Positions 1-64,000 of a stretch of DNA of 64,000 bases are shown in pieces. A program made the position numbers and the translations under genes. The notes beneath the pieces are model-generated. The model was given only the letters and a program-made list of their open reading frames with translations. It made no database searches and was not told where the DNA came from. Source of the DNA: Hygrophila difformis (lineage: Eukaryota; Streptophyta; Magnoliopsida; Lamiales; Acanthaceae); assembly GCA_030278955.1 (NCBI GenBank), contig JAOANR010000012.1:26281977-26345976 (forward strand). Direction: 5' to 3'. Within the stretch, counting starts at the first letter, position 1, and the number at the start of each line of letters is the position of its first letter.

Positions 1-1139
1 ATATGAACAGTATGGCAGCACATGAATTTTGAGGGGGCGGGGGAAGGGGTTTGCTGAGTCGGTTTCGGAGGTTTGAAGGGATGGGGGTGTTGGGTCCTTT
101 TCAAAAAGACTTTTTAGTGATGTCAAATGGCAAATGTGTTAAAATATTGTAGAAACAAATGTGGTCCAATAGAAAAAGACTGGTGGGGTCAAATATTCAA
201 CACAAAATCCATACTAAAAATAAAAAATACACATAATCTTTCCAAAAATGGGGTCAATCTTGGTAATCAAATTTGATAAATTGTGCATGATTTTAATACA
301 ACTCACAAATGAAAAATCTTATTAATTACCCACCATTCTCTCGAATAAAAAACAGAAAGTCAATTTGATGATCTACTGCCATATGTGTCTGTGAGTGTAT
401 GCAGCACAATCTGTGCCTTCCGGGAACACTCCGCATATGCGGACTCCGGATGAGAACCCATTCGTAATTTACGTACTATAAGCATTTACTTAGCTTATAC
501 ACTATATACATATGTGGGAAAATTTCCTTATTCTTAACTCTTAAGCATGTATCGACGCAGTTAACATTTTTATGAGCACAGTTAATATCTTCCAAGTGAA
601 TTTTCCGTGCAGTAAGACAATTGATTTAATGACAATTCAAATGCTCTAAGCTTGTTTTGGATCTCCCAAATGGACAGATAATTATCGTCTTAGAAAATAA
701 CCCTTGTGGCACTTATTTTAGGTACCAACACATGAAGACAATTTGTGAGATATGAGGTGCATGAATAATATAATTTTAGTACATTTATACAATAATGATT
801 ATTTAAATAAAGAGATCATATATTAAAATAAGTTATTCCTATATTTAATCAAGGATATGCGTCGTTTGGACTTGGGAACTCCCATTACTGAAATGTTGAA
901 GTACCCCTATAACTCAATTAAGTAGTTCACTTTGATATGGAAATTAGAACAAAAAGATAAAGAAATCCGAAAAAAGAAAAGAAAAAAACAAAGGTAAAAA
1001 GTAGGAGACAATTGATAACCGATTAACCGAGAATAGAAAACATTAATGTACAAACACTTTTCTGGCTAGCATTCCATTTACACTGTATTATTGTCCTTTG
1101 ATTCTATCCCGGCTTCCCATTTTTACTTTTTCTAATCAA
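1..1139. other. AT-rich intergenic flank
   Basis: No open frame of useful length, RNA gene or element end is visible. The stretch is AT-rich and lies outside the MULE target-site duplication at 1140-1149, so it is the host flank of that insertion. Confidence 0.5.
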
Positions 1140-1149
1140 CCCATGATAT
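1140..1149. repeat. MULE target-site duplication, left copy
   Basis: CCCATGATAT here recurs exactly at 23073-23082, just outside the matching inverted ends. MULEs make 9-11 bp duplications. The copies lie 20-30 bp beyond the best-matching part of the inverted ends, so the outermost bases of the element have diverged. Confidence 0.7.
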
Positions 1150-1163
1150 GAGTCCGCACACGC

Positions 1164-1310
1164 AGTGCCTTGGCAGGTACTGACAATAATCTTTTATGCC
1201 AGCCGCTAAAATTCCTCAACTTTTGTACCCGAAAAGACATTAAAACCCCTGGTTCGTGGTGTGGTTCGTATACGAACCGGAAGAATAACCACGAACCACG
1301 GGATTAATTA
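1164..1310 (+). repeat. MULE terminal inverted repeat, left
   Basis: This segment matches the reverse complement of 22915-23060 with scattered substitutions. Shared blocks include GCAGGT-CTGACAATA, AAATTCCTCAACTTTTGTA and CCCCTGGTTCGTGGTGTGG. Similarity weakens toward the target duplication and after the ACGAACCGG block. Confidence 0.75.
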
Positions 1311-1455
1311 GTAAACGTAATTAAGGAAGCCTGGTTCGTGGTTCAAGGCGTGGACCGGAGACGAACCAGTTCCGTTGACGACGACCCATGGCGCGACGTG
1401 GCAATGTGGGTTCGTCTTTAATCAGGTGACCACGACGACCCACAGACCACGCACC
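1250..1455. repeat. subterminal GGTTCGT/ACGAACC motif cluster, left
   Basis: Direct and inverted copies of GGTTCGTGGT and ACGAACC-type motifs occur every 15-40 bp. Similar clusters lie at 13150-13280, 21660-21835 and 22670-22960. In MULEs subterminal repeats often bind the transposase; that role here is inferred. Confidence 0.6.
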
Positions 1456-1479
1456 ATGATGCAGTTATTATTACTCATT

Positions 1480-1682
1480 AATTTTTTTTTTATAAAATCA
1501 ATTTAATCCAATCATATTTATTATTATTATTTTAATTAATATTCTTAAAATTACAATATTTATTGTATTATAATTAATAGAAGTATTATGGAAATATAAT
1601 TATTTCACTTTTCCGTCTACAAATATTATAAAATCTATTATAACAAAATAATAATAATAAGTTTTATGTATTATTAATATTA

Positions 1683-1730
<48 letters not shown>

Positions 1731-2035
1731 CATTATTATTAATATTCTTTTACTATTGTTTGAAGAACAATTATTATAATGTATTTATAGTTTTAATACT
1801 CCTAAAAATATAATTATTAATATAAATATTAAAATTATTAATTATTATTATTAATTTAATAATAGCAAAAATATTAATTATTAATATAATTATTTTATTA
1901 TGAATATTAATAATATTATAATGATTAATTATCATTATTATTATTTCGTAATATAATTATTTTATAACTATAATAAATGTTAAAATTATTTTATACTTTC
2001 TCCGTTCCTTTTTAGTAATAAAATATTAACAATAA
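1480..2035. repeat. AT-rich tract with (ATT)n microsatellite
   Basis: Low-complexity A/T sequence with an uninterrupted ATT run at about 1681-1733. No coding potential is visible. Its middle part is repeated downstream of the eL15 array (see 1727-1880). Confidence 0.7.
1727..1880 (+). repeat. ~150-bp direct repeat, left copy (pair at 5236-5388)
   Basis: Beginning at TATCATTATTATTAATATT and running through GTTTTAATACT to AATAGCAAAAAT, this AT-rich segment is matched in the same orientation at 5236-5388 with a few substitutions and a 3-bp indel. The LINE fragment and eL15 array lie exactly between the two copies, so the whole cargo block is bracketed by a duplication. Confidence 0.7.
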
Positions 2036-2038
2036 TGA

Positions 2039-2557
2039 TTGGAAGATAGAAATTCAAGTCTGCTATATCAGACATGCAGCAGGAGAACCAAAACTTCTCG
2101 GACTAGTCTAACATGGGTTCGTCCTGGGGAGAGTTGTTGGAAGATCAACACGGATGGCTCTTCGTTATGTAACCCAGGCCCGGCTGGAATCGGTGCTGTA
2201 ATTCGAGATGATTTTGGAAGGGTGATCTTTACAATCTCAGATAATATTGGATGGAAGGACTCATCTGAAGCTGAATTAGTGGCAATTAATCGGGTATGCA
2301 GGGCAATGATTACGGACCAGGGCTTCCCTCTACCAAAACTCATTTTTGAATGCGACTCAGTGAACGTGGTGAAATGGTTGAATGACCCCAAGACAATCCC
2401 TTCGAGGTTTCAGCGGCTGCTGGTCCCAATCATGGCGATTTTAAGCTGCGCTGGAGATGTTCGCGTCGAGCATATACTGCGGGAACGTAATGGCTTGGCT
2501 GACCATTGGGCTAGAAGTGGAGCTATGGGGGAGAGCAGCTTTGAGAATTGGTTCTGA
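2039..2557 (+). pseudogene. LINE RNase H domain (plant RVT_3 type), fragment
   Basis: The frame reads as a plant LINE RNase H-like domain. Starting near residue 36, WKINTDGSSLCNPGPAG holds the first catalytic Asp and is followed by GAVIRDDFGRV. Then come a Glu in SSEAELVAI, an Asp in FECDSVNVVKWL, and EHILRERNGLADHWAR near the end. The order D-E-D with a terminal RNxxAD-type motif is that of the RNase H fold that degrades RNA in RNA:DNA hybrids. It is in one frame but has no reverse transcriptase upstream, so it is a retrotransposon remnant rather than a gene. The first ~30 residues have no recognisable similarity, and the chosen start is only the first ATG of the frame. Confidence 0.7.
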
Positions 2558-2783
2558 GAGGACTGGTATTGTTTTAGTCTGGTGTTTCCTTCCTGAGAGT
2601 AGTTACACTCTGTGCTGCGAATTGGTCCTGAGAGTAGTTTTCTTCATTTGTTGCCTTATTTTGTAATTGTAGAGGCACATGATATCTAGCGAGAGGTCGG
2701 AGTCAGACTAATATTGTTATATTGTACTCTTGGATTGGTGATTTGGTGGAGGAATAAAAGCTGATATTTACCCTAAAAAAAAA
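2039..2783 (+). mobile_element. 5'-truncated LINE (3' end, with A tail)
   Basis: An RNase H frame is followed by ~220 bp of 3' untranslated sequence containing AATAAAAGCTGATATTTACC and ending in a short A run at 2775-2783. This is the usual structure of a plant L1-clade LINE 3' end. The upstream reverse transcriptase is missing, so the copy is strongly 5' truncated. The A tail directly abuts the 5' end of the eL15 block. Confidence 0.6.
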
Positions 2784-2812
2784 TGATAATAATTATTCCA
2801 TTGCAGTGCACC
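2782..2812 (+). repeat. 31-bp inverted repeat, left edge of eL15 array
   Basis: The sequence from AATGATAATAATTATTCCA to GTGCACC is the reverse complement of 5212-5242 with one mismatch in 31. The two copies sit immediately outside the eL15 array. The right copy merges into the AT-rich direct repeat at 5236. Confidence 0.8.
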
Positions 2813-2839
2813 CGCGACGACGAGTCGAACACCATCACC

Positions 2840-4465
2840 ATGGGTGTGAACTCTTACGTCTCCGAGCTCTGGAAGAAGAAGCAATCCGATGTCATGCGCT
2901 TCATACTTAGGGTTCGTTGTTGGGAGTATCGTCAGCTTCCCGCCGGCGTCCGCGTCACCCACCCTACTCACCCCGATAAGGCAAGACGCCTCGGATACAA
3001 GGCAAAACAGGGGTATGTGGTTTACCGTGTCCGTGTTAGACGTGGTGGAAGAAAGAGGCCAGTTCCAAAGGGGATTGTACATGGTAAGCCCACCAACCAG
3101 GGTGTTACTCAGCTGGAATTCCTGCGCAGCAAGAGTTCCGTGGTGGAGGAACGTGGTGGCAGGAAACGTAGGGGCATTAGGGTTCGTTGTTGGGAGTATC
3201 GTCAGCTTCCCGTCGGCGTCCGCGTCACCCACCCTACTCGCACCGATAAGGCAAGACGCCTCGGCTACAAGGCAAAACAGGGGTATGTGGTTTACCGTGT
3301 CCGTGTTAGACGTGGTGGAAGGAAGAGGCCAGTTCCAAAGGGGATTGTACATGGTAAGCCCACCAACCAGGGTGTTACTCAGCTGGAATTCCTGCGCAGC
3401 AAGAGTTCCGTGGTGGAGGAATGTGGTGGCAGGAAACGTGGGGGCATTAGGGTTCGTTGTTGGGAGTATCGTCAGCTTCCCGCCGGCGTCCGCGTCACCC
3501 ACCCTACTCGCACCGATAAGGCAGGACGCCTCGGCTACAAGGCAAAACAGGGGTATGTGATTTACCGTGTCCGTGTTAGACGTGGTGGAAGGAAGAGGCC
3601 AGTTCCAAAGGGGATTGTACATGGTAAGCCCACCAACCAGGGTGTTACTCAGCTGGAATTCCTGCGCAGCAAGAGTTCCGTGGTGGAGGAACGTGGTGGC
3701 AGGAAACGTGGGGGCATTAGGGTTCGTTGTTGGGAGTATCGTCAGCTTCCCGCCGGCGTCCGCGTCACCCACCCTACTCGCACCGATAAGGCAAGACGCC
3801 TCGGCTACAAGGCAAAACAGGGGTATGTGGTTTACCGTGTCCGTGTTAGACGTGGTGGAAGGAAGAGGCCAGTTCCAAAGGGGATTGTACATGGTAAGCC
3901 CACCAACCAGGGTGTTACACAGCTGGAATTCCTGCGCAGCAAGAGTTCCGTGGTGGAGGAACATGGTGGCAGGAAACGTGGGGGCATTAGGGTTCGTTGT
4001 TGGGAGTATCGTCAGCTTCCCGCCGGCGTCCGCGTCACCCACCCTACTCGCACCGATAAGGCAAGACGCCTCGGCTACAAGGCAAAACAGGGGTATGCGG
4101 TTTACCGTGTCCGTGTTAGACGTGGTGGAAGGAAGAGGCCAGTTCCAAAGGGGATTGTACATGGTAAGCCCACCAACCAGGGTGTTACTCTGTTGAAATT
4201 CCTGCGCAGCAAGAGTTCTTGGTGGAGGAACGTGCTGGCAGGAAACGTGGGGGCATTAGGGTTCGTTGTTGGGAGTATCGTCAGCTTCTCGCCGGTGTCC
4301 GCGACACCTACCTTACTCGCCCCGATAAGCCCAGACGCCTCGTCTACAAGGCAAAACAGGGGTATGTGGTTTCCCGTGTCCGTGTTAGACGTGGTGGAAG
4401 GAAGAGGCCAGTTCCACAGGAGATTGTACATGGTAAGCCCACCAACCAGGGTGTTACTCAGCTGA
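2840..4465 (+). pseudogene. polymeric 60S ribosomal protein eL15 fragment, units 1-5 in frame
   Basis: The frame starts with a good match to the eL15 N-terminus ([17 protein letters not shown]), then runs through five consecutive eL15 core segments ([33 protein letters not shown]) with no stop. eL15 is a ~204-residue structural protein of the large ribosomal subunit. Here residues ~22-111 are repeated and the C-terminal half is absent. The ATG at 2840 is preferred because it is the eL15 start; the frame is open further upstream through the inverted repeat. A 1-bp deletion in the unit 5/6 linker (near 4219) shifts the frame. A ribosomal role is very unlikely; whether a repeat protein is made is unknown. 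Confidence 0.85.
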
Positions 4466-5197
4466 AATTCCTGTGCGGCAAGAGGTCCGTGGTGGAGAAA
4501 CGTGCTGGCAGGAAACTTGGGGGCCTTAGGGTTCTTTGTTGGGACTATCGGCAGTTTCCCGCCGGCTTCCGCGACACCCACCTTACTCGCCCCGATAAGC
4601 CCAGACGTCTCGGCTACAAGGCAAAACAGGGGTATGTGGTTTACCGTGTCCGTGTTAGACGTGGAGGAAGGAAGAGGCCAGTTCCAAAGGAGATTGTACA
4701 TGGTAAGCCCACCAACCAGGGTGTTACTCAGCTGAAATTCCTGCGCGACAAGAGGTCCGCGGTGGAGGAACGTGCTGGCAGGAAACTTGGGGGACTTAGG
4801 GTTCGTTGTTGGGACTACCGTCAGGTTCCCGCCGGCGTCCGCGGCACCCACCCTACTCGCCCGGATAAGGCAAGACGTCTCGGCTACAAGGCAAAACAGG
4901 GGTATGTGGTTTACCGTGTCCGTGTTAGACGTGGTGGAAGGAAGAGTCCGGTTCCAAAGGGGATTGTACATGGTAAGCCCACCAACCAAGGTGTTACTCA
5001 GCTGAAATTCCTGCGCAGCAAGGGGTCCGTGGTGGAGGAACGTATTGGGAGGAAACTTGGGGGCCTTAGGGTTCGTTGTTGGGACTATCGTCAGCTTCCC
5101 GCCGGCGTCCGCGGCACCCACCCTACTCGCCCCGATAAAGCAAGACGTCTCGGCTACAGGGCAAAAGAGGGGTATGTGGTTTACCGTGTCCGTGTTA
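2840..5197 (+). repeat. nine-unit tandem array of a 270-bp eL15 fragment
   Basis: The unit boundary (TTAGGGTTCGTTGTTGGGA) recurs with the G of TTAG at 2910, 3180, 3450, 3720, 3990, 4259, 4529, 4799 and 5069. This gives eight full units of 270 bp (one of 269) and a partial ninth. Each unit encodes about 90 residues of ribosomal protein eL15, from RVRCWEYRQ to GRKxGGxRV, without introns. Units 1-5 (VTHPTR, GGRKR) and units 6-9 ([13 protein letters not shown]) form two subtypes, which suggests two rounds of amplification. Confidence 0.93.
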
Positions 5198-5250
5198 GAC
5201 CCGTTGGCGCTGGTGCACTGGAATGGAATAATTATTATCATTATTATTAA
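4219..5250 (+). pseudogene. polymeric eL15 fragment, units 6-9 in frame
   Basis: After the 1-bp deletion near 4219 the array continues in a second frame through three full units and a partial fourth. Each again reads as eL15 core ([27 protein letters not shown]). These units are closer to genuine eL15 than units 1-5: they keep AGRKLGG where units 1-5 have GGRKRGG. The last unit breaks off after RVRVR and runs into the 31-bp inverted repeat, ending in an AT-rich stop. No independent start is convincing. It is the continuation of the same array, not a separate gene. Confidence 0.8.
5212..5242 (-). repeat. 31-bp inverted repeat, right edge of eL15 array
   Basis: Reverse complement of 2782-2812 with one mismatch. 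It closes the eL15 array and continues into AT-rich sequence. Confidence 0.8.
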
Positions 5251-5388
5251 TATTATTTTACTATTATTTGTAGAATAATTATTATAATGTATTTTTAGTT
5301 TTAATACTAAAAATATAATTATTAATATAAATATTAAAATTATAAATTATTATTATTAATTTAATAATAGCAAAAATTATTTTGACTA
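5236..5388 (+). repeat. ~150-bp direct repeat, right copy (pair at 1727-1880)
   Basis: Matches 1727-1880 in the same orientation, from the TATCATTATTATTAATATT block to AATAGCAAAAAT. It overlaps the right 31-bp inverted repeat by a few bases. Confidence 0.7.
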
Positions 5389-5504
5389 TATTTATTACTT
5401 TCTCTTTTGTTATAATAATAAATATTTTTGATTAATAATTTTCTCTAATAATATTGTAACAAAGATAAAATAATTGTAATTATGAAAGGATTATATTATC
5501 ATTA

Positions 5505-5837
5505 ATAATTGTCCACTGAAAGGCGTCGTGTATGCCCAAATTTCAACTCGCCGCCACCCCATCCACCATCCCCTCCAGCTCTTTGAATCTGCAAGGCCAT
5601 ACTGAATGTCCCGAGAGGAGTAATATTTGGAATGTCACAGTCATCACATTCTTCATGATGCAGTTATTGTGTTTCCAATGACGGTCCTTACCAATGCCGC
5701 CCATGCCAAATGTTGTATTTTCCAATACCTTCCATACAAATAGAAATTTTCACTGCCAACTTGGAACACTAATCTGCAGTTAAACATCCGCAATATATAA
5801 GCCAATAGTCTGAATAATAATGATGATGATGATGATG

Positions 5838-5894
<57 letters not shown>

Positions 5895-7785
5895 GTACAG
5901 ATTTGTTATGTGAAAAACTGTAAAATTACCTCTAGTGAATCATTGTTGGGAATTCATCCTAGTAGCTCAATTTAACTCCCTTCGTTGATTACTCTCTGCA
6001 GCCTTCTGCACCATATGCAACCAAAATTAATAGTGCTATCTACGGTGTTGGTGGCTATGATGGGGACTGCATAATTTTATCCTCTCGGAAAGCCGAATCT
6101 TCAAGCTCTGTGATGTAAGATTTGAGCTTGATGCATGCCCAGTGTTTAACCTGTCGCAACACGACCGTTGTGGGACAGGCAATACTCATGCTACACGAAA
6201 GGAGTAATATTTAGAATGTCACGATCACTACATTCATCCTGATGTAGTGATTGTGCTTCCAATTAGGGTCATTACCAATGCCGCCCATTCCAAATGCGTC
6301 CAAATGTTGTATCTCCAGCCACTGAAATTGAACACTAAAACCCTGAATTGGAGGAGTCTTCTCAAATTGAAAGAGATTTGGAATTACATAGCAGATGCAT
6401 GGACATAGGGTCTTTAAATAGAGTTGCCCATATGTCCTCCATCTCCCTATCCCCAATGGTTAAATTGAGGGGTAATACCACCCACCAAGGCTTGCCCCTC
6501 TGAATGTTCTACGGTCCTAGTGCACCCGCTTCCATTTTGACCCCTATGCAATGGGAGGTGGTTCGAACCGTCGTCATTACCAATGCCGCCCAGGCCAATG
6601 TTGTTACAAACGTGGCGACCATGTCCAAATGTTGTATTTGTGCAATACCTACAAGTAAACATTACAAAATAATATTAATAACGGCGATCAATACATTTTT
6701 GTAAAGTTAATGCTAATAATATGAATAGTAATAATGAAATTAATACGACTAATACCACTCTGGCCGCCTGAGTTTATATTGTGATCAATCCGCTGCTAGC
6801 CTTTTCCCATGGCATCTCGCATTGCCCACTGAACCGCCCAATTTCCTTTGGAACGTCGTGTATGCCCAATTTTCAACTTGCCGCCTCCCCATCCACTATC
6901 TTCGGCAGCTCTTTGTATTCATAGGCCATTCTCAACGTTCCGGAAGGAGTAATATTCGGAATGTGACGACCGCAACATTCACCCTGCTGCGGCGCTTGTG
7001 ATTCCGAATGTGGCGCTCTTACCTATACCTCCCATTCCCTTGAAGTGGAACTGCCAAATGTTGGTGACCCAAGTGGCAAAATTTCCCCAATCTCCGAAAT
7101 GAATTTCCCGACTTTGAATAACGACCTACAGTTATCATAACAAACATTGTGCACAATATGATATTAGTAAGAGGCCAAATAATAATAATAATAATAATAA
7201 CAGTTAAGAAGACGCGTGCTAATTTTCTGTATCCAAAGTACATACTTATTTCTAGATGGACCACGATAAAGCTTGCCCCTCCGAGTGTGGTCATTCTTGA
7301 CCCTCCACGGGGAAAATGCCGACTTTAATTTTTCCTCCATCTCACTCCGATTGTATTTTCCAATACCTCCCATACCAACTGAAATGGATCTAAAGAACTT
7401 GCAACAGTAATCTGTAGTTGAACATACATAATATATAAGCCAATAGTGGTGTCAATAATAGTAAAAACTATGAACGAATATTTTTTAAAGTGCAGACCTC
7501 CCACCAAGGCTTGCCCCTCCGAATCTTTAAAACGGAGGCTTTTTGCCCTATCCTGGTGCACCCGCTGCCATTTTGACCGTTGTGATAGGGGAGGTGGTTC
7601 GAACTGTCGTCGTTACCAATGCCGCCAAGGCCAATGTTGTCACTACGAATGTCGTCCACGACCAAATGTTGAATTTGAACAATATCTACAGGTAAACATT
7701 ACAAAATAATATTAAAAACGGCGATCACTCAATATTTTAGTAAATTAACACTAATAATATGAATAGTAATAATAAAATTAATACC

Positions 7786-7822
<37 letters not shown>

Positions 7823-7830
7823 TAATAATA
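5505..7830. repeat. shuffled short repeat modules inside the MULE
   Basis: No gene is supported here. Several modules recur: GTCCACTGAAAGGCGTCGTG (5511, variant near 6825, 9160); CACCATATGCAACC with TGCTATCTACG (6009, 11380, inverted near 11210); and a ~240-bp module with CCACCAAGGCTTGCCCCTC, TGCACCCGCT-CCATTTTGACC, TTACCAATGCCGCC and GTAAACATTACAAAATAATATTA (6480-6715 and 7497-7735). Its tail is also at 12540-12630. AAT microsatellites lie at 5821-5894, 7179-7200 and 7782-7820. Confidence 0.65.
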
Positions 7831-8017
7831 AAACCTACAGCGTCACATTCTTAACAATCTTTGTGAATTGGGTGATGCCAAATGCCGCTGAGATTGAAAA
7901 CTTGGTCGTCGGTGTGGTGGAGCAGGTATATGATAATTGCCGAGTCCTCTCATTCCTCGCCAGTATAATTATTGTTGTAACCCTACAGGGGGAAAAATTA
8001 ATTTTACAACACCATAG

Positions 8018-8098
8018 TTAGTAATTGCAGTTTTATTAAGTATATATTTATAATAATAGAAATATTGTTAATAGTAATAGTAAGTGTATTAATTACTG
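8018..8098 (+). repeat. 81-bp direct repeat, left copy (pair at 11831-11912)
   Basis: The sequence starting TAGTTAGTAATTGCAGTTTT and ending GTGTATTAATTACT is repeated almost exactly at 11831-11912. The two copies bracket both large palindromes. The sequence between the modules above and this repeat (7831-8017) shows nothing recognisable. Confidence 0.75.
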
Positions 8099-8109
8099 TT
8101 GTATTAATA

Positions 8110-10681
8110 GAATACCGATCATTATGCGTGCCTGACATGTTTACACCATAGCAGCCACCCAAGATTGGCAAATGGCTGGGACGGGGCAGAACATGGAAGT
8201 TGGAAATTAAAATATATTCTCCTTGGCTGACAGTTCCATACTAATGAGGTTATGAAATTAGAAATTATATTCCGATTTATCTGAACTCTTCTTCTCAAGT
8301 GAGAGGCGTGTTGGCTGGCGCTATAATTGCAGGCCGACAGTTTGATAATACCTTTTAAGTAGGGTTCATGCTGATGCAATGGTTAGACGGGTTTACCCCG
8401 CGCCTGGGGTATGGGTAATAATGCAGAGGGCGGCCCGAAAGGTTTTAGGGACGCGTCATGGCGGACATTTCTACCACTACAGTGATAGTGCACGTGTGGG
8501 TGGATATATTTTATAATTATAATAAACATTAAAATTATTTTCTAATTTTATAAAAAAATTAATAAACACTATTGATGCTTAAATATAAAATTATTAAATT
8601 TATTAAAAATTATCTGGAATGTATCCTAGGCCCTTTAAACCCTTTCATAGTGCATGCCCCAAACCTTTATTTTGAACCCTCATGCCTTAAACCCTTTGAA
8701 CCGTAATTGCTCAAACTCTGTGTCCCATGAGTATAACTCCACCATTTGAATCGTGTCCTTCTCTGCCCCCAGTTAGAAGTTGGAAACCTGGGCGGAGTTC
8801 TCCTTGGCCGACAGTTCCATGCTAATGAGGTTATGGAATTAGAAATTATATTCCGATTTATCTGAACTCTTCTTCCCAAGTGAGAGGCGTGCTGGCTGGC
8901 TATATTTTGTAGGGGCAGGGACGGAGCCTTACACGTTAGTGACCGAGTCGAATACATGATGGGCAGTGCCAACTATGCCAATCAGCATGAACCATCTAAA
9001 AGTTCTGCAAGAAAAGATACCTTAAACGAAAGGATGACTTTTCCAAAAGCGATGCTGTGCCAAACCAGATGCAGGTGGAGTTTTATGAAGGTAACTACGA
9101 CGCTGAGTTGATATTGCGATCAATCCGCTGCAATCCTCTTCCTCTGCCACATCCTATTGTCCACTGAAAGGCGTCATGAAACAGCACCACTATGCAGGTA
9201 ATTTACTGTTGTCGATGGTGCTGCTCAATTGCATCCACTCCCTTCATGCGCCATCATTGCACCCACTCACGATTGAATAGAAGACTTCAGTTTACCATAA
9301 GTCAAACCTTGAAGGTGGACTTGGTTCATAACCGAATCATCCCTATCTTCCATGCTTCAGTCCAATAACGATGGCTTAAATTCGTGCCCATCTTCCATGG
9401 GACGAATTTATGCCATCGTTACTGGACTGAAGCATAGAAGATAGGGATGATTCGGTTATGAACCAAGTCCACCTTCAAGGTTTGACTTATGGTAAACTGA
9501 AGTCTTCTATTCAATCGTGAGTGGGTGCAATGATGGCGCATGAAGGGAGTGGATGCAATTGAGCAGCACCATCGACAACAGTAAATTACCTGCAGAGTGG
9601 TGCTGTTTCATGACGCCTTTCAGTGGACAATAGGATGTGGCAGAGGAAGAGGATTGCAGCGGATTGATCGCAATATCAACTCAGCGTCGTAGTTACCTTC
9701 ATAAAGTTCCACCTGCATCTGGTTTGGCACAGCATCGCTTTTGGAAAAGCCATCCTTTCGTTTAAGATATCTTTTCTTGCAGAACTTTTAGATGGTTCAT
9801 GCTGATTGGCATAGTTGGCACTGCCCCATCATGTATTCGACTCATGCACTAATATGTAAGGCTCCGTCCCTGCACCATACAAAATATAGCCCCAGCCAGC
9901 ACGCCTCTCACTTGGGAAGAAGAGTTCAGATAAATCGGAATATAAATTCTAATTCCATAACCTCATTAGCATGGAACTGTCAGCCAAGGAGAACTCCGCC
10001 CAGGTTTCCAACTTCTAACTGGGGGCAGAGAAGGACACGATTCAAATGGTGAAGTTATACTCATGGGACACAGAGTTTGAGCATTTACGGTTCAAAGGGT
10101 TTAAGGCACGAGGGTTCAAAATAAAGGTTTGGGGCATGCACTATCAAAGGGTTTAAAGGGCCTAGGATACATCCCAGATAATTTTTAATAAATTTAATAA
10201 TTTTATATTTAAGCATCAATAGTGTTTATTAATTTTTTTATAAAATTAGAAAATAATTTTAATGTTTATTATAATTATAAAATATATCCACCCACACGTG
10301 CACTATCACTGTAGTGGTAGAAATGTCCGCCATGATGCGTCCCTAAAACCTTTTGGGCCACCCTCTGCATTATTACCCATACCCCAGGCGCGGGGTAAAC
10401 CCGTTTAACCATTGCATCAGCATCTGCCCCCCTTAAACGGAATTATCAAACTGTCGGCCTGCAATTATAGCGCCAGCCAGCACGCCTCTCACTTGGGAAA
10501 AAGAGTTCAGATAAATCGGAACATAATTTCTAATTCCATAACCTCATTAGTATGGAACTGTCAGCCAAGGAGAATATATTTTAATTTCCAACTTCCATGT
10601 TCTGCCCCGTCCCAGCCATTTGCCAATGTTGGGTGGCTGCTATGGTGTAAACATGTCAGGCACGCATAATGATCAGTATTC
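8110..10681. repeat. 2.6-kb near-perfect palindrome, ~1.28-kb arms
   Basis: The left arm (8110-9385) is the reverse complement of the right arm (9402-10681) over its whole length with few differences. The spacer is 16 bp (9386-9401) and is partly self-complementary (CCCAT/ATGGG). Each arm contains two copies of a ~110-bp segment (8215-8330 and 8800-8912, inverted at 9888-10000 and 10460-10575). Short frames across these segments mirror each other and are not genes. Confidence 0.9.
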
Positions 10682-10799
10682 CTGGGGCTCTCCGCAGGAT
10701 ATTGTGGCCGGGCGTGTTTTAGTTTCAACATGTGCGCCCCCAAAATTATCCTTCCCTGCGAACATGGGAAACATTTCTTAAGGTTGGATGCCTTCGGGC

Positions 10800-11790
10800 A
10801 ATCCGCTACCAATCGGATACCGAGGAAAATGAGGATGCGGTGTGGGACGACGTTCTTCGGCGTTCCGACTAAGGGGCATGGAGAATCGGGACATCCACTG
10901 ATGTGCAATTACTCCTGGACGATCCAAAATTTCTTCAGTATATGTTATGTCGAAAATGCTCAAACTCTGCCAACTTCAGGTATGCATGCGACCATGCTCT
11001 TCGGCGAGGTTTTGGGTAACTGCTGCGCCCGCACGCTACTTGGCATGTTTTCTCGCGTCGACGTCCGTATGGAGGAATATTGCAGCCGGTCGTCCATAGC
11101 CCACTTTTCCATTAATCTGCATGGCCCGGAAGTTCTAGGTTGCCCCGTATGTTGTGATGAAATCTAGACAAACCAACAACGTAGATAGCACCATTAAGTT
11201 CGGTTGCATATGGTGCAGTCGGCTGAGAGAGGTTGAACATAGGGAGAAAAAATACCAAGGGGTCGACATGTTCTCAAGCATGTTGTCCAACTATACAGGC
11301 CGACTGCTACAAGCTTGAGATCATGTTGACCCTTTGGTATTTTTTCTGCCTATGTTCAACCTCTCTCAGTCGACTGCACCATATGCAACCTAACTTAATG
11401 GTGCTATCTACGTTGCTGGTTTGTCTAGATTTCATCAAAACATATGGGGCAACCTAGAACTTCCGGGCCATGCAGATTAATGGAAAAGTGGGCTAAGGAC
11501 GACCGGCTGCAATATTCCTCCATACGGACGTTGACGCGAGAAAACTTGCCAAGTAGTGTGCGAGCTCAGCAGTTACCCAAAACCTCGTCGAAGAGCATGG
11601 TCCATGCATACCTGAGGTTGGCAGAGTTTGAGCTTTCGCGTCATAACAATGCTGAAGATGTTTCGAATGGCCCAGGACTAATTGTCCATCAGTGGAGACC
11701 ATCCTTATTCTTGTCCCATCGTCCGAACGCCAAAGCATTTCACCCCGCACCGCAACCTCATCTGACTTGCCGGCCGATCGTTGCAACGCG
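10800..11790. repeat. ~1-kb diverged palindrome, ~480-bp arms
   Basis: Left arm about 10800-11281 and right arm about 11313-11790 are inverted copies with noticeably more differences than the first palindrome. Matching blocks include GAGAGAGGTTGAACATAGG with its complement near 11350, GGTGCTATCTACG, and TCCATACGGACGT with its complement. The ~30-bp spacer is at 11282-11312. Frames in the arms are mirror images and are not supported as genes. Confidence 0.8.
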
Positions 11791-11830
11791 CCAATGCGGT
11801 GGGCCTCAAATGACTGAAGATATTTCCGTA

Positions 11831-11912
11831 TAGTTAGTAATTGCAGTTTTATTAAGTATATATTTATAATAATAGAAATATTGTTAATAGTAATAGTAAG
11901 TGTATTAATTAC
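11831..11912 (+). repeat. 81-bp direct repeat, right copy
   Basis: Near-identical to 8018-8098 and in the same orientation. Confidence 0.75.
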
Positions 11913-13060
11913 TCTTTTAAGCCTTGCATCTCTTCTCCTCTATTCAACCTCTCTCAGCCTCTCTTTTTCAGGGGTAACATCTCCCGCTAATGCTTGCTCC
12001 TCCAAGCTAAGCGACTCCTTTTTTAGGGGTAGTATTGGGCAATATTCCCTCCTTCAGTTCCCGAGTTGCCCGAATGTTATCAGTCAGGCGGGCTATGTGA
12101 TGAACCTGCCCGCTTGTTTACCCATCCTCTGCGATAATTTTCTGAACGGTCATTACCAATGCCGCCCAGACCAAATGTTGCGCTCGAGGTTCGAAACGTG
12201 TTGATTACCAATGCTGCCCAGGCCAATATTGCATTCCCCCGCAATGAAGTAGTGTGCACTGTACAGTATAGCCTGTAGTATGACAATGACAATCAGTGAG
12301 CAAACACTGTGTAGGATATATGAAGTTAATATTACGACTCGAACACCGCTAATGAAAAATTACCGACAGCGATGCTTCAAGCCCTGTGCTTGAAGCATTG
12401 TGCTTCATGCATGGACAATATTCCACATGTCCGCCTTCACCCATTCTAGGATAGGCCACAATCTTGCTTTCTGGCGGGGGAGATTTGTGGTATGCAACCA
12501 TCAAAACATTTATCGTGATGTAGTGAGGGTGCTTCCGAATGTTGTCATTACCAATGCAGCGCATGTCCAATTGTTGTATCTCGACAACACCTACAGGTAA
12601 ACATTACAAAATAATATTAATAACGGCGATGAAAACATTTTAGTAGTATTGACGTATTTTTTTGGCAATGGAACCTAAGAGAATTTTAGCAATACTACGA
12701 TACTCGTTATAATTATATTAATATTTTGTAATTATTGCTATTATTATCATATTTAATCTACCATTGTTAAAAAATTATTATTATTACTATTATAGTAATA
12801 TTATCAATAATTATTTATGTTGAAAAAGTCATAAGAAATTACCCAACATTTTTAGATATAGTAAAATAATTAGAACTAATAATCTTGGTAATTTATATAG
12901 TATTATTAATCATTTTCAGAACGATTTAATAGTTAATATTTCAATTTGAATTATATCCGCAAATATGAGCGTATGTAAGTTGTAGAACATAAATTGTTCT
13001 ATATTCTAAAACATAAATTGTTCCATATATAGATATTATATATATATTATTTTTCTTATA
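11913..13060. other. repeat-module remnants, then AT-rich sequence
   Basis: Copies of the TTACCAATGCCGCCCA-type motif occur near 12150, 12205 and 12547, with the AACATTACAAAATAATATTA tail at 12600-12620. From about 12640 the sequence is AT-rich with no visible gene or element end. Confidence 0.5.
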
Positions 13061-13061
13061 A

Positions 13062-13112
13062 TTTAGGGTTTAGGGTTTAGGGTATAGGGTTTAGGGTTTA
13101 GGGTTTAGGGTT
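13062..13112 (+). repeat. short interstitial telomere-type array (TTTAGGG)n
   Basis: Seven consecutive TTTAGGG units, one of them TATAGGG. It lies ~250 bp upstream of the start of the Ulp1-type gene. The same TTAGGGTT core (telo-box) is common in plant promoters of translation genes. Confidence 0.95.
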
Positions 13113-13149
13113 GGGAGCGTAAAACTATTTTTTAAAAAATTGGACGCGG

Positions 13150-13280
13150 GCGCGAAAATCTATGCGGTGGGCCGTGTACGACCCAGGTGGTTCGTAGACG
13201 ACCCACGGGTTCGTACACGAACTGCCTGGTTCGTACACGGCCCACCGGTTCGTATGCCTGATTCGTGGGTTAAAACTTCG
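13150..13280. promoter_or_regulatory. internal GGTTCGTA/ACGAACC motif cluster upstream of the Ulp1 gene
   Basis: Motifs of the MULE-end type (GGTTCGTAGACGACCC, GGTTCGTACACG, GGTTCGTATGCC) recur every 15-25 bp just before the first exon at 13365. It may be the promoter region of that gene, an older MULE end, or both. No clear TATA box is seen. Confidence 0.5.
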
Positions 13281-13364
13281 CGAACCCGCCCATCTTCCCC
13301 ACTTTCTCTCTTTTTCTTTTATTCGCACTGGACGGCGGTTACTCCGGCGATTTTGAGCGAAAAA

Positions 13365-16300
13365 ATGGACGACACCATTCCGGCGGATCTCTCGTGGGCA
13401 TTGGTAGAGAGGGAGGCGGGCAATGAAACGGGACGGAGCCAGGCGGGCGGAGAGGGCAGCGGCGCCGGCACGAGCGGCGGCAACGAGGGGGGAAGCGGAG
13501 CAACCGCCGCCGCCGCGCCGGCGGGCAGTGAAGCGCCGGTGCTTCTACCACCCTCCGGCAGGGATCCCGATCGGGTTAGGCATACTCTTTTTCTTTAATT
13601 TTTAAATTTTTGTTATACCATTTGCTAATTAAACTTAATTGTGTGCATTTTGGTGAATTATTATTTGTATGGATCATTATGTTGATAATGTTGGCTTAGC
13701 TTTTCATGTTCGATCACGATTATTTTGATCATTGTTAGTTTAGCACTGAATTAATTATCCAGTAATTTGGATTTTGTGGTAATTTTTGTTAGTATTGTTA
13801 TGCATGCTGGTAATGTTGGATTAGTTTTTTATGTTTGATCATGATATTCTGATTAATTGATCATTGCTAGTTTAGAACTGAATCAATTATCCAGTCATTA
13901 GGATACACTCGGCAATATTTCTTAGGACAGTGATAGTGTTGATAATGTTGGATTAGTTTTTTATGTTTGATCAAAAAAATTTTGATTAATTGATCATTGT
14001 TAGGAGCAGAACTGAATTAATTATCCGGTGGTTGGGATTTTGACACTGTGAATCGGTGAAATGTTTAGGTCGCAGGTCAACGGTTCAAATTAAAAGTCTT
14101 ATTAAAATTAAATTTATATTAATATTATAATATTAAAAGTAAGTATATTTTATCATTTTATATTAATATTATAATATTAAAAGTAAGTATATTTTATCAA
14201 TTTATATTAATATTATAATATTAAAGACATTACTATAATATTATTAAAGTTAAAATTATTATATTAAATTTAATTTGATACTATAAAATATTTAGCTACT
14301 TTATTTTGATATTATGAAAAAATATTATACTATTATTTTAATCATATAATATTTTTATATTATAATTTTATCAATTAAAAAATTTATGACAAGATTAAAT
14401 AACACTAATGCAACTCTAAAAATATTCATATTCCATGTAACATTGCGATATTATCACTAAGTACGTCATCTAATTAATTGAGATATTACTTATTGTCTGT
14501 AATAAGTGTTTAATGGGAGGATCAATCCTTTTTATAAATAATAGGGAGATTGGTGGTACGTGAGAGAGGACTGCCAGGGGTCTTCCCCTCACTTGGGCAC
14601 CTACACGCGTCAGAAGACGCTGGTGCCGGAGATTGAGGGCGTACTTAGAGAGGCGGACCCTGATGGTTTAGAGGAGCTCCGCCGATCATGCTTCGGGCAT
14701 CTGTTTCGACCGAGGTGGCATCGTGGGACCATCTCAGGGCTTGCCCTGAACGAGCTTTTGGCTCGGGAGGTAGTATTTCACCCTATCCCGAAGGCGACGA
14801 AGGCGGTGGACTGGCATATGGGGAGCGACGATGAGGTTTGGTTTAGGGTGGGCGGCCGATTCATACGGTACGGTAGAGAGCAGCACGCTATCATGACAGG
14901 GCTCCGATTTACTCCGACTACAGATTTTCAGCTTTTTAGTCGGGACCCTTTACCGACAGATAGTGCTGGGGCTAGGTACGCTCTGTTTTTTAAGGACCTT
15001 ACGACTAATCAGTGCCGGGATAAATTTGCCAAGGAGGGGGCGTTCAGGGATAGGCCCGGCGATGCCCTGAAGGTCGCGAGAGTGATGGCCGCCTTCCACA
15101 TGATACTAGGGATCGATCCACAGGCACGCCGTCCTGATCCATGGATGTGGCGACTCGTGGAGGACACCGAGGCGTGGGAGACCTTTCCGTGGGGTCTCTT
15201 GACATGGCAGATCATGCGCGCGAGCATCAGGCAGTATCCGAGGCTTAGGCTCGAGCACCGTGGCTCAGCGCATCTTTACGGCCCCAGCTACGCTCTTTGG
15301 GTAAGCTAACAACTTTTGCAAATATTGTATATTTTCGTTTAGAGTTGGTCACACTGTTATTATATTGATGCATTAAAATTTATGATGTGTCAGGTGTGGG
15401 CAGTTGAGTCGATACCACAGCTGCATACGTGGACGCGGGTGAAGTTCATATCTGACCCGGAGGCACAGCGACCACGGATGACGAGGTGGGAGTTCGACGC
15501 AAAATGGTCGCAGCAGTCATGGGGCCAGGCGTTCGATTATGAGGTTAGTATGAGTAACTATGTTTACACCTCGCTCCTTTTTATAAATTTTGTATTAATT
15601 CCCTGCACTAAATGGATAATTGTCTATCGAATTTTAGACTCACCCCACGTTCACTGCAGGATATTCACATTGTTGAGACTATGCCAGCGACCGACCTGGA
15701 GAGGCGCGAGCCTTATATGGCCGATGTGGATGCCCATATCCCACCGGGGCTGGTATGGATCCCGTTCCTCCGGCGCAAGCGTGCATCAGCTGGGGGCGAT
15801 GGCGGGAAGAGCCGGCGGAAGAAGAAGAAGGGCGGCGACGGGGGGCGACGTGGACGGGGCCGCGAGACATCGCCGCCAGACGGGTCTGAGAGCAGTGGAT
15901 CCGACTCAGACGGGGGTTCTGGGTAGCACGGTGGGGCCGGTGGGGAGCCACAGGGGCGTATACCTTCACCCCGGCCGCAGCGGGATATACCTTCACCCCG
16001 TCCGCAGGAGGGTATTGATGCCCAGCCTCCACCCCCATCCGCGAGCGTACCTCCTGGTGCTGTCGGTCGGGATGACCAGATGTTGTTGACCGCGATCGCT
16101 GATATGGTCGCTCAGACAGAGCGGCGCTTGTTGGATGAGCAGGCGCGGTGGCAGGCAGAGTATGAGAAGAGGTTGCTTACCCTTTTCCACCAGGCGGTGG
16201 ACGCCATCCGCCAGGAGCAGCAGCGTTCTGTGGCTGCCATGCGCGGAGAGGTACAGCGGTCGGTGAACTTATTCATGCAGAAGTTCACCCGTGTTCGCAC

Positions 16301-18416
16301 CGATGCTGCCCCGTCTTCGACCGACCCGCCTGTCGGTGCACCTACCACTAGACTTCAGCCCTCCGCGGATAGGGTGGTTTTTGAGGGCCAGCAGGCTGGA
16401 CCAGCCGCTGGAGGAGCAGCGACCGATGATGCCCGAGTTGCAGAGGTGGCAGCGGTCCAGCCCACAGTCGAGCGTGTGTCGTCTGAGTCGCGGGATGTGA
16501 ACGATTCACCGTCACGTCACGAGGCTGAGCCACACACGCCGCATACCAGTGGCGGTCCAGCTCACACGCCGATACCACAGTCAGGTATGTCTTTGATTCT
16601 GTATTGTAATTTTTGCACGGTCCTTTATTATTTTTACATTTCTCGTTCACGATTTTACCCGCCGCACTGCGCTTACATACATTTTGATGCGCTGAAATGT
16701 GCAGGCGATCCTTCAGCCAGTTCGCCGACACGGAGTGGCGAGCCAGTTCCCACCTGTGCCCCACAGCCAGGTATTAGTATGAATTTTGGGTTGCAATATT
16801 TTGTCCGGTTGTTGCAAATGATATTTTTTTCACCTCGTTTACTAATCCGCCGCATTACTCTTACCTACATTTCGACCGCTAAAACTGTGCAGGTATGCCT
16901 TCGGACAGTTCACCTAGAGGGGGTGGAACGGCAGGACCGAGTACGCATGTGCAGCCTGATGACATAGGTACGTGAACTAATTTCTCTATCACCAAAATGA
17001 ATTGTTTTTAATTAGTTGTCGTTATAGTGGCTTATAAGTAGTTGACTTGTTTTACCTCTTTTGCAGCCACACCTGTGCCTACCACTGGATCCCGGCTGTA
17101 CCCACTCGGTCCCGACAGCATTGTGACCATCCGCCCCACTGGTTCCGTGGACTCCGTTCAGTTTCGTAAGGGACGCCGTGAGCGCTTATCCCATAGGTTG
17201 CTGAGCCCTTACCTACCATTGGAGCGTAGGCGCGGTCATGCGGATCACGCGAGATTTAAGGCATACCGTGACGACAAGGAAGCTGCCCCGTAAGTGTTTA
17301 TGACAAAATTATTTACATTCATTCACCGCATTACGTGTCTAATAGCTGCCCTTTTGTATAGTGTGAACGTCGGCTGGTGGCATCTAGTAGGGCCCTCCTT
17401 TTTTGAGACCTGGTGTGACATCTTTAAATTCCTCGAGTCCGATGTAAGTCAATCTACATTTTTCATTTAGCTACATAAAAGTGACACCATGCTCCAAAAC
17501 ACATATTGACATTCTTGTTTCAGCACATCGATGCGTATCTCGGCATTCTCCAATTTTCACCCGGCTGGCTGGGAGTAGTGCCCCGTAAGGATTACAAGTA
17601 CGCCATCATGGACGTCGCCTTTCTGGTTGGTCTAGCTATCCCCAACTAGTAAGAATAATTTTTTGTATTGTTGCAAATTGATTATATAAGTTCATATTTC
17701 AATTTATTCCAATAGGACACACTGATACGCGAGTGTTGGGATGGCCTTCGGTCCCGGATGACTGACTCGCATACTGCATTCTTCATGTTGTACGTTACGG
17801 GGGCAGCTCCTAGTTAGGGGTCCACGGCAGACTGGTCAGAGTTAGATGAGGTTTGTGGAATTACATCTTAATCGCATAATTTTAATAATTAGATTACCGA
17901 CACTCTAATGATCATGTTTTTTGCTACGTACAGATTATCTGCCCATACAACCCAGGGGGTCACTGGGCTATCGTACGGCTGCGACTTGAGGCGCAGACGA
18001 TTGTTCTACACGATAGCCTCGTCCCAGACCGAGATTTGAAACCAGATGTAGCCAGGGACCGATCGCAGAAGATGTGGGTGTTGCGGAAGTTATTGCCGGA
18101 GATGCTGTCTCGCACTGGCTACTATAATCGTCGTAGCGGCGCTGTTTGCTCCCCCACCTGGGATTTCAAGTTCGCTCGCAAGGAGGCAGTCATCGAGCAG
18201 ACCGACAGCATCTCGTGCGGCCCGATTGCACTGTTCACTGCAGCCTGTATCGTACGTGGCCGTTTCCCGGGAGATTATCCAGATGCTTGGGCCATGCGGC
18301 AGAGCCATGCTTTTGATGTGTGGCGCTTTAGTGCAGACCCGGACCAGGGCCCCACACGCACCACGGCTTGCGCACCCCCTGGCGGGGGTTTGTTTGATGT
18401 TGTATCGGAGCCTTAG
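13365..18416 (+). pseudogene. DUF1985/Ulp1-type C48 peptidase gene of the MULE, multi-exon, two in-frame stops
   Basis: Eleven exons are suggested by GT/AG sites that keep phase: 13365-13574, 14545-15300, 15394-15543, 15660-16584, 16705-16770, 16893-16967, 17067-17289, 17362-17443, 17524-17625 (end uncertain), 17716-17850 and 17934-18416. Exons 2-3 encode a DUF1985-like domain (FGHLFRPRWHRGT, WFRVGGRFIRYGREQHAIMT, IPQLHTW). Exon 4 is basic, then proline-rich and coiled-coil-like. The last exon carries the C48 cysteine-peptidase triad: His in NPGGHW, Asp in LHDSL, Gln and Cys in EQTDSISCG. Such proteins are related to SUMO proteases; their role in MULEs is unknown. In-frame TAG codons at 15924-15926 and 17815-17817 suggest decay unless these parts are spliced differently. 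It converges on the transposase gene. Confidence 0.75.
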
Positions 18417-18567
18417 GTGTTTTTTAGATATTTTGTGCACTTTTCACGCATTATTATTTGGAGATATTTTGTGCGGATGTACAGTTCACGTTTCAAGTAT
18501 TTTATGCACCACATATATTATTGCCAGACAATTCACGTATTAATTTTCAGTCATCGCCCTCTTAATA

Positions 18568-21333
18568 CTAGTAATACGGAGCTGGGCTGTTTAAGTCTGG
18601 GAAAATTAAACAATTCGCTGCATCGTGTCCCGCGCCACCACATGATGTACATAAGTGTGGAATGGTTGGTCGGTACTCGGATGGACCGGCGACATCGGCG
18701 CTCGGGCCAGGACACCTCTTCCAATTATGGCCCACCGCACCACACACACTGCAGGTTTGCCGCCTTCTGGAATTCCCAGCTCCTTCTGCCCCCGATGGAA
18801 TCCGACTTTGTTTCGGTCGACCAGCCTGCCTCGGGCAATCTGGCGTCTTGCACGTTGCGTTGGCAATCGCGGTCGGGACTACCCAGTCGGTCGGGTGGTC
18901 CATAGGATACACTCGCGCTTTCCATGACTGGACGAGGACCGCACGCTTGTAATGTGGTGACACATATGCAGTCTGCTCGTGGTTCACAAACATGCGCAAA
19001 AAGGTTGGAGCGTTAATTAAACATTATGTCCGTGCCACTTAACCAGTATAAAACCGACTTCTAGTTCAGGCCCGTCGATACCTAATCGCTGCCGATGCAT
19101 GGGGACACGGTATCAAATGCTGCTGAAACCTCTGGCACGTGCATGTCTTCGAGCCAAGGTTTACTGTGTACTCCTTGCCGTTCTGCTTGACGTTGAACTC
19201 ATCGGACTTCCTTGTGTCCTTCACTGACAGGATATGTCCTTCGTCTTTCGCCTTCATCAGCTCCATATGTGCCCAGTCAGTCAACACAGTAGTGCCACTC
19301 AACGCGTCGTTGTGCCGCTCCGTAAACCAATCAGCAATAGTTGCATGAATGACGTTGAGCATTGAGCACACAGGCAACCTTCGCGCCCACTTCAATACGT
19401 GGTTCATGCTCTCTACGGGATTCGTCGTCATCATGTCATAACGACGAACAGGACACTTCACACGCGCAAACTTGTCCTCCCCTACTTTCTCCACTGGATG
19501 CGTATATGCGGAAGGAGACTGTTGCTTTAACGCATCCATGTGACGATTATAATCTGAATTCTTGTATGCATAGGAAGCCGATGTGAACAGATCCTTCACT
19601 CTCTTCACATACCGACCTAGATTGGACTTTATGTGGAACGTACAGAGGACGTGGCGTGCATCTGGTAACACTTGCTCAATCGCAGTTCCAATGCACTTCG
19701 CCCCGTCGGACACAATCAACACATCTTTCTGCAGGTGTAGTGCCCGGTGTAATTGCAATAGAAACCACTGCCACATCTCAATTGACTCCGTCGGCCCAAC
19801 AGCGAATGCAAGCGGGAATAACTGATTGTTTCCGTCTTTCGTTACCGCCACGAAGAGGACACCCTTGTACTTGCCCTTTAAATGTGTCCCGTCGATTGCC
19901 ATGAAAGGCCGCACCAGTGGCCACCCAGCAATCGAGGCACCCAGTGCAAAGAATGCAAGCCCGAATTTCCCCTCCATGTCCACCGCGTAATCCGTCACCG
20001 TATTTGCATTTGACTCCTTCAGCATGTGTAGGTACGAAGGGATCATCTTGAAAGAACTGTCGTGATCCCCAAAAATTGAGACAATTGCATTGTCCCTAAT
20101 CTTCCGGGCCATTCCGATCGAGACGTTGACACCTTCTTTTCGCAGCTTACTCTGAATCATTAAAGGCTCTAACGTCTTCTCCTCGACGACAATATCTGCG
20201 GCATAATAGCTGCCCAAATGTCTCAATGGGAGTGTCGTCGGATTGGGCCTGTCCGGGTCTGCACTGCACGTATGCGGGACCAGTCTGTACACCGTCCAAA
20301 GCGATGTCGTTCCCCTTGCTCGCATCTGAAATTCGCAACCATCAACCCTACACCTCACGAAATACCTCGACTTATCCGACTTCCACGTATCGAAACCACA
20401 CCTAGCCTCCACAAGATATTTTGTCAGCTTTTCTTGTAATTTCGCCTTCGTTGGGAAGACTGAGCCGACTGCGAATGATGTGTCCACAGTCTCGTCCACG
20501 TGTTCATCCACCAATCGTTCCGGTAAGTCGAAGTGTGGCCGCGGAAGGTTCCACTTCCCATGACTCATCTCTGGGACAACGTATGCTTCTTCAGTCCTCG
20601 GCCAAACCGGATTATGCCCTGCTTGCAGCCCGGGCCGCCCCTCTTTCTGGACCCGTTCCTTATTCCGCTCTTGGTCTCTGAGGATATTGTAATACTGTTC
20701 CACACCACCGTAACGCAAGGGTGGGTCTGGATCCTCTTCAGCCTCCGATCCCGAGCTACTCTCCTCATCACGTGCTGTATTTCCAGCATCCTCCGCATGG
20801 CCATGCTCTACGGCATCTCCGCCGAGATTCACCGCCGTCTCCGGCACCTCATCGTATTGTAAATGCCTCCCTCCTTCACCGATAACACTGCTCGGATATC
20901 CAGCAAAATTACCCATAGCGCTTCTTTCGTATACATTTTCACCAACCGCTCCGTACCCGTGGCTGCTCCCGACTACATTTGCATGCCCAAACATATTCAT
21001 TATCGGGGTCGTGCCAAATATGCTCTCCATCACACTTCTCGACTCTAAATTGGCGATTGGGAAATTTCGTTCGGCGTCGTAATTTGTTGAGTGTTGTGTA
21101 TCTTGTATCCCTTTTATTAAAAACAATTTCACAAACACATGTAAACCTTATAAAATTACGGCTGCATAATATGTAGATAACGTATTTCAACCACACTACA
21201 GTGTATCCGTTAAAAAATATTTACAAGCAGTGTAAAAATAAAACTTACGGTTCAGACCTCGCTCTTTCTCGTCGTGTGAATGCCACTCGCCCTGGTACCA
21301 TGTGCTGCCGCTTAGCCGCTCAAACCAAGACAT
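18568..21333 (-). CDS. MULE transposase (MuDR-like, DDE fold, SWIM zinc finger)
   Basis: Exon 1 is 21249-21333 (MSWFERLSGSTWYQ), with a GTAAGT donor and phase 1. The main exon starts at 21110 and runs to a stop at 19066. Domains in the main exon: acidic N-terminus; a WRKY/GCM1-type zinc-binding region (FVRCRVDGCEFQMRARG, then HTC); the MULE transposase core with Asp in FMAIDGTHLKGKY, Asp in LIVSDGAKC, the CxxH in VLCTFHIKS, and Glu in NPVESMNH; and a SWIM finger (CTCQRFQQHLIPCPHA). A second frame, 18568-18999, encodes the usual C-terminal tail with RQAGRPKQSRIPSG and two CCHC knuckles (CSVCGAVGHNWKRC, CTSCGGAGHDAANC). Between 19066 and 18999 no clear intron is seen, so a small deletion or shift may separate them. 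It would cut and move elements with matching ends. Confidence 0.88.
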
Positions 21334-21660
21334 TGTTCTGAATATTGGATCAATCACCCATAAGTAACAACATAACAATTTTACCGATTTATTACAATAA
21401 TATGTTTAATAGTAATAACAATAATTTTAATTATTATAAACTACAATATGTTAATAATTTTTTCAATAATAATAGCAATAACAACAATAGTAATAATAAT
21501 GATAACACCAATAACACTATTATTATTAGTAACACTATTCTTATTAATAACAGTAATTACTAATCTCCACTATAACACCAATAATTTCCTGGAAAGGACT
21601 GTGCAAGAACCAACAGATTCGTGGGCAATAAGCTGGACGAATCACACATTTAAAATTGAC

Positions 21661-21835
21661 CTGTGGTTCGTGGTCTAAGGGTTCGTGGTGCACACATCGA
21701 CCACGAACCACATACCTTACCACGGCCCTGTGGTTCATGGTACTGGTTCGTGGTCGCAAATGGACCACGAACCACAGTGTGGGCCGTGGTTGCAAATGGA
21801 CCACGACCCTGTGGTTGCAACCACGAACCGCAAGG
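21661..21835. repeat. GGTTCGTGGT/ACCACGAACC motif cluster near the transposase 5' end
   Basis: At least eight copies of TGGTTCGTGGT-like motifs in both orientations, including ACCACGAACCAC near 21703 and 21764. The cluster lies 330-500 bp upstream of the transposase start, so it may bind transposase at its own promoter. That role is inferred. Confidence 0.65.
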
Positions 21836-21839
21836 TTTT

Positions 21840-22660
21840 TTTTTTTTTTGCAACGGCCCACAAATTATAATTATGATAATTAATATTAATACTACTACTA
21901 CTACTAATAATAATAATATATAACTGACAAATGTAACAAATACTTAAGTTATTAGTAATACTGTAAATATTAATAATACCAACAACAACAATATTTATTT
22001 TTCTAAAATAAGTAATAATAATAGTAATCATTAATTTAAAATTAAGCAAAAATAATAGTAACCATGAATCTAAAATAAATAATACCAACAACAATAATAT
22101 TTATTAACATAAATTCTAAAATAATAATAAAAGAGCAAAATAATTAAAATCTGTGACGTAAATTTTTTTTTAAAAAAAGAAAGGATATCATACGCAACCA
22201 TGAATTTAATTCAAAAAATCACTTTTCTTTATTTACTAAATATAATATGAAGACTATAAAAGGAAATTTAATTAAATTACTAAATACCATTGCTAAAGAA
22301 ACCATAGATCTACAATTTAGGCTTAACAAAACCAACATCTCTCATTACACACATTAAATAACTTAGATCCGAAACGAAAACTAACAATTTATTTAGTCAA
22401 CCATTTCAAAGCAACAATTTAAAGATAAATCTCTTACGGAGTCGTCGTGCCCTGCAGCCTTAATTCTTCAATACTTTGTCTCACTGGATGCTCCCAAGAT
22501 GCGCAAGATAAATCTTGCTTCCCTTATAAATATCTCCTGTTAAAAATGAATGTTGGACAGTGCAAATGAAAGAGAAGAGTATAATCCCTATATCCAAATT
22601 TATTGGTTTCATCCATGGTGGGTGGTCAGGAATAAATTCTGTCCACCATGCCTGGGTCCG
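21840..22660. other. AT-rich internal sequence, no gene
   Basis: Poly-T run at 21837-21850, then trinucleotide-rich A/T sequence. From 22300 to 22660 it is ordinary AT-rich sequence in which I see no gene or element end. Confidence 0.5.
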
Positions 22661-22669
22661 GATAATAAT

Positions 22670-23072
22670 ACTAGGTTCGTATAAGAACCACTTCAATGAC
22701 CGAACCACTTTCCCGTTTCCCAATGTCTGATGGGGAATAAATCCAGCCCCACATCTGGGCAAAGGTTCGTGCACGAACCACATGGACCGTGGTCAATCTA
22801 AAAAATCATGAATCCATAGCCACGTGGACCCGTGGTTCGTCTTCAACACATAGGGATTGTGGACGGTCCCTGCCGTTGAAGACGAACGAGTCGTCCTTAA
22901 TCACCCTTATTAATTAATCCCATGGACCGTGCTTCCTAACCCGGTTCGTATACGAACCACACCACGAACCAGGGGTTTTTATGCCTTTTCGGATACAAAA
23001 GTTGAGGAATTTTGGCGGCTGGCAAAAAAGAGTATTGTCAGGACCTGCGATGGCGCTGCCACCTATTTCTTC
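22670..23072 (-). repeat. MULE terminal inverted repeat and subterminal motifs, right
   Basis: Between about 22915 and 23060 this is the inverted copy of the left end. From 22670 to 22915 there are further ACGAACC/GGTTCGT motifs (22674, 22764, 22833, 22882). The first bases inside the target duplication do not match the left end well. Confidence 0.75.
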
Positions 23073-23082
23073 CCCATGATAT
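23073..23082. repeat. MULE target-site duplication, right copy
   Basis: CCCATGATAT, identical to 1140-1149. The 224 bases between it and the SINE at 23307 show no feature. Confidence 0.7.
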
Positions 23083-23306
23083 TGGTAGGTACCCAACATC
23101 TATTAGTGCAGTGAATACGAAATTGGATAAGCGTCATAAAAAGGTTGAAGATGTTTTATTATTTATTAAGGGGTGGTTTGATTTAATAAAATTATTCAAT
23201 ATGGTGTGGGCCATGTGAAATTCGTACATTCGGCCATCTTCCAAGTATCCTCACCTTGTTGATTTCTTAAAATTTGGCAAGTATTGGAGGAATATTGAAA
23301 CAAATA

Positions 23307-23460
23307 TATTTTTTTTTTGAAACCGGGTATTCCCAGACTATATTGGACCTAAGGGCAATTAAGGGCGTCTCTCCCAAAATAATTTTGTGCATACACAAGG
23401 CTTGAACCGGACCCTGTTAAAGCAACTAAAGCCACCATCCACTCAAGTCAACTAGTTATT
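23307..23460 (-). mobile_element. tRNA-derived SINE, 9-bp target duplication
   Basis: On the - strand it has an A-box-like TGGCTTTAGTTG, a B-box-like GGTTCAAGCC, and ends with GAATACCCGGTTTC followed by an A run (T run on + at 23309-23318). AAACAAATA flanks it at 23298-23306 and 23461-23469. A second member of the family lies at 56047-56192. Confidence 0.8.
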
Positions 23461-23510
23461 AAACAAATACTTATTTAAGTATATGAAGTGTAATATATAT
23501 AATTTAATTT

Positions 23511-25261
23511 TTTTTTTTGGTGAAACAGCCTGAAAAGGCGAGCAAATGAAAAACGAAAAAAGAAGAAGAAGTAAGAAGGAAAAAACAAAAGAACACTCAA
23601 TCAAGGCCGCACGAACTCGGCTCCACTCGCATCCATCTCCAGTTTACTCAAAATATCGTCTGGGGGGAAAGCCCAAGTTGTGAAGAACGCCTCCTCCCGA
23701 GCAGCAGAGTTGGCCAAAGCATCCGCAACCTGGTTCCCCTCCCGTAACACATGACGGACTGTACACTCGGGCATCTTAGCCAACTCCTCGCGTGTATCCT
23801 GAAGCAGCGGCCAAAGCTCATGCCTGGACGAAATGTTCCCATAAATCAACCTAATGATTTCCAACGAATCAACAAAACATATGTCCACATGTACACCCAA
23901 CTGTTGAGCTAACCTAAGCCCCTGCCAAACCGCGGTTAGCTCGACCTCGACAATGCTCCGTGCTCCAAGCTGGCCACCGCACCCGCCTATCCAAGCACCA
24001 TTATTCCGACGCAACACCACACCAAACCCTGAACGATGTGGACTGGTTAAGACACTCCCATCGGAGTGCATGCAGCAGCTTGATACCTCCACATCCTTCC
24101 ACTTAACCTTCCGTGCAGCACGCCCCAAGCGCCCCTCGCCTGCCCGCCTAGCAAAGGCCTTCTCCAAGTACACAGCCTGATACATCAAAGAGGAAGCCGA
24201 CGTGCATCCTCCGCCGAATATCCTGAAGTTTCGCTCAGTCCAGACCAGCCAAAGAAAGGCAAGGAATCTGCTGCCCCAAAGTGATAGAGCTGAACGCAGC
24301 CAAGGATGGGCATCCTCATCAGGCACTAAACTCACAGTAGTAATTTGGTTGAAATGGCCCCTTCTCCAAATTTCAGCCGCCCATGCACACGTGAACAGGG
24401 AATGACGCCAATCATCCTCTTCAACACCACAAATGGAACACAACGGAGAGGAGGCCAGACCACGCCTGAACCGAAGCACATTACATGGAAGAGAGCGGTG
24501 ACAGAGTAGCCATAGCAAGAGTCCTACTTTCTCAGGCACATTCACCTGCCAAAGCCACCTCCAATTATCAGTTTGATCAATTGTCCAGTTAGCACCCTCT
24601 TCACAAATGAATTGATATCCGGATTTGACAGAATATATGCCGCTCTTATCCATCCTCCAGTGCAGCAGGTCGGGCACACTCTCCTTTAAGTGAGGCGGAG
24701 GTGAAGCTTTGATATCCTGGCCAATCTCCAGCGGCAGCCAAGACATGATCGAAGAAAAGTTCCATTGACCCTGGAAAATGAGGTCCTTAACTCGAAGCGC
24801 CACATCATTATAATGAACGAACGGGACTTTGTCAGCTAGACATTCGCCCTTCCACCACCTAGCATACCAGAACAGGCTCTCGCCATTGCCTAGGCGAACG
24901 CCATACCCGCGGTTAAGAGCCATAGCAACCTTGCAAATAGATTTCCAAACCTTTGTCCCCCTGTAATGAGCAGTAGGAACAAAACCTGCTTCCAGACCAT
25001 ATTTCATGCATAGAACCTGTACCCAAAGCTTGTTATTTCGCATGATAATATCCCACACAAGCTTCCCCATTAGGGCCAAATTCATTGCTCTCGCTGCCCG
25101 AATGCCTAAACCACCAAACTTCCGAGGCCGATTGACTATATCCCATTTAACTAAATGCAGACCTCTCCCCTCGGCACCCTTCCAAATCCAACGCCGAATA
25201 ATTTGATCAATCCTAGTACACACCCCGATAGGCAAAAGATGCACTTGCATGGTGTAGACTG
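23511..25261 (-). mobile_element. 5'-truncated LINE (L1 clade)
   Basis: A run of T on the + strand (about 23509-23519) is the A tail. The copy ends upstream at about 25261, inside the end of the reverse transcriptase. Similar sequences GAAGTGTAATATATA (23485-23499) and GAAGTGACTATATA (25262-25275) flank it and may be a decayed target duplication. Confidence 0.75.
23601..25250 (-). pseudogene. LINE polyprotein C-terminal half: RT thumb, zf-RVT, RNase H
   Basis: A single 549-residue frame. Residues 1-90 match the connection region after the LINE reverse transcriptase (RRWIWKGAEGRGLHLVKWD, FGGLGIRAARAMNLALMGKL). Residues ~205-300 are the zinc-binding zf-RVT region (SVKSGYQF, WLWQVNVPEKVGLLLWLLC, CSICGVEEDDWRHSLFTC). 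Residues ~390-520 are an RNase H domain: Asp in HSDGSV, Glu in VEVELTAVWQGL, Asp in FVDSLEIIRL and ADALA near the end. The endonuclease and reverse-transcriptase palm are missing through 5' truncation, so the copy cannot retrotranspose. The frame itself is uninterrupted, which suggests a fairly young insertion. Confidence 0.9.
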
Positions 25262-25275
25262 GAAGTGACTATATA

Positions 25276-26182
25276 GAAATCAATGTTAAAATTAAGTCAC
25301 TATCTATTTTTATTTACGTTATTAAAATAGACACATAGAAAGGTTGTATATTGGAGAATATATGCCAAATGCCTGTGGTCTGAGATAGAAATAATAATCC
25401 GTTATAATGGTTTGTTTTAATATTAACTATATATATGTTGATAGAATAAGATAATAGAAATTATCATTATATTATAGGGAACTGGATCATATTATGATTT
25501 TATCAACAAACAATTATTGGAACATGTCGTCATAAAATAATGCATTATCGTTTACTGAGTCAAATAATTTTATAGTGAGTTTTTAACTTTAATGAAACTG
25601 TAATTTGTGTTAGTCAACAATGTAATGGATTTAATTTTATTTTATTAACATAATTTATTCTGCAAAAATTATGAATAAATAATTTGTTATTTTATGAATT
25701 AAATATATAATATATTGTGAAATGGAATGCAAACTGAATAATAGGAGTATATTATATGTATAAGCTCTTTTATAATGAACTCATCACATTTTCTAATTCT
25801 ATATAACTTAGCTTACCATACAACAATGGCAATATCGCAAAAGATCTTTGATCCATCTAATTCTGTATCTGTCAAAAAATGATATTCTGCACCCTAACCG
25901 GACAATTATTGTGCACTATAACACCTAATCATTTAGCTGCATTTAGCTAGAATCCATTAGCATGCAGATTCTGCACCGAGCAGAATGTGAGGGCAAATAC
26001 TCATTTTCAGATGACAAGGTGATTATGTACCATTAGTTGGAACCCATTAGCATTCAAATTATGTTGATGTTTGGGAGCGAACGAATCCGCTATAGGATAG
26101 TGGATTCGAGAGTAGCTTGTAAGACAGTTTTCTCACCAAAATTGCTAGTGGATCCACTAACTGCAGACAACTTATTTGTACT
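25276..26182. other. AT-rich flank of the copia element
   Basis: No gene or RNA is visible. Imperfect repeated phrases (TTTAGCTGCATTTAGCTAGAA, ATCCATTAGCATGCA and CCCATTAGCATTCA near 25935-26055) suggest an older decayed repeat. Confidence 0.4.
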
Positions 26183-26187
26183 ATAAC
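26183..26187. repeat. copia target-site duplication, left
   Basis: ATAAC directly before the LTR. The same five bases follow the other LTR at 52329-52333. Confidence 0.85.
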
Positions 26188-26502
26188 TGTGAATTTTGAT
26201 ATCTCACACACACAAGACACTTTACACTTTTGATATCTAAAAGGATAACCAAAAGCGGAGAGTTGTATAGCTAAAGCTTGCTTTGTATTTCTTGCTTTGC
26301 TTCGCTCTGAGAATTACAATAATCTGAGTACCTATTTATAGAAATGAAAATGCACACAATACAATTAACACATGCTAAAACTATTCTTATAGTGGCTTCA
26401 ATAATTTCGGCGCCGTAGATGAGAATTCAACCGGACGGCTTTACTGTTACTTTGATGGCTTCAACAAATACGGCATTTGACGTTTATGCCGTTTTTCCAA
26501 CA
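26188..26502 (-). repeat. copia 3' LTR
   Basis: 315 bp, TG...CA ends, three differences from the 5' LTR at 52014-52328. On the - strand it contains CTATAAATAGG, a likely TATA box, near 26331-26341. Confidence 0.93.
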
Positions 26503-26512
26503 AAACTCCCCC
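26503..26512 (-). promoter_or_regulatory. copia polypurine tract
   Basis: Read on the - strand this is GGGGGAGTTT directly before the 3' LTR, the standard position for the plus-strand DNA primer. Confidence 0.85.
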
Positions 26513-26519
26513 GTAAACT

Positions 26520-27740
26520 TCAAATGCTTCTGTCATCTGTCATTCCTATCATATTCTTGAACTTGTCGAGCAGTACCTTTGGCAATGACTTTGTAAATAT
26601 GTCTGCCACTTGTTCTTGGCTTGCCACATGCATTAGTTCCACATTTCCGCTTTTCACATGATCTCGGATAAAGTGGAAACGAACATCAATATGTTTGCTT
26701 CTTTCATGATTCACTGGATTCTTCGCCAATTCAATTGCGGATTTGTTGTCTATATGAATCACTGTTCCGCTTGACTGCTTCATCTCCATCTTGCTCAATA
26801 GATTTCTGAGCCATACAGCATGACATACACACCAGGATGCTGCTACATATTCAGCTTCACATGTTGAGAGCGTCACGATCGGTTGCTTCTTTGAAAGCCA
26901 AGTGAAAGCAGTATTTCCCAGAAAGAACACGTACCCTGCAATACTTTTTCGGTCATCAATATCTCCACACCAATCACTGTCAGAGTATCCAATCAGCTTG
27001 TAATCTTCTGTCCTCGAGTAGAGTCCATGTGACGTTGTTCCTTGAATGTACCTAAGGATTCTCTTTAACGCCTTCCAGTGTGAGTAAGTTGGGTTCTCCA
27101 TGAACCGACTCACAACGCCAACACTTAGTGCAATATCTGGCCTTGTGCATGTGAGGTAGCGAAGGCTTCCAACCAAGCTTCTGTACCTTCCTGGATCAAC
27201 TTGTTCTCCTTCATCAAACTTTGAAAGTTTTGCTCCAGGTTCCATAGGTGTTGATACGGGGTTGCACTTCTCCATCTTGAATTCTTTCAAGATCTTCGCA
27301 TATGTCTCCTGTGATACAAAGATGCCTCTTTCTGTTTGTTTAACTTCCAGGCCAAGGAAGAACTTCATCAAGCCTAAGTCAGTCATCTCAAACTCTTGTT
27401 TCATTCTTTTTTTGAAGTCTTCTATCATCTCATCACTGTTACCCATGAAAATGAGGTCATCAACATAAAGAGCAACAAATAAAATATTACCTCCGTTGTT
27501 TTTGATGTAGAGGGCATGCTCATAGGGGCATTGCTCAAACCCATTCTCCTTGAAATATGCATCAATGCGAGTATTCCACGCTCGCGGTGCTTGCTTTAGC
27601 CCGTAAAGTGCTTTCTTCAATTTCAACACCTTCGTTTCTCCTCCAAGTTTCAGATAACCTGGTGGTTGCTCAATATAGACTTCTTCTTCGAGTACACCAT
27701 TCAAGAACGCTGTCTTGACATCCATTTGGAATATTGCCAT
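26520..27740 (-). pseudogene. copia pol: reverse transcriptase and RNase H
   Basis: The 406-residue frame starts inside the reverse transcriptase ([13 protein letters not shown], with the first catalytic Asp). It carries QPPGY, LKKALYGLKQAPRAW and the intact active site YVDDLIFMGN. RNase H follows (GYSDSDWCGDIDDRKS, STCEAEYVAAS). The C-terminal tail ends just before the polypurine tract. The start of the RT lies in the preceding frame (27701-28489): a single-base shift near 27738 separates them, so this methionine is not a real start. Domain order integrase-RT-RNase H is the copia arrangement. Confidence 0.92.
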
Positions 27741-28489
27741 TTGTACTGAGCAGCTTGAGAAATGAGTAGCCGGATTGTCTCCATTCTTGCGACAGGGGCA
27801 AAAACTTCATCATAATCGATTCCTTCCTTTTGCTTGTATCCCTTTCCAACAAGCCGAGCTTTGTATCGTTCAATCTCCCCTTGTGCATTCATCTTTTTCT
27901 TGTAAACCCATTTCACTCCAATGGCCTGACTTCCTTTGGGCAATTCAGTGAGCTCCCATGTGTTGTTGCGCTCGATTGCTTCAATTTCTTCATCCATGGC
28001 TGCTTTCCATTTTTCATCTAGCACGGCATCTTCATACTTGATATTTTCAGAATCTGCCAACAAACATACAAGATGTACCTCTATAGAGTCGTACAAATCT
28101 TGGAGACTTCTCATTCGGGGTTGTCGTGGCTCATCTTCTTCATCTTCTTCTTCAACAATTTCAGGATTTGTTGATAGAGCAGTCGGAACAACGGCTGATG
28201 ATTCTCCGACTTCGTTGGTGACTTCCTTTGAGTTATTCCAGTCCCATTCACTTGCTTCATTCACTCGCACATCTCGACTGACTATCACCTTCTTGCTTAT
28301 TGGGTCATACAGCTTATACCCTTTTGTGAGTCCATCATATCCGATAAAAACATATGCTTTGCTTTTATCTTCCAGCTTCATCCTTCGCGGATCTGGTACA
28401 TGTGCATAGGCTACACTACCGAATATTTTTAGATGAGAGACGGTAGGCTTCTTACCACTCCATGCTTCCAGTGGTGTTCGATTCTTCAA
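27701..28489 (-). pseudogene. copia pol: end of integrase and start of reverse transcriptase
   Basis: The frame begins with [19 protein letters not shown] and [14 protein letters not shown], the conserved C-terminal region of copia integrases. An acidic linker follows ([13 protein letters not shown]), and then the N-terminal RT region ([57 protein letters not shown]). It is bounded by frameshifts near 28480 (from the integrase core) and 27738 (into the RT core). All three frames together make one colinear copia pol. Confidence 0.9.
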
Positions 28490-29636
28490 CTATGTGTGGG
28501 CACCGATTCTGTATGTAGACGGCACACATCACAGCTTCTGCCCAGAATTCTTTGGGCATCTTTTTGCTTTTCAGCATCGATCGAACCATGTCTAGGATAG
28601 TCCGATTCTTCCTTTCAGCTACGCCATTCTGTTGGGGCGAGTATGGTGCTGTCAGAAATCTTCTTATGGCTTCTCGTTCACAGTACTCTCGGAAGGCTGT
28701 CGAGGTGTATTCGCCTCCTCTATCAGATCGAATTGCTTTGATGGATCTGCCAGTTTCTTTTTCAACACTCACCTTGAATAATTTGAACACCTTGAATGCC
28801 TCGGATTTTTCCTTCAGTAAATATACCCACGTCCTTCGAGAGAAATCATCGATGAAAGAGATGAAGTATCTCTTTCCGCTGAAAGATTCGGGGGTAATTG
28901 GTCCACATATATCGGTGTGGATCAACTCGAGCGGATGCTTCGCTTCATATTCGGCCTTCTTTTGAAATGAGGCTCTTGTTTGCTTCCCGAGTACACAATC
29001 TTCACAAAATTCTCCTGCAAAATCCATGCTAGGCAGTCCTTTCACCATCTTCATTTTTACTAGCTTTTTCAGGCCATCATAATGTAAGTGGCCAAAGCGG
29101 TGATGCCATAGCGACGCTTTATCTACTTCTTTGACTTGTAAGCATTTCCCTTGCAAGCTTCGCAGGTTCAACTTGTACATTCGATTTCTCTCCATTTCGA
29201 CTCGAGCTATCAGACGTCCTTGCTTGTTTTTCAGATGCAGCAACTGATCTTTTAGAAAGGTTGAGTAACCTTTCTCTGCGAGCTGGCCAAGACTCAAGAT
29301 GTTGTTTTTGAGATCTGGGACATAGTAGACATCTTGGATTGTCCCTATCAAGCCATCATTCTGTGTGAAACATATCGTACCACGGCCTTTGACTTGCACT
29401 TTTGATGCATTTCCGAATGATACATGACCATTGTCAACTTTCTGCATTTCTTTGAATAGATGCTCATCATAGCACATGTGGTTGCTTGCTCCAGAATCGA
29501 GGTACCAGGATGTGTCATCGTTGACATCGTTGTGCGCCATCATGAGAACACCTCCATTTGCTTTGTCTTCCACGACTAGGTTGGTTGTCTCTTCCACTCG
29601 TCTGTTGGCCCGACACTCTTTTGCAAAGTGTCCCAT
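28452..29636 (-). pseudogene. copia pol: zinc knuckle end, protease, integrase core
   Basis: The start (GHFAKECR) is the second half of a gag CCHC knuckle whose first half is in the upstream frame, so the true reading is continuous with gag. Next is the aspartic protease with WYLDSGASNHM (catalytic Asp in DSGA). The pre-integrase zinc region follows with HHRFGHLHYDG and CEDCVLGKQ. The integrase core has Asp in HTDICGP, Asp in IRSDRGGEY and Glu in QNGVAERKNRT, a complete DDE triad. The frame ends by a shift near 28480. Confidence 0.92.
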
Positions 29637-30541
29637 CTTGCCACAATTGTAACAACCCTCGTTGTTGCAGTCTTCGGCATGGTGACCATATTTGTGGCAC
29701 TTTTGGCATTTGACGTGTAATTTGATCGAGCGCGTCCTCTTCCACGCCAGTTTGCTTGACTTCCTTGAAATTTGTCCTTATGGTATCCTTCATAATTGTT
29801 GCCTTGGATACCACGACCGTATCCACGATTTCCACGGTCATGTCCTCTCCCCCGAAAATTTGGAGTGTAGAGAACCTTTTCATCTTTAATTGATGCCTTG
29901 GTCTGGAGTGCCTGGTCGAGTGACTCATCTTTCTTTTTCTTTTTCCTTTGTTCATGTGCTTTGAGAGATCCAGCGAGCTCTTCAACGGTGAGCATTTTGA
30001 GGTCCTTCGTTTCTTCAATCGCACACACAACGTTTTCGAAATCATTGGTTAATGATCTCAATATTTTCCCCACAATTCTGGCATCGGGCAATTCTTCTCC
30101 ATTCCGATTGAGTTGGTTTGCCACGGTCTGGACACGTGTGATGTAGTCAGACACGTTTTCTGACTCCATTTTCATGCTTTCAAGCTCTCCACGAAGGGTT
30201 TGGAGACGCACTTGCTTTACCCGGTCGGCTCCTTTGAATGATTTTTCAAGGATGTCCCACGCTTCTTTTGAGGTGGTGGCACCGGATATTTTTTCGAAGC
30301 CTGATTCATCAACGGCTCGGAATAACATGTAAAGGGCTCCGCTATCTTTGGATCGCGCATCTTTCAACGCTTTTTGTTCTACTGCAGTTAATTTCCCGGT
30401 ATTTTCTGGTTCTACAAAACCATTTTGAACAACATCCCATGCATCTTGAGCTCCGAGAAGGGCTTTCATTTGAATACTCCATTTCTCGTAATTTGCTTTC
30501 GTAAGCTGTGGCAGTGACATCTGTCCCGTAATATTCGCCAT
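29576..30541 (-). pseudogene. copia gag (UBN2-type)
   Basis: The ATG at 30541 (MANITGQMSLPQL) fits copia gag; the frame stays open further upstream through leader sequence. UBN2-type gag features are visible: YEKWSIQMKALLGAQDAWDV, AWDILEKSFKGADRVKQVRL, RGELESMKM, ILRSLTNDFENV. A lysine-rich stretch and an RG-rich tail follow. The nucleocapsid CCHC motif is read in other frames (about 29620-29730), which shows a small indel near 29720. Gag forms the virus-like particle. Only 57 bp of leader remain upstream before the nested Athila-type LTR at 30599. Confidence 0.9.
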
Positions 30542-30931
30542 TTGACCTGTATAATTTTTTTTAAATTCAAACAATATATATATATATTTATATATATATG
30601 ATAATGGCCAAAATTGTCCATTATTTCCAATCCATTTCCGTGTCTGAGACGGACATTTTGATCGTGATTCCATCTTATTTCAATAAGAAAGCAGTTGAAT
30701 TTGACAGATTAATGCGAGTTTGTAAAAACATTGAGCCGGTAATAAAAAGACACAAAATATGCAATTTTAATTGCATTTGTGTTAGAAAAATCCAAAAACA
30801 TGAAAAAAGGAAAAAGAAAAAAAAAAGGAATGAAAAGATGGGCAAAAGAATAAAAGAGCCCACAAAAATCCAAAAAGATGGGAAAAAGATTGAAAATCCC
30901 ACAACTGAAAATTTGGTTAAGTGATTGAAGC

Positions 30932-31390
30932 ACAATTCGAATTGTGAGCAATTCGAATTAATTCGAATTGCACAACAATTCGAATTGCTAAAGAGAGCAA
31001 GAAATGGTTAAGTGTTGGAAGGGATGCAGAAGGCTAGTTCGAATTATTCAAGTTCGAATTAATTCGAATTAGGGAATGAAGAGAGAAGAAGCCTAATTCG
31101 AATTATTCAAGTTCGAATTAATTCGAATTAGGGAATGAAGAGAGAAGAAGCCCAAAGGCAAGAAGAAGATGCAATTCGAATTGTCCAATTCGAATTAATT
31201 CGAATTGGCACAAACAATTCGAATTGCCAACAAGTGCAAGGAAGCCAAGCAGAAATCCTCATCCAATTCGAGAAATACCAATTCGAATTATCACAACAAT
31301 TCGAATTGACTACTGAAGGCTACAACTCCAACTCAAAGAAGGGATCTCACAATTCGAATTAATTCGAATTGGCTGAGATAATTCGAACTT
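30932..31390. repeat. palindrome array A upstream of the LTR promoter
   Basis: AATTCGAATT recurs about 15 times. Five sites are doubled head to head (30949-30970, near 31053, near 31113, 31185-31206, 31351-31372), making perfect 16-22 bp palindromes. Each doubled unit holds two CpG sites in CpG-poor DNA. The last one ends about 70 bp before the TATA box. Confidence 0.95.
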
Positions 31391-31440
31391 CAGATGTGGA
31401 GCAAGAACACAACATTGGTGGGCCTAGGGTTTTGAAGATT

Positions 31441-31450
31441 GTCTATAAAA
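31441..31450 (+). promoter_or_regulatory. LTR TATA box
   Basis: GTCTATAAAAGCAG, a strong plant TATA box, about 70 bp downstream of palindrome array A. The identical site is at about 47453-47461 in the other LTR. Confidence 0.7.
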
Positions 31451-32315
31451 GCAGACCTTCCACAACAGAATCAAGAGATCAAGAATTTTAACCAAAAGGC
31501 AGCTTGGGACAAAAAGAACAACAGGAGGTTCCACACCCCTTAAGGGTTAGGTAGGTAGTTTAGATTAGTTTAGTTTATTTTTCTTGCAAGTTTTATAATC
31601 TTTACATGCTTTAATCTTAGTTTAGTGTAGAAGCAGTTTGTGTAATCCTTAGAGTAGCCATTTTCCATATGTCTACATGCTTTCTAGTTAGAATAAACCC
31701 TACCTTCAAGCTAATGATGGTTTTGAGTTCTTTATTTTGCTTTCAAGTGTCAATACAAGGAAAATTTCCAGAAATGGTTTTATCCATTTGTTTTGGCACT
31801 CTTTAATGCTTTCTCTAGAAATAAATGCTTAGTGTGTTTGTTTGTTTCAACTAGGTTACATTTATTATGTCCTAGTTGACATTCAAACTTAATAAATGCA
31901 TGTTTGTTGGGTTTTTGGCTTGATTTAGTGCCTTAGAGCTTCAAATAAGTGTTCTTAGGTTTTAGATGTTTTTAATGTCTGTGTTTAGTTGTATTTTAAT
32001 TTTATTCTTCCTGCCTTAATCTTATTTCGTGCTTCCTTAGATAACTTGTGTGTTCTTAGTTTACTCATGTAGTTCTTAGATAACTAGATGTTTTAGGCTC
32101 TTTGATCTCTGATTTCTTGTTTGTAGAAATAGGGTTTGAATCTGGCCAATACCCACTAGACATGTATTTGTTTATTTCTTGAAAATCTCACTAGGGTGGC
32201 TGTGAAATGACACTGATGTGATATGAGGGATTTAGTAAATCTAAACCCATCATTACAGTACAGTGTTCACCTAACCCATACTTGTGAGAACAAAAATTGT
32301 TGTTGTCTGAAAATA

Positions 32316-32775
32316 TGTGATTCGAATTGAGGCAATTCGAATTAATTCGAATTGCTAAGAGAAATTCGAATTGCATAGCCAACTATTCTCTTCATGTGGT
32401 TTCCAACCAATTCGAATTAATTCGAATTGCCCAACAATTCGAATTGGCTTGAAAACCACATTGTATCCATTGCCACCCATTCATGCCTTAGTTTATTTTC
32501 CATCCTTTACCAATTCGAATTGTTGCAATTCGAATTAATTCGAATTGCTGTATAATTCGAACTCACCCTCCCTTTGAGGTAAATGCCTTAGTCAATTTGA
32601 GCAAGAAAGGGACTTCGCCAATTCGAATTGTCCAATTCGAATTAATTCGAATTGGCCAATAATTCGAATTGGATGATGCTCCAATTTCTAGCAATGATCA
32701 ATTGAGTAAGTGATACTTCATCCTTCATGCATGCTCAATTCGAATTACCCCAATAATTCGAATTGCACTATCCCT
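32316..32775. repeat. palindrome array B, downstream of the LTR TATA box
   Basis: Four doubled AATTCGAATT palindromes (near 32334, 32408, 32527 and 32634) and several single copies, within what would be transcribed leader. One block (about 32619-32673) is inverted in the 3' LTR. Confidence 0.95.
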
Positions 32776-35179
32776 TCTATTTTGGAAACTCCAAAAATAT
32801 TTTCTTTCATGATTTGTGTAAGTTGCATGGGTGTATTGGGCCTAGGCCCAATTCATCTGATTTCTATCCATTACACATCTCAACCCATTAGTGTCCAATC
32901 ATTGTGTGCTTAACACCCACACAATACCAAAAATATTTTCTTACTTTCTTATTTTCTCTTTCAGTGTGTATATGAATGGATAATGAGAAACACCACAGAT
33001 TAATGTTGGTGAAAGGTCCCTTCACAGGGATATCGACTAACCCGTCTTCTGTGTGTCAATCATTATTTGTTATTTTGCATGATCTGGTTAGTGGTTGGTG
33101 GAAGCTTCGGCGAGCGTTCTCTTTACTAAGAGTTTCGATTAGTCACTCAGCCAACTCCTAATCAGATACAGTTTTAATTTTCCTTATCTTAATTTCTCAA
33201 CCTGAATTCAAGTTGCAATAGTATCAACTGATGTCGACCAACATCAGTTGAGAAATATTACAGCAAGAACTATGTGGGTTATTCTTCCACTCACAGACAA
33301 AAGAAAACTAAATGACGGCGGTCACCGTTGTTTGGGCTTCTTTCTGTCTAAAATCAGTCATCTGGGATAATTGGGAACCGGACAGCAGATGTTTGCAGCA
33401 CGGAAAACCCCAACTATCTCTGGCACTCTTTTAGCCGATTTCTCCTCATCTCAGGCTAATCCACTTTTGTGTATCGCATTCTGTCTAACCCCACCATATA
33501 TTTTGGGGTATTTTATTTTCCTTTTCATATACTCGTATGCATGATACTATTATGTAGATGTTCTGGTCTTATTGCTATTTTGGGGATCCTTCCCCTTGGA
33601 CAGAGAAGTCTTGATTTAAATCGGATGTTGCATAATAAACTTCCAACAAAAATTCCTTTATAAAATCCGGATCTGAGTAAGGGATAGATTCGACAGTTAT
33701 GACTAATTCATCTTCCACTGGGGATTGATTTTGAGAGCTTAGAAGCAGAGTCAGCGATTAGGTCTCACATAGACTGAAAGGATCTGTGTTTTAATTGAGA
33801 GTCTAGTACCAGTATAGGGAATGATTTTCAAATATCAATTTGCTTCTCAAAATTGTTGTGTGTTGGAAATCTGATATTAGATATCGCATTAAGTCAATAC
33901 CCACTTGGGTATGGATGAGATGTGATAAATAATATTAGAGGAACAACATATAGGCCTTGGTGAATTTATAAGGTAAGGTCGAGTATTCCTTCGACTACTA
34001 TCTTCTTCTGCCAAAGTCTAGAATTGAGTCTTGAGTGAGTACATCCGGAATAGGTTCATTTATGGATCTGTTTCATTTAGTTTGTATCTCATAACTACTC
34101 AGATGTTGTAAGCCCTGTGGCTTATTGATATCTTGGGGGTTCTTGATCTGCATCTGGTCACCAAGACCAGGGGCTCTTTTATACTAACGGAAAGAGACGT
34201 TTTTAACAATTCCGAGTGATAGATTTAAATGCTTTCTTTACAGCTTTCTTTACTGCTTTCCTTTTAAATGCTTTCATAGAGGTCACTCGGAAGAATTAGG
34301 GGCTGTCCATCTGTTAAAAGGTTTGAGAGTTATGGAATGGTTTGGGGCTTGATTTGAAACTTTGGATGTGACATGGGGGAGTGATAGCAGTACTTGCCAT
34401 GTCAACTAATGATTTGACAGGTGTTGCTCGTCCACCGTAAATGATTAACATACTTTTGCAAGGCATTGCAAAGGGAGTTAAGAGTTTATGGTATCTTAGA
34501 AATTGCTGTCTTAAGAGCATGTAAACTCTTACTGTAAGTACCTGTCTGTTAAAGGGAACATGGTATAGAGAGCATGAGAGTTAGCTAACTGGAGGATTAT
34601 CCCAAGCTAAGATCTGTGTATTAAAAATGGAAGTTCAATTGTGTTTCATCTGAATCTTGTCCAATCTTTATTATTTCCTCCCTGTCCCTTCTGTCATATT
34701 TAAATCTGCTTTCTAGATAGTGTAGCATAATTTCATATGGCTTTCGTAGTATAGATTTAATTGCTTTCTTCGATCTCGTTTACCATGCTTTGTAGAATAA
34801 TTTTTACTGCTTTCATGATCTGGTTTAATTTATGTCAAGTAGTTGTTAGAAATCATTGCAAAACTTGAAACGAGTAATCGAGTGGAAAATCTTAGTAAAC
34901 GACGTGGGCCCTGCTTCCATCGCACATCCTCCAGTGAACGATCCGGTACTTACTATAAATTACTGCAATTTTTGACCCGTGCGCTTTCGGGAGCACAGCT
35001 TCTTGACACGAGTAAATAAAAATAACATTTTGGGAAAATACTCATACAGTGGGAAGATGTTCAAGAATTTCATGGCAGGTATCTTCTTGACATGAAATTA
35101 AGAGAAGCATTATGGTGCAGATACCTAGGACTTTCAGGGTGACAGACTGAAGGTCCATCCCGGTTGCACCGTGATACTT

Positions 35180-35525
35180 GTCAAAAGTTTCATGGCTGGA
35201 AGAACCACAGCGCCGTTTGAACCCCACAGGAGTAATAAAAAGGGAAATCTTAGTATATTCTTAAACCCCTTCCCCCAATCATAACTCTTTTCATGTAATA
35301 AATCCGAACTTGGAAATTGTATTCAGACGATTCTTCAACCCCTCCCAGCAGCAAAATGAAACTTGGCTTGGGTGCAAAAGTTTCATGGCCGTCACCGGGG
35401 ACTCTTGAGGGACCATTTGAAATCACAGTTTCCTCCTTAAGCAATAAATCAGTAAAAGAAATTTTCAGAAAATTACTCGTGTCGGCGAAGCTCGTCAAAA
35501 GTTTCATGGCGCCGTTGCCGGGGAG
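35180..35525 (+). repeat. ladder of LTR-end/primer-site-like segments
   Basis: Three segments start with (GT)CAAAAGTTTCATGG: 35180-35220, 35374-35420 and 35494-35540. The first and third continue to a CAGCGCCGTTT-like motif and the second to GTCACCGGGGA. Only the third is followed by a full primer site. The first two lie inside the LTR. Confidence 0.75.
35507..35524 (+). promoter_or_regulatory. Athila-type primer binding site
   Basis: TGGCGCCGTTGCCGGGGA begins right after the LTR's terminal CA. This sequence is known from Athila-like elements and is thought to pair with a tRNA-Asp 3' end. The short leader continues to 35653. Confidence 0.85.
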
Positions 35526-35653
35526 GATGCAGCGCCGTTTACTAGGAGAATTACATTCCTGATTTACTCATAGATAGTTCTTGTATATGTTCTCGAGCTG
35601 TTACTAACCTGGGGGTTGTACAGGTACTGTCAAAAGTTTGATACCACCTGCTT

Positions 35654-38600
35654 ATGCAACGGAGAAGGAGCACATTACCGGAGCTACCGTTCGATCTAGA
35701 AATAGAAAGGACCGCTCGCCAACTGAGGGCAGAAGCTAGAAAACGGAAGGAGCAGGAGCGTCAGAGCCGCACTTCACCAGAAACATCAAGCAGCGATCTA
35801 TCAGATATGACAGAAAACCAAAACATTCCCCCGATCTTACCCATAGACCAACCACCACATAACCTTGGTAATGGAGCTGACAGAGGAGTGGTAGAGCATC
35901 CTAATCGTGCCAACGAAGAGGAGAATCTACCAAATCCTGATCAGCAACAATACCAGCAATTCCACCAACAACCACCACCACCCGTAAATCAATTTCACCA
36001 AAACCAAAACATACCAAACCAACAATACCAAAACCAAGCTTTCAATCCAGATCAATTTCAGAACAACCCACAAGATCCACATAACTTCCAGCAATTTCCA
36101 AATTATCACCAACAGTACCAGAACCAAGCTGAACAAGGAAATCAACAACAGCAGCAAGCAGCAGCAGACTTCATGCAACCAATTGTAGAGCCCTATCTGG
36201 ATGGACCTAGGAGAGCACATTTTCCCGCACGCAATTTCGAGCTCAAACCGGCACTCATTAACTTGGTGCAAAACAATCAGTTCTGCGGCGCAAATCATGA
36301 AGACCCTCATGATCATCTCCAGACCTTCCTGGAGCTCTGCGACACGATCAAAAATCAGGGAGTCTCTCCTGATGCTATAAGGCTAATGTTGTTTCCATTT
36401 TCTTTATATAGTGGTGCCAGGGACTGGTATAAGTCATTGCCTATCAATCTGCGGAGCACTTGGGCAGACTTGGTGAGGAGCTTTTTGCTGAAGTATTTTC
36501 CAGAATCAAAGATTGAGGAAGGAAGAGCTAAGATTGGAGATTTTAAAATGAAGCCAGACGAATCATTATATGATGCGAAGGAGAGATTCTTGGGCCTCCT
36601 CAGGCGATGCCCCCAACATGGGTACGCACCATGGGAGCAATTGAGGAAATTCTACGGAGGACTCACCCAACCATGGAGAACAATGTTAGACGCCGCTGGC
36701 GGACGACATTTACTCCACTTGCCTATGGACCAAGCTTGGGAGAAGATTGAGACAATGTCTGTCAACAGATCCATCCTAAACACGGACGATAGGAAGGAGA
36801 ATCCTCCTAGAAAAGTCTTTGCTGTAAGTGAAGGGAAAACAGATTTTGAAAAACTGCAAGAACAGGTAGCTGCGATACAGCTGAGTCAGGATAAAGGGAA
36901 GGGAACGGACGCTTCCCAGGCAGGAACCTCATCAGACCAAGTTCAAACACCGCAATCGGGAGTTGTCTGTGGACTGTGTCAGGGACCTCATCCAACTGAC
37001 ACATGTCAACAGATAGCCACCGAAAGCTGTAATTATGCCGGGAACTACCAAAATCGCCATCCCAACCTCTCTTATTCCAACAACAATGCACTTAATGCGC
37101 ATTTGTTGCAGCCAAACCAGCCCAACCAGTTCCAAAACCCTCAGCAAAACTTCAGACCTCAGAACCAAGGATTCGTCCAGCAAAGAGTGCAGAACTTCCA
37201 AAATCAGAATCAGAGTTTCCAACCTCAAATCCAACAAAGGCCTAATCAGAACCAAGGCCAGAATTTCCAGAATTTCCAGCCCCAACCTGATCAGAATCAG
37301 CAATATAACCAAAGGCCACCATCTCGTTTGGAGAACTTGATGACTGAATTTATAGCCAACCAGAAGGATATAAATCAGCAACTGCAGTCATCAATCAAGA
37401 ATGTGAAGACGCAAGTCACCCAATTGGCCAAGGAACTACAGAACAGGGGGAAAGGAACACTTCCAAGCTGTACTGAAGCTAACCCGCAGTGTAAAGCAAT
37501 CACATTGCGGGGAGGCAAGACTCTGAAAGGAATTGTTGGACATGGAAAAGAGACGGCCGAGGAGGAAAAGGATCTAGTGGAGGGTGAAAAAGGAAGTGAA
37601 AGGATCGAAGGAGGAGATGGTATTGGACTGGACAAGGACAAACCAGAAACAGCTATTCCGCAGGCTGAAGCTGCAAAGGGAGCTGAAAAGGGTAGGGTTG
37701 AAGGTAAAATTTCCTTCTCTTTACCACCAAAAATAAATAATAATAAGTACATGCCAAGGGTGCCATACCCGGCACGTCTTAAAAATAAGGAGCAAGATGA
37801 AAAATTTAAAAAGTTTTTAGAAAGACTGAAAGCTGTCGAGATCACTATTCCATTGGTCGAAATGATTTCAGAAATGCCCGTCTATGCTAAATTTCTTAAA
37901 GAAATGATTTCAGGGAGGAGAAAAGCTGAGCAGGAGGAAGTAGTGGTTTTGAACAGTAGCTGCAGTGCCATTATCCAAAGAGTGCTACCGGAGAAGAAGG
38001 AAGATCCAGGATGCATTACATTGCCGATCCACATCGGGAAAACTAATGTTGGAAAAGGGTTGTGCGATCTAGGATCGAGCATCAACGTTATGCCACTTGC
38101 CATGGTGAAACGTCTTCACTTGGGGACAATTGAACCGGTTACAATGAAGTTACAGCTGGCAGACCGATCAATTACCCATCCAATCGGAATCCTGAAGGAC
38201 GTAATTGTCAAGACGGGATGGACTCTCTTCCCCGTCGACTTCATTATTTTGGATATAGAGGAGGATTACGAGATGCCACTGATCTTAGGCCGCCCCTTTC
38301 TCTCAACCGGCGGTGCACTTATAGACGCTCGATCAAATCAAATCAAGCTCCGAGTCGGAGAAGAAGAATTGGATTTCAACATGGGAAAGCTGCAGAAGTT
38401 CCCGTCTGAGGGATCTTGTTCCATTTTTGATGTAATAGATAGTAGGAGTGAGGATGAGAGCATAGACTCTGTGACTGATGAGCCGAGAAAAGTTTCAAAA
38501 CAGGTACTGAAGCCTGAAGGTGCAGAGCAACCAAGGAGCTGCAACGCTGTCCACTTCGAGGATCCTATCTCTGGAGACCTTGAAGAATTCGATGGAGTTG

Positions 38601-39490
38601 AGTTCATCCCGGAGGAAGAGGAAAGCACTGCTGAGGAGGAAATGGATCCTGTACTGACACAGGATCCTGAAGGTAAAACTGATCTCTCTCTCCCACCCAT
38701 TTCTCGCAAATTGCTGCCTTCCGTTGAATGCCCACCAGAGCTTGAACTTAAAATACTTCCGGATCATCTTAAGTACGTTTTTCTCACTGAACATAAAAGA
38801 TTACCGGTGATTGTGTCAGCCAAGCTGACACAAGAACAAGAAAAAGCTCTGGTAGACATTCTAAAGAAATATGTACATGCAATCGGATGGACCATTTCTG
38901 ATATAAAAGGAATAAGCCCCTCTGTTTGCATGCACAGAATTTTAATGGAAGAGGAGTATAAGCCCTCAAGGCAACCACAAAGGCGTCTGAACCCCCATAT
39001 GCAGGAAGTGGTAAGGAAAGAAGTTATCAAGCTCTTAAATGCTGGTATCATCTATCCTATCTCTGATAGCAAATGGGTTAGCCCAGTGCAGGTCGTACCG
39101 AAACGTGGGGGGATCTGTGTAACGACTAATGAGCAAGGAGAAGAAGTGGCGACGCGTCCAGTGACCGGTTGGAGAGTTTGCATCGACTACCGGAAGCTCA
39201 ATACCGCTACCAGGAAGGACCATTTCCCCTTGCCATTCATTGATCAGATGCTGGAGAGGTTGGCCGGAAGGGAGTACTACTGCTTTTTGGATGGGTATTC
39301 TGGCTATAATCAGATTGTAATAGCTAGCGAGGATCACGACAAGACCACATTCACATGCCCATATGGAACTTTTGCATACAGGCGCATGCCTTTTGGACTT
39401 TGTAATGCGCCTGCCACATTTCAAAGATGCATGATGTCAATTTTCTCAGAATTTATCGAAAAATGCATTGAAGTTTTGATGAATGCTTGA
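35654..39490 (+). pseudogene. Athila-type gag-protease-RT frame (1278 aa), RT active site deleted
   Basis: Residues 1-60 are basic. Residues ~75-175 are extremely Gln/Asn-rich. Residues ~180-375 are the retrotransposon gag domain (DHLQTFLELCDTIKNQGV, GARDWYKSLP, LLKYFPESKIEEGR). A short zinc-finger-like CGLCQGPHPTDTC lies near 438, and a second Gln/Asn-rich stretch at ~455-560. The aspartic protease has CDLGSSINVMPL near 802, with the Athila-type DLG. The reverse transcriptase starts near 1100 (EVVRKEVIKLLNAGIIYPIS, VPKRGG, WRVCIDYRKLN, FPLPFIDQMLERLAG, FLDGYSGYNQI, FGLCNAPATFQRCM). The frame stops right after KCIEVLMNA, exactly where the YxDD active site should follow. A deletion that also shifts the frame has removed both aspartates. 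Confidence 0.93.
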
Positions 39491-41607
39491 CTAATCTTGC
39501 ACAAATTTTGAAAAGATGTGAGGACACCAACCTAGTTTTGAACTGGGAGAAGTGCCATTTCATGGTCACCGAAGGAATAGTGTTGGGTCACCGCATCTCG
39601 CGCGCAGGTATCGAAGTCGACAGAGCTAAGGTTTCCGTCATCTCAAACCTCCCATTGCCTAATTCAATAAAAGCAGTTAGGAGTTTCTTAGGGCATGCCG
39701 GTTTCTACCGGAGATTCATAAAAGACTTTTCTAAAATTGCCAAGCCGCTCACTAACTTGCTTTGTAAAGAGAACCCTTTTGTAATAAATGAAGCGTGTGT
39801 TCAAGCCTTTGACACGCTCAAAGAAATGTTGATTTCCGCTCCAATAGTGCAACCACCCGATTGGTCAATGCCTTTCGAGGTAATGTGTGATGCAAGTGAT
39901 CTCGCCGTGGGTGCAGTTCTTGGGCAACATAAGGAAGGGAAGCATTGTGTAATTCATTACGCAAGTCATGCCCTGAATGAGGCCCAAATTAACTACACCA
40001 CCACGGAGAAGGAGATGTATGCTGTGGTTTTTGCGTTTGACAAATTCAGACAATATCTTATTGGTACAAAAACCACAGTGTACACAGATCACTCTGCACT
40101 GAGATACTTGTTTAGCAAACAAGACGCCAAACCTCGATTAATCAGGTGGGTACTTTTGTTGCAAGAATTTAACATTATAATAAAAGATAGAAAAGGCAGA
40201 GACAATGGTGCTGCTGACCATTTGTCTCGACTAGAAAATGATAAAAATGAGCTAGCCGTAAATGAGAATTTTCCGGACGAGCAACTGTTTGCCTTGCATC
40301 TTCATGATCAAGCTTGCCCGTGGTTTTCCGATATTGCTAACTTTTTAGCATGTGGAATAACCCCACCATTTCAAAGCAGAGGCCACAAAGCGAGGTTCAA
40401 CCGAGATGTAGTTAACTACTTCTGGGAAGACCCTTACCCCTTCAAGCATTGTGCAGATTCGATTATCAGACGATGTGTAACTGAGCACGAGGCTTATCAA
40501 ATCGCTAAGAAATGCCATGAATCGGAATATGGAGGTCACCATGGCCCCACTCGAACAGCTCATAAGGTACTCGAGTGCGGTTTTTATTGGCCTACCATTT
40601 ACGAGGACTGCAAAGCGTTTGTTAAAGCTTGCGACAGATGCCAAAGACTAGGGAATATCTCCAAGAGGGATGAGATGCCTCAACAAGGAATTCTCACTCT
40701 CGAGATTTTCGATGTATGGGGTATTGACTTCATGGGACCATTTCCGACATCTGATGGGAACCATTACATCTTGGTAGCTGTCGATTACGTTTCCAAGTGG
40801 GTTGAGGCTGTTGCACTGCCAACCAATGATGGCAACCAGGTCGTCAAATTTTTGAAAAATAACATTTTCAATAGATTTGGTGTACCCAGGGTGATCATAT
40901 CAGATGGAGGAACCCATTTTGTTAATAAAGCATTTGCAAATCTCATGAACAAAAATGGGATTCTCCACAAGATCGGCACGCCTTATCATCCCCAAACCAG
41001 TGGTCAGGTCGAGGTCTCTAACCGCGAAATCAAACACATACTCGAGGCCACTGTGGGGACAACTCGCAAAGATTGGTCACGTAAGCTCAATGATGCTTTA
41101 TGGGCATACCGCACTGCATTCAAGACTCCCATTGGGATGTCTCCTTACAGACTCATCTTCGGAAAAGCCTGTCATTTGCCCGTAGAACTAGAGCATAAGG
41201 CTTACTGGGCCGTACGAATGCTCAATTTTGACCACCGAGTTGCTCAGAGTAAGCGCAAGTTGGACCTCAATGAAATTGAGGAAATACGTGCGCAAGCTTA
41301 TGAAAGCTCGAGGATTTATAAAGAGCGGACCCAGAAGTTACATGATCGTCGTATTAAATCTAAACACTTCTATGTTGGCCAGAATGTCTTGTTATTTAAT
41401 TCTAGGTTGAAGCTATTCCCCGGAAAGCTTAAATCCAGATGGGAAGGGCCATACGAAGTGATGCACGTGTTTGAAAGTGGAGCTGTCAGGATCTGAACTG
41501 ACAAGGGAGAGCTGGTGGTGAATGGACACAGGCTGAAGGAGTATCTTGGGCAGTTCGACCCCGAAAAAGAAGCTCAGATGACAACAGAACCGGCTTATGT
41601 TCAATAA
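39487..41607 (+). pseudogene. Athila-type pol: RT end, RNase H, integrase
   Basis: This frame resumes with [28 protein letters not shown] (shown only to mark the join; it follows the lost YxDD). RNase H comes next ([48 protein letters not shown]). Integrase follows: zinc-binding H/C residues in [15 protein letters not shown] and [14 protein letters not shown] with Asp in [10 protein letters not shown], Asp in IISDGGTHF and Glu in [12 protein letters not shown]. The C-terminal domain ([18 protein letters not shown]) is cut by a TGA at 41494-41496. The same frame continues in typical sequence (VNGHRLKEYLG) to TAA at 41605-41607. Confidence 0.93.
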
Positions 41608-42040
41608 ATATTATACATATATTTACTTACTTATTTATTACTTTCTTCATTTATTTTATTGGGACAAAGTATCCAAAAATCAAGTGAACATTTAGAGTAC
41701 TAACACTCTAAATGTGAGGATGTTGATATTTGGAGAAAACCTAATACCTTTTCATAATTGTTTTGCAGGAATTCGAGGAACCAACAAAAAGAAAGATAAA
41801 GCTTCCAAAAATCAGGTTCCCGGTTGGGGTAACATTATATTTAATGGAGGTTGATTTTGGAATTTAGAGAAATCTAAAATCCAGAATACATTCATAAAAT
41901 AAAATTGTTAACCCAACCTAATTTATGCAAGCAATATGTTTTAGATTCTCTTTCGGTGTAGATATGTTTGCTTTTGAGTTCATATAATTTTTGGAAAATC
42001 TAAAATTTTCCTAAGTCTTGAATGTGGTATACTTCTCATT
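41608..42040. other. post-pol spacer with internal polypurine/LTR-junction copy
   Basis: Non-coding. At 41709-41728 it contains TAAATGTGAGGATGTTGATA, identical to the 20 bp spanning the real polypurine tract and LTR start at 46594-46613. This copy is ~100 bp past the pol stop, where a Ty3 element would normally end. Confidence 0.8.
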
Positions 42041-42044
42041 TCAA

Positions 42045-42570
42045 GAAAATTCAAATTAATTCGAATTGCTTGGAACATACCACATAAGACATTTTGCCTT
42101 GGAATTTTTCACTTTCGGATCTGTTAATTCGAGTTATTCTAGCAATTCGAATTAATTCGAATTGCCCTGAAAATTCGAATTGGCAACCAAGGCAAACAAA
42201 TTTTCGGATTTATATAGGCCAAGTAGTGCAATTCGAATTATAAGGCAATTCGAATTATTCGAATTGCCTAACTAATTCGAATTGGCAGGCACAAGGAATT
42301 TTCTTTAGCAAGTGAGCAATTCGAGTTATTCTAGCAATTCGAATTAATTCGAATTGCCTGAATAATCCGAATTAGCTCATTTCAGCCTTGTGTAAATTTT
42401 GCCCACATTCTCAAGTTCGAATTGTGAGTCAATTCGAATTAATTCGAATTGATCTCAATAATTCGAACCTGCTTGGTTTCTCTGTTTTTCAAGCCAATTC
42501 GAATTAATTCGAATTGGCCTGAATAACTCGCATCTCTCACAGATAGCATCAATTCGAATTAATTCAAATT
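42045..42570. repeat. palindrome array C upstream of the internal promoter
   Basis: Doubled AATTCGAATT palindromes at about 42143, 42333, 42431 and 42495, with variants at 42055, 42245 and 42550 and several single copies (some ATTCGAGTTATT). It is the same motif family as in the LTRs and again ends just before a TATA-like box. Confidence 0.93.
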
Positions 42571-42603
42571 GATGCAATAACTCGAACTCCCCTTCCAAAA
42601 TCC

Positions 42604-42748
42604 TTTTTATACCCTTCTTTCCCTCTCATTTCCCTCACTTTCACTTTCCACATTTCCAAAACACCCGTGTTTTCTCTCTCGCGAACCCTTATTCCTCGCG
42701 AAAACCAGTCGCTTATTTCAAGCCTTCCTCCGGCCAAATCACTCGGAA
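42604..42748 (+). promoter_or_regulatory. internal promoter and 5' UTR of the F-box gene
   Basis: TTTTTATACCC at 42604-42614 is TATA-like. It is followed by a C/T-rich stretch typical of plant transcription starts (about 42615-42690), and then the ATG at 42749. It sits 30-40 bp after palindrome array C, repeating the array-then-TATA arrangement of the LTR. Confidence 0.6.
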
Positions 42749-44875
42749 ATGGCTTCTTCTTCGTCTAATCCAAGTGGGAGCAGGGGGTAAGTGCTTCTTT
42801 TCCATTTTCGCACTCGGTTTTCGCAGTTTTTAGTTTGTCTCTTCGTATTCCTTGTGAAATCGAGGTTGGGGAGGGAATGTGTTTCGTTTTTCATGATGGG
42901 GATGGTCGGAATGTGCCCGGAATGTGTTAGGTTGTTCGGGAATAAGGATAAAACCACTAGGGCAGAACCTAAATTTTTTAGGGCTTTTTGTGAAACTGCC
43001 ATTGATGGAGTCGAGTGTTTCTGTGAAGGGAAATTCTTTTATTTTGAAAATGAGGGTCTCAAAACCCTTAAAGATTTGATTTTTGTTCATATTGCAGTAT
43101 TGTTGTTCCATTTGTGTCTTTGTGTGTATTTGTGTTATCTGTATTTGTGTTTTGCTAATCTGTGAATAGGGTTAACACGGTGGTCATGCTTGGTTCAGCC
43201 ACTGTGTTGTTTTTCAGTAGATAATTGTTGATGATGACTGAAAATGCATATCGATACTATCTGCAAAATTTATGTCTTTAAGGCATGAGTGTTGTTGGTG
43301 ACATTAGTACATTACAGTAGTATAGATGGATCAACTGTCCTCGTTTCTGATAATGTTTGCATGTATAATATTATATGAATACTTTGGCAATAAATGCTTT
43401 TGTCGGGTACATGTTGCCCACATTTTGCAGACTCAACTCTAGAAGTTGATTTTTGCACATCCGGGACACATGGTACAGACGAAACCATGCCAAAATTTTT
43501 CCAACACTTGAGGCATGGCATTTATGTGTAAAAAGACAAAATGATAGATTGTTCTTTACCTTAAAGTGTTTGATCTTTGTCAACTTGGAACAAGTGGGAA
43601 ATACTTGTAAGGAATGTTTTGTTTTATTCCTTAAAAAACCACTTTCCAAAACAAAATCCAAATGGGGGACCACTTACACCCCCAATTTCATTAAATAAAC
43701 AAGTCAACACCTTTTCATAAAAATCCAAAAATCGCCTTTTGTATGTATGCATGTCTATTTTTATCTTTATTTTTTATTTTTGGTCATGGTCCATTATACA
43801 TACTAGTAATTGTATGATTTATCGCTTGCATTCGATTTTCATCATTAATCTCTTATCTTCCCTACCTCACACGATTTAAATCACTTCTTAAGTGATAAAA
43901 ATCAAATTCCTTCGTAGGCTCAATAACCTACGAAATTCTCTCTTTTTGGTCCTTTGACCACCTAAAAACATCTTAAACTATTTATAGTCCAAGAAAAATT
44001 TCTAAGGATCCAAGATCCTTATCTCTCTCTTGCTTTCCTTATTTTTGTTATAATAAGAGTAGATTTGATAATCTGACCCCTTGGACTTTCATAGTGTACC
44101 TCAAGTGAGACAGGTGCTAGAAAGTGAACTGTATTTCGAAGTGGCTGAAGGTATTAGGCTGAGGGTCTCAGACCTAATCATCTCTCCATGTCTTTTCAGA
44201 GACATCATCCCCCTAGCCCCAAACGAAGATCACGAGGAAGAAACCCAACTACTGGATCTGCCAGTGGAGCTCCTAGGAGAAATCCTCTCCCGCATCGGAG
44301 AGGATTGCATCAAGAAAGTATGGAGGGTCAGAGAAGTATGCACTAAGCTCAGGGACGCAGCTGATCTTCCCATCGTCTACAGAAGGTGTGAACTGGAAAC
44401 CACCATCGTCAAGATGTGGGAGCAGAGGTTGGAACCGCAAAAGGAGGCACTCATGGCCAAGTGCGAAGAGGCTGGCAACTACAACCTGAAACTCATCCCA
44501 GCCCTGCAGGCATTCGGAGCAGGAAACGAGACTCTGGCTTGTGAGCTGCTAAAGGAAGGGATTGAGGACAACCACAAGGCCTCAATCTTTGTCAGAGGAT
44601 TTATGCTGCTCAGCAAGCTGGACAATGAACAGGTCCAGCAAGGAATAGCGATGATCGACAAGATGGTGACAGACGAATCAATCATGGCATATGTGGGCAA
44701 CCGCGTCTTTGCATGGTTGATGGAAAGCCTGGAGACTCCTGATCTGTTCATTGACCAAGGACCCAGAGTCTACTGCCAAAAAGTGCTAGAGAATCAGGAT
44801 GACGAGGGAGATTACTGTTTGCCCTGCAGCCTAACAAACTTCGTCCATTGGAGCAGAATTTTCTTCCAAGGATAG
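42749..44875 (+). CDS. F-box protein with Sel1-like tail, two exons, inside the retrotransposon
   Basis: Exon 1 is 42749-42786 (MASSSSNPSGSRG), ending at a GTAAGT donor in phase 2. Exon 2 begins after CATAG at 44095, and the join keeps the frame, giving 272 residues ending at 44875. Residues ~60-105 are an F-box (LLDLPVELLGEILSRIGEDC, VREVCTKLRDAADLP). The remainder has the alternating pattern of plant At2g35280-like F-box proteins (ALQAFGAGNETLACELLKEG, ASIFVRGFMLL, AMIDKMV). F-box proteins bind SKP1 in SCF ubiquitin ligases and choose substrates through the C-terminal part; the substrate here is unknown. The 1308-bp intron (42787-44094) holds no other gene. The position is that of an env-like frame in Athila elements, but I see no transmembrane segment. 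Confidence 0.75.
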
Positions 44876-46593
44876 CGGGGAAAGATGCCGAAGAAGGACT
44901 GAATCTGTAAAGATTCACTTTTGACTGGACTCACTGGAACCGTATTTTGGTAACTTTCTGACTGATCTTTGACGCTAACCTATCCAAGTGTACAGCTTTG
45001 TCTGTATTGATGTCTGGTTGTAATTAAGGTCGTGTACTGTATAACGAACCTTAGAATTATCTGTTATGATGGGTGTACGACATATTTTGGGCAGTCGTAC
45101 ATTTATTGCTTTCCACAAGAGAATTTCGTCTTGAGTTCTCCATTTTTTGAAAAAGATGTGTGGACAGTCCAAGATGAATAAGTGACTGTCACGCCAAAAA
45201 CAAGCTGTGACATGCTTGCATGTTCACAGTATCTCTTTTTACTGCTTTCAATTAAACAAACCGGCATAAAACAAACATAAATCTGTCACCTAAATTCACA
45301 TGTTGAATTTAGGCTGATGACGAAATCTTCAGACTATTACATTGGGATAAAACAATTAAAAATATGCATGACATAAATTCTTGAAGTTTTGAGCTATAAA
45401 AATCCAATGATATGATCACTTGAAAGACTAACCAACTTTCATGTTGAGAATTTGATTGAATAAGTTGTAAGAATTTTTCAAAGGTTAGATTTGAGAATAA
45501 ATGTATGACATGATCAAACCGTCCCTTGTGAGATCTGAGCCGAGTCATTTTTACTCAATACTTCTTTGATTGTGTGAATCAATTCGATTAAAGGGCACTA
45601 GAACTTGCAATTGGGACCGATTCAAGACCATGCCATATTCCCGAAATCGAGCATATGATCGAGGCACTTAGAAAAACCCAAAATTTTGGCTTTCGTTTGA
45701 ATTCCAAACCCAAAAATATTTTCCCTTTAGGATTAACCAATCTGAGCCTTTAAACCTAATTTTTCTTTGAAGCCACTATATTACTCCTAGCCTTACAAAA
45801 AGACCAAGAAAATCAAACCCAAGTGTATATGAGCCATCCCATCAAGGCATAGTAATTTTTGATCATCCAGTATGTATCAATCGGTATGCTGTCAACCGAT
45901 TCAAAAAAAAAAAAAAAGTTGAGACCTATTCAACAAGAATGAATTGCAAATGACAAAGCAAATTAGACAAAGTCTAATGTCATGCAAAAGAAAAACAGAA
46001 AAACAAAAGAAAGATAGCAATAATGATGATAATAAATTCTGCAACATGCCAAGCTATGGTGGAATGGTGTCATGTCACTCTTTAGCCCAATAATTCCTTT
46101 TCCTACCAAATGTTACAACCGTATGCCCCGTTATAACCTTGAATAAGACCTCGGGATCTCGATTTGAAGAAATGAGCCGGTGGCGAGTTGGTCCAGTTGC
46201 AAGCTTATGGGAGAATTTAATTGAATTTGATCTTGAGCGTTAATGATAAAAGCCAATCTTGAGAGTGAGTGAACTTTCCGATTCTACTATATGTGAGGCT
46301 CTGCTTTGATTGATTAATGATTCATGTCATGCCTAAATTCAAGAATTAAGCCAATGCGATTTCTAAACACATATTCAAGAAGAATTAACAATAATGATTG
46401 ATTTGTGTGTTAACTCAAGTGAGAAGTATCATTCCATTAAACACTGCAACCAAGAGAGTTTAATACTTGTAATTTTGATTGTCTTATCCCAATATAAAAA
46501 GAATGAAATTTCTGAGGCCACGCAAATGGATTGAATATGCAGAGTCCAAGCTCCTAAGAGCACTGACTCTGACTGCTCGGGGACGATCAGTAT
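44876..46593. other. 3' non-coding region between the F-box gene and the 3' LTR
   Basis: No supported gene. An A run lies at 45904-45918. The region ends in TAAATGTGAGGATGT, the polypurine-tract region. Low-complexity AAGAAA stretches occur near 45985-46020. Confidence 0.5.
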
Positions 46594-46608
46594 TAAATGT
46601 GAGGATGT
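46594..46608 (+). promoter_or_regulatory. Athila-type polypurine tract region
   Basis: TAAATGTGAGGATGT directly precedes the TGATAATGG start of the 3' LTR. The purine core GAGGA is short, and the same 20-bp junction also occurs at 41709. Confidence 0.65.
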
Positions 46609-49600
46609 TGATAATGGCCAAAATTGTCCATTATTTCCAATCCATTTCCGTGTCTGAGACGGACATTTTGATCGTGATTCCATCTTATTTCAATAAGAAA
46701 GCAGTTGAATTTGACAGATTAATGCGAGTTTGTAAAAACATTGAGCCGGTAATAAAAAGACACAAAATATGCAATTTTAATTGCATTTGTGTTAGAAAAA
46801 TCCAAAAACATGAAAAAAAGAAAAAAGAAAAGAAAAAGGAATGAAAAGATGGGCAAAAGAATAAAAGAGCCCACAAAAATCCAAAAAGATGGGAAAAAGA
46901 TTGAAAATCCCACAACTGAAAATTTGGTTAAGTGATTGAAGCACAATTCGAATTGTGAGCAATTCGAATTAATTCGAATTGCACAACAATTCGAATTGCT
47001 AAAGAGATCAAGAAATGGTTAAGTGTTGGAAGGGATGCAGAAGGCTAGTTCGAATTATTCAAGTTCGAATTAATTCGAATTAGGGAATGAAGAGAGAAGA
47101 AGCCTAATTCGAATTATTCAAGTTCGAATTAATTCGAATTAGGGAATGAAGAGAGAAGAAGCCCAAAGGCAAGAAGAAGATGCAATTCGAATTGTCCAAT
47201 TCGAATTAATTCGAATTGGCACAAACAATTCGAATTGCCAACAAGTGCAAGGAAGCCAAGCAGAAATCCTCATCCAATTCGAGAAATACCAATTCGAATT
47301 ATCACAACAATTCGAATTGACTACTGAAGGCTACAACTCCAACTCAAAGAAGGGATCTCACAATTCGAATTAATTCGAATTGGCTGAGATAATTCGAACT
47401 TCAGCTGTGGAGCAAGAACACAACATTGGTGGGCCTAGGGTTTTGAAGATTGTCTATAAAAGCAGACCTTCCACAACAGAATCAAGAGATCAAGAATTTT
47501 AACCAAAAGGCAGCTTGGGACAAAAAGAACAACAGGAGGTTCCACACCCCTTAAGGGTTAGGTAGGTAGTTTAGATTAGTTTAGTTTATTTTTCTTGCAA
47601 GTTTTATAATCTTTACATGCTTTAATCTTAGTTTAGTGTAGAAGCAGTTTGTGTAACCCTTAGAGTAGCCATTTTCCATATGTCTACATGCTTTCTAGTT
47701 AGAATAAACCCTACCTTCAAGCTAATGATGGTTTTGGGTTCTTTATTTTGCTTTCAAGTGTCAATACAAGGAAAATTTCCAGAAATGGTTTTATCCATTT
47801 GTTTTGGCACTCTTTAATGCTTTCTCTAGAAATAAATGCTTAGTGTGTTTGTTTGTTTCAACTAGGTTACATTTATTATGTCCTAGTTGACATTCAAACT
47901 TAATAAATGCATGTTTGTTGGGTTTTTGGCTTGATTTAGTGCCTTAGAGCTTCAAATAAGTGTTCTTAGGTTTTAGATGTTTTTAATGTCTGTGTTTAGT
48001 TGTATTTTAATTTTATTCTTCCTGCCTTAATCTTATTTCGTGCTTCCTTAGATAACTTGTGTGTTCTTAGTTTACTCATGTAGTTCTTAGATAACTAGAT
48101 GTTTTAGGCTCTTTGATCTCTGATTTCTTGTTTGTAGAAATAGGGTTTGAATCTGGCCAATACCCACTAGACATGTATTTGTTTATTTCTTGAAAATCTC
48201 ACTAGGGTGGCTGTGAAATGACACTGATGTGAGATGAGGGATTTAGTAAATCTAAACCCATCATTACAGTACAGTGTTCACCTAACACATACTTGTGAGA
48301 ACAAAAATTGTTGTTGTCTGAAAATATGTGATTCGAATTGAGGCAATTCGAATTAATTCGAATTGCTAAGAGAAATTCGAATTGCATAGCCAACTATTCT
48401 CTTCATGTGGTTTCCAACCAATTCGAATTATCCAATTCGAATTAATTCGAATTGCCCAACCATTCGAATTGGCTTGAAAACCACATTGTATCCATTGCCA
48501 CCCATTCATGCCTTAGTTTATTTTCCATCCTTTACCAATTCGAATTGTTGCAATTCGAATTAATTCGAATTGCTGTATAATTCGAACTCACCCTCCCTTT
48601 GAGGTAAATGCCTTAGTCAATTTGAGCAAGAAAGGGACTTCGCCAATTCGAATTATTGGCCAATTCGAATTATTGGCCAATTCGAATTGGACAATTCGAA
48701 TTGGATGATGCTCCAATTTCTAGCAATGATCAATTGAGTAAGTGATACTTCATCCTTCATGCATGCTCAATTCGAATTACCCCAATAATTCGAATTGCAC
48801 TATCCCTTCTATTTTGGAAACTCCAAAAATATTTTCTTTCATGATTTGTGTAAGTTGCATGGGTGTATTGGGCCTAGGCCCAATTCATCTGATTTCTATC
48901 CATTACACATCTCAACCCATTAGTGTCCAATCATTGTGTGCTTAACACCCACACAATACCAAAAATATTTTCTTACTTTCTTATTTTCTCTTTCAGTGTG
49001 TATATGAATGGATAATGAGAAACACCACAGATTAATGTTGGTGAAAGGTCCCTTCACAGGGATATCGACTAACCCGTCTTCTGTGTGTCAATCATTATTT
49101 GTTATTTTGCATGATCTGGTTAGTGGTTGGTGGAAGCTTCGGCGAGCGTTCTCTTTACTAAGAGTTTCGATTAGTCACTCAGCCAACTCCTAATCAGATA
49201 CAGTTTTAATTTTCCTTATCTTAATTTCTCAACCTGAATTCAAGTTGCAATAGTATCAACTGATGTCGACCAACATCAGTTGAGAAATATTACAGCAAGA
49301 ACTATGTGGGTTATTCTTCCACTCACAGACAAAAGAAAACTAAATGACGGCGGTCACCGTTGTTTGGGCTTCTTTCTGTCTAAAATCAGTCATCTGGGAT
49401 AATTGGGAACCGGACAGCAGATGTTTGCAGCACGGAAAACCCCAACTATCTCTGGCACTCTTTTAGCCGATTTCTCCTCATCTCAGGCTAATCCACTTTT
49501 GTGTATCGCATTCTGTCTAACCCCACCATATATTTTGGGGTATTTTATTTTCCTTTTCATATACTCGTATGCATGATACTATTATGTAGATGTTCTGGTC

Positions 49601-51538
49601 TTATTGCTATTTTGGGGATCCTTCCCCTTGGACAGAGAAGTCTTGATTTAAATCGGATGTTGCATAATAAACTTCCAACAAAAATTCCTTTATAAAATCC
49701 GGATCTGAGTAAGGGATAGATTCGACAGTTATGACTAATTCATCTTCCACTGGGGATTGATTTTGAGAGCTTAGAAGCAGAGTCAGCGATTAGGTCTCAC
49801 ATAGACTGAAAGGATCTGTGTTTTAATTGAGAGTCTAGTACCAGTATAGGGAATGATTTTCAAATATCAATTTGCTTCTCAAAATTGCTGTGTGTTGGAA
49901 ATCTGATATTAGATATCGCATTAAGTCAATACCCACTTGGGTATGGATGAGATGTGATAAATAATATTAGAGGAACAACATATAGGCCTTGGTGAATTTA
50001 TAAGGTAAGGTCGAGTATTCCTTCGACTACTATCTTCTTCTGCCAAAGTCTAGAATTGAGTCTTGAGTGAGTACATCCGGAATAGGTTCATTTATGGATC
50101 TGTTTCATTTAGTTTGTATCTCATAACTACTCAGATGTTGTAAGCCCTGTGGCTTATTGATATCTTGGGGGTTCTTGATCTGCATCTGGTCACCAAGACC
50201 AGGGGCTCTTTTATACTAACGGAAAGAGACGTTTTTAACAATTCCGAGTGATAGATTTAAATGCTTTCTTTACAGCTTTCTTTACTGCTTTCCTTTTAAA
50301 TGCTTTCATAGAGGTCACTCGGAAGAATTAGGGGCTGTCCATCTGTTAAAAGGTTTGAGAGTTATGGAATGGTTTGGGGCTTGATTTGAAACTTTGGATG
50401 TGACATGGGGGAGTGATAGCAGTACTTGCCATGTCAACTAATGATTTGACAGGTGTTGCTCGTCCACCGTAAATGATTAACATACTTTTGCAAGGCATTG
50501 CAAAGGGAGTTAAGAGTTTATGGTATCTTAGAAATTGCTGTCTTAAGAGCATGTAAACTCTTACTGTAAGTACCTGTCTGTTAAAGGGAACATGGTATAG
50601 AGAGCATGAGAGTTAGCTAACTGGAGGATTATCCCAAGCTAAGATCTGTGTATTAAAAATGGAAGTTCAATTGTGTTTCATCTGAATCTTGTCCAATCTT
50701 TATTATTTCCTCCCTGTCCCTTCTGTCATATTTAAATCTGCTTTCTAGATAGTGTAGCATAATTTCATATGGCTTTCGTAGTATAGATTTAATTGCTTTC
50801 TTCGATCTCGTTTACCATGCTTTGTAGAATAATTTTTACTGCTTTCATGATCTGGTTTAATTTATGTCAAGTAGTTGTTAGAAATCATTGCAAAACTTGA
50901 AACGAGTAATCGAGTGGAAAATCTTAGTAAACGACGTGGGCCCTGCTTCCATCGCACATCCTCCAGTGAACGATCCGGTACTTACTATAAATTACTGCAA
51001 TTTTTGACCCGTGCGCTTTCGGGAGCACAGCTTCTTGACACGAGTAAATAAAAATAACATTTTGGGAAAATACTCATACAGTGGGAAGATGTTCAAGAAT
51101 TTCATGGCAGGTATCTTCTTGACATGAAATTAAGAGAAGCATTATGGTGCAGATACCTAGGACTTTCAGGGTGACAGACTGAAGGTCCATCCCGGTTGCA
51201 CCGTGATACTTGTCAAAAGTTTCATGGCTGGAAGAACCACAGCGCCGTTTGAACCCCACAGGAGTAATAAAAAGGGAAATCTTAGTATATTCTTAAACCC
51301 CTTCCCCCAATCATAACTCTTTTCATGTAATAAATCCGAACTTGGAAATTGTATTCAGACGATTCTTCAACCCCTCCCAGCAGCAAAATGAAACTTGGCT
51401 TGGGTGCAAAAGTTTCATGGCCGTCACCGGGGACTCTTGAGGGACCATTTGAAATCACAGTTTCCTCCTTAAGCAATAAATCAGTAAAAGAAATTTTCAG
51501 AAAATTACTCGTGTCGGCGAAGCTCGTCAAAAGTTTCA
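46609..51538 (+). repeat. Athila-type 3' LTR, 4930 bp
   Basis: Matches 30599-35506 with about ten substitutions by eye, a poly-purine length change near 46817, a 14-bp extra segment near 48428, and a rearranged palindromic block at about 48642-48704. It ends GTTTCA before ATATA. Confidence 0.95.
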
Positions 51539-51543
51539 ATATA

Positions 51544-52013
51544 CTATGGGACAGGCTAGTTATGAAATTGAATTAGTTGGTGTGCACGGCAGCCTCTCTT
51601 TGAATTTAATTTCCAACCACCTTCCTGCTTCAATTTAATTGTGTTGCTGGTTCACTTGCTTGTCCACTCATTTAATACTCCATTTTAGATTGAAAGCAAA
51701 ATTGCATTCAAAATAGAGAGGATCTCTCGAGAGACCAACACCAACAGATTTGAGATTCTAGTGGGCAGTGCTGGGAGGCCAACGGCGGAGCGCAGCTGGA
51801 TTGCTGGAGATGAAGCAGCTTTGATTGTCTTCCGGTAGTGGTGAGCTGCAATTCTTAAACCTGGACGGAGGAGCGGCACCGGGCAGCGGCTTTTGCACAG
51901 GGACAGCGGCGGACAGCAGCTCCACGGTGGGTAATTTTAATTCTTTTACTTTGAGTGTTTATACTCAAACTGTTTTGCTCTGAGTTTGGATCACTCAGGC
52001 TCTGATACCAATT
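51544..52013 (-). other. copia 5' leader with primer site
   Basis: On the - strand, TGGTATCAGAGC (about 51999-52010) begins three bases inside the 5' LTR and matches the 3' end of initiator tRNA-Met, the usual copia primer. The leader then runs to 51544, is interrupted by the Athila-type insertion, and resumes at 30598. Confidence 0.9.
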
Positions 52014-52328
52014 TGTGAATTTTGATATCTCACACACACAAGACACTTTACACTTTTGATATCTAAAAGGATAACCAAAAGCGGAGAGTTGTATAGCTAA
52101 AGCTTGCTTTGTATTTCTTGCTTTGCTTCGCTCTGAGAATTACAATAATCTGAGTACCTATTTATAGAAATGAAAACGCACACAATACAATTAACACATG
52201 CTAAAACTATTCTTATAGTGGCTTCAATACTTTCGGCGCCGTAGATGAGAATTCAACCGGACGGCTTTACTGTTACTTTGATGGCTTCAACAAATACGGC
52301 ATTTGAAGTTTATGCCGTTTTTCCAACA
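52014..52328 (-). repeat. copia 5' LTR
   Basis: 315 bp, three differences from 26188-26502. ATAAC follows at 52329-52333. Confidence 0.93.
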
Positions 52329-52457
52329 ATAACTATATCGCGCATTTAGCTAACTTTTATTAGCAACTTTCATTGCCTGACATTTATTTACCTAACTTTT
52401 AGGTAAATGTTTATTACATTACCTAACCTTTACCCAACTATTAGGTAAAATTTCCTC

Positions 52458-52465
52458 TATAAATA
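52458..52465 (+). promoter_or_regulatory. TATA box of the inverted secreted-peptide locus
   Basis: CTCTATAAATAG, 70-80 bp upstream of the ATG at 52536, with a pyrimidine-rich start region near 52490. It fits a plant core promoter. Confidence 0.65.
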
Positions 52466-52535
52466 GTTTCTGTGCTATCGTCTCATTATACTCATCACTT
52501 CAGTCTCTAATAAAAAAAACTAGTGAGCAGCAGTT

Positions 52536-52708
52536 ATGGAGTTCAAGTTGGTCCTTTTGTTCTTGATTGCAATTGGCACTGGCTGCCGCATACGTCCCGT
52601 CCCGTCCCGTCCCGCCCTATAGTGGCGGGGGCTCCCATGCCAGAAGTGCTTCTGCCCCTGCTCTTCGGGCTGCTGCAGATGCTATTGAGCAGCTGCTCTT
52701 CGGCTTAA
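52536..52708 (+). pseudogene. small secreted-peptide gene, copy A (frameshifted)
   Basis: The ATG at 52536 opens MEFKLVLLFLIAIG, a convincing signal-peptide start. A 5-bp deletion relative to the inverted copy (near 52571) shifts the frame, giving an early stop in the GTCCC-repeat region. A second frame downstream still encodes GSHARSASAPALRAAADAIE, matching the other copy. The product would have been a short secreted peptide of about 55-60 residues, family unknown. With a TATA box upstream it may still be transcribed. Confidence 0.55.
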
Positions 52709-52709
52709 A

Positions 52710-53041
52710 AATAAGCAAGCATAGTAGTAGATACATATAATTATTTAAAAGAGAAGCCGGGTGAGGGCTTCTTGTTAGGGCCGGGGCAGGGCAGGTTTCA
52801 GAGCAGCTGCTCAACAGCATCTGCAGCAGCCCGAAGAGCAGGGGCAGAAGCACTTCTGTCATGGGAGCCCCCCACCGCTATAGGGCGGGACGAGACGTAT
52901 GCGGCAGCCAGTGCCAAAATGATTGCAATCAAGAACAAAAGGACCACTTGAACTCCCTAACATGAAGCCCTCACCCGGCTTCTCTTTTAAATAATGATAT
53001 ATATATATATATATATGTATCTGCTACTATGCTTGCTTGGT
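52710..53041. repeat. second inverted repeat (B/B') enclosing copy A'
   Basis: AAGCAAGCATAGTAGTAGAT (52710) and the block GAGAAGCCGGGTGAGGGCTTC (52751-52771; 21 bp) recur inverted at about 52964-53035. Order is A-B-A'-B', so B and B' close around the inverted gene copy. An AT dinucleotide run interrupts B' (52998-53016). Confidence 0.85.
52797..52960 (-). pseudogene. small secreted-peptide gene, inverted copy A' (frameshifted)
   Basis: Reverse complement of copy A with about 90% identity by eye. Its frame runs IAIILALAAAYVSSRP and then GGSHDRSASAPALRAAADAVE to a stop, so it keeps the join lost in copy A. Here the signal-peptide start is damaged (the ATG is lost and one base is missing after GAGTTCAAG). 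Neither copy is intact. The two together would fold into a ~160-bp hairpin if transcribed through. Confidence 0.55.
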
Positions 53042-53059
53042 TTTAGGTATTTATACATC

Positions 53060-54856
53060 CTCATTCTGTTGAGAAGTTTCGGCTGTGTGTAGACTGTATT
53101 ATGTGTGTTTTTAAATGTAATTCGGGGGCAGGTTTTAAATAAATTACTACTAGTTGTTTAAATTTGATTGTGATTTGCGGTGCACAATACAATGCAGGAA
53201 TAATGCTGGACAAAGAAACAAATTAACAAAGAAAATCATTGAATCTGCAGTGCAATCAATCACGGAATGTTGGACATATATAGCACACACTCATAAACCC
53301 TTCATGTAATTAATCTGCAATGTAATTTGGAAACTGAAAAATCAAGCTCAAACTCTAAGAATATACTAAAAATATTCATCAATTGCAGTAGTCAGAAGAG
53401 ATGAGTGATGAATTGACAGATGAATTGGGAGCCAGCCACGGATCTCACTCAACTCGCCTGGGCATTTTACGCACGGTTTTACCATAAAAAATGATAGAGA
53501 AATACTAGTACTTTATACGAGTAATATGCGGGCCCCACTGAAGACAATACGGAGTAGTAGATTAGTCATATCACAACCCCCATCGCTTGGCAAATAGATC
53601 ATCTGGCATAATACATCTTCTTCAAATGATGCTCAGAATTTGCTTCATTATTATTGTTAATGGTACTGCTGCACTGTCATTTATTTAAACAAATCGCTTA
53701 CTTATAACACCGATCTAGCTAAATGAACAAAGACCCCACTCAATTATGTCTCTATATTTCTGGAAATCAACAAAATGACGACGACATTACAGACATGAAT
53801 ATGCGGCCCTAACTCGTTCATCAAGAAATTTCAGATCCACGAGGTTGTTGGGGATATGATATAATCAGCGTCATAGGAATCAACAAGAATCAGGCATAAC
53901 AGTATTATTATTGCATTAATAATATCAAGACTCGACCAAGACACATTTAGAGATAACAATTAAGTCATGAATAATGATCACAAATAATCGAATCGAATAT
54001 GCCCCTGTCGGTTGGGAACTCTTGATCATAATCAAGCTGGACCGTCGATACTAAATCTTACCAGAAAAAGGAAATACACTGCTAATAATATGTTGGTGCT
54101 GCGTTAATTTTCCTAAGTAAAGTTAGTCGGGTCGGGTTGCCCATATAACCTCTGCTTATTTGGCGAACACATGGTGCCACCGTGTATGTTTAAGGATTAA
54201 TCTCTGCCACATCATCACAAAGTCATCATTAGAAATTTTTGGACCGATTCAAACATAATTAACATTTATAGCTGACTAAATGGGTAATCAAATTAAAAAA
54301 TGATGGATTTGGAATTTTTGAAAAGTTAAGAACCTACTTACCCTTTTTTTTCCATTTAATTTAATGTAGCAGTTCGATTACTCTGTTTTGAATTAAGCAT
54401 TGGGCCAAACATCAATTATCTCCCCTCTCAATTTCAGCATAAACCCACTTAATTTCCTTAGTGGCCTAACCCAACTCCCACATTATAACCCAGCCCGATA
54501 GTACCTAAAACCCTACCCGGTCCATCATCCATCCCCAAATCTGAATTTTGAATGGGCACACCGCACACACCTCATTTTCCCGTTTGAATTTTGAATGGCA
54601 AGAGTAGCGAGTAGGATTGGGGAGCTTTGGTATTGAAATTGGACCAAAAAGATAAAAGGTTAGAAAAAAGAAAAAATCAAGTACTTATCTAATTGTCTTA
54701 CCAAAAAGGGAAGTTAGGCGGACACACACATGACACTATTACACCCCCAACATCAAGTATGGTCCCCAATGTCAAAACTCAGCCGGTAGAAAAGACACAC
54801 GTCTTTACATTTTCCATAATTGGAAAAAGGGTCAATCAATAATACTAGTAATCTAG
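53060..54856. other. AT-rich intergenic sequence
   Basis: No gene, RNA or clear element end seen in this stretch. Confidence 0.5.
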
Positions 54857-54858
54857 TA

Positions 54859-55378
54859 CTCCCTCCGGCATTTAATCATATTAATGTTTGACATAGTAAA
54901 CACTATTAATTTATTAACTTTGATTCAACTTTTTACGACAGTTACATAAGATAAAACATACTACCTCTGTCTCATTATAATCGCTACGGACCCACCTGAC
55001 ACATATGTCGATACACATTTTTAACGGTTAATAACTTAAATTGTGTACAATAAAAAGTTATAAAAATTTGATATTCTAAAACTACAAGATTAGACGAATC
55101 TAACAAGATCTCATTTGACTATGTTTTTCTTACATAACTGATAAAAATACGAATTAAACTTAAACAGTGAATAGTGTCAAAAAGTCAAACGTGACAATCT
55201 AAATGAGACGGAGGAAGTAGTAAAGTGAGATCTTGTTAGATTTGTCTAATCACATAGTTTTAGAATATTAATTTTTTATAATTTTTACTTTTATACAATT
55301 TGAGATATTAATCGTTAAATATTTACATTGGATTGCGTAAAAACATGGAATGTTAATATCATTTGATGACGGAGGGAG
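54859..55378. mobile_element. Stowaway-like MITE, host of a nested MITE
   Basis: Ends CTCCCTCCG and CGGAGGGAG, flanked by TA on both sides (54857-54858 and 55379-55380). The inverted ends continue for ~30 bp (CATTTAATCATATTAATGTT with GGAATGTTAATATCATTTGA). Removing the insert at 54961-55220 leaves a ~260-bp element like the others in the window. Confidence 0.85.
54961..55220. mobile_element. Stowaway-like MITE nested in the MITE above
   Basis: Ends CTACCTCTGTCTCATT and AATGAGACGGAGGAAGTAG, with TA at 54959-54960 and 55221-55222. Confidence 0.85.
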
Positions 55379-55380
55379 TA

Positions 55381-56037
55381 TCTTAGACAATTATTTTCAT
55401 TCCATTTTAGGAAACCCCAAACTACCCTCCATACATCCACCTACCCCTATTCACTACACTCCACCTAACCCTCAATTTTCCATTCACCCCCCTACATTCC
55501 CATACGGTAAATATTGGATTGATCGAATGTCGTATTGGATTATATTCGAATTTGAATACGAAACAACTATCCAACATAATATTTCAATATTTGTATTCGA
55601 ATCCAAATCCGGAGGAATATTGATAGAATATTATCCAAATATCCGAATATATTAATATATTATATTATTATTTATTAATTAAAAATTATCAATTATTATA
55701 AAAAAAATCAAATTATCCTATAATTTTACAAAATTTATCATTTTAAAAAAGATTATAAAAAATTATCCGCTAATTTGTATCCGGTTGAATCTGTATCCAT
55801 CATGTATCCGATTTGCATTTGTACCCAAAAGTATTCGAATTCGTATTCGTATCCGGTATATCCGACCGTATCCTTACAATTTTCATCCCTAAATTATACT
55901 ATTACCAGGTTGCTTGGATCTCAGAATTTTGCCTTCAACATATATGATCAATGAATATGCTCTTTTAGATTTATTTCACAATATTACTCATGCTAGCAAA
56001 ACATATTTATCAATAGAACCCAATGGCATTAATAGAT
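55381..56037. other. AT-rich sequence, no gene
   Basis: Frequent TATTCGAAT/ATCCGAAT-type phrases (55500-55870) suggest an old degraded repeat. No supported gene. Confidence 0.4.
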
Positions 56038-56046
56038 TTATAGTTT

Positions 56047-56192
56047 TTCTTGGTGAAACCGGGTATTCCCAAGCCACCTTGGACCCAAGACTAATCCCTC
56101 GAGCATAGGTAATGAAGGGTGCCTCTCCCAAAGTAGTTTTTTTTTGCATACATAAGGCTCCAATCAATTCAAGCCAACTGCTGTTGGTTAAC
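56047..56192 (-). mobile_element. tRNA-derived SINE, second family copy
   Basis: Shares GAAACCGGGTATTCCCA, GGTGCCTCTCCCAAA and GCATACATAAGGCT with the SINE at 23307-23460. TTATAGTTT flanks it at 56038-56046 and 56193-56201. Confidence 0.8.
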
Positions 56193-56232
56193 TTATAGTT
56201 TGCAATAATGAGAATGATTACATTTTTTTATT

Positions 56233-56412
56233 ACAATTTTTTTTGGAGGAGCCACTAAAGGCCTGGGAAATGGGTGGTGTGAGTTCATACCATATAAATT
56301 ACAAAATAAATTACAAAGGGAAAAAAAATGAGAGATAGGGGGCGTGGGGAATCGAACCTCCATCATTTTGTTGGAAATCAAGGAATTTAATTACTTGGGC
56401 TAATGAGTGTCA
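56233..56412 (-). mobile_element. different SINE, candidate
   Basis: On the - strand an A-box-like TTAGCCCAAGTAA, a B box GGTTCGATTCC near 56351, and an A tail (T run at about 56239-56246 on +). Ends and target duplication are not clear. Confidence 0.5.
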
Positions 56413-56535
56413 TAGAGTTAAGAGAAACCTTAATTATATTTATTATTTATAAAACTATAATATTATTTAATTAAAATAATTTTCGTCCTTATATATCATT
56501 CTACATACTAAATATGTTATCTATTAATTAATATA

Positions 56536-57762
56536 GGAAAAAAAGATAAAATAGTCCTTTTTCTTTTCAAAAAATTCAAATCAGTCCTTTTTCTATTTTA
56601 TTACCAAAACAGTCCTCTACAAATGCTAATTATGTCCAAATCAGTCCTTTTTTCACTAATTATATTCTAATTGCTGACGTGGCAAGGGTTTTAATTTAAA
56701 CCTGACACGTGTGCATAATATTAGTCATTTTTCTTTTATCTTTTGTCAATTCAGTCCTAAACTTTTATTTTGTTCTATTTAGTCCTCTACCCCAATCACT
56801 CATTTTATATTAATTGGCCTCAAACATTTCAAATTATTTCATTTTAGGCCCAGAACCTTAAATTTTTTATTATTACTAATCCATTTATCAAATAAATGCA
56901 CAACATACTTCCATAAATAAAATTAAACACCAAACCTCATATATTGGGTTTGACTGCTTTGTTATCGGGTCTTTCAAGTACCGAAATTTTACGGACTCTC
57001 TCTAATAACCACTCGACCGCAACCGATTGTTCATTGGTTTTGATTTCCTTCAGTAACAATCAACAGAATCTTACTTTGCGTCCTACCTTAGGATGTAGCA
57101 ATATTTGAGTAAATGATTTAACTTGAATTTTTGGAAGGTTATGGATACAGGAAGCCTTGGTTTTATTGAAAAATATTAATATTATTAAAAATATTAAAAA
57201 AATAGCCTGAATTTTATTGTCCACAAAGTACGATTGTGCTGATTGTTGCTGAAGGAAACCAGAACCAATGAACCATCGTTACGGTCGGGTGGTTAGAGAG
57301 AGTCCGTAAAATTCGGAACTTCGAAGACCCGGTAACAAGGCGGTCAAACTCAATGTATGAGGTTTGGTATTTAATTTTATTTACGGAAGTATGTTGGGCA
57401 TTTATTTGATAAATGTATTAGTAATAATAAAAAATTTAAGATTCTGGGCCTAAAATGAAATAATTTGAAAGGTTTGATGCCAATTAATATAAAAATGAGT
57501 GATTGGGGTAGAGGACTAAATAGAACAAAATAAAAGTTTAGGACTGAATTGGCAAAAGATAAAAGAAAAAGGACTAATATTATGCACACGTGTCATGTTT
57601 AAATTAAAACCCTTGCCACGTCAGCAATTAGAATATAATTAGTGAAAAAAGGACTGATTTGGACATAATTAGCATTTGTAGAGGACTGTTTTGGTAATAA
57701 AATAGAAAAAGGACTGATTTGAATTTTTTGAAAAGAAAAAGGACTATTTTATCTTTTTTTCC
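56536..57762. mobile_element. foldback/MULE-type element with ~530-bp inverted ends
   Basis: Arms 56536-57065 and about 57235-57762 are inverted copies with scattered differences, starting GGAAAAAAAGATAAAATAGT. AATTAATATA (10 bp) flanks both sides (56526-56535 and 57763-57772). The ~170-bp loop is non-coding. Confidence 0.85.
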
Positions 57763-57844
57763 AATTAATATATGCTAATTTACCAAATACGTATAATGAA
57801 ATCTACTATTAATATTTACAGCTCAAATCTACTCTTAATGTATA

Positions 57845-58104
57845 CTACCTCCGTATCAAAATGTTTATTACGGACTCACTTTTTACGCAGTTCAATGCAC
57901 CTTTTAAAACATTAATAACTGAAGTTCGATACAAGTAAAATTCTAAAAGTTTGATATTTAAAAGCTACACGACGAAACGAATCTAACAAGTTCCAATTTG
58001 GCTATATTTTAACTTGTATAACTATGATACAACTTTAAGTGAAAGTATGTATATGAATAGTAACATATTACCAAATGTAAGAAACAAATCGATACGGGAG
58101 GTAG
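57845..58104. mobile_element. Stowaway-like MITE
   Basis: Ends CTACCTCCGTATC and GATACGGGAGGTAG, with TA at 57843-57844 and 58105-58106. Confidence 0.85.
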
Positions 58105-58210
58105 TATAAGGAAAAAAATAAAAGTATCGTCAGATATAATTATAATTTAATATACGAGTTGTTAAGTAAGTATGATCCATCAATCATTAAAGACTTTTAT
58201 CACCGTTATC

Positions 58211-58930
58211 TATCTATATAATAAATTCTGAATACTTTTTGGCACGTTCAGACTGTATTGCCCTTATTAAATATACTACATCCTTTTTAAATTTTAAGGG
58301 TTAAACAGTAATTATGCTCTATGTTTCCACGTAGGCGCTGATTAATCATCCAGAAAAGTACAGTCATTTACACGTCACCGTTGAATCATCCTCCTTGCCA
58401 CGCCATCAACCTTTTAAATCTTTTATTTAGATAATAAATCTATTTATTAGTATATGAAAATCTTGAGAAATCTTTTCATATATTTTACAAAGATATAAAT
58501 TGGAAACAAATTATAATATATTTGATGTTTATGACAAATTTAGTAAAAGCAATATATTATAAATCCTTTAATTGAATATGTTATATTTTAAAATATATTA
58601 TATTGATTATATGTAAATATGAGCCCAAAATATTATCCTCAATCAATAGAATAAATAAAAAATTTAATCTATATAATAAATCCTGAAAACTTTTGGCATA
58701 TGCAGACTGTATTGTCTTTTTTCAAAATAACTCAATCTTTTTAATTTTAAGGGTTCATTAGTCATTATACCATCATTTTATGATCAATGGCTACAATTAA
58801 CCCACGTAAGCGCTGATTAATCGTACATGATACACGTCAGCGTTGATTAATTATACTTGCCATATTATCAACTTTTTATATCCTATATTTAGATCATTAA
58901 TATATCTACTAATTTAAAAAGATCTTGAAA
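58211..58930 (+). repeat. two diverged direct repeats beginning TCTATATAATAAAT
   Basis: Copies at about 58211-58470 and 58667-58930 share TCTATATAATAAAT, CAGACTGTATTG, AATTTTAAGGGTT, GCGCTGATTAATC and a final GATCTTG-like stretch. The start resembles plant Helitron 5' ends (TC followed by an AT-rich run), which is only a suggestion. From 58930 to 59608 the sequence is AT-rich without a visible feature. Confidence 0.5.
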
Positions 58931-59650
58931 AAAATTTTCTATATATTCTCAAAGATATAAAATGTAAAAAAAAAATTAATATACCTTTTTTGCTAGACAA
59001 TTTATAATATACTTTTAATAGAATATATTATAATGTAAAAAAATTATAATACATAGTATATGATTTTTAATAAATTTTTCCATATATCTATATATTATAA
59101 GTTCTTTAATTAAATAAATAATATCTTATTAATAAATATTTAATTAAACCTATATTATAAATTTTTAATTCAATATAGTATATTCAATATATATTAAAAT
59201 TTAAAATTTGATGCTAAAATATTAACCTAATTCAATATAACCATATTTTAGTTAATTTAAGGAAATGTATATTTAAAATAAATTATCAATTCAGTTATAG
59301 AAATCTTTTTGGATAAGGAGTTATAGAAATATTGATCAAATATTAATCTTAACTTTTAGTACCAGGTTTAATAAATAATAGCATATCATAAATATAATAT
59401 ATGGCATAATATTATATATTCAAACAAAAATATAGTAATAGAATTATATTAATCTCTATAAATACTATATTAACTCATCCAAAATCAAAATCAATCTTCG
59501 CTAATTAATATTTTTTAACCTCTCTATTATACCTTATCACAATTCATATGTTCTATCAGGATCAAATACAAAATTCATCTGCTCTATCATAATTAATACT
59601 TCATAAAACTAGTAAGTAACCCGTCAAGACTTGACGGGTATAATTATATA

Positions 59651-59910
59651 CTCCCTCCGTTTTGAAACAAATGTAACATTTGCATAGTTGTTACTATTTC
59701 ATTGAGTAACTTTAATTCAATTATATAACATAGTTATATAAAATAAAGTATAGTCAAGTGAGATCTTGTTAGATTCGTCTAATCAAGTAGTTTTAGAATA
59801 TCAAATTTTTATAACTTTTACTTTTACACAATTTGAAATATTAAGCGTTAAAAATGTGTATTGGATAACGTGAAATGCATGAATGTTAAAATCTTTGAAA
59901 AACGGGGGAG
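59651..59910. mobile_element. Stowaway-like MITE inside the Helitron end
   Basis: Ends CTCCCTCCGTTTT and AAAACGGGGGAG-like, with TA at 59649-59650 and 59911-59912. Its interior (AGATCTTGTTAGATTCGTCT) matches the outer MITE at 54859-55378. Confidence 0.85.
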
Positions 59911-60149
59911 TATTTTATATATAATATATACTTATATCATATGAAACTAATAGAGAATATATGATAATTATACTTTAATTATTTTTAAAACTGATAGAGA
60001 AATCATATTAAACCGCCTTCTTGTGCCTTGTCCCAGATCAATAAAAATAAATATTAAAAGTATATTTTATTTAATTTAAAATTTTATTTTAAATTAAATA
60101 AATTTAAATAAGTATTAAGCATGATATGAAAATTTTCCTTACAATTTGC

Positions 60150-60790
60150 TAAAAATGTCACTGTAAACAACGTTTCTTGTAGTATCTTGAATTAATCCAT
60201 CTTAACTAAATATTAATACTCTGAGTCTCATCTTGCTAGTGACATGAGATACCACAACTTATAACTGTTTATTGCTAAAAACTGGTTTTGGAAGATGGAG
60301 TTCAACCTTCTTTAATGATTGACATTAACCTCTCTTTATCTTCATAGCAAAACAAACTGCGAATGAGAATTTTCTCCATGAAATCGAATGGAGAATTTGG
60401 TTAAATCAGATGGGCTCATAATCATTCTACCAATCAAGAATTTTCTACTTTCATGGTTTCCCAAAATTAGTTTAACCAAAATTATATGGTTCCGCATCTT
60501 GGTTGCTATCAACCTGCTTCCATTGCATAATTTATTTGATGGATCAATATGCCTAAAAAGAATGACTATACAACCCTCATTCAACTTTATTTTATGATTC
60601 AGTAGCCAGAATACTTGATCGTGTTTAGATATTCTGATGAAAATATTCCATCTTCATTATCGTCCATGCTTTCATCATCTTGACAACTATTTTTAGAACT
60701 GACATATACATTTTCATTTGCAGATAGACATTCCATGATGTAATAATTAATTGTATCAACCCATCTCATTGGAAGGGGCTAGTCACATAT
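60150..60790 (-). pseudogene. Helitron helicase (PIF1-type) C-terminal fragment, copy 1
   Basis: In the frame 60342-60584 the peptide EGCIVILFRHIDPSNKLCNG, followed by TRNH-like and RMIMSPSD segments, matches the conserved C-terminal part of plant Helitron helicases (a superfamily 1B DNA helicase that unwinds DNA during rolling-circle transposition). Neighbouring frames continue the domain, so it is broken by stops and shifts. Copy 2 at 61000-61500 covers the same region. Confidence 0.75.
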
Positions 60791-60999
60791 CTTTAAAAAT
60801 CTCTATATTTGAAGTGGTGCAGTTTACATATGTATATGTACTCTAAAAAATACTTATATAGGATCACCCATAGAATTTATAAGAATATTATCCGGAAATA
60901 TCACATCTGACTACATCTCCAAGATCAATACCGGTTTTATCATCACCTACATCAACTATCCTTATTGCAAATTTTTTATCCTATATAAATTTCACTGTA

Positions 61000-61500
61000 A
61001 ATAATATTTCTTGTAGTACCTTGAGTTAATCTATCTTAATTAAATATTAATACTTTGATTCCCCTCTTGTTAGTGACACGAGATATCACAACATATAATT
61101 GTTCAAAGCTAAAAATTGCTTTTGAAAAATAGAGTTCAACCTTCTTTAAAGATTGACATTGACTTTTATTTATAATCATAGTAAAACAAAGTGGAATTTT
61201 CTCCTTTAAAATCGTATGGTTCCATATCTTGTTTACTATTAACGTGCTCCCATTCATAATTTATTTGATAGATCCATATTCTTAATAAGCATGACTATGC
61301 AGCCCTCCTTCAATTTTATTTCATAATTCGGTAATCCTGAAAGCTTGGTCGTACTTTGATATTCCGGTGAAAATATTCCATCGTCACTATATATACTTTC
61401 ATCATCTTGACAAATATTGTTAGAAGTGAGATATATCTTTTCATTTGCAGACATATGTTCCATGATTTAATCATTGGTGGTATCAATATATAATTGGTAG
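61000..61500 (-). pseudogene. Helitron helicase (PIF1-type) C-terminal fragment, copy 2
   Basis: The frame 61254-61463 has ANEKIYLTSNNICQ and then LPNYEIKLKEGCIVMLIKNM. The frame 61036-61257 has FTMIINKSQCQSLKKVELYF and EQLYVVISRVTNKRGIKVL. The latter are the last helicase motifs (TINKSQGQ and YVAxSRV in intact families). Frames change in the middle and parts are lost. Its 5' part repeats sequence of copy 1, so one is a duplication of the other or two Helitrons are joined. Confidence 0.78.
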
Positions 61501-61622
61501 GGGCTAGTCTAGCAACATCTTTAAAAATGTTTGGATTTGAAATAGTACAATTTATATTTGTATATATAATTTCAACAATTGTCGACCCGTAGAATTCATA
61601 GGAATATCATCTTGAAATGTCA

Positions 61623-64000
61623 TACTGATAATGGCCAAAATTGACCATTATTTTCAATCTACTTCCGTGTCTAAACATGGACATTTGATCACATTCCGGT
61701 CTTATTTTAAATAAGAAAGCAGTTGAATTTGACAGATATTTGCAAGTTTGTATAAATAATAAGCTGGCATTTAAAAACACAAAAATATTGCATTTTTATT
61801 AAATTTGTATTATAAAAATCCAAAAACATGATAAAAATATTAAAAATCCCAAATTTGATAATTATGGTTTGTAGTATCTGTTCGGTGGAACACGGGTCCA
61901 TTAAACGGAACACAAACAAAATAATCAAGTGGAGTAAATATCCTTATTTATATTATTTTATATTTTGATGTATATATTTATATTTTTATTTTTATGTCTA
62001 TTTTTATTTCTATTTCCTTCTATAATTAAAAATAATTGGTCCACTAATCAATTTTAATTAAATTGCAGGTGATTTAGCTCATCTTCTATTTAATTTAAGC
62101 TGGCCAATACTTTCAGTCCATTTTCAGTCCAAAAAATCCCATGAAGCCCACCAACTCCATAGGCCCAACACCACCCCAAGCCCAACCCTAACCCTAACAC
62201 CCTACCATTTTCCGCGCGCCGCCACCACCGCCGGCCACCACCTCCGGTCATCTTCTCCGGCCAGCCCCAGCAGCCCCATCTCCACCACTTCAACCTCCAG
62301 TAGCACCCGTGGCACCACCATCTCATCGCCACCGCCACCGTATTCCGCCGCCACAGCTTTCTCAACCACCACCTCCGGCGAGAACTTCTAGATCCAGCCG
62401 CCGCACTGATCTCCTCACCACCAGCAGCTGCCCCTCGCCTCCGTCCAACCGCCGGCTGCTTCTCACTATCCCTCTCAACAACCTTCAACAGCTTCATCAG
62501 ATTTCAGTCTCAAAAAACAGAAAACAAGAAAAACGAACAGAAGAGAATGAAGAGGAAGAGAGGAAAGAGAAGTGAGGAAAGAGAATAAAGAGGGAAAGAG
62601 AGAGAAATAAAATTTATCCGGACCTCGGGACTCCTGTCGCTAGGCAAAATCCATGTCGCGAAACTATGTCTCGCGAGATGGAGTCTCACGACGGGAAAAA
62701 TAGTCTAAGGACAGAGAAAAATGGTTAGACAACATGAAGTCCAAGTGGAAGATGATGAATATCAATACCAACATAACTGAATAGATAAAAACAAAAAAAA
62801 AAATTATGGAATGGCCGGCCATTAGTGGCCGGCCTGTGTAGGAAAGAAATGGCCACTATTGGCCGTTTCATACAACTTCACAAACGGCCACTGTTGGCCG
62901 TTTGTTCTCTTTGCAAACGACCACAGTTGGCCGTTTGTTCTTCCAAGCAAACGTCCAACATTGGACGTTTGCTTCTCCATGGCCATGGATATCCATGGCC
63001 GTTCGTTGCAAATGATAAAAAAAAAAAAAAAAACGAACGTCCAACCTGGACGTTCGTCTCTCTTCTCCACCGGAGTAGTCGGGATAGTAGTCGTGCCCAA
63101 ACACCAGAAAAATAGGGAAAAAATTGATTTAAAACAACTTTCACAAAGTAATCGATAGCTTTCTACACAAGAACTTACAAACTATACAGAAATCAAATTC
63201 AATGTCTGGTCTCGGTGTCTTTCCCTTCCCCTGTTCACTTGCCCTCGATTCTGTGGTTGGTTGTTTTGTGTGCCCTAAGAATGGAATGCAGGGTTGTGTG
63301 CCCTCGATTCTGAACACCCGGAGTTGTGTGCGAATGCCTGGACTCTCAGTGCCAAGAATACTAGAATAAGGGTAAAATAGGTAACATATATGTTGTGTGC
63401 CTTTAACTAGGTAATTTTTGTGTGTATGAGGAAAAATAGAGAGTGTATATATCGGGAGCCATTTGACATTCCCATGTGCTCAATTAATCGGGAAGTCCCG
63501 GGAGCCCAGCTCCCGAAGGCACAAGAATTTTGTCCTTTCCTCCTTGGACTCCAGATCCTGTCCCCTTGCGTCGCAAGCCTCAGAGTTAAAAGTGCAATTT
63601 TATGTTGTGTCGCGAGCCTCAATTGTTTCACGACACAGCAAATTTGTCTAGCGACATGGGCCTTAAATGGGCCTAGGGCTTATTTCTATTCATCTACAAA
63701 TATATCCTCCCACTCCCTTGAACAGCAGCTGCACACCCATTTTTTAGGTTTTTCTTTACTGTTCTTCTTGGAGGCACCCAAGGTGCTCTCCAAAATAAAA
63801 TTAGTGTAGATGGCCATGGCCATGTAATTTCTATTTTCAGTTTTAGTTTCTTAGTTTTAGGCAATAAATGGGTTTATAGTGTTGTAGCCAATTTTTATAT
63901 TTTACTTTAGTTTATAGTTTGTAGTTTGGGTTTGAACATTCAACTAATAGGTGTAATTAAACCATACTTTGGTTTTTGATGTTATATGCGAAAATGTTCC
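61623..64000 (+). mobile_element. start of a second, diverged Athila-like LTR (runs off the window)
   Basis: From TGATAATGGCCAAAATTG onward about 230 bp match the start of the LTRs at 30599 and 46609 (TTCCGTGTCT, AGCAGTTGAATTTGACAG, AAATCCAAAAACATGA). After 61860 the sequence diverges. A short C-rich frame at 62309-62575 has no recognisable product. The rest to 64000 has no supported gene. Confidence 0.65.
62811..63057. repeat. array of seven unlike short palindromes
   Basis: Palindromes at about 62813-62834, 62850-62865, 62881-62904, 62914-62937, 62946-62973, 62981-63000 and 63032-63057. Arms are 5-13 bp with 0-6-bp loops. Most share a GGCCA/TGGCC or GTCCA/TGGAC core, but flanks differ from one to the next. 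An A17 run lies at 63017-63033. Confidence 0.9.

Follow-up and report, generated by a model that had tools for sequence, protein, structure and literature searches.

An F-box gene in the env position of an Athila-like retrotransposon of Hygrophila difformis, apparently wired to the element through shared palindromes

Introduction

In the Sireviruses, which are Ty1/copia elements, clusters of a CpG-island palindromic motif with a CGG-CCG core have been described in the LTR, upstream of the TATA box, and in the linker upstream of ENV (PMC2829016). In that study, the motif was found in 13 Sireviruses and was absent from the classic copia elements compared, and the linker copies were absent from four elements without ENV (PMC2829016). 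Among Ty3/gypsy elements, the group of Athila, Calypso, Bagy2 and Diaspora is the relevant one. According to a published figure legend, the primer binding site (PBS) of Diaspora and Calypso pairs with tRNA-Asp, and in the env-less Diaspora the polypurine tract (PPT) is reported at 128 bp from the end of pol (PMC1142308).

Captured and accessory genes are already known in plant LTR elements. For example, in Gypsy elements of orchids an AlkB-like 2-ODD gene has been described as an additional ORF of a giant element (PMC9289625). The same survey covered 121 angiosperm genomes with 25,565 consensuses of LTR elements and reports 15 uncommon domains, each of them reaching at least five consensuses in a species (PMC9289625). 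The term "F-box" is absent from its main text, the main chart of which requires at least five consensuses per species (the full chart is a supplement), and its count was zero in the main texts of PMC7264820, PMC11963269, PMC11728184, PMC3726574, PMC2410132, PMC6317226 and PMC13317346. In the passages of openly accessible papers that the search covered, we found no LTR element described as having an F-box gene in its env region. An "LTR-gene" of the F-box family has been reported in Thlaspi arvense (PMC8764390) and a sunflower repeat database has F-box sequences among its five most abundant gene families (PMC3852528); unlike the case presented here, neither of these accounts, in the text available, mentions an env-slot position or an LTR-like promoter array.

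Two further kinds of genetic parasite offer a comparison. Polerovirus P0 and nanovirus Clink are F-box proteins of plant viruses, and we know of no plant-virus F-box protein with a TPR_27 domain. VANDAL elements are DNA transposons, and their VANC protein is, to our knowledge, not an F-box protein. VANC proteins have been described to bind short arrayed motifs in noncoding parts of VANDAL (PMC5735166), and other F-box or F-box-like proteins have been reported from plant viruses, e.g., crinivirus p22 (PMC3588083, PMC6784205).

Here we describe a 64-kb stretch of DNA from Hygrophila difformis (referred to as the window, with positions counted from its first nucleotide) containing a retrotransposon with an F-box gene. 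What is new in it is that the gene looks wired to the element through shared palindromes and a copy of the PPT. Features are on the plus strand unless otherwise stated.

The host element

An LTR element with an Athila-type layout spans 30599–51538 (20.9 kb). Its 5' LTR (30599–35506, 4.9 kb) has 99.2% identity by BLAST to the 3' LTR (46609–51538), and both start with TG and end with CA. With 13 substitutions over 4906 aligned bases (K2P 0.0027, i.e., 0.27%) and five gaps, the two LTRs show that the retrotransposon proposed in the initial annotation is real. The insertion would be 0.10 or 0.19 million years old, assuming rates of 1.3e-8 or 7e-9, respectively. Of the five places where the LTRs differ in length, four fall at 32406–32656, within the region of the second palindrome array described below. 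The element is flanked by ATATA on either side, weak evidence for a target-site duplication since the left copy sits within an AT repeat. It interrupts a minus-strand element that, judged from its frames, looks like copia (LTRs at 26188–26507 and 52014–52334).

Immediately 3' of the 5' LTR is the PBS, TGGCGCCGTTGCCGGGGA (35507–35524), which we take to be of the tRNA-Asp type. The gag-pol region (35642–41607) gave Pfam matches to Retrotrans_gag, protease, RT, RNase H and integrase, the gag-PR-RT-RH-INT order of Ty3/gypsy (in 35642–41496, with the protease match below its cutoff). In this copy pol is broken by a frame change inside the RT near 39480 and by a TGA at 41494–41496, so that its transposition either was assisted or preceded the damage. 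The PBS and the layout suggest an Athila-like element, and it shares with Athila, Calypso, Bagy2 and Diaspora the tRNA-Asp-type PBS, the Ty3/gypsy domain order and a long stretch separating pol from the 3' LTR. It differs from them in its 4.9-kb LTRs with palindrome arrays and in having an F-box/TPR gene in the place of an env-like or ATHILA ORF-1 frame. No Pfam match to an env-like or ATHILA ORF-1/Transposase_32 domain was found after pol, either in 10 of the 51 listed frames or in the F-box protein, so that this feature of the Athila lineage, which is not universal in it, was not seen in the frames covered. Two weak Pfam matches between pol and the 3' LTR in these 10 frames, to MATH (E 0.025) and Per1 (E 0.14), were judged to be due to chance.

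The sequence CAAAAGTTTCATGGC, made of the LTR terminus and the start of the PBS, is also present in two copies (at about 35182 and 35375) ahead of the true junction at 35507. Given these repeats in 35180–35510, the long LTR may have grown through shifts of its end. A fragment at 61626–61837 comes from a diverged relative and shares ca. 82% identity with the initial 210 bp of the LTR. Elsewhere in the window there are three long self-inverted stretches that resemble foldback elements or large hairpins; identity to the reverse complement of the same stretch is 96% at 8110–10681 (2.6 kb), 86% at 10829–11761 (0.9 kb) and 88% at 56533–57765 (1.2 kb). About nine head-to-tail units of 270 bp, the last one diverged, occupy 2871–5330; the unit length is a multiple of three and the array is open in several frames on both strands. 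On the minus strand, a frame of 693 aa (19066–21147) has the appearance of a MULE-type transposase.

The F-box gene

As had been claimed, a gene with a putative intron is located in the env position of this element, where it lies downstream of pol and ahead of the 3' LTR in the sense orientation. Exon 1 (42749–42786, 38 nt) consists of 12 codons from the ATG at 42749 plus 2 nt, ending in phase 2. It is followed by a putative intron of 1308 bp (42787–44094, GTAAGT...CATAG, G+C 0.35), with the donor at 42787 and the acceptor AG at 44093–44094, and by exon 2 (44095–44875, 781 nt) with a TAG stop. The two-exon structure of the initial annotation therefore holds in its coordinates and matched phases, giving a spliced product of 272 aa without inner stop.

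No frame in 500 order-1 Markov controls modelled on 41497–46608 reached the 267 aa, from stop to stop, of the exon-2 frame; the longest frames of the controls had a median of 113 and a 95th percentile of 157, and the largest, with 263, comes near it. The period-3 power of exon 2 was 7.19, whereas 2000 shuffles gave 3.34 or less and nine windows of 781 nt from the intron and flanks gave 0.09–1.19. Exon 2 is thus coding by composition. In the spliced protein, residues 120–217 match TPR_27 (PF23310, E 1.2e-7, 31.8 bits) above the Pfam cutoff of 27, and immediately upstream of it residues 66–110 match F-box-like (PF12937, E 0.001, 19.3 bits) below the cutoff of 24.3. The score of the F-box family itself is also below its cutoff (PF00646, E 0.0037, 17.6 bits, cutoff 20.5). 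With scores under the curated Pfam cutoffs, the F-box of the original description is credible by its position next to TPR_27; the Sel1-like tail named there is more aptly termed the plant TPR_27 domain, in keeping with the C-terminal interaction domain of F-box proteins. The combination is presumably that of the At2g35280-like plant F-box proteins, and the gene looks like a complete one of host type. A single-sequence AlphaFold2 model of the protein was too poor for use (mean pLDDT 40.5).

Within the exon-2 frame there is no methionine before residue 107 of 259, which lies past the F-box, and translation must therefore begin in an exon further upstream. The start codon of exon 1 has a G at both −3 and +4, and the donor of this exon is the single GTAAGT within 41497–44094 (a GTGAGT is present at 42424). 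The putative leader (42614–42748) is pyrimidine-rich and free of ATG. Over 42605–42748 the ATG count is zero, while 2.6 would be expected per 143 nt at the window average, an expectation that is too high for this leader because 101 of the 143 bases are C or T. With the acceptor fixed, 6.5% of 2000 null sequences contained, by chance, an open ATG exon in matching phase that ended at a GTAAGT donor; the figure rose to 25.7% when a looser set of donors was allowed. The 42786/44095 junction predicted from these signals is plausible, short of proof. The retention of an intron had been taken to mean capture at the DNA level, or splicing confined to the transcript of this gene. If real, the putative intron shows no more than that the template was either DNA or unspliced RNA.

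Relatives of the gene were searched for in several datasets. The 272-aa protein had 840 word-sharing candidates in a set of 5.8 billion proteins, none of them at E ≤ 10, and 23 pattern stretches in bacterial and archaeal genome contigs, none confirmed. In the viral contigs of IMG/VR, four stretches for the exon-2 protein and nine for the second pol frame were likewise not confirmed, and the extended palindrome had no occurrence. The PBS pattern matched four contigs; when these were searched by tblastn with two pol frames and exon 2, the sole match was in the integrase region (46 residues, 37%, E 1.4e-6), with none for exon 2. Being bacterial, archaeal and viral, the contig sets say little about plants. 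Within the window there was no second F-box match better than E 5, and the NCBIfam profile search gave no match. Three PDB sequence matches (E 0.048–0.52), with no F-box chain among them, were judged to be chance.

Palindrome arrays and the internal LTR junction

The palindrome TTCGAATTAATTCGAA occurs 23 times in the 64-kb window with up to two mismatches, against 0.06 expected. Nine occurrences are in the 5' LTR, eight in the 3' LTR, six before the F-box gene and none elsewhere. The first LTR array (30934–31390; ca. 46945–47400 in the 3' LTR) is upstream of a TATA box (31444 and 47455, respectively), and a second one (32321–32763) is downstream of it. The internal array (42050–42590) has six cores, four exact and two with one mismatch, and precedes a TATA-like site, TATACC (42608–42613), that probably serves the F-box gene and is followed by its leader. 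There are 18 half-sites in the internal array and 19 in the LTR array; the last one starts 62 bp ahead of the TATAAAA box in each LTR and 27 bp ahead of TATACC in the internal array. The CpG observed/expected ratio is 1.24–1.45 in the arrays (1.45 in the internal one) and 0.40–0.61 in exon 2, gag-pol, intron and later LTR, but this is no independent evidence since the motif itself contains CG.

The five lowest-E matches between the internal and the LTR array, ties excluded, were 82–90% identical over 52–57 bp. With LTRs only 0.27% apart, the internal array is no recent copy of the array in the present LTR, and it appears to be older in the lineage than this insertion. Its age says nothing on when the F-box exons came in. 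Symmetry of the palindrome units beyond the core was not supported by covariation: among 15 units (3' LTR excluded) arm identity was 9.7/22 within and 9.3 between units (permutation p 0.27). As single-stranded DNA, one unit gave a stable fold (z −8.9), which is uninformative because a long palindrome would do so in any case.

Clusters both upstream of the LTR TATA box and upstream of the gene in the env position are the arrangement of the Sirevirus-type motif. As in the Sireviruses, the palindromes are rich in CpG, but here the element is Ty3/gypsy, the core is TTCGAATTAATTCGAA and it is an F-box gene that stands behind the array. A second link is an exact copy of 20 bp of the PPT/LTR junction: the terminal one is at 46594–46613 and the internal one at 41709–41728, ca. 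100 bp past the end of pol. The array of the LTR palindrome upstream of the gene, together with this second junction, lends support to the view that the F-box gene belongs to the element. A splice-acceptor-like sequence, TTGTTTTGCAG, is present at 41758–41768, shortly past the internal PPT copy, and is a possible site for an env-type subgenomic RNA.

Origin and role of the gene

The observation itself is real, and the interpretation first given to it is supported in part. Most likely the F-box gene was captured and serves the element as an accessory gene, a function that we infer. More precisely, we give an even chance to the explanation that a host-type F-box/TPR_27 gene was captured with its intron and kept in the env position under an LTR-like array. 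The Athila-like element would have taken up the gene as DNA or unspliced RNA and retained it as an accessory gene, to be transcribed in sense from an internal promoter bearing the LTR-type array. With the same palindromes at both promoters, the LTR and the F-box gene should switch on together. Splicing would add a leader of 13 residues onto the F-box/TPR frame. Docking to SCF is established behaviour of F-box proteins, and the product would probably dock SKP1 as an SCF adaptor, while the TPR region could bring a host protein to degradation, most usefully a silencing or restriction factor. That silencing factors are the target is a guess from the F-box proteins of plant viruses. These viruses are also genetic parasites with an F-box or F-box-like motif; the anti-silencing role of the polerovirus type first proposed for the gene is an analogy only.

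This accessory-gene explanation is favoured by the coding frame with its periodicity, by TPR_27 above its cutoff with the F-box match directly upstream, and by the lack of a methionine before the F-box in exon 2 combined with an upstream ATG exon that has a consensus donor. The element-specific palindromes and the LTR-like layout before the gene also favour it, as does the Sirevirus precedent of motif clusters in the LTR and before ENV. The shared palindromes suggest, short of proof, that the element uses the gene. The accessory-gene explanation is weakened by the single copy known, the F-box scores below the Pfam cutoffs and the broken pol, and because an intact frame of 0.8 kb is expected even without selection at ca. 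0.1–0.2 million years. Moreover, the array could predate the arrival of the F-box exons, the exon junction could be due to chance (6.5%), and the internal block has no convincing similarity to the LTR outside the PPT and the array.

This last point bears on a possible but tentative alternative, that a former 3' LTR left its U3 here, as the stretch bounded by the internal PPT copy and the TATA-like site, with the gene running from the old LTR promoter. The exact 20-bp copy at 41709 speaks for it, and so do the order of PPT, array and TATA, common to both places, and the distance from the PPT to the first intact half-site, 351 bp internally and 353 bp in the 3' LTR (341 bp internally if a mutated half at 42050 is counted). 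The distance of ca. 100 bp from the end of pol to the PPT is also similar to that reported for Diaspora (PMC1142308). However, comparing the rest of the internal block with the LTR gave no convincing similarity, with shuffles at least as good in a fraction of 0.04 upstream of the array and 0.48 downstream (200 shuffles). The block before the array could not be recognised as LTR-derived by its sequence, and the argument is one of architecture only. The composite could have formed if transcripts of the former LTR ran on into an adjacent F-box gene and recombination with another LTR took place afterwards, a route that we put forward with the same reserve. An origin of this kind would be a route of capture and is compatible with the accessory-gene explanation.

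It is also possible, if somewhat doubtful, that the gene is a passenger without a role in the element, taken up from the host in a single transduction event that affected either this copy alone or a small subfamily. The array and the PPT copy would then belong to an older control region of env and lie upstream of the gene by coincidence. Captured genes are common in plant LTR elements (672 in rice, 1343 in sorghum), the insertion is young and the 64-kb window provides a single copy. Against a mere passenger, the gene is apparently complete, has the sense orientation and occupies the env slot immediately behind an element-specific array. Still, this explanation stays strong because one copy is known, its pol is broken and intactness over 0.1–0.2 million years is uninformative.

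We consider it unlikely that the internal array serves the control of the whole element, by binding an anti-silencing or insulating protein as VANC does, with the F-box gene being incidental. VANDAL elements do resemble this one in having element-specific short motifs in noncoding arrays and an accessory gene, but their motifs are described as 9-mers in the same orientation, not palindromes (PMC5735166). The second LTR array, downstream of the TATA box, is no ordinary upstream element and would fit such a control. On the other hand, in the 10 frames covered, out of 51 listed for the region after pol, the best Pfam match had an E of 0.025, and the internal array immediately precedes the TATA-like site and the leader. 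Finally, that exon 1 is unused and exon 2 is spliced from genomic RNA to a leader exon of the 5' LTR, as in retroviral env mRNAs, would agree with the acceptor-like TTGTTTTGCAG, with an exon 2 that has no start of its own before the F-box and with a chosen junction only weakly improbable by chance, but is made very doubtful by the ATG-free leader of exon 1, the G at −3 and +4 and the sole GTAAGT.

Implications

Accessory genes of plant LTR elements have mostly unknown functions. The regulatory link found here is unusual. The AlkB-like gene of the orchid elements is similar as a host-like domain in an additional ORF but encodes a demethylase and is present in 38 and 23 consensuses (PMC9289625). 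An F-box gene that shares the array of the LTR promoter would provide a clear biochemical hypothesis, SKP1 binding and target degradation, that can be tested for how the element counters its host, and it would suggest that the env-slot promoter wiring of the Sireviruses extends to Ty3/gypsy elements. A more far-reaching possibility, which we regard as improbable at this stage, is that the lineage swapped its env-like gene for a captured F-box/TPR gene under its own LTR-type array, so that activity of the LTR would produce an SCF adaptor removing a host silencing or restriction factor. If true, this would be a ubiquitin-ligase effector encoded by a retroelement.
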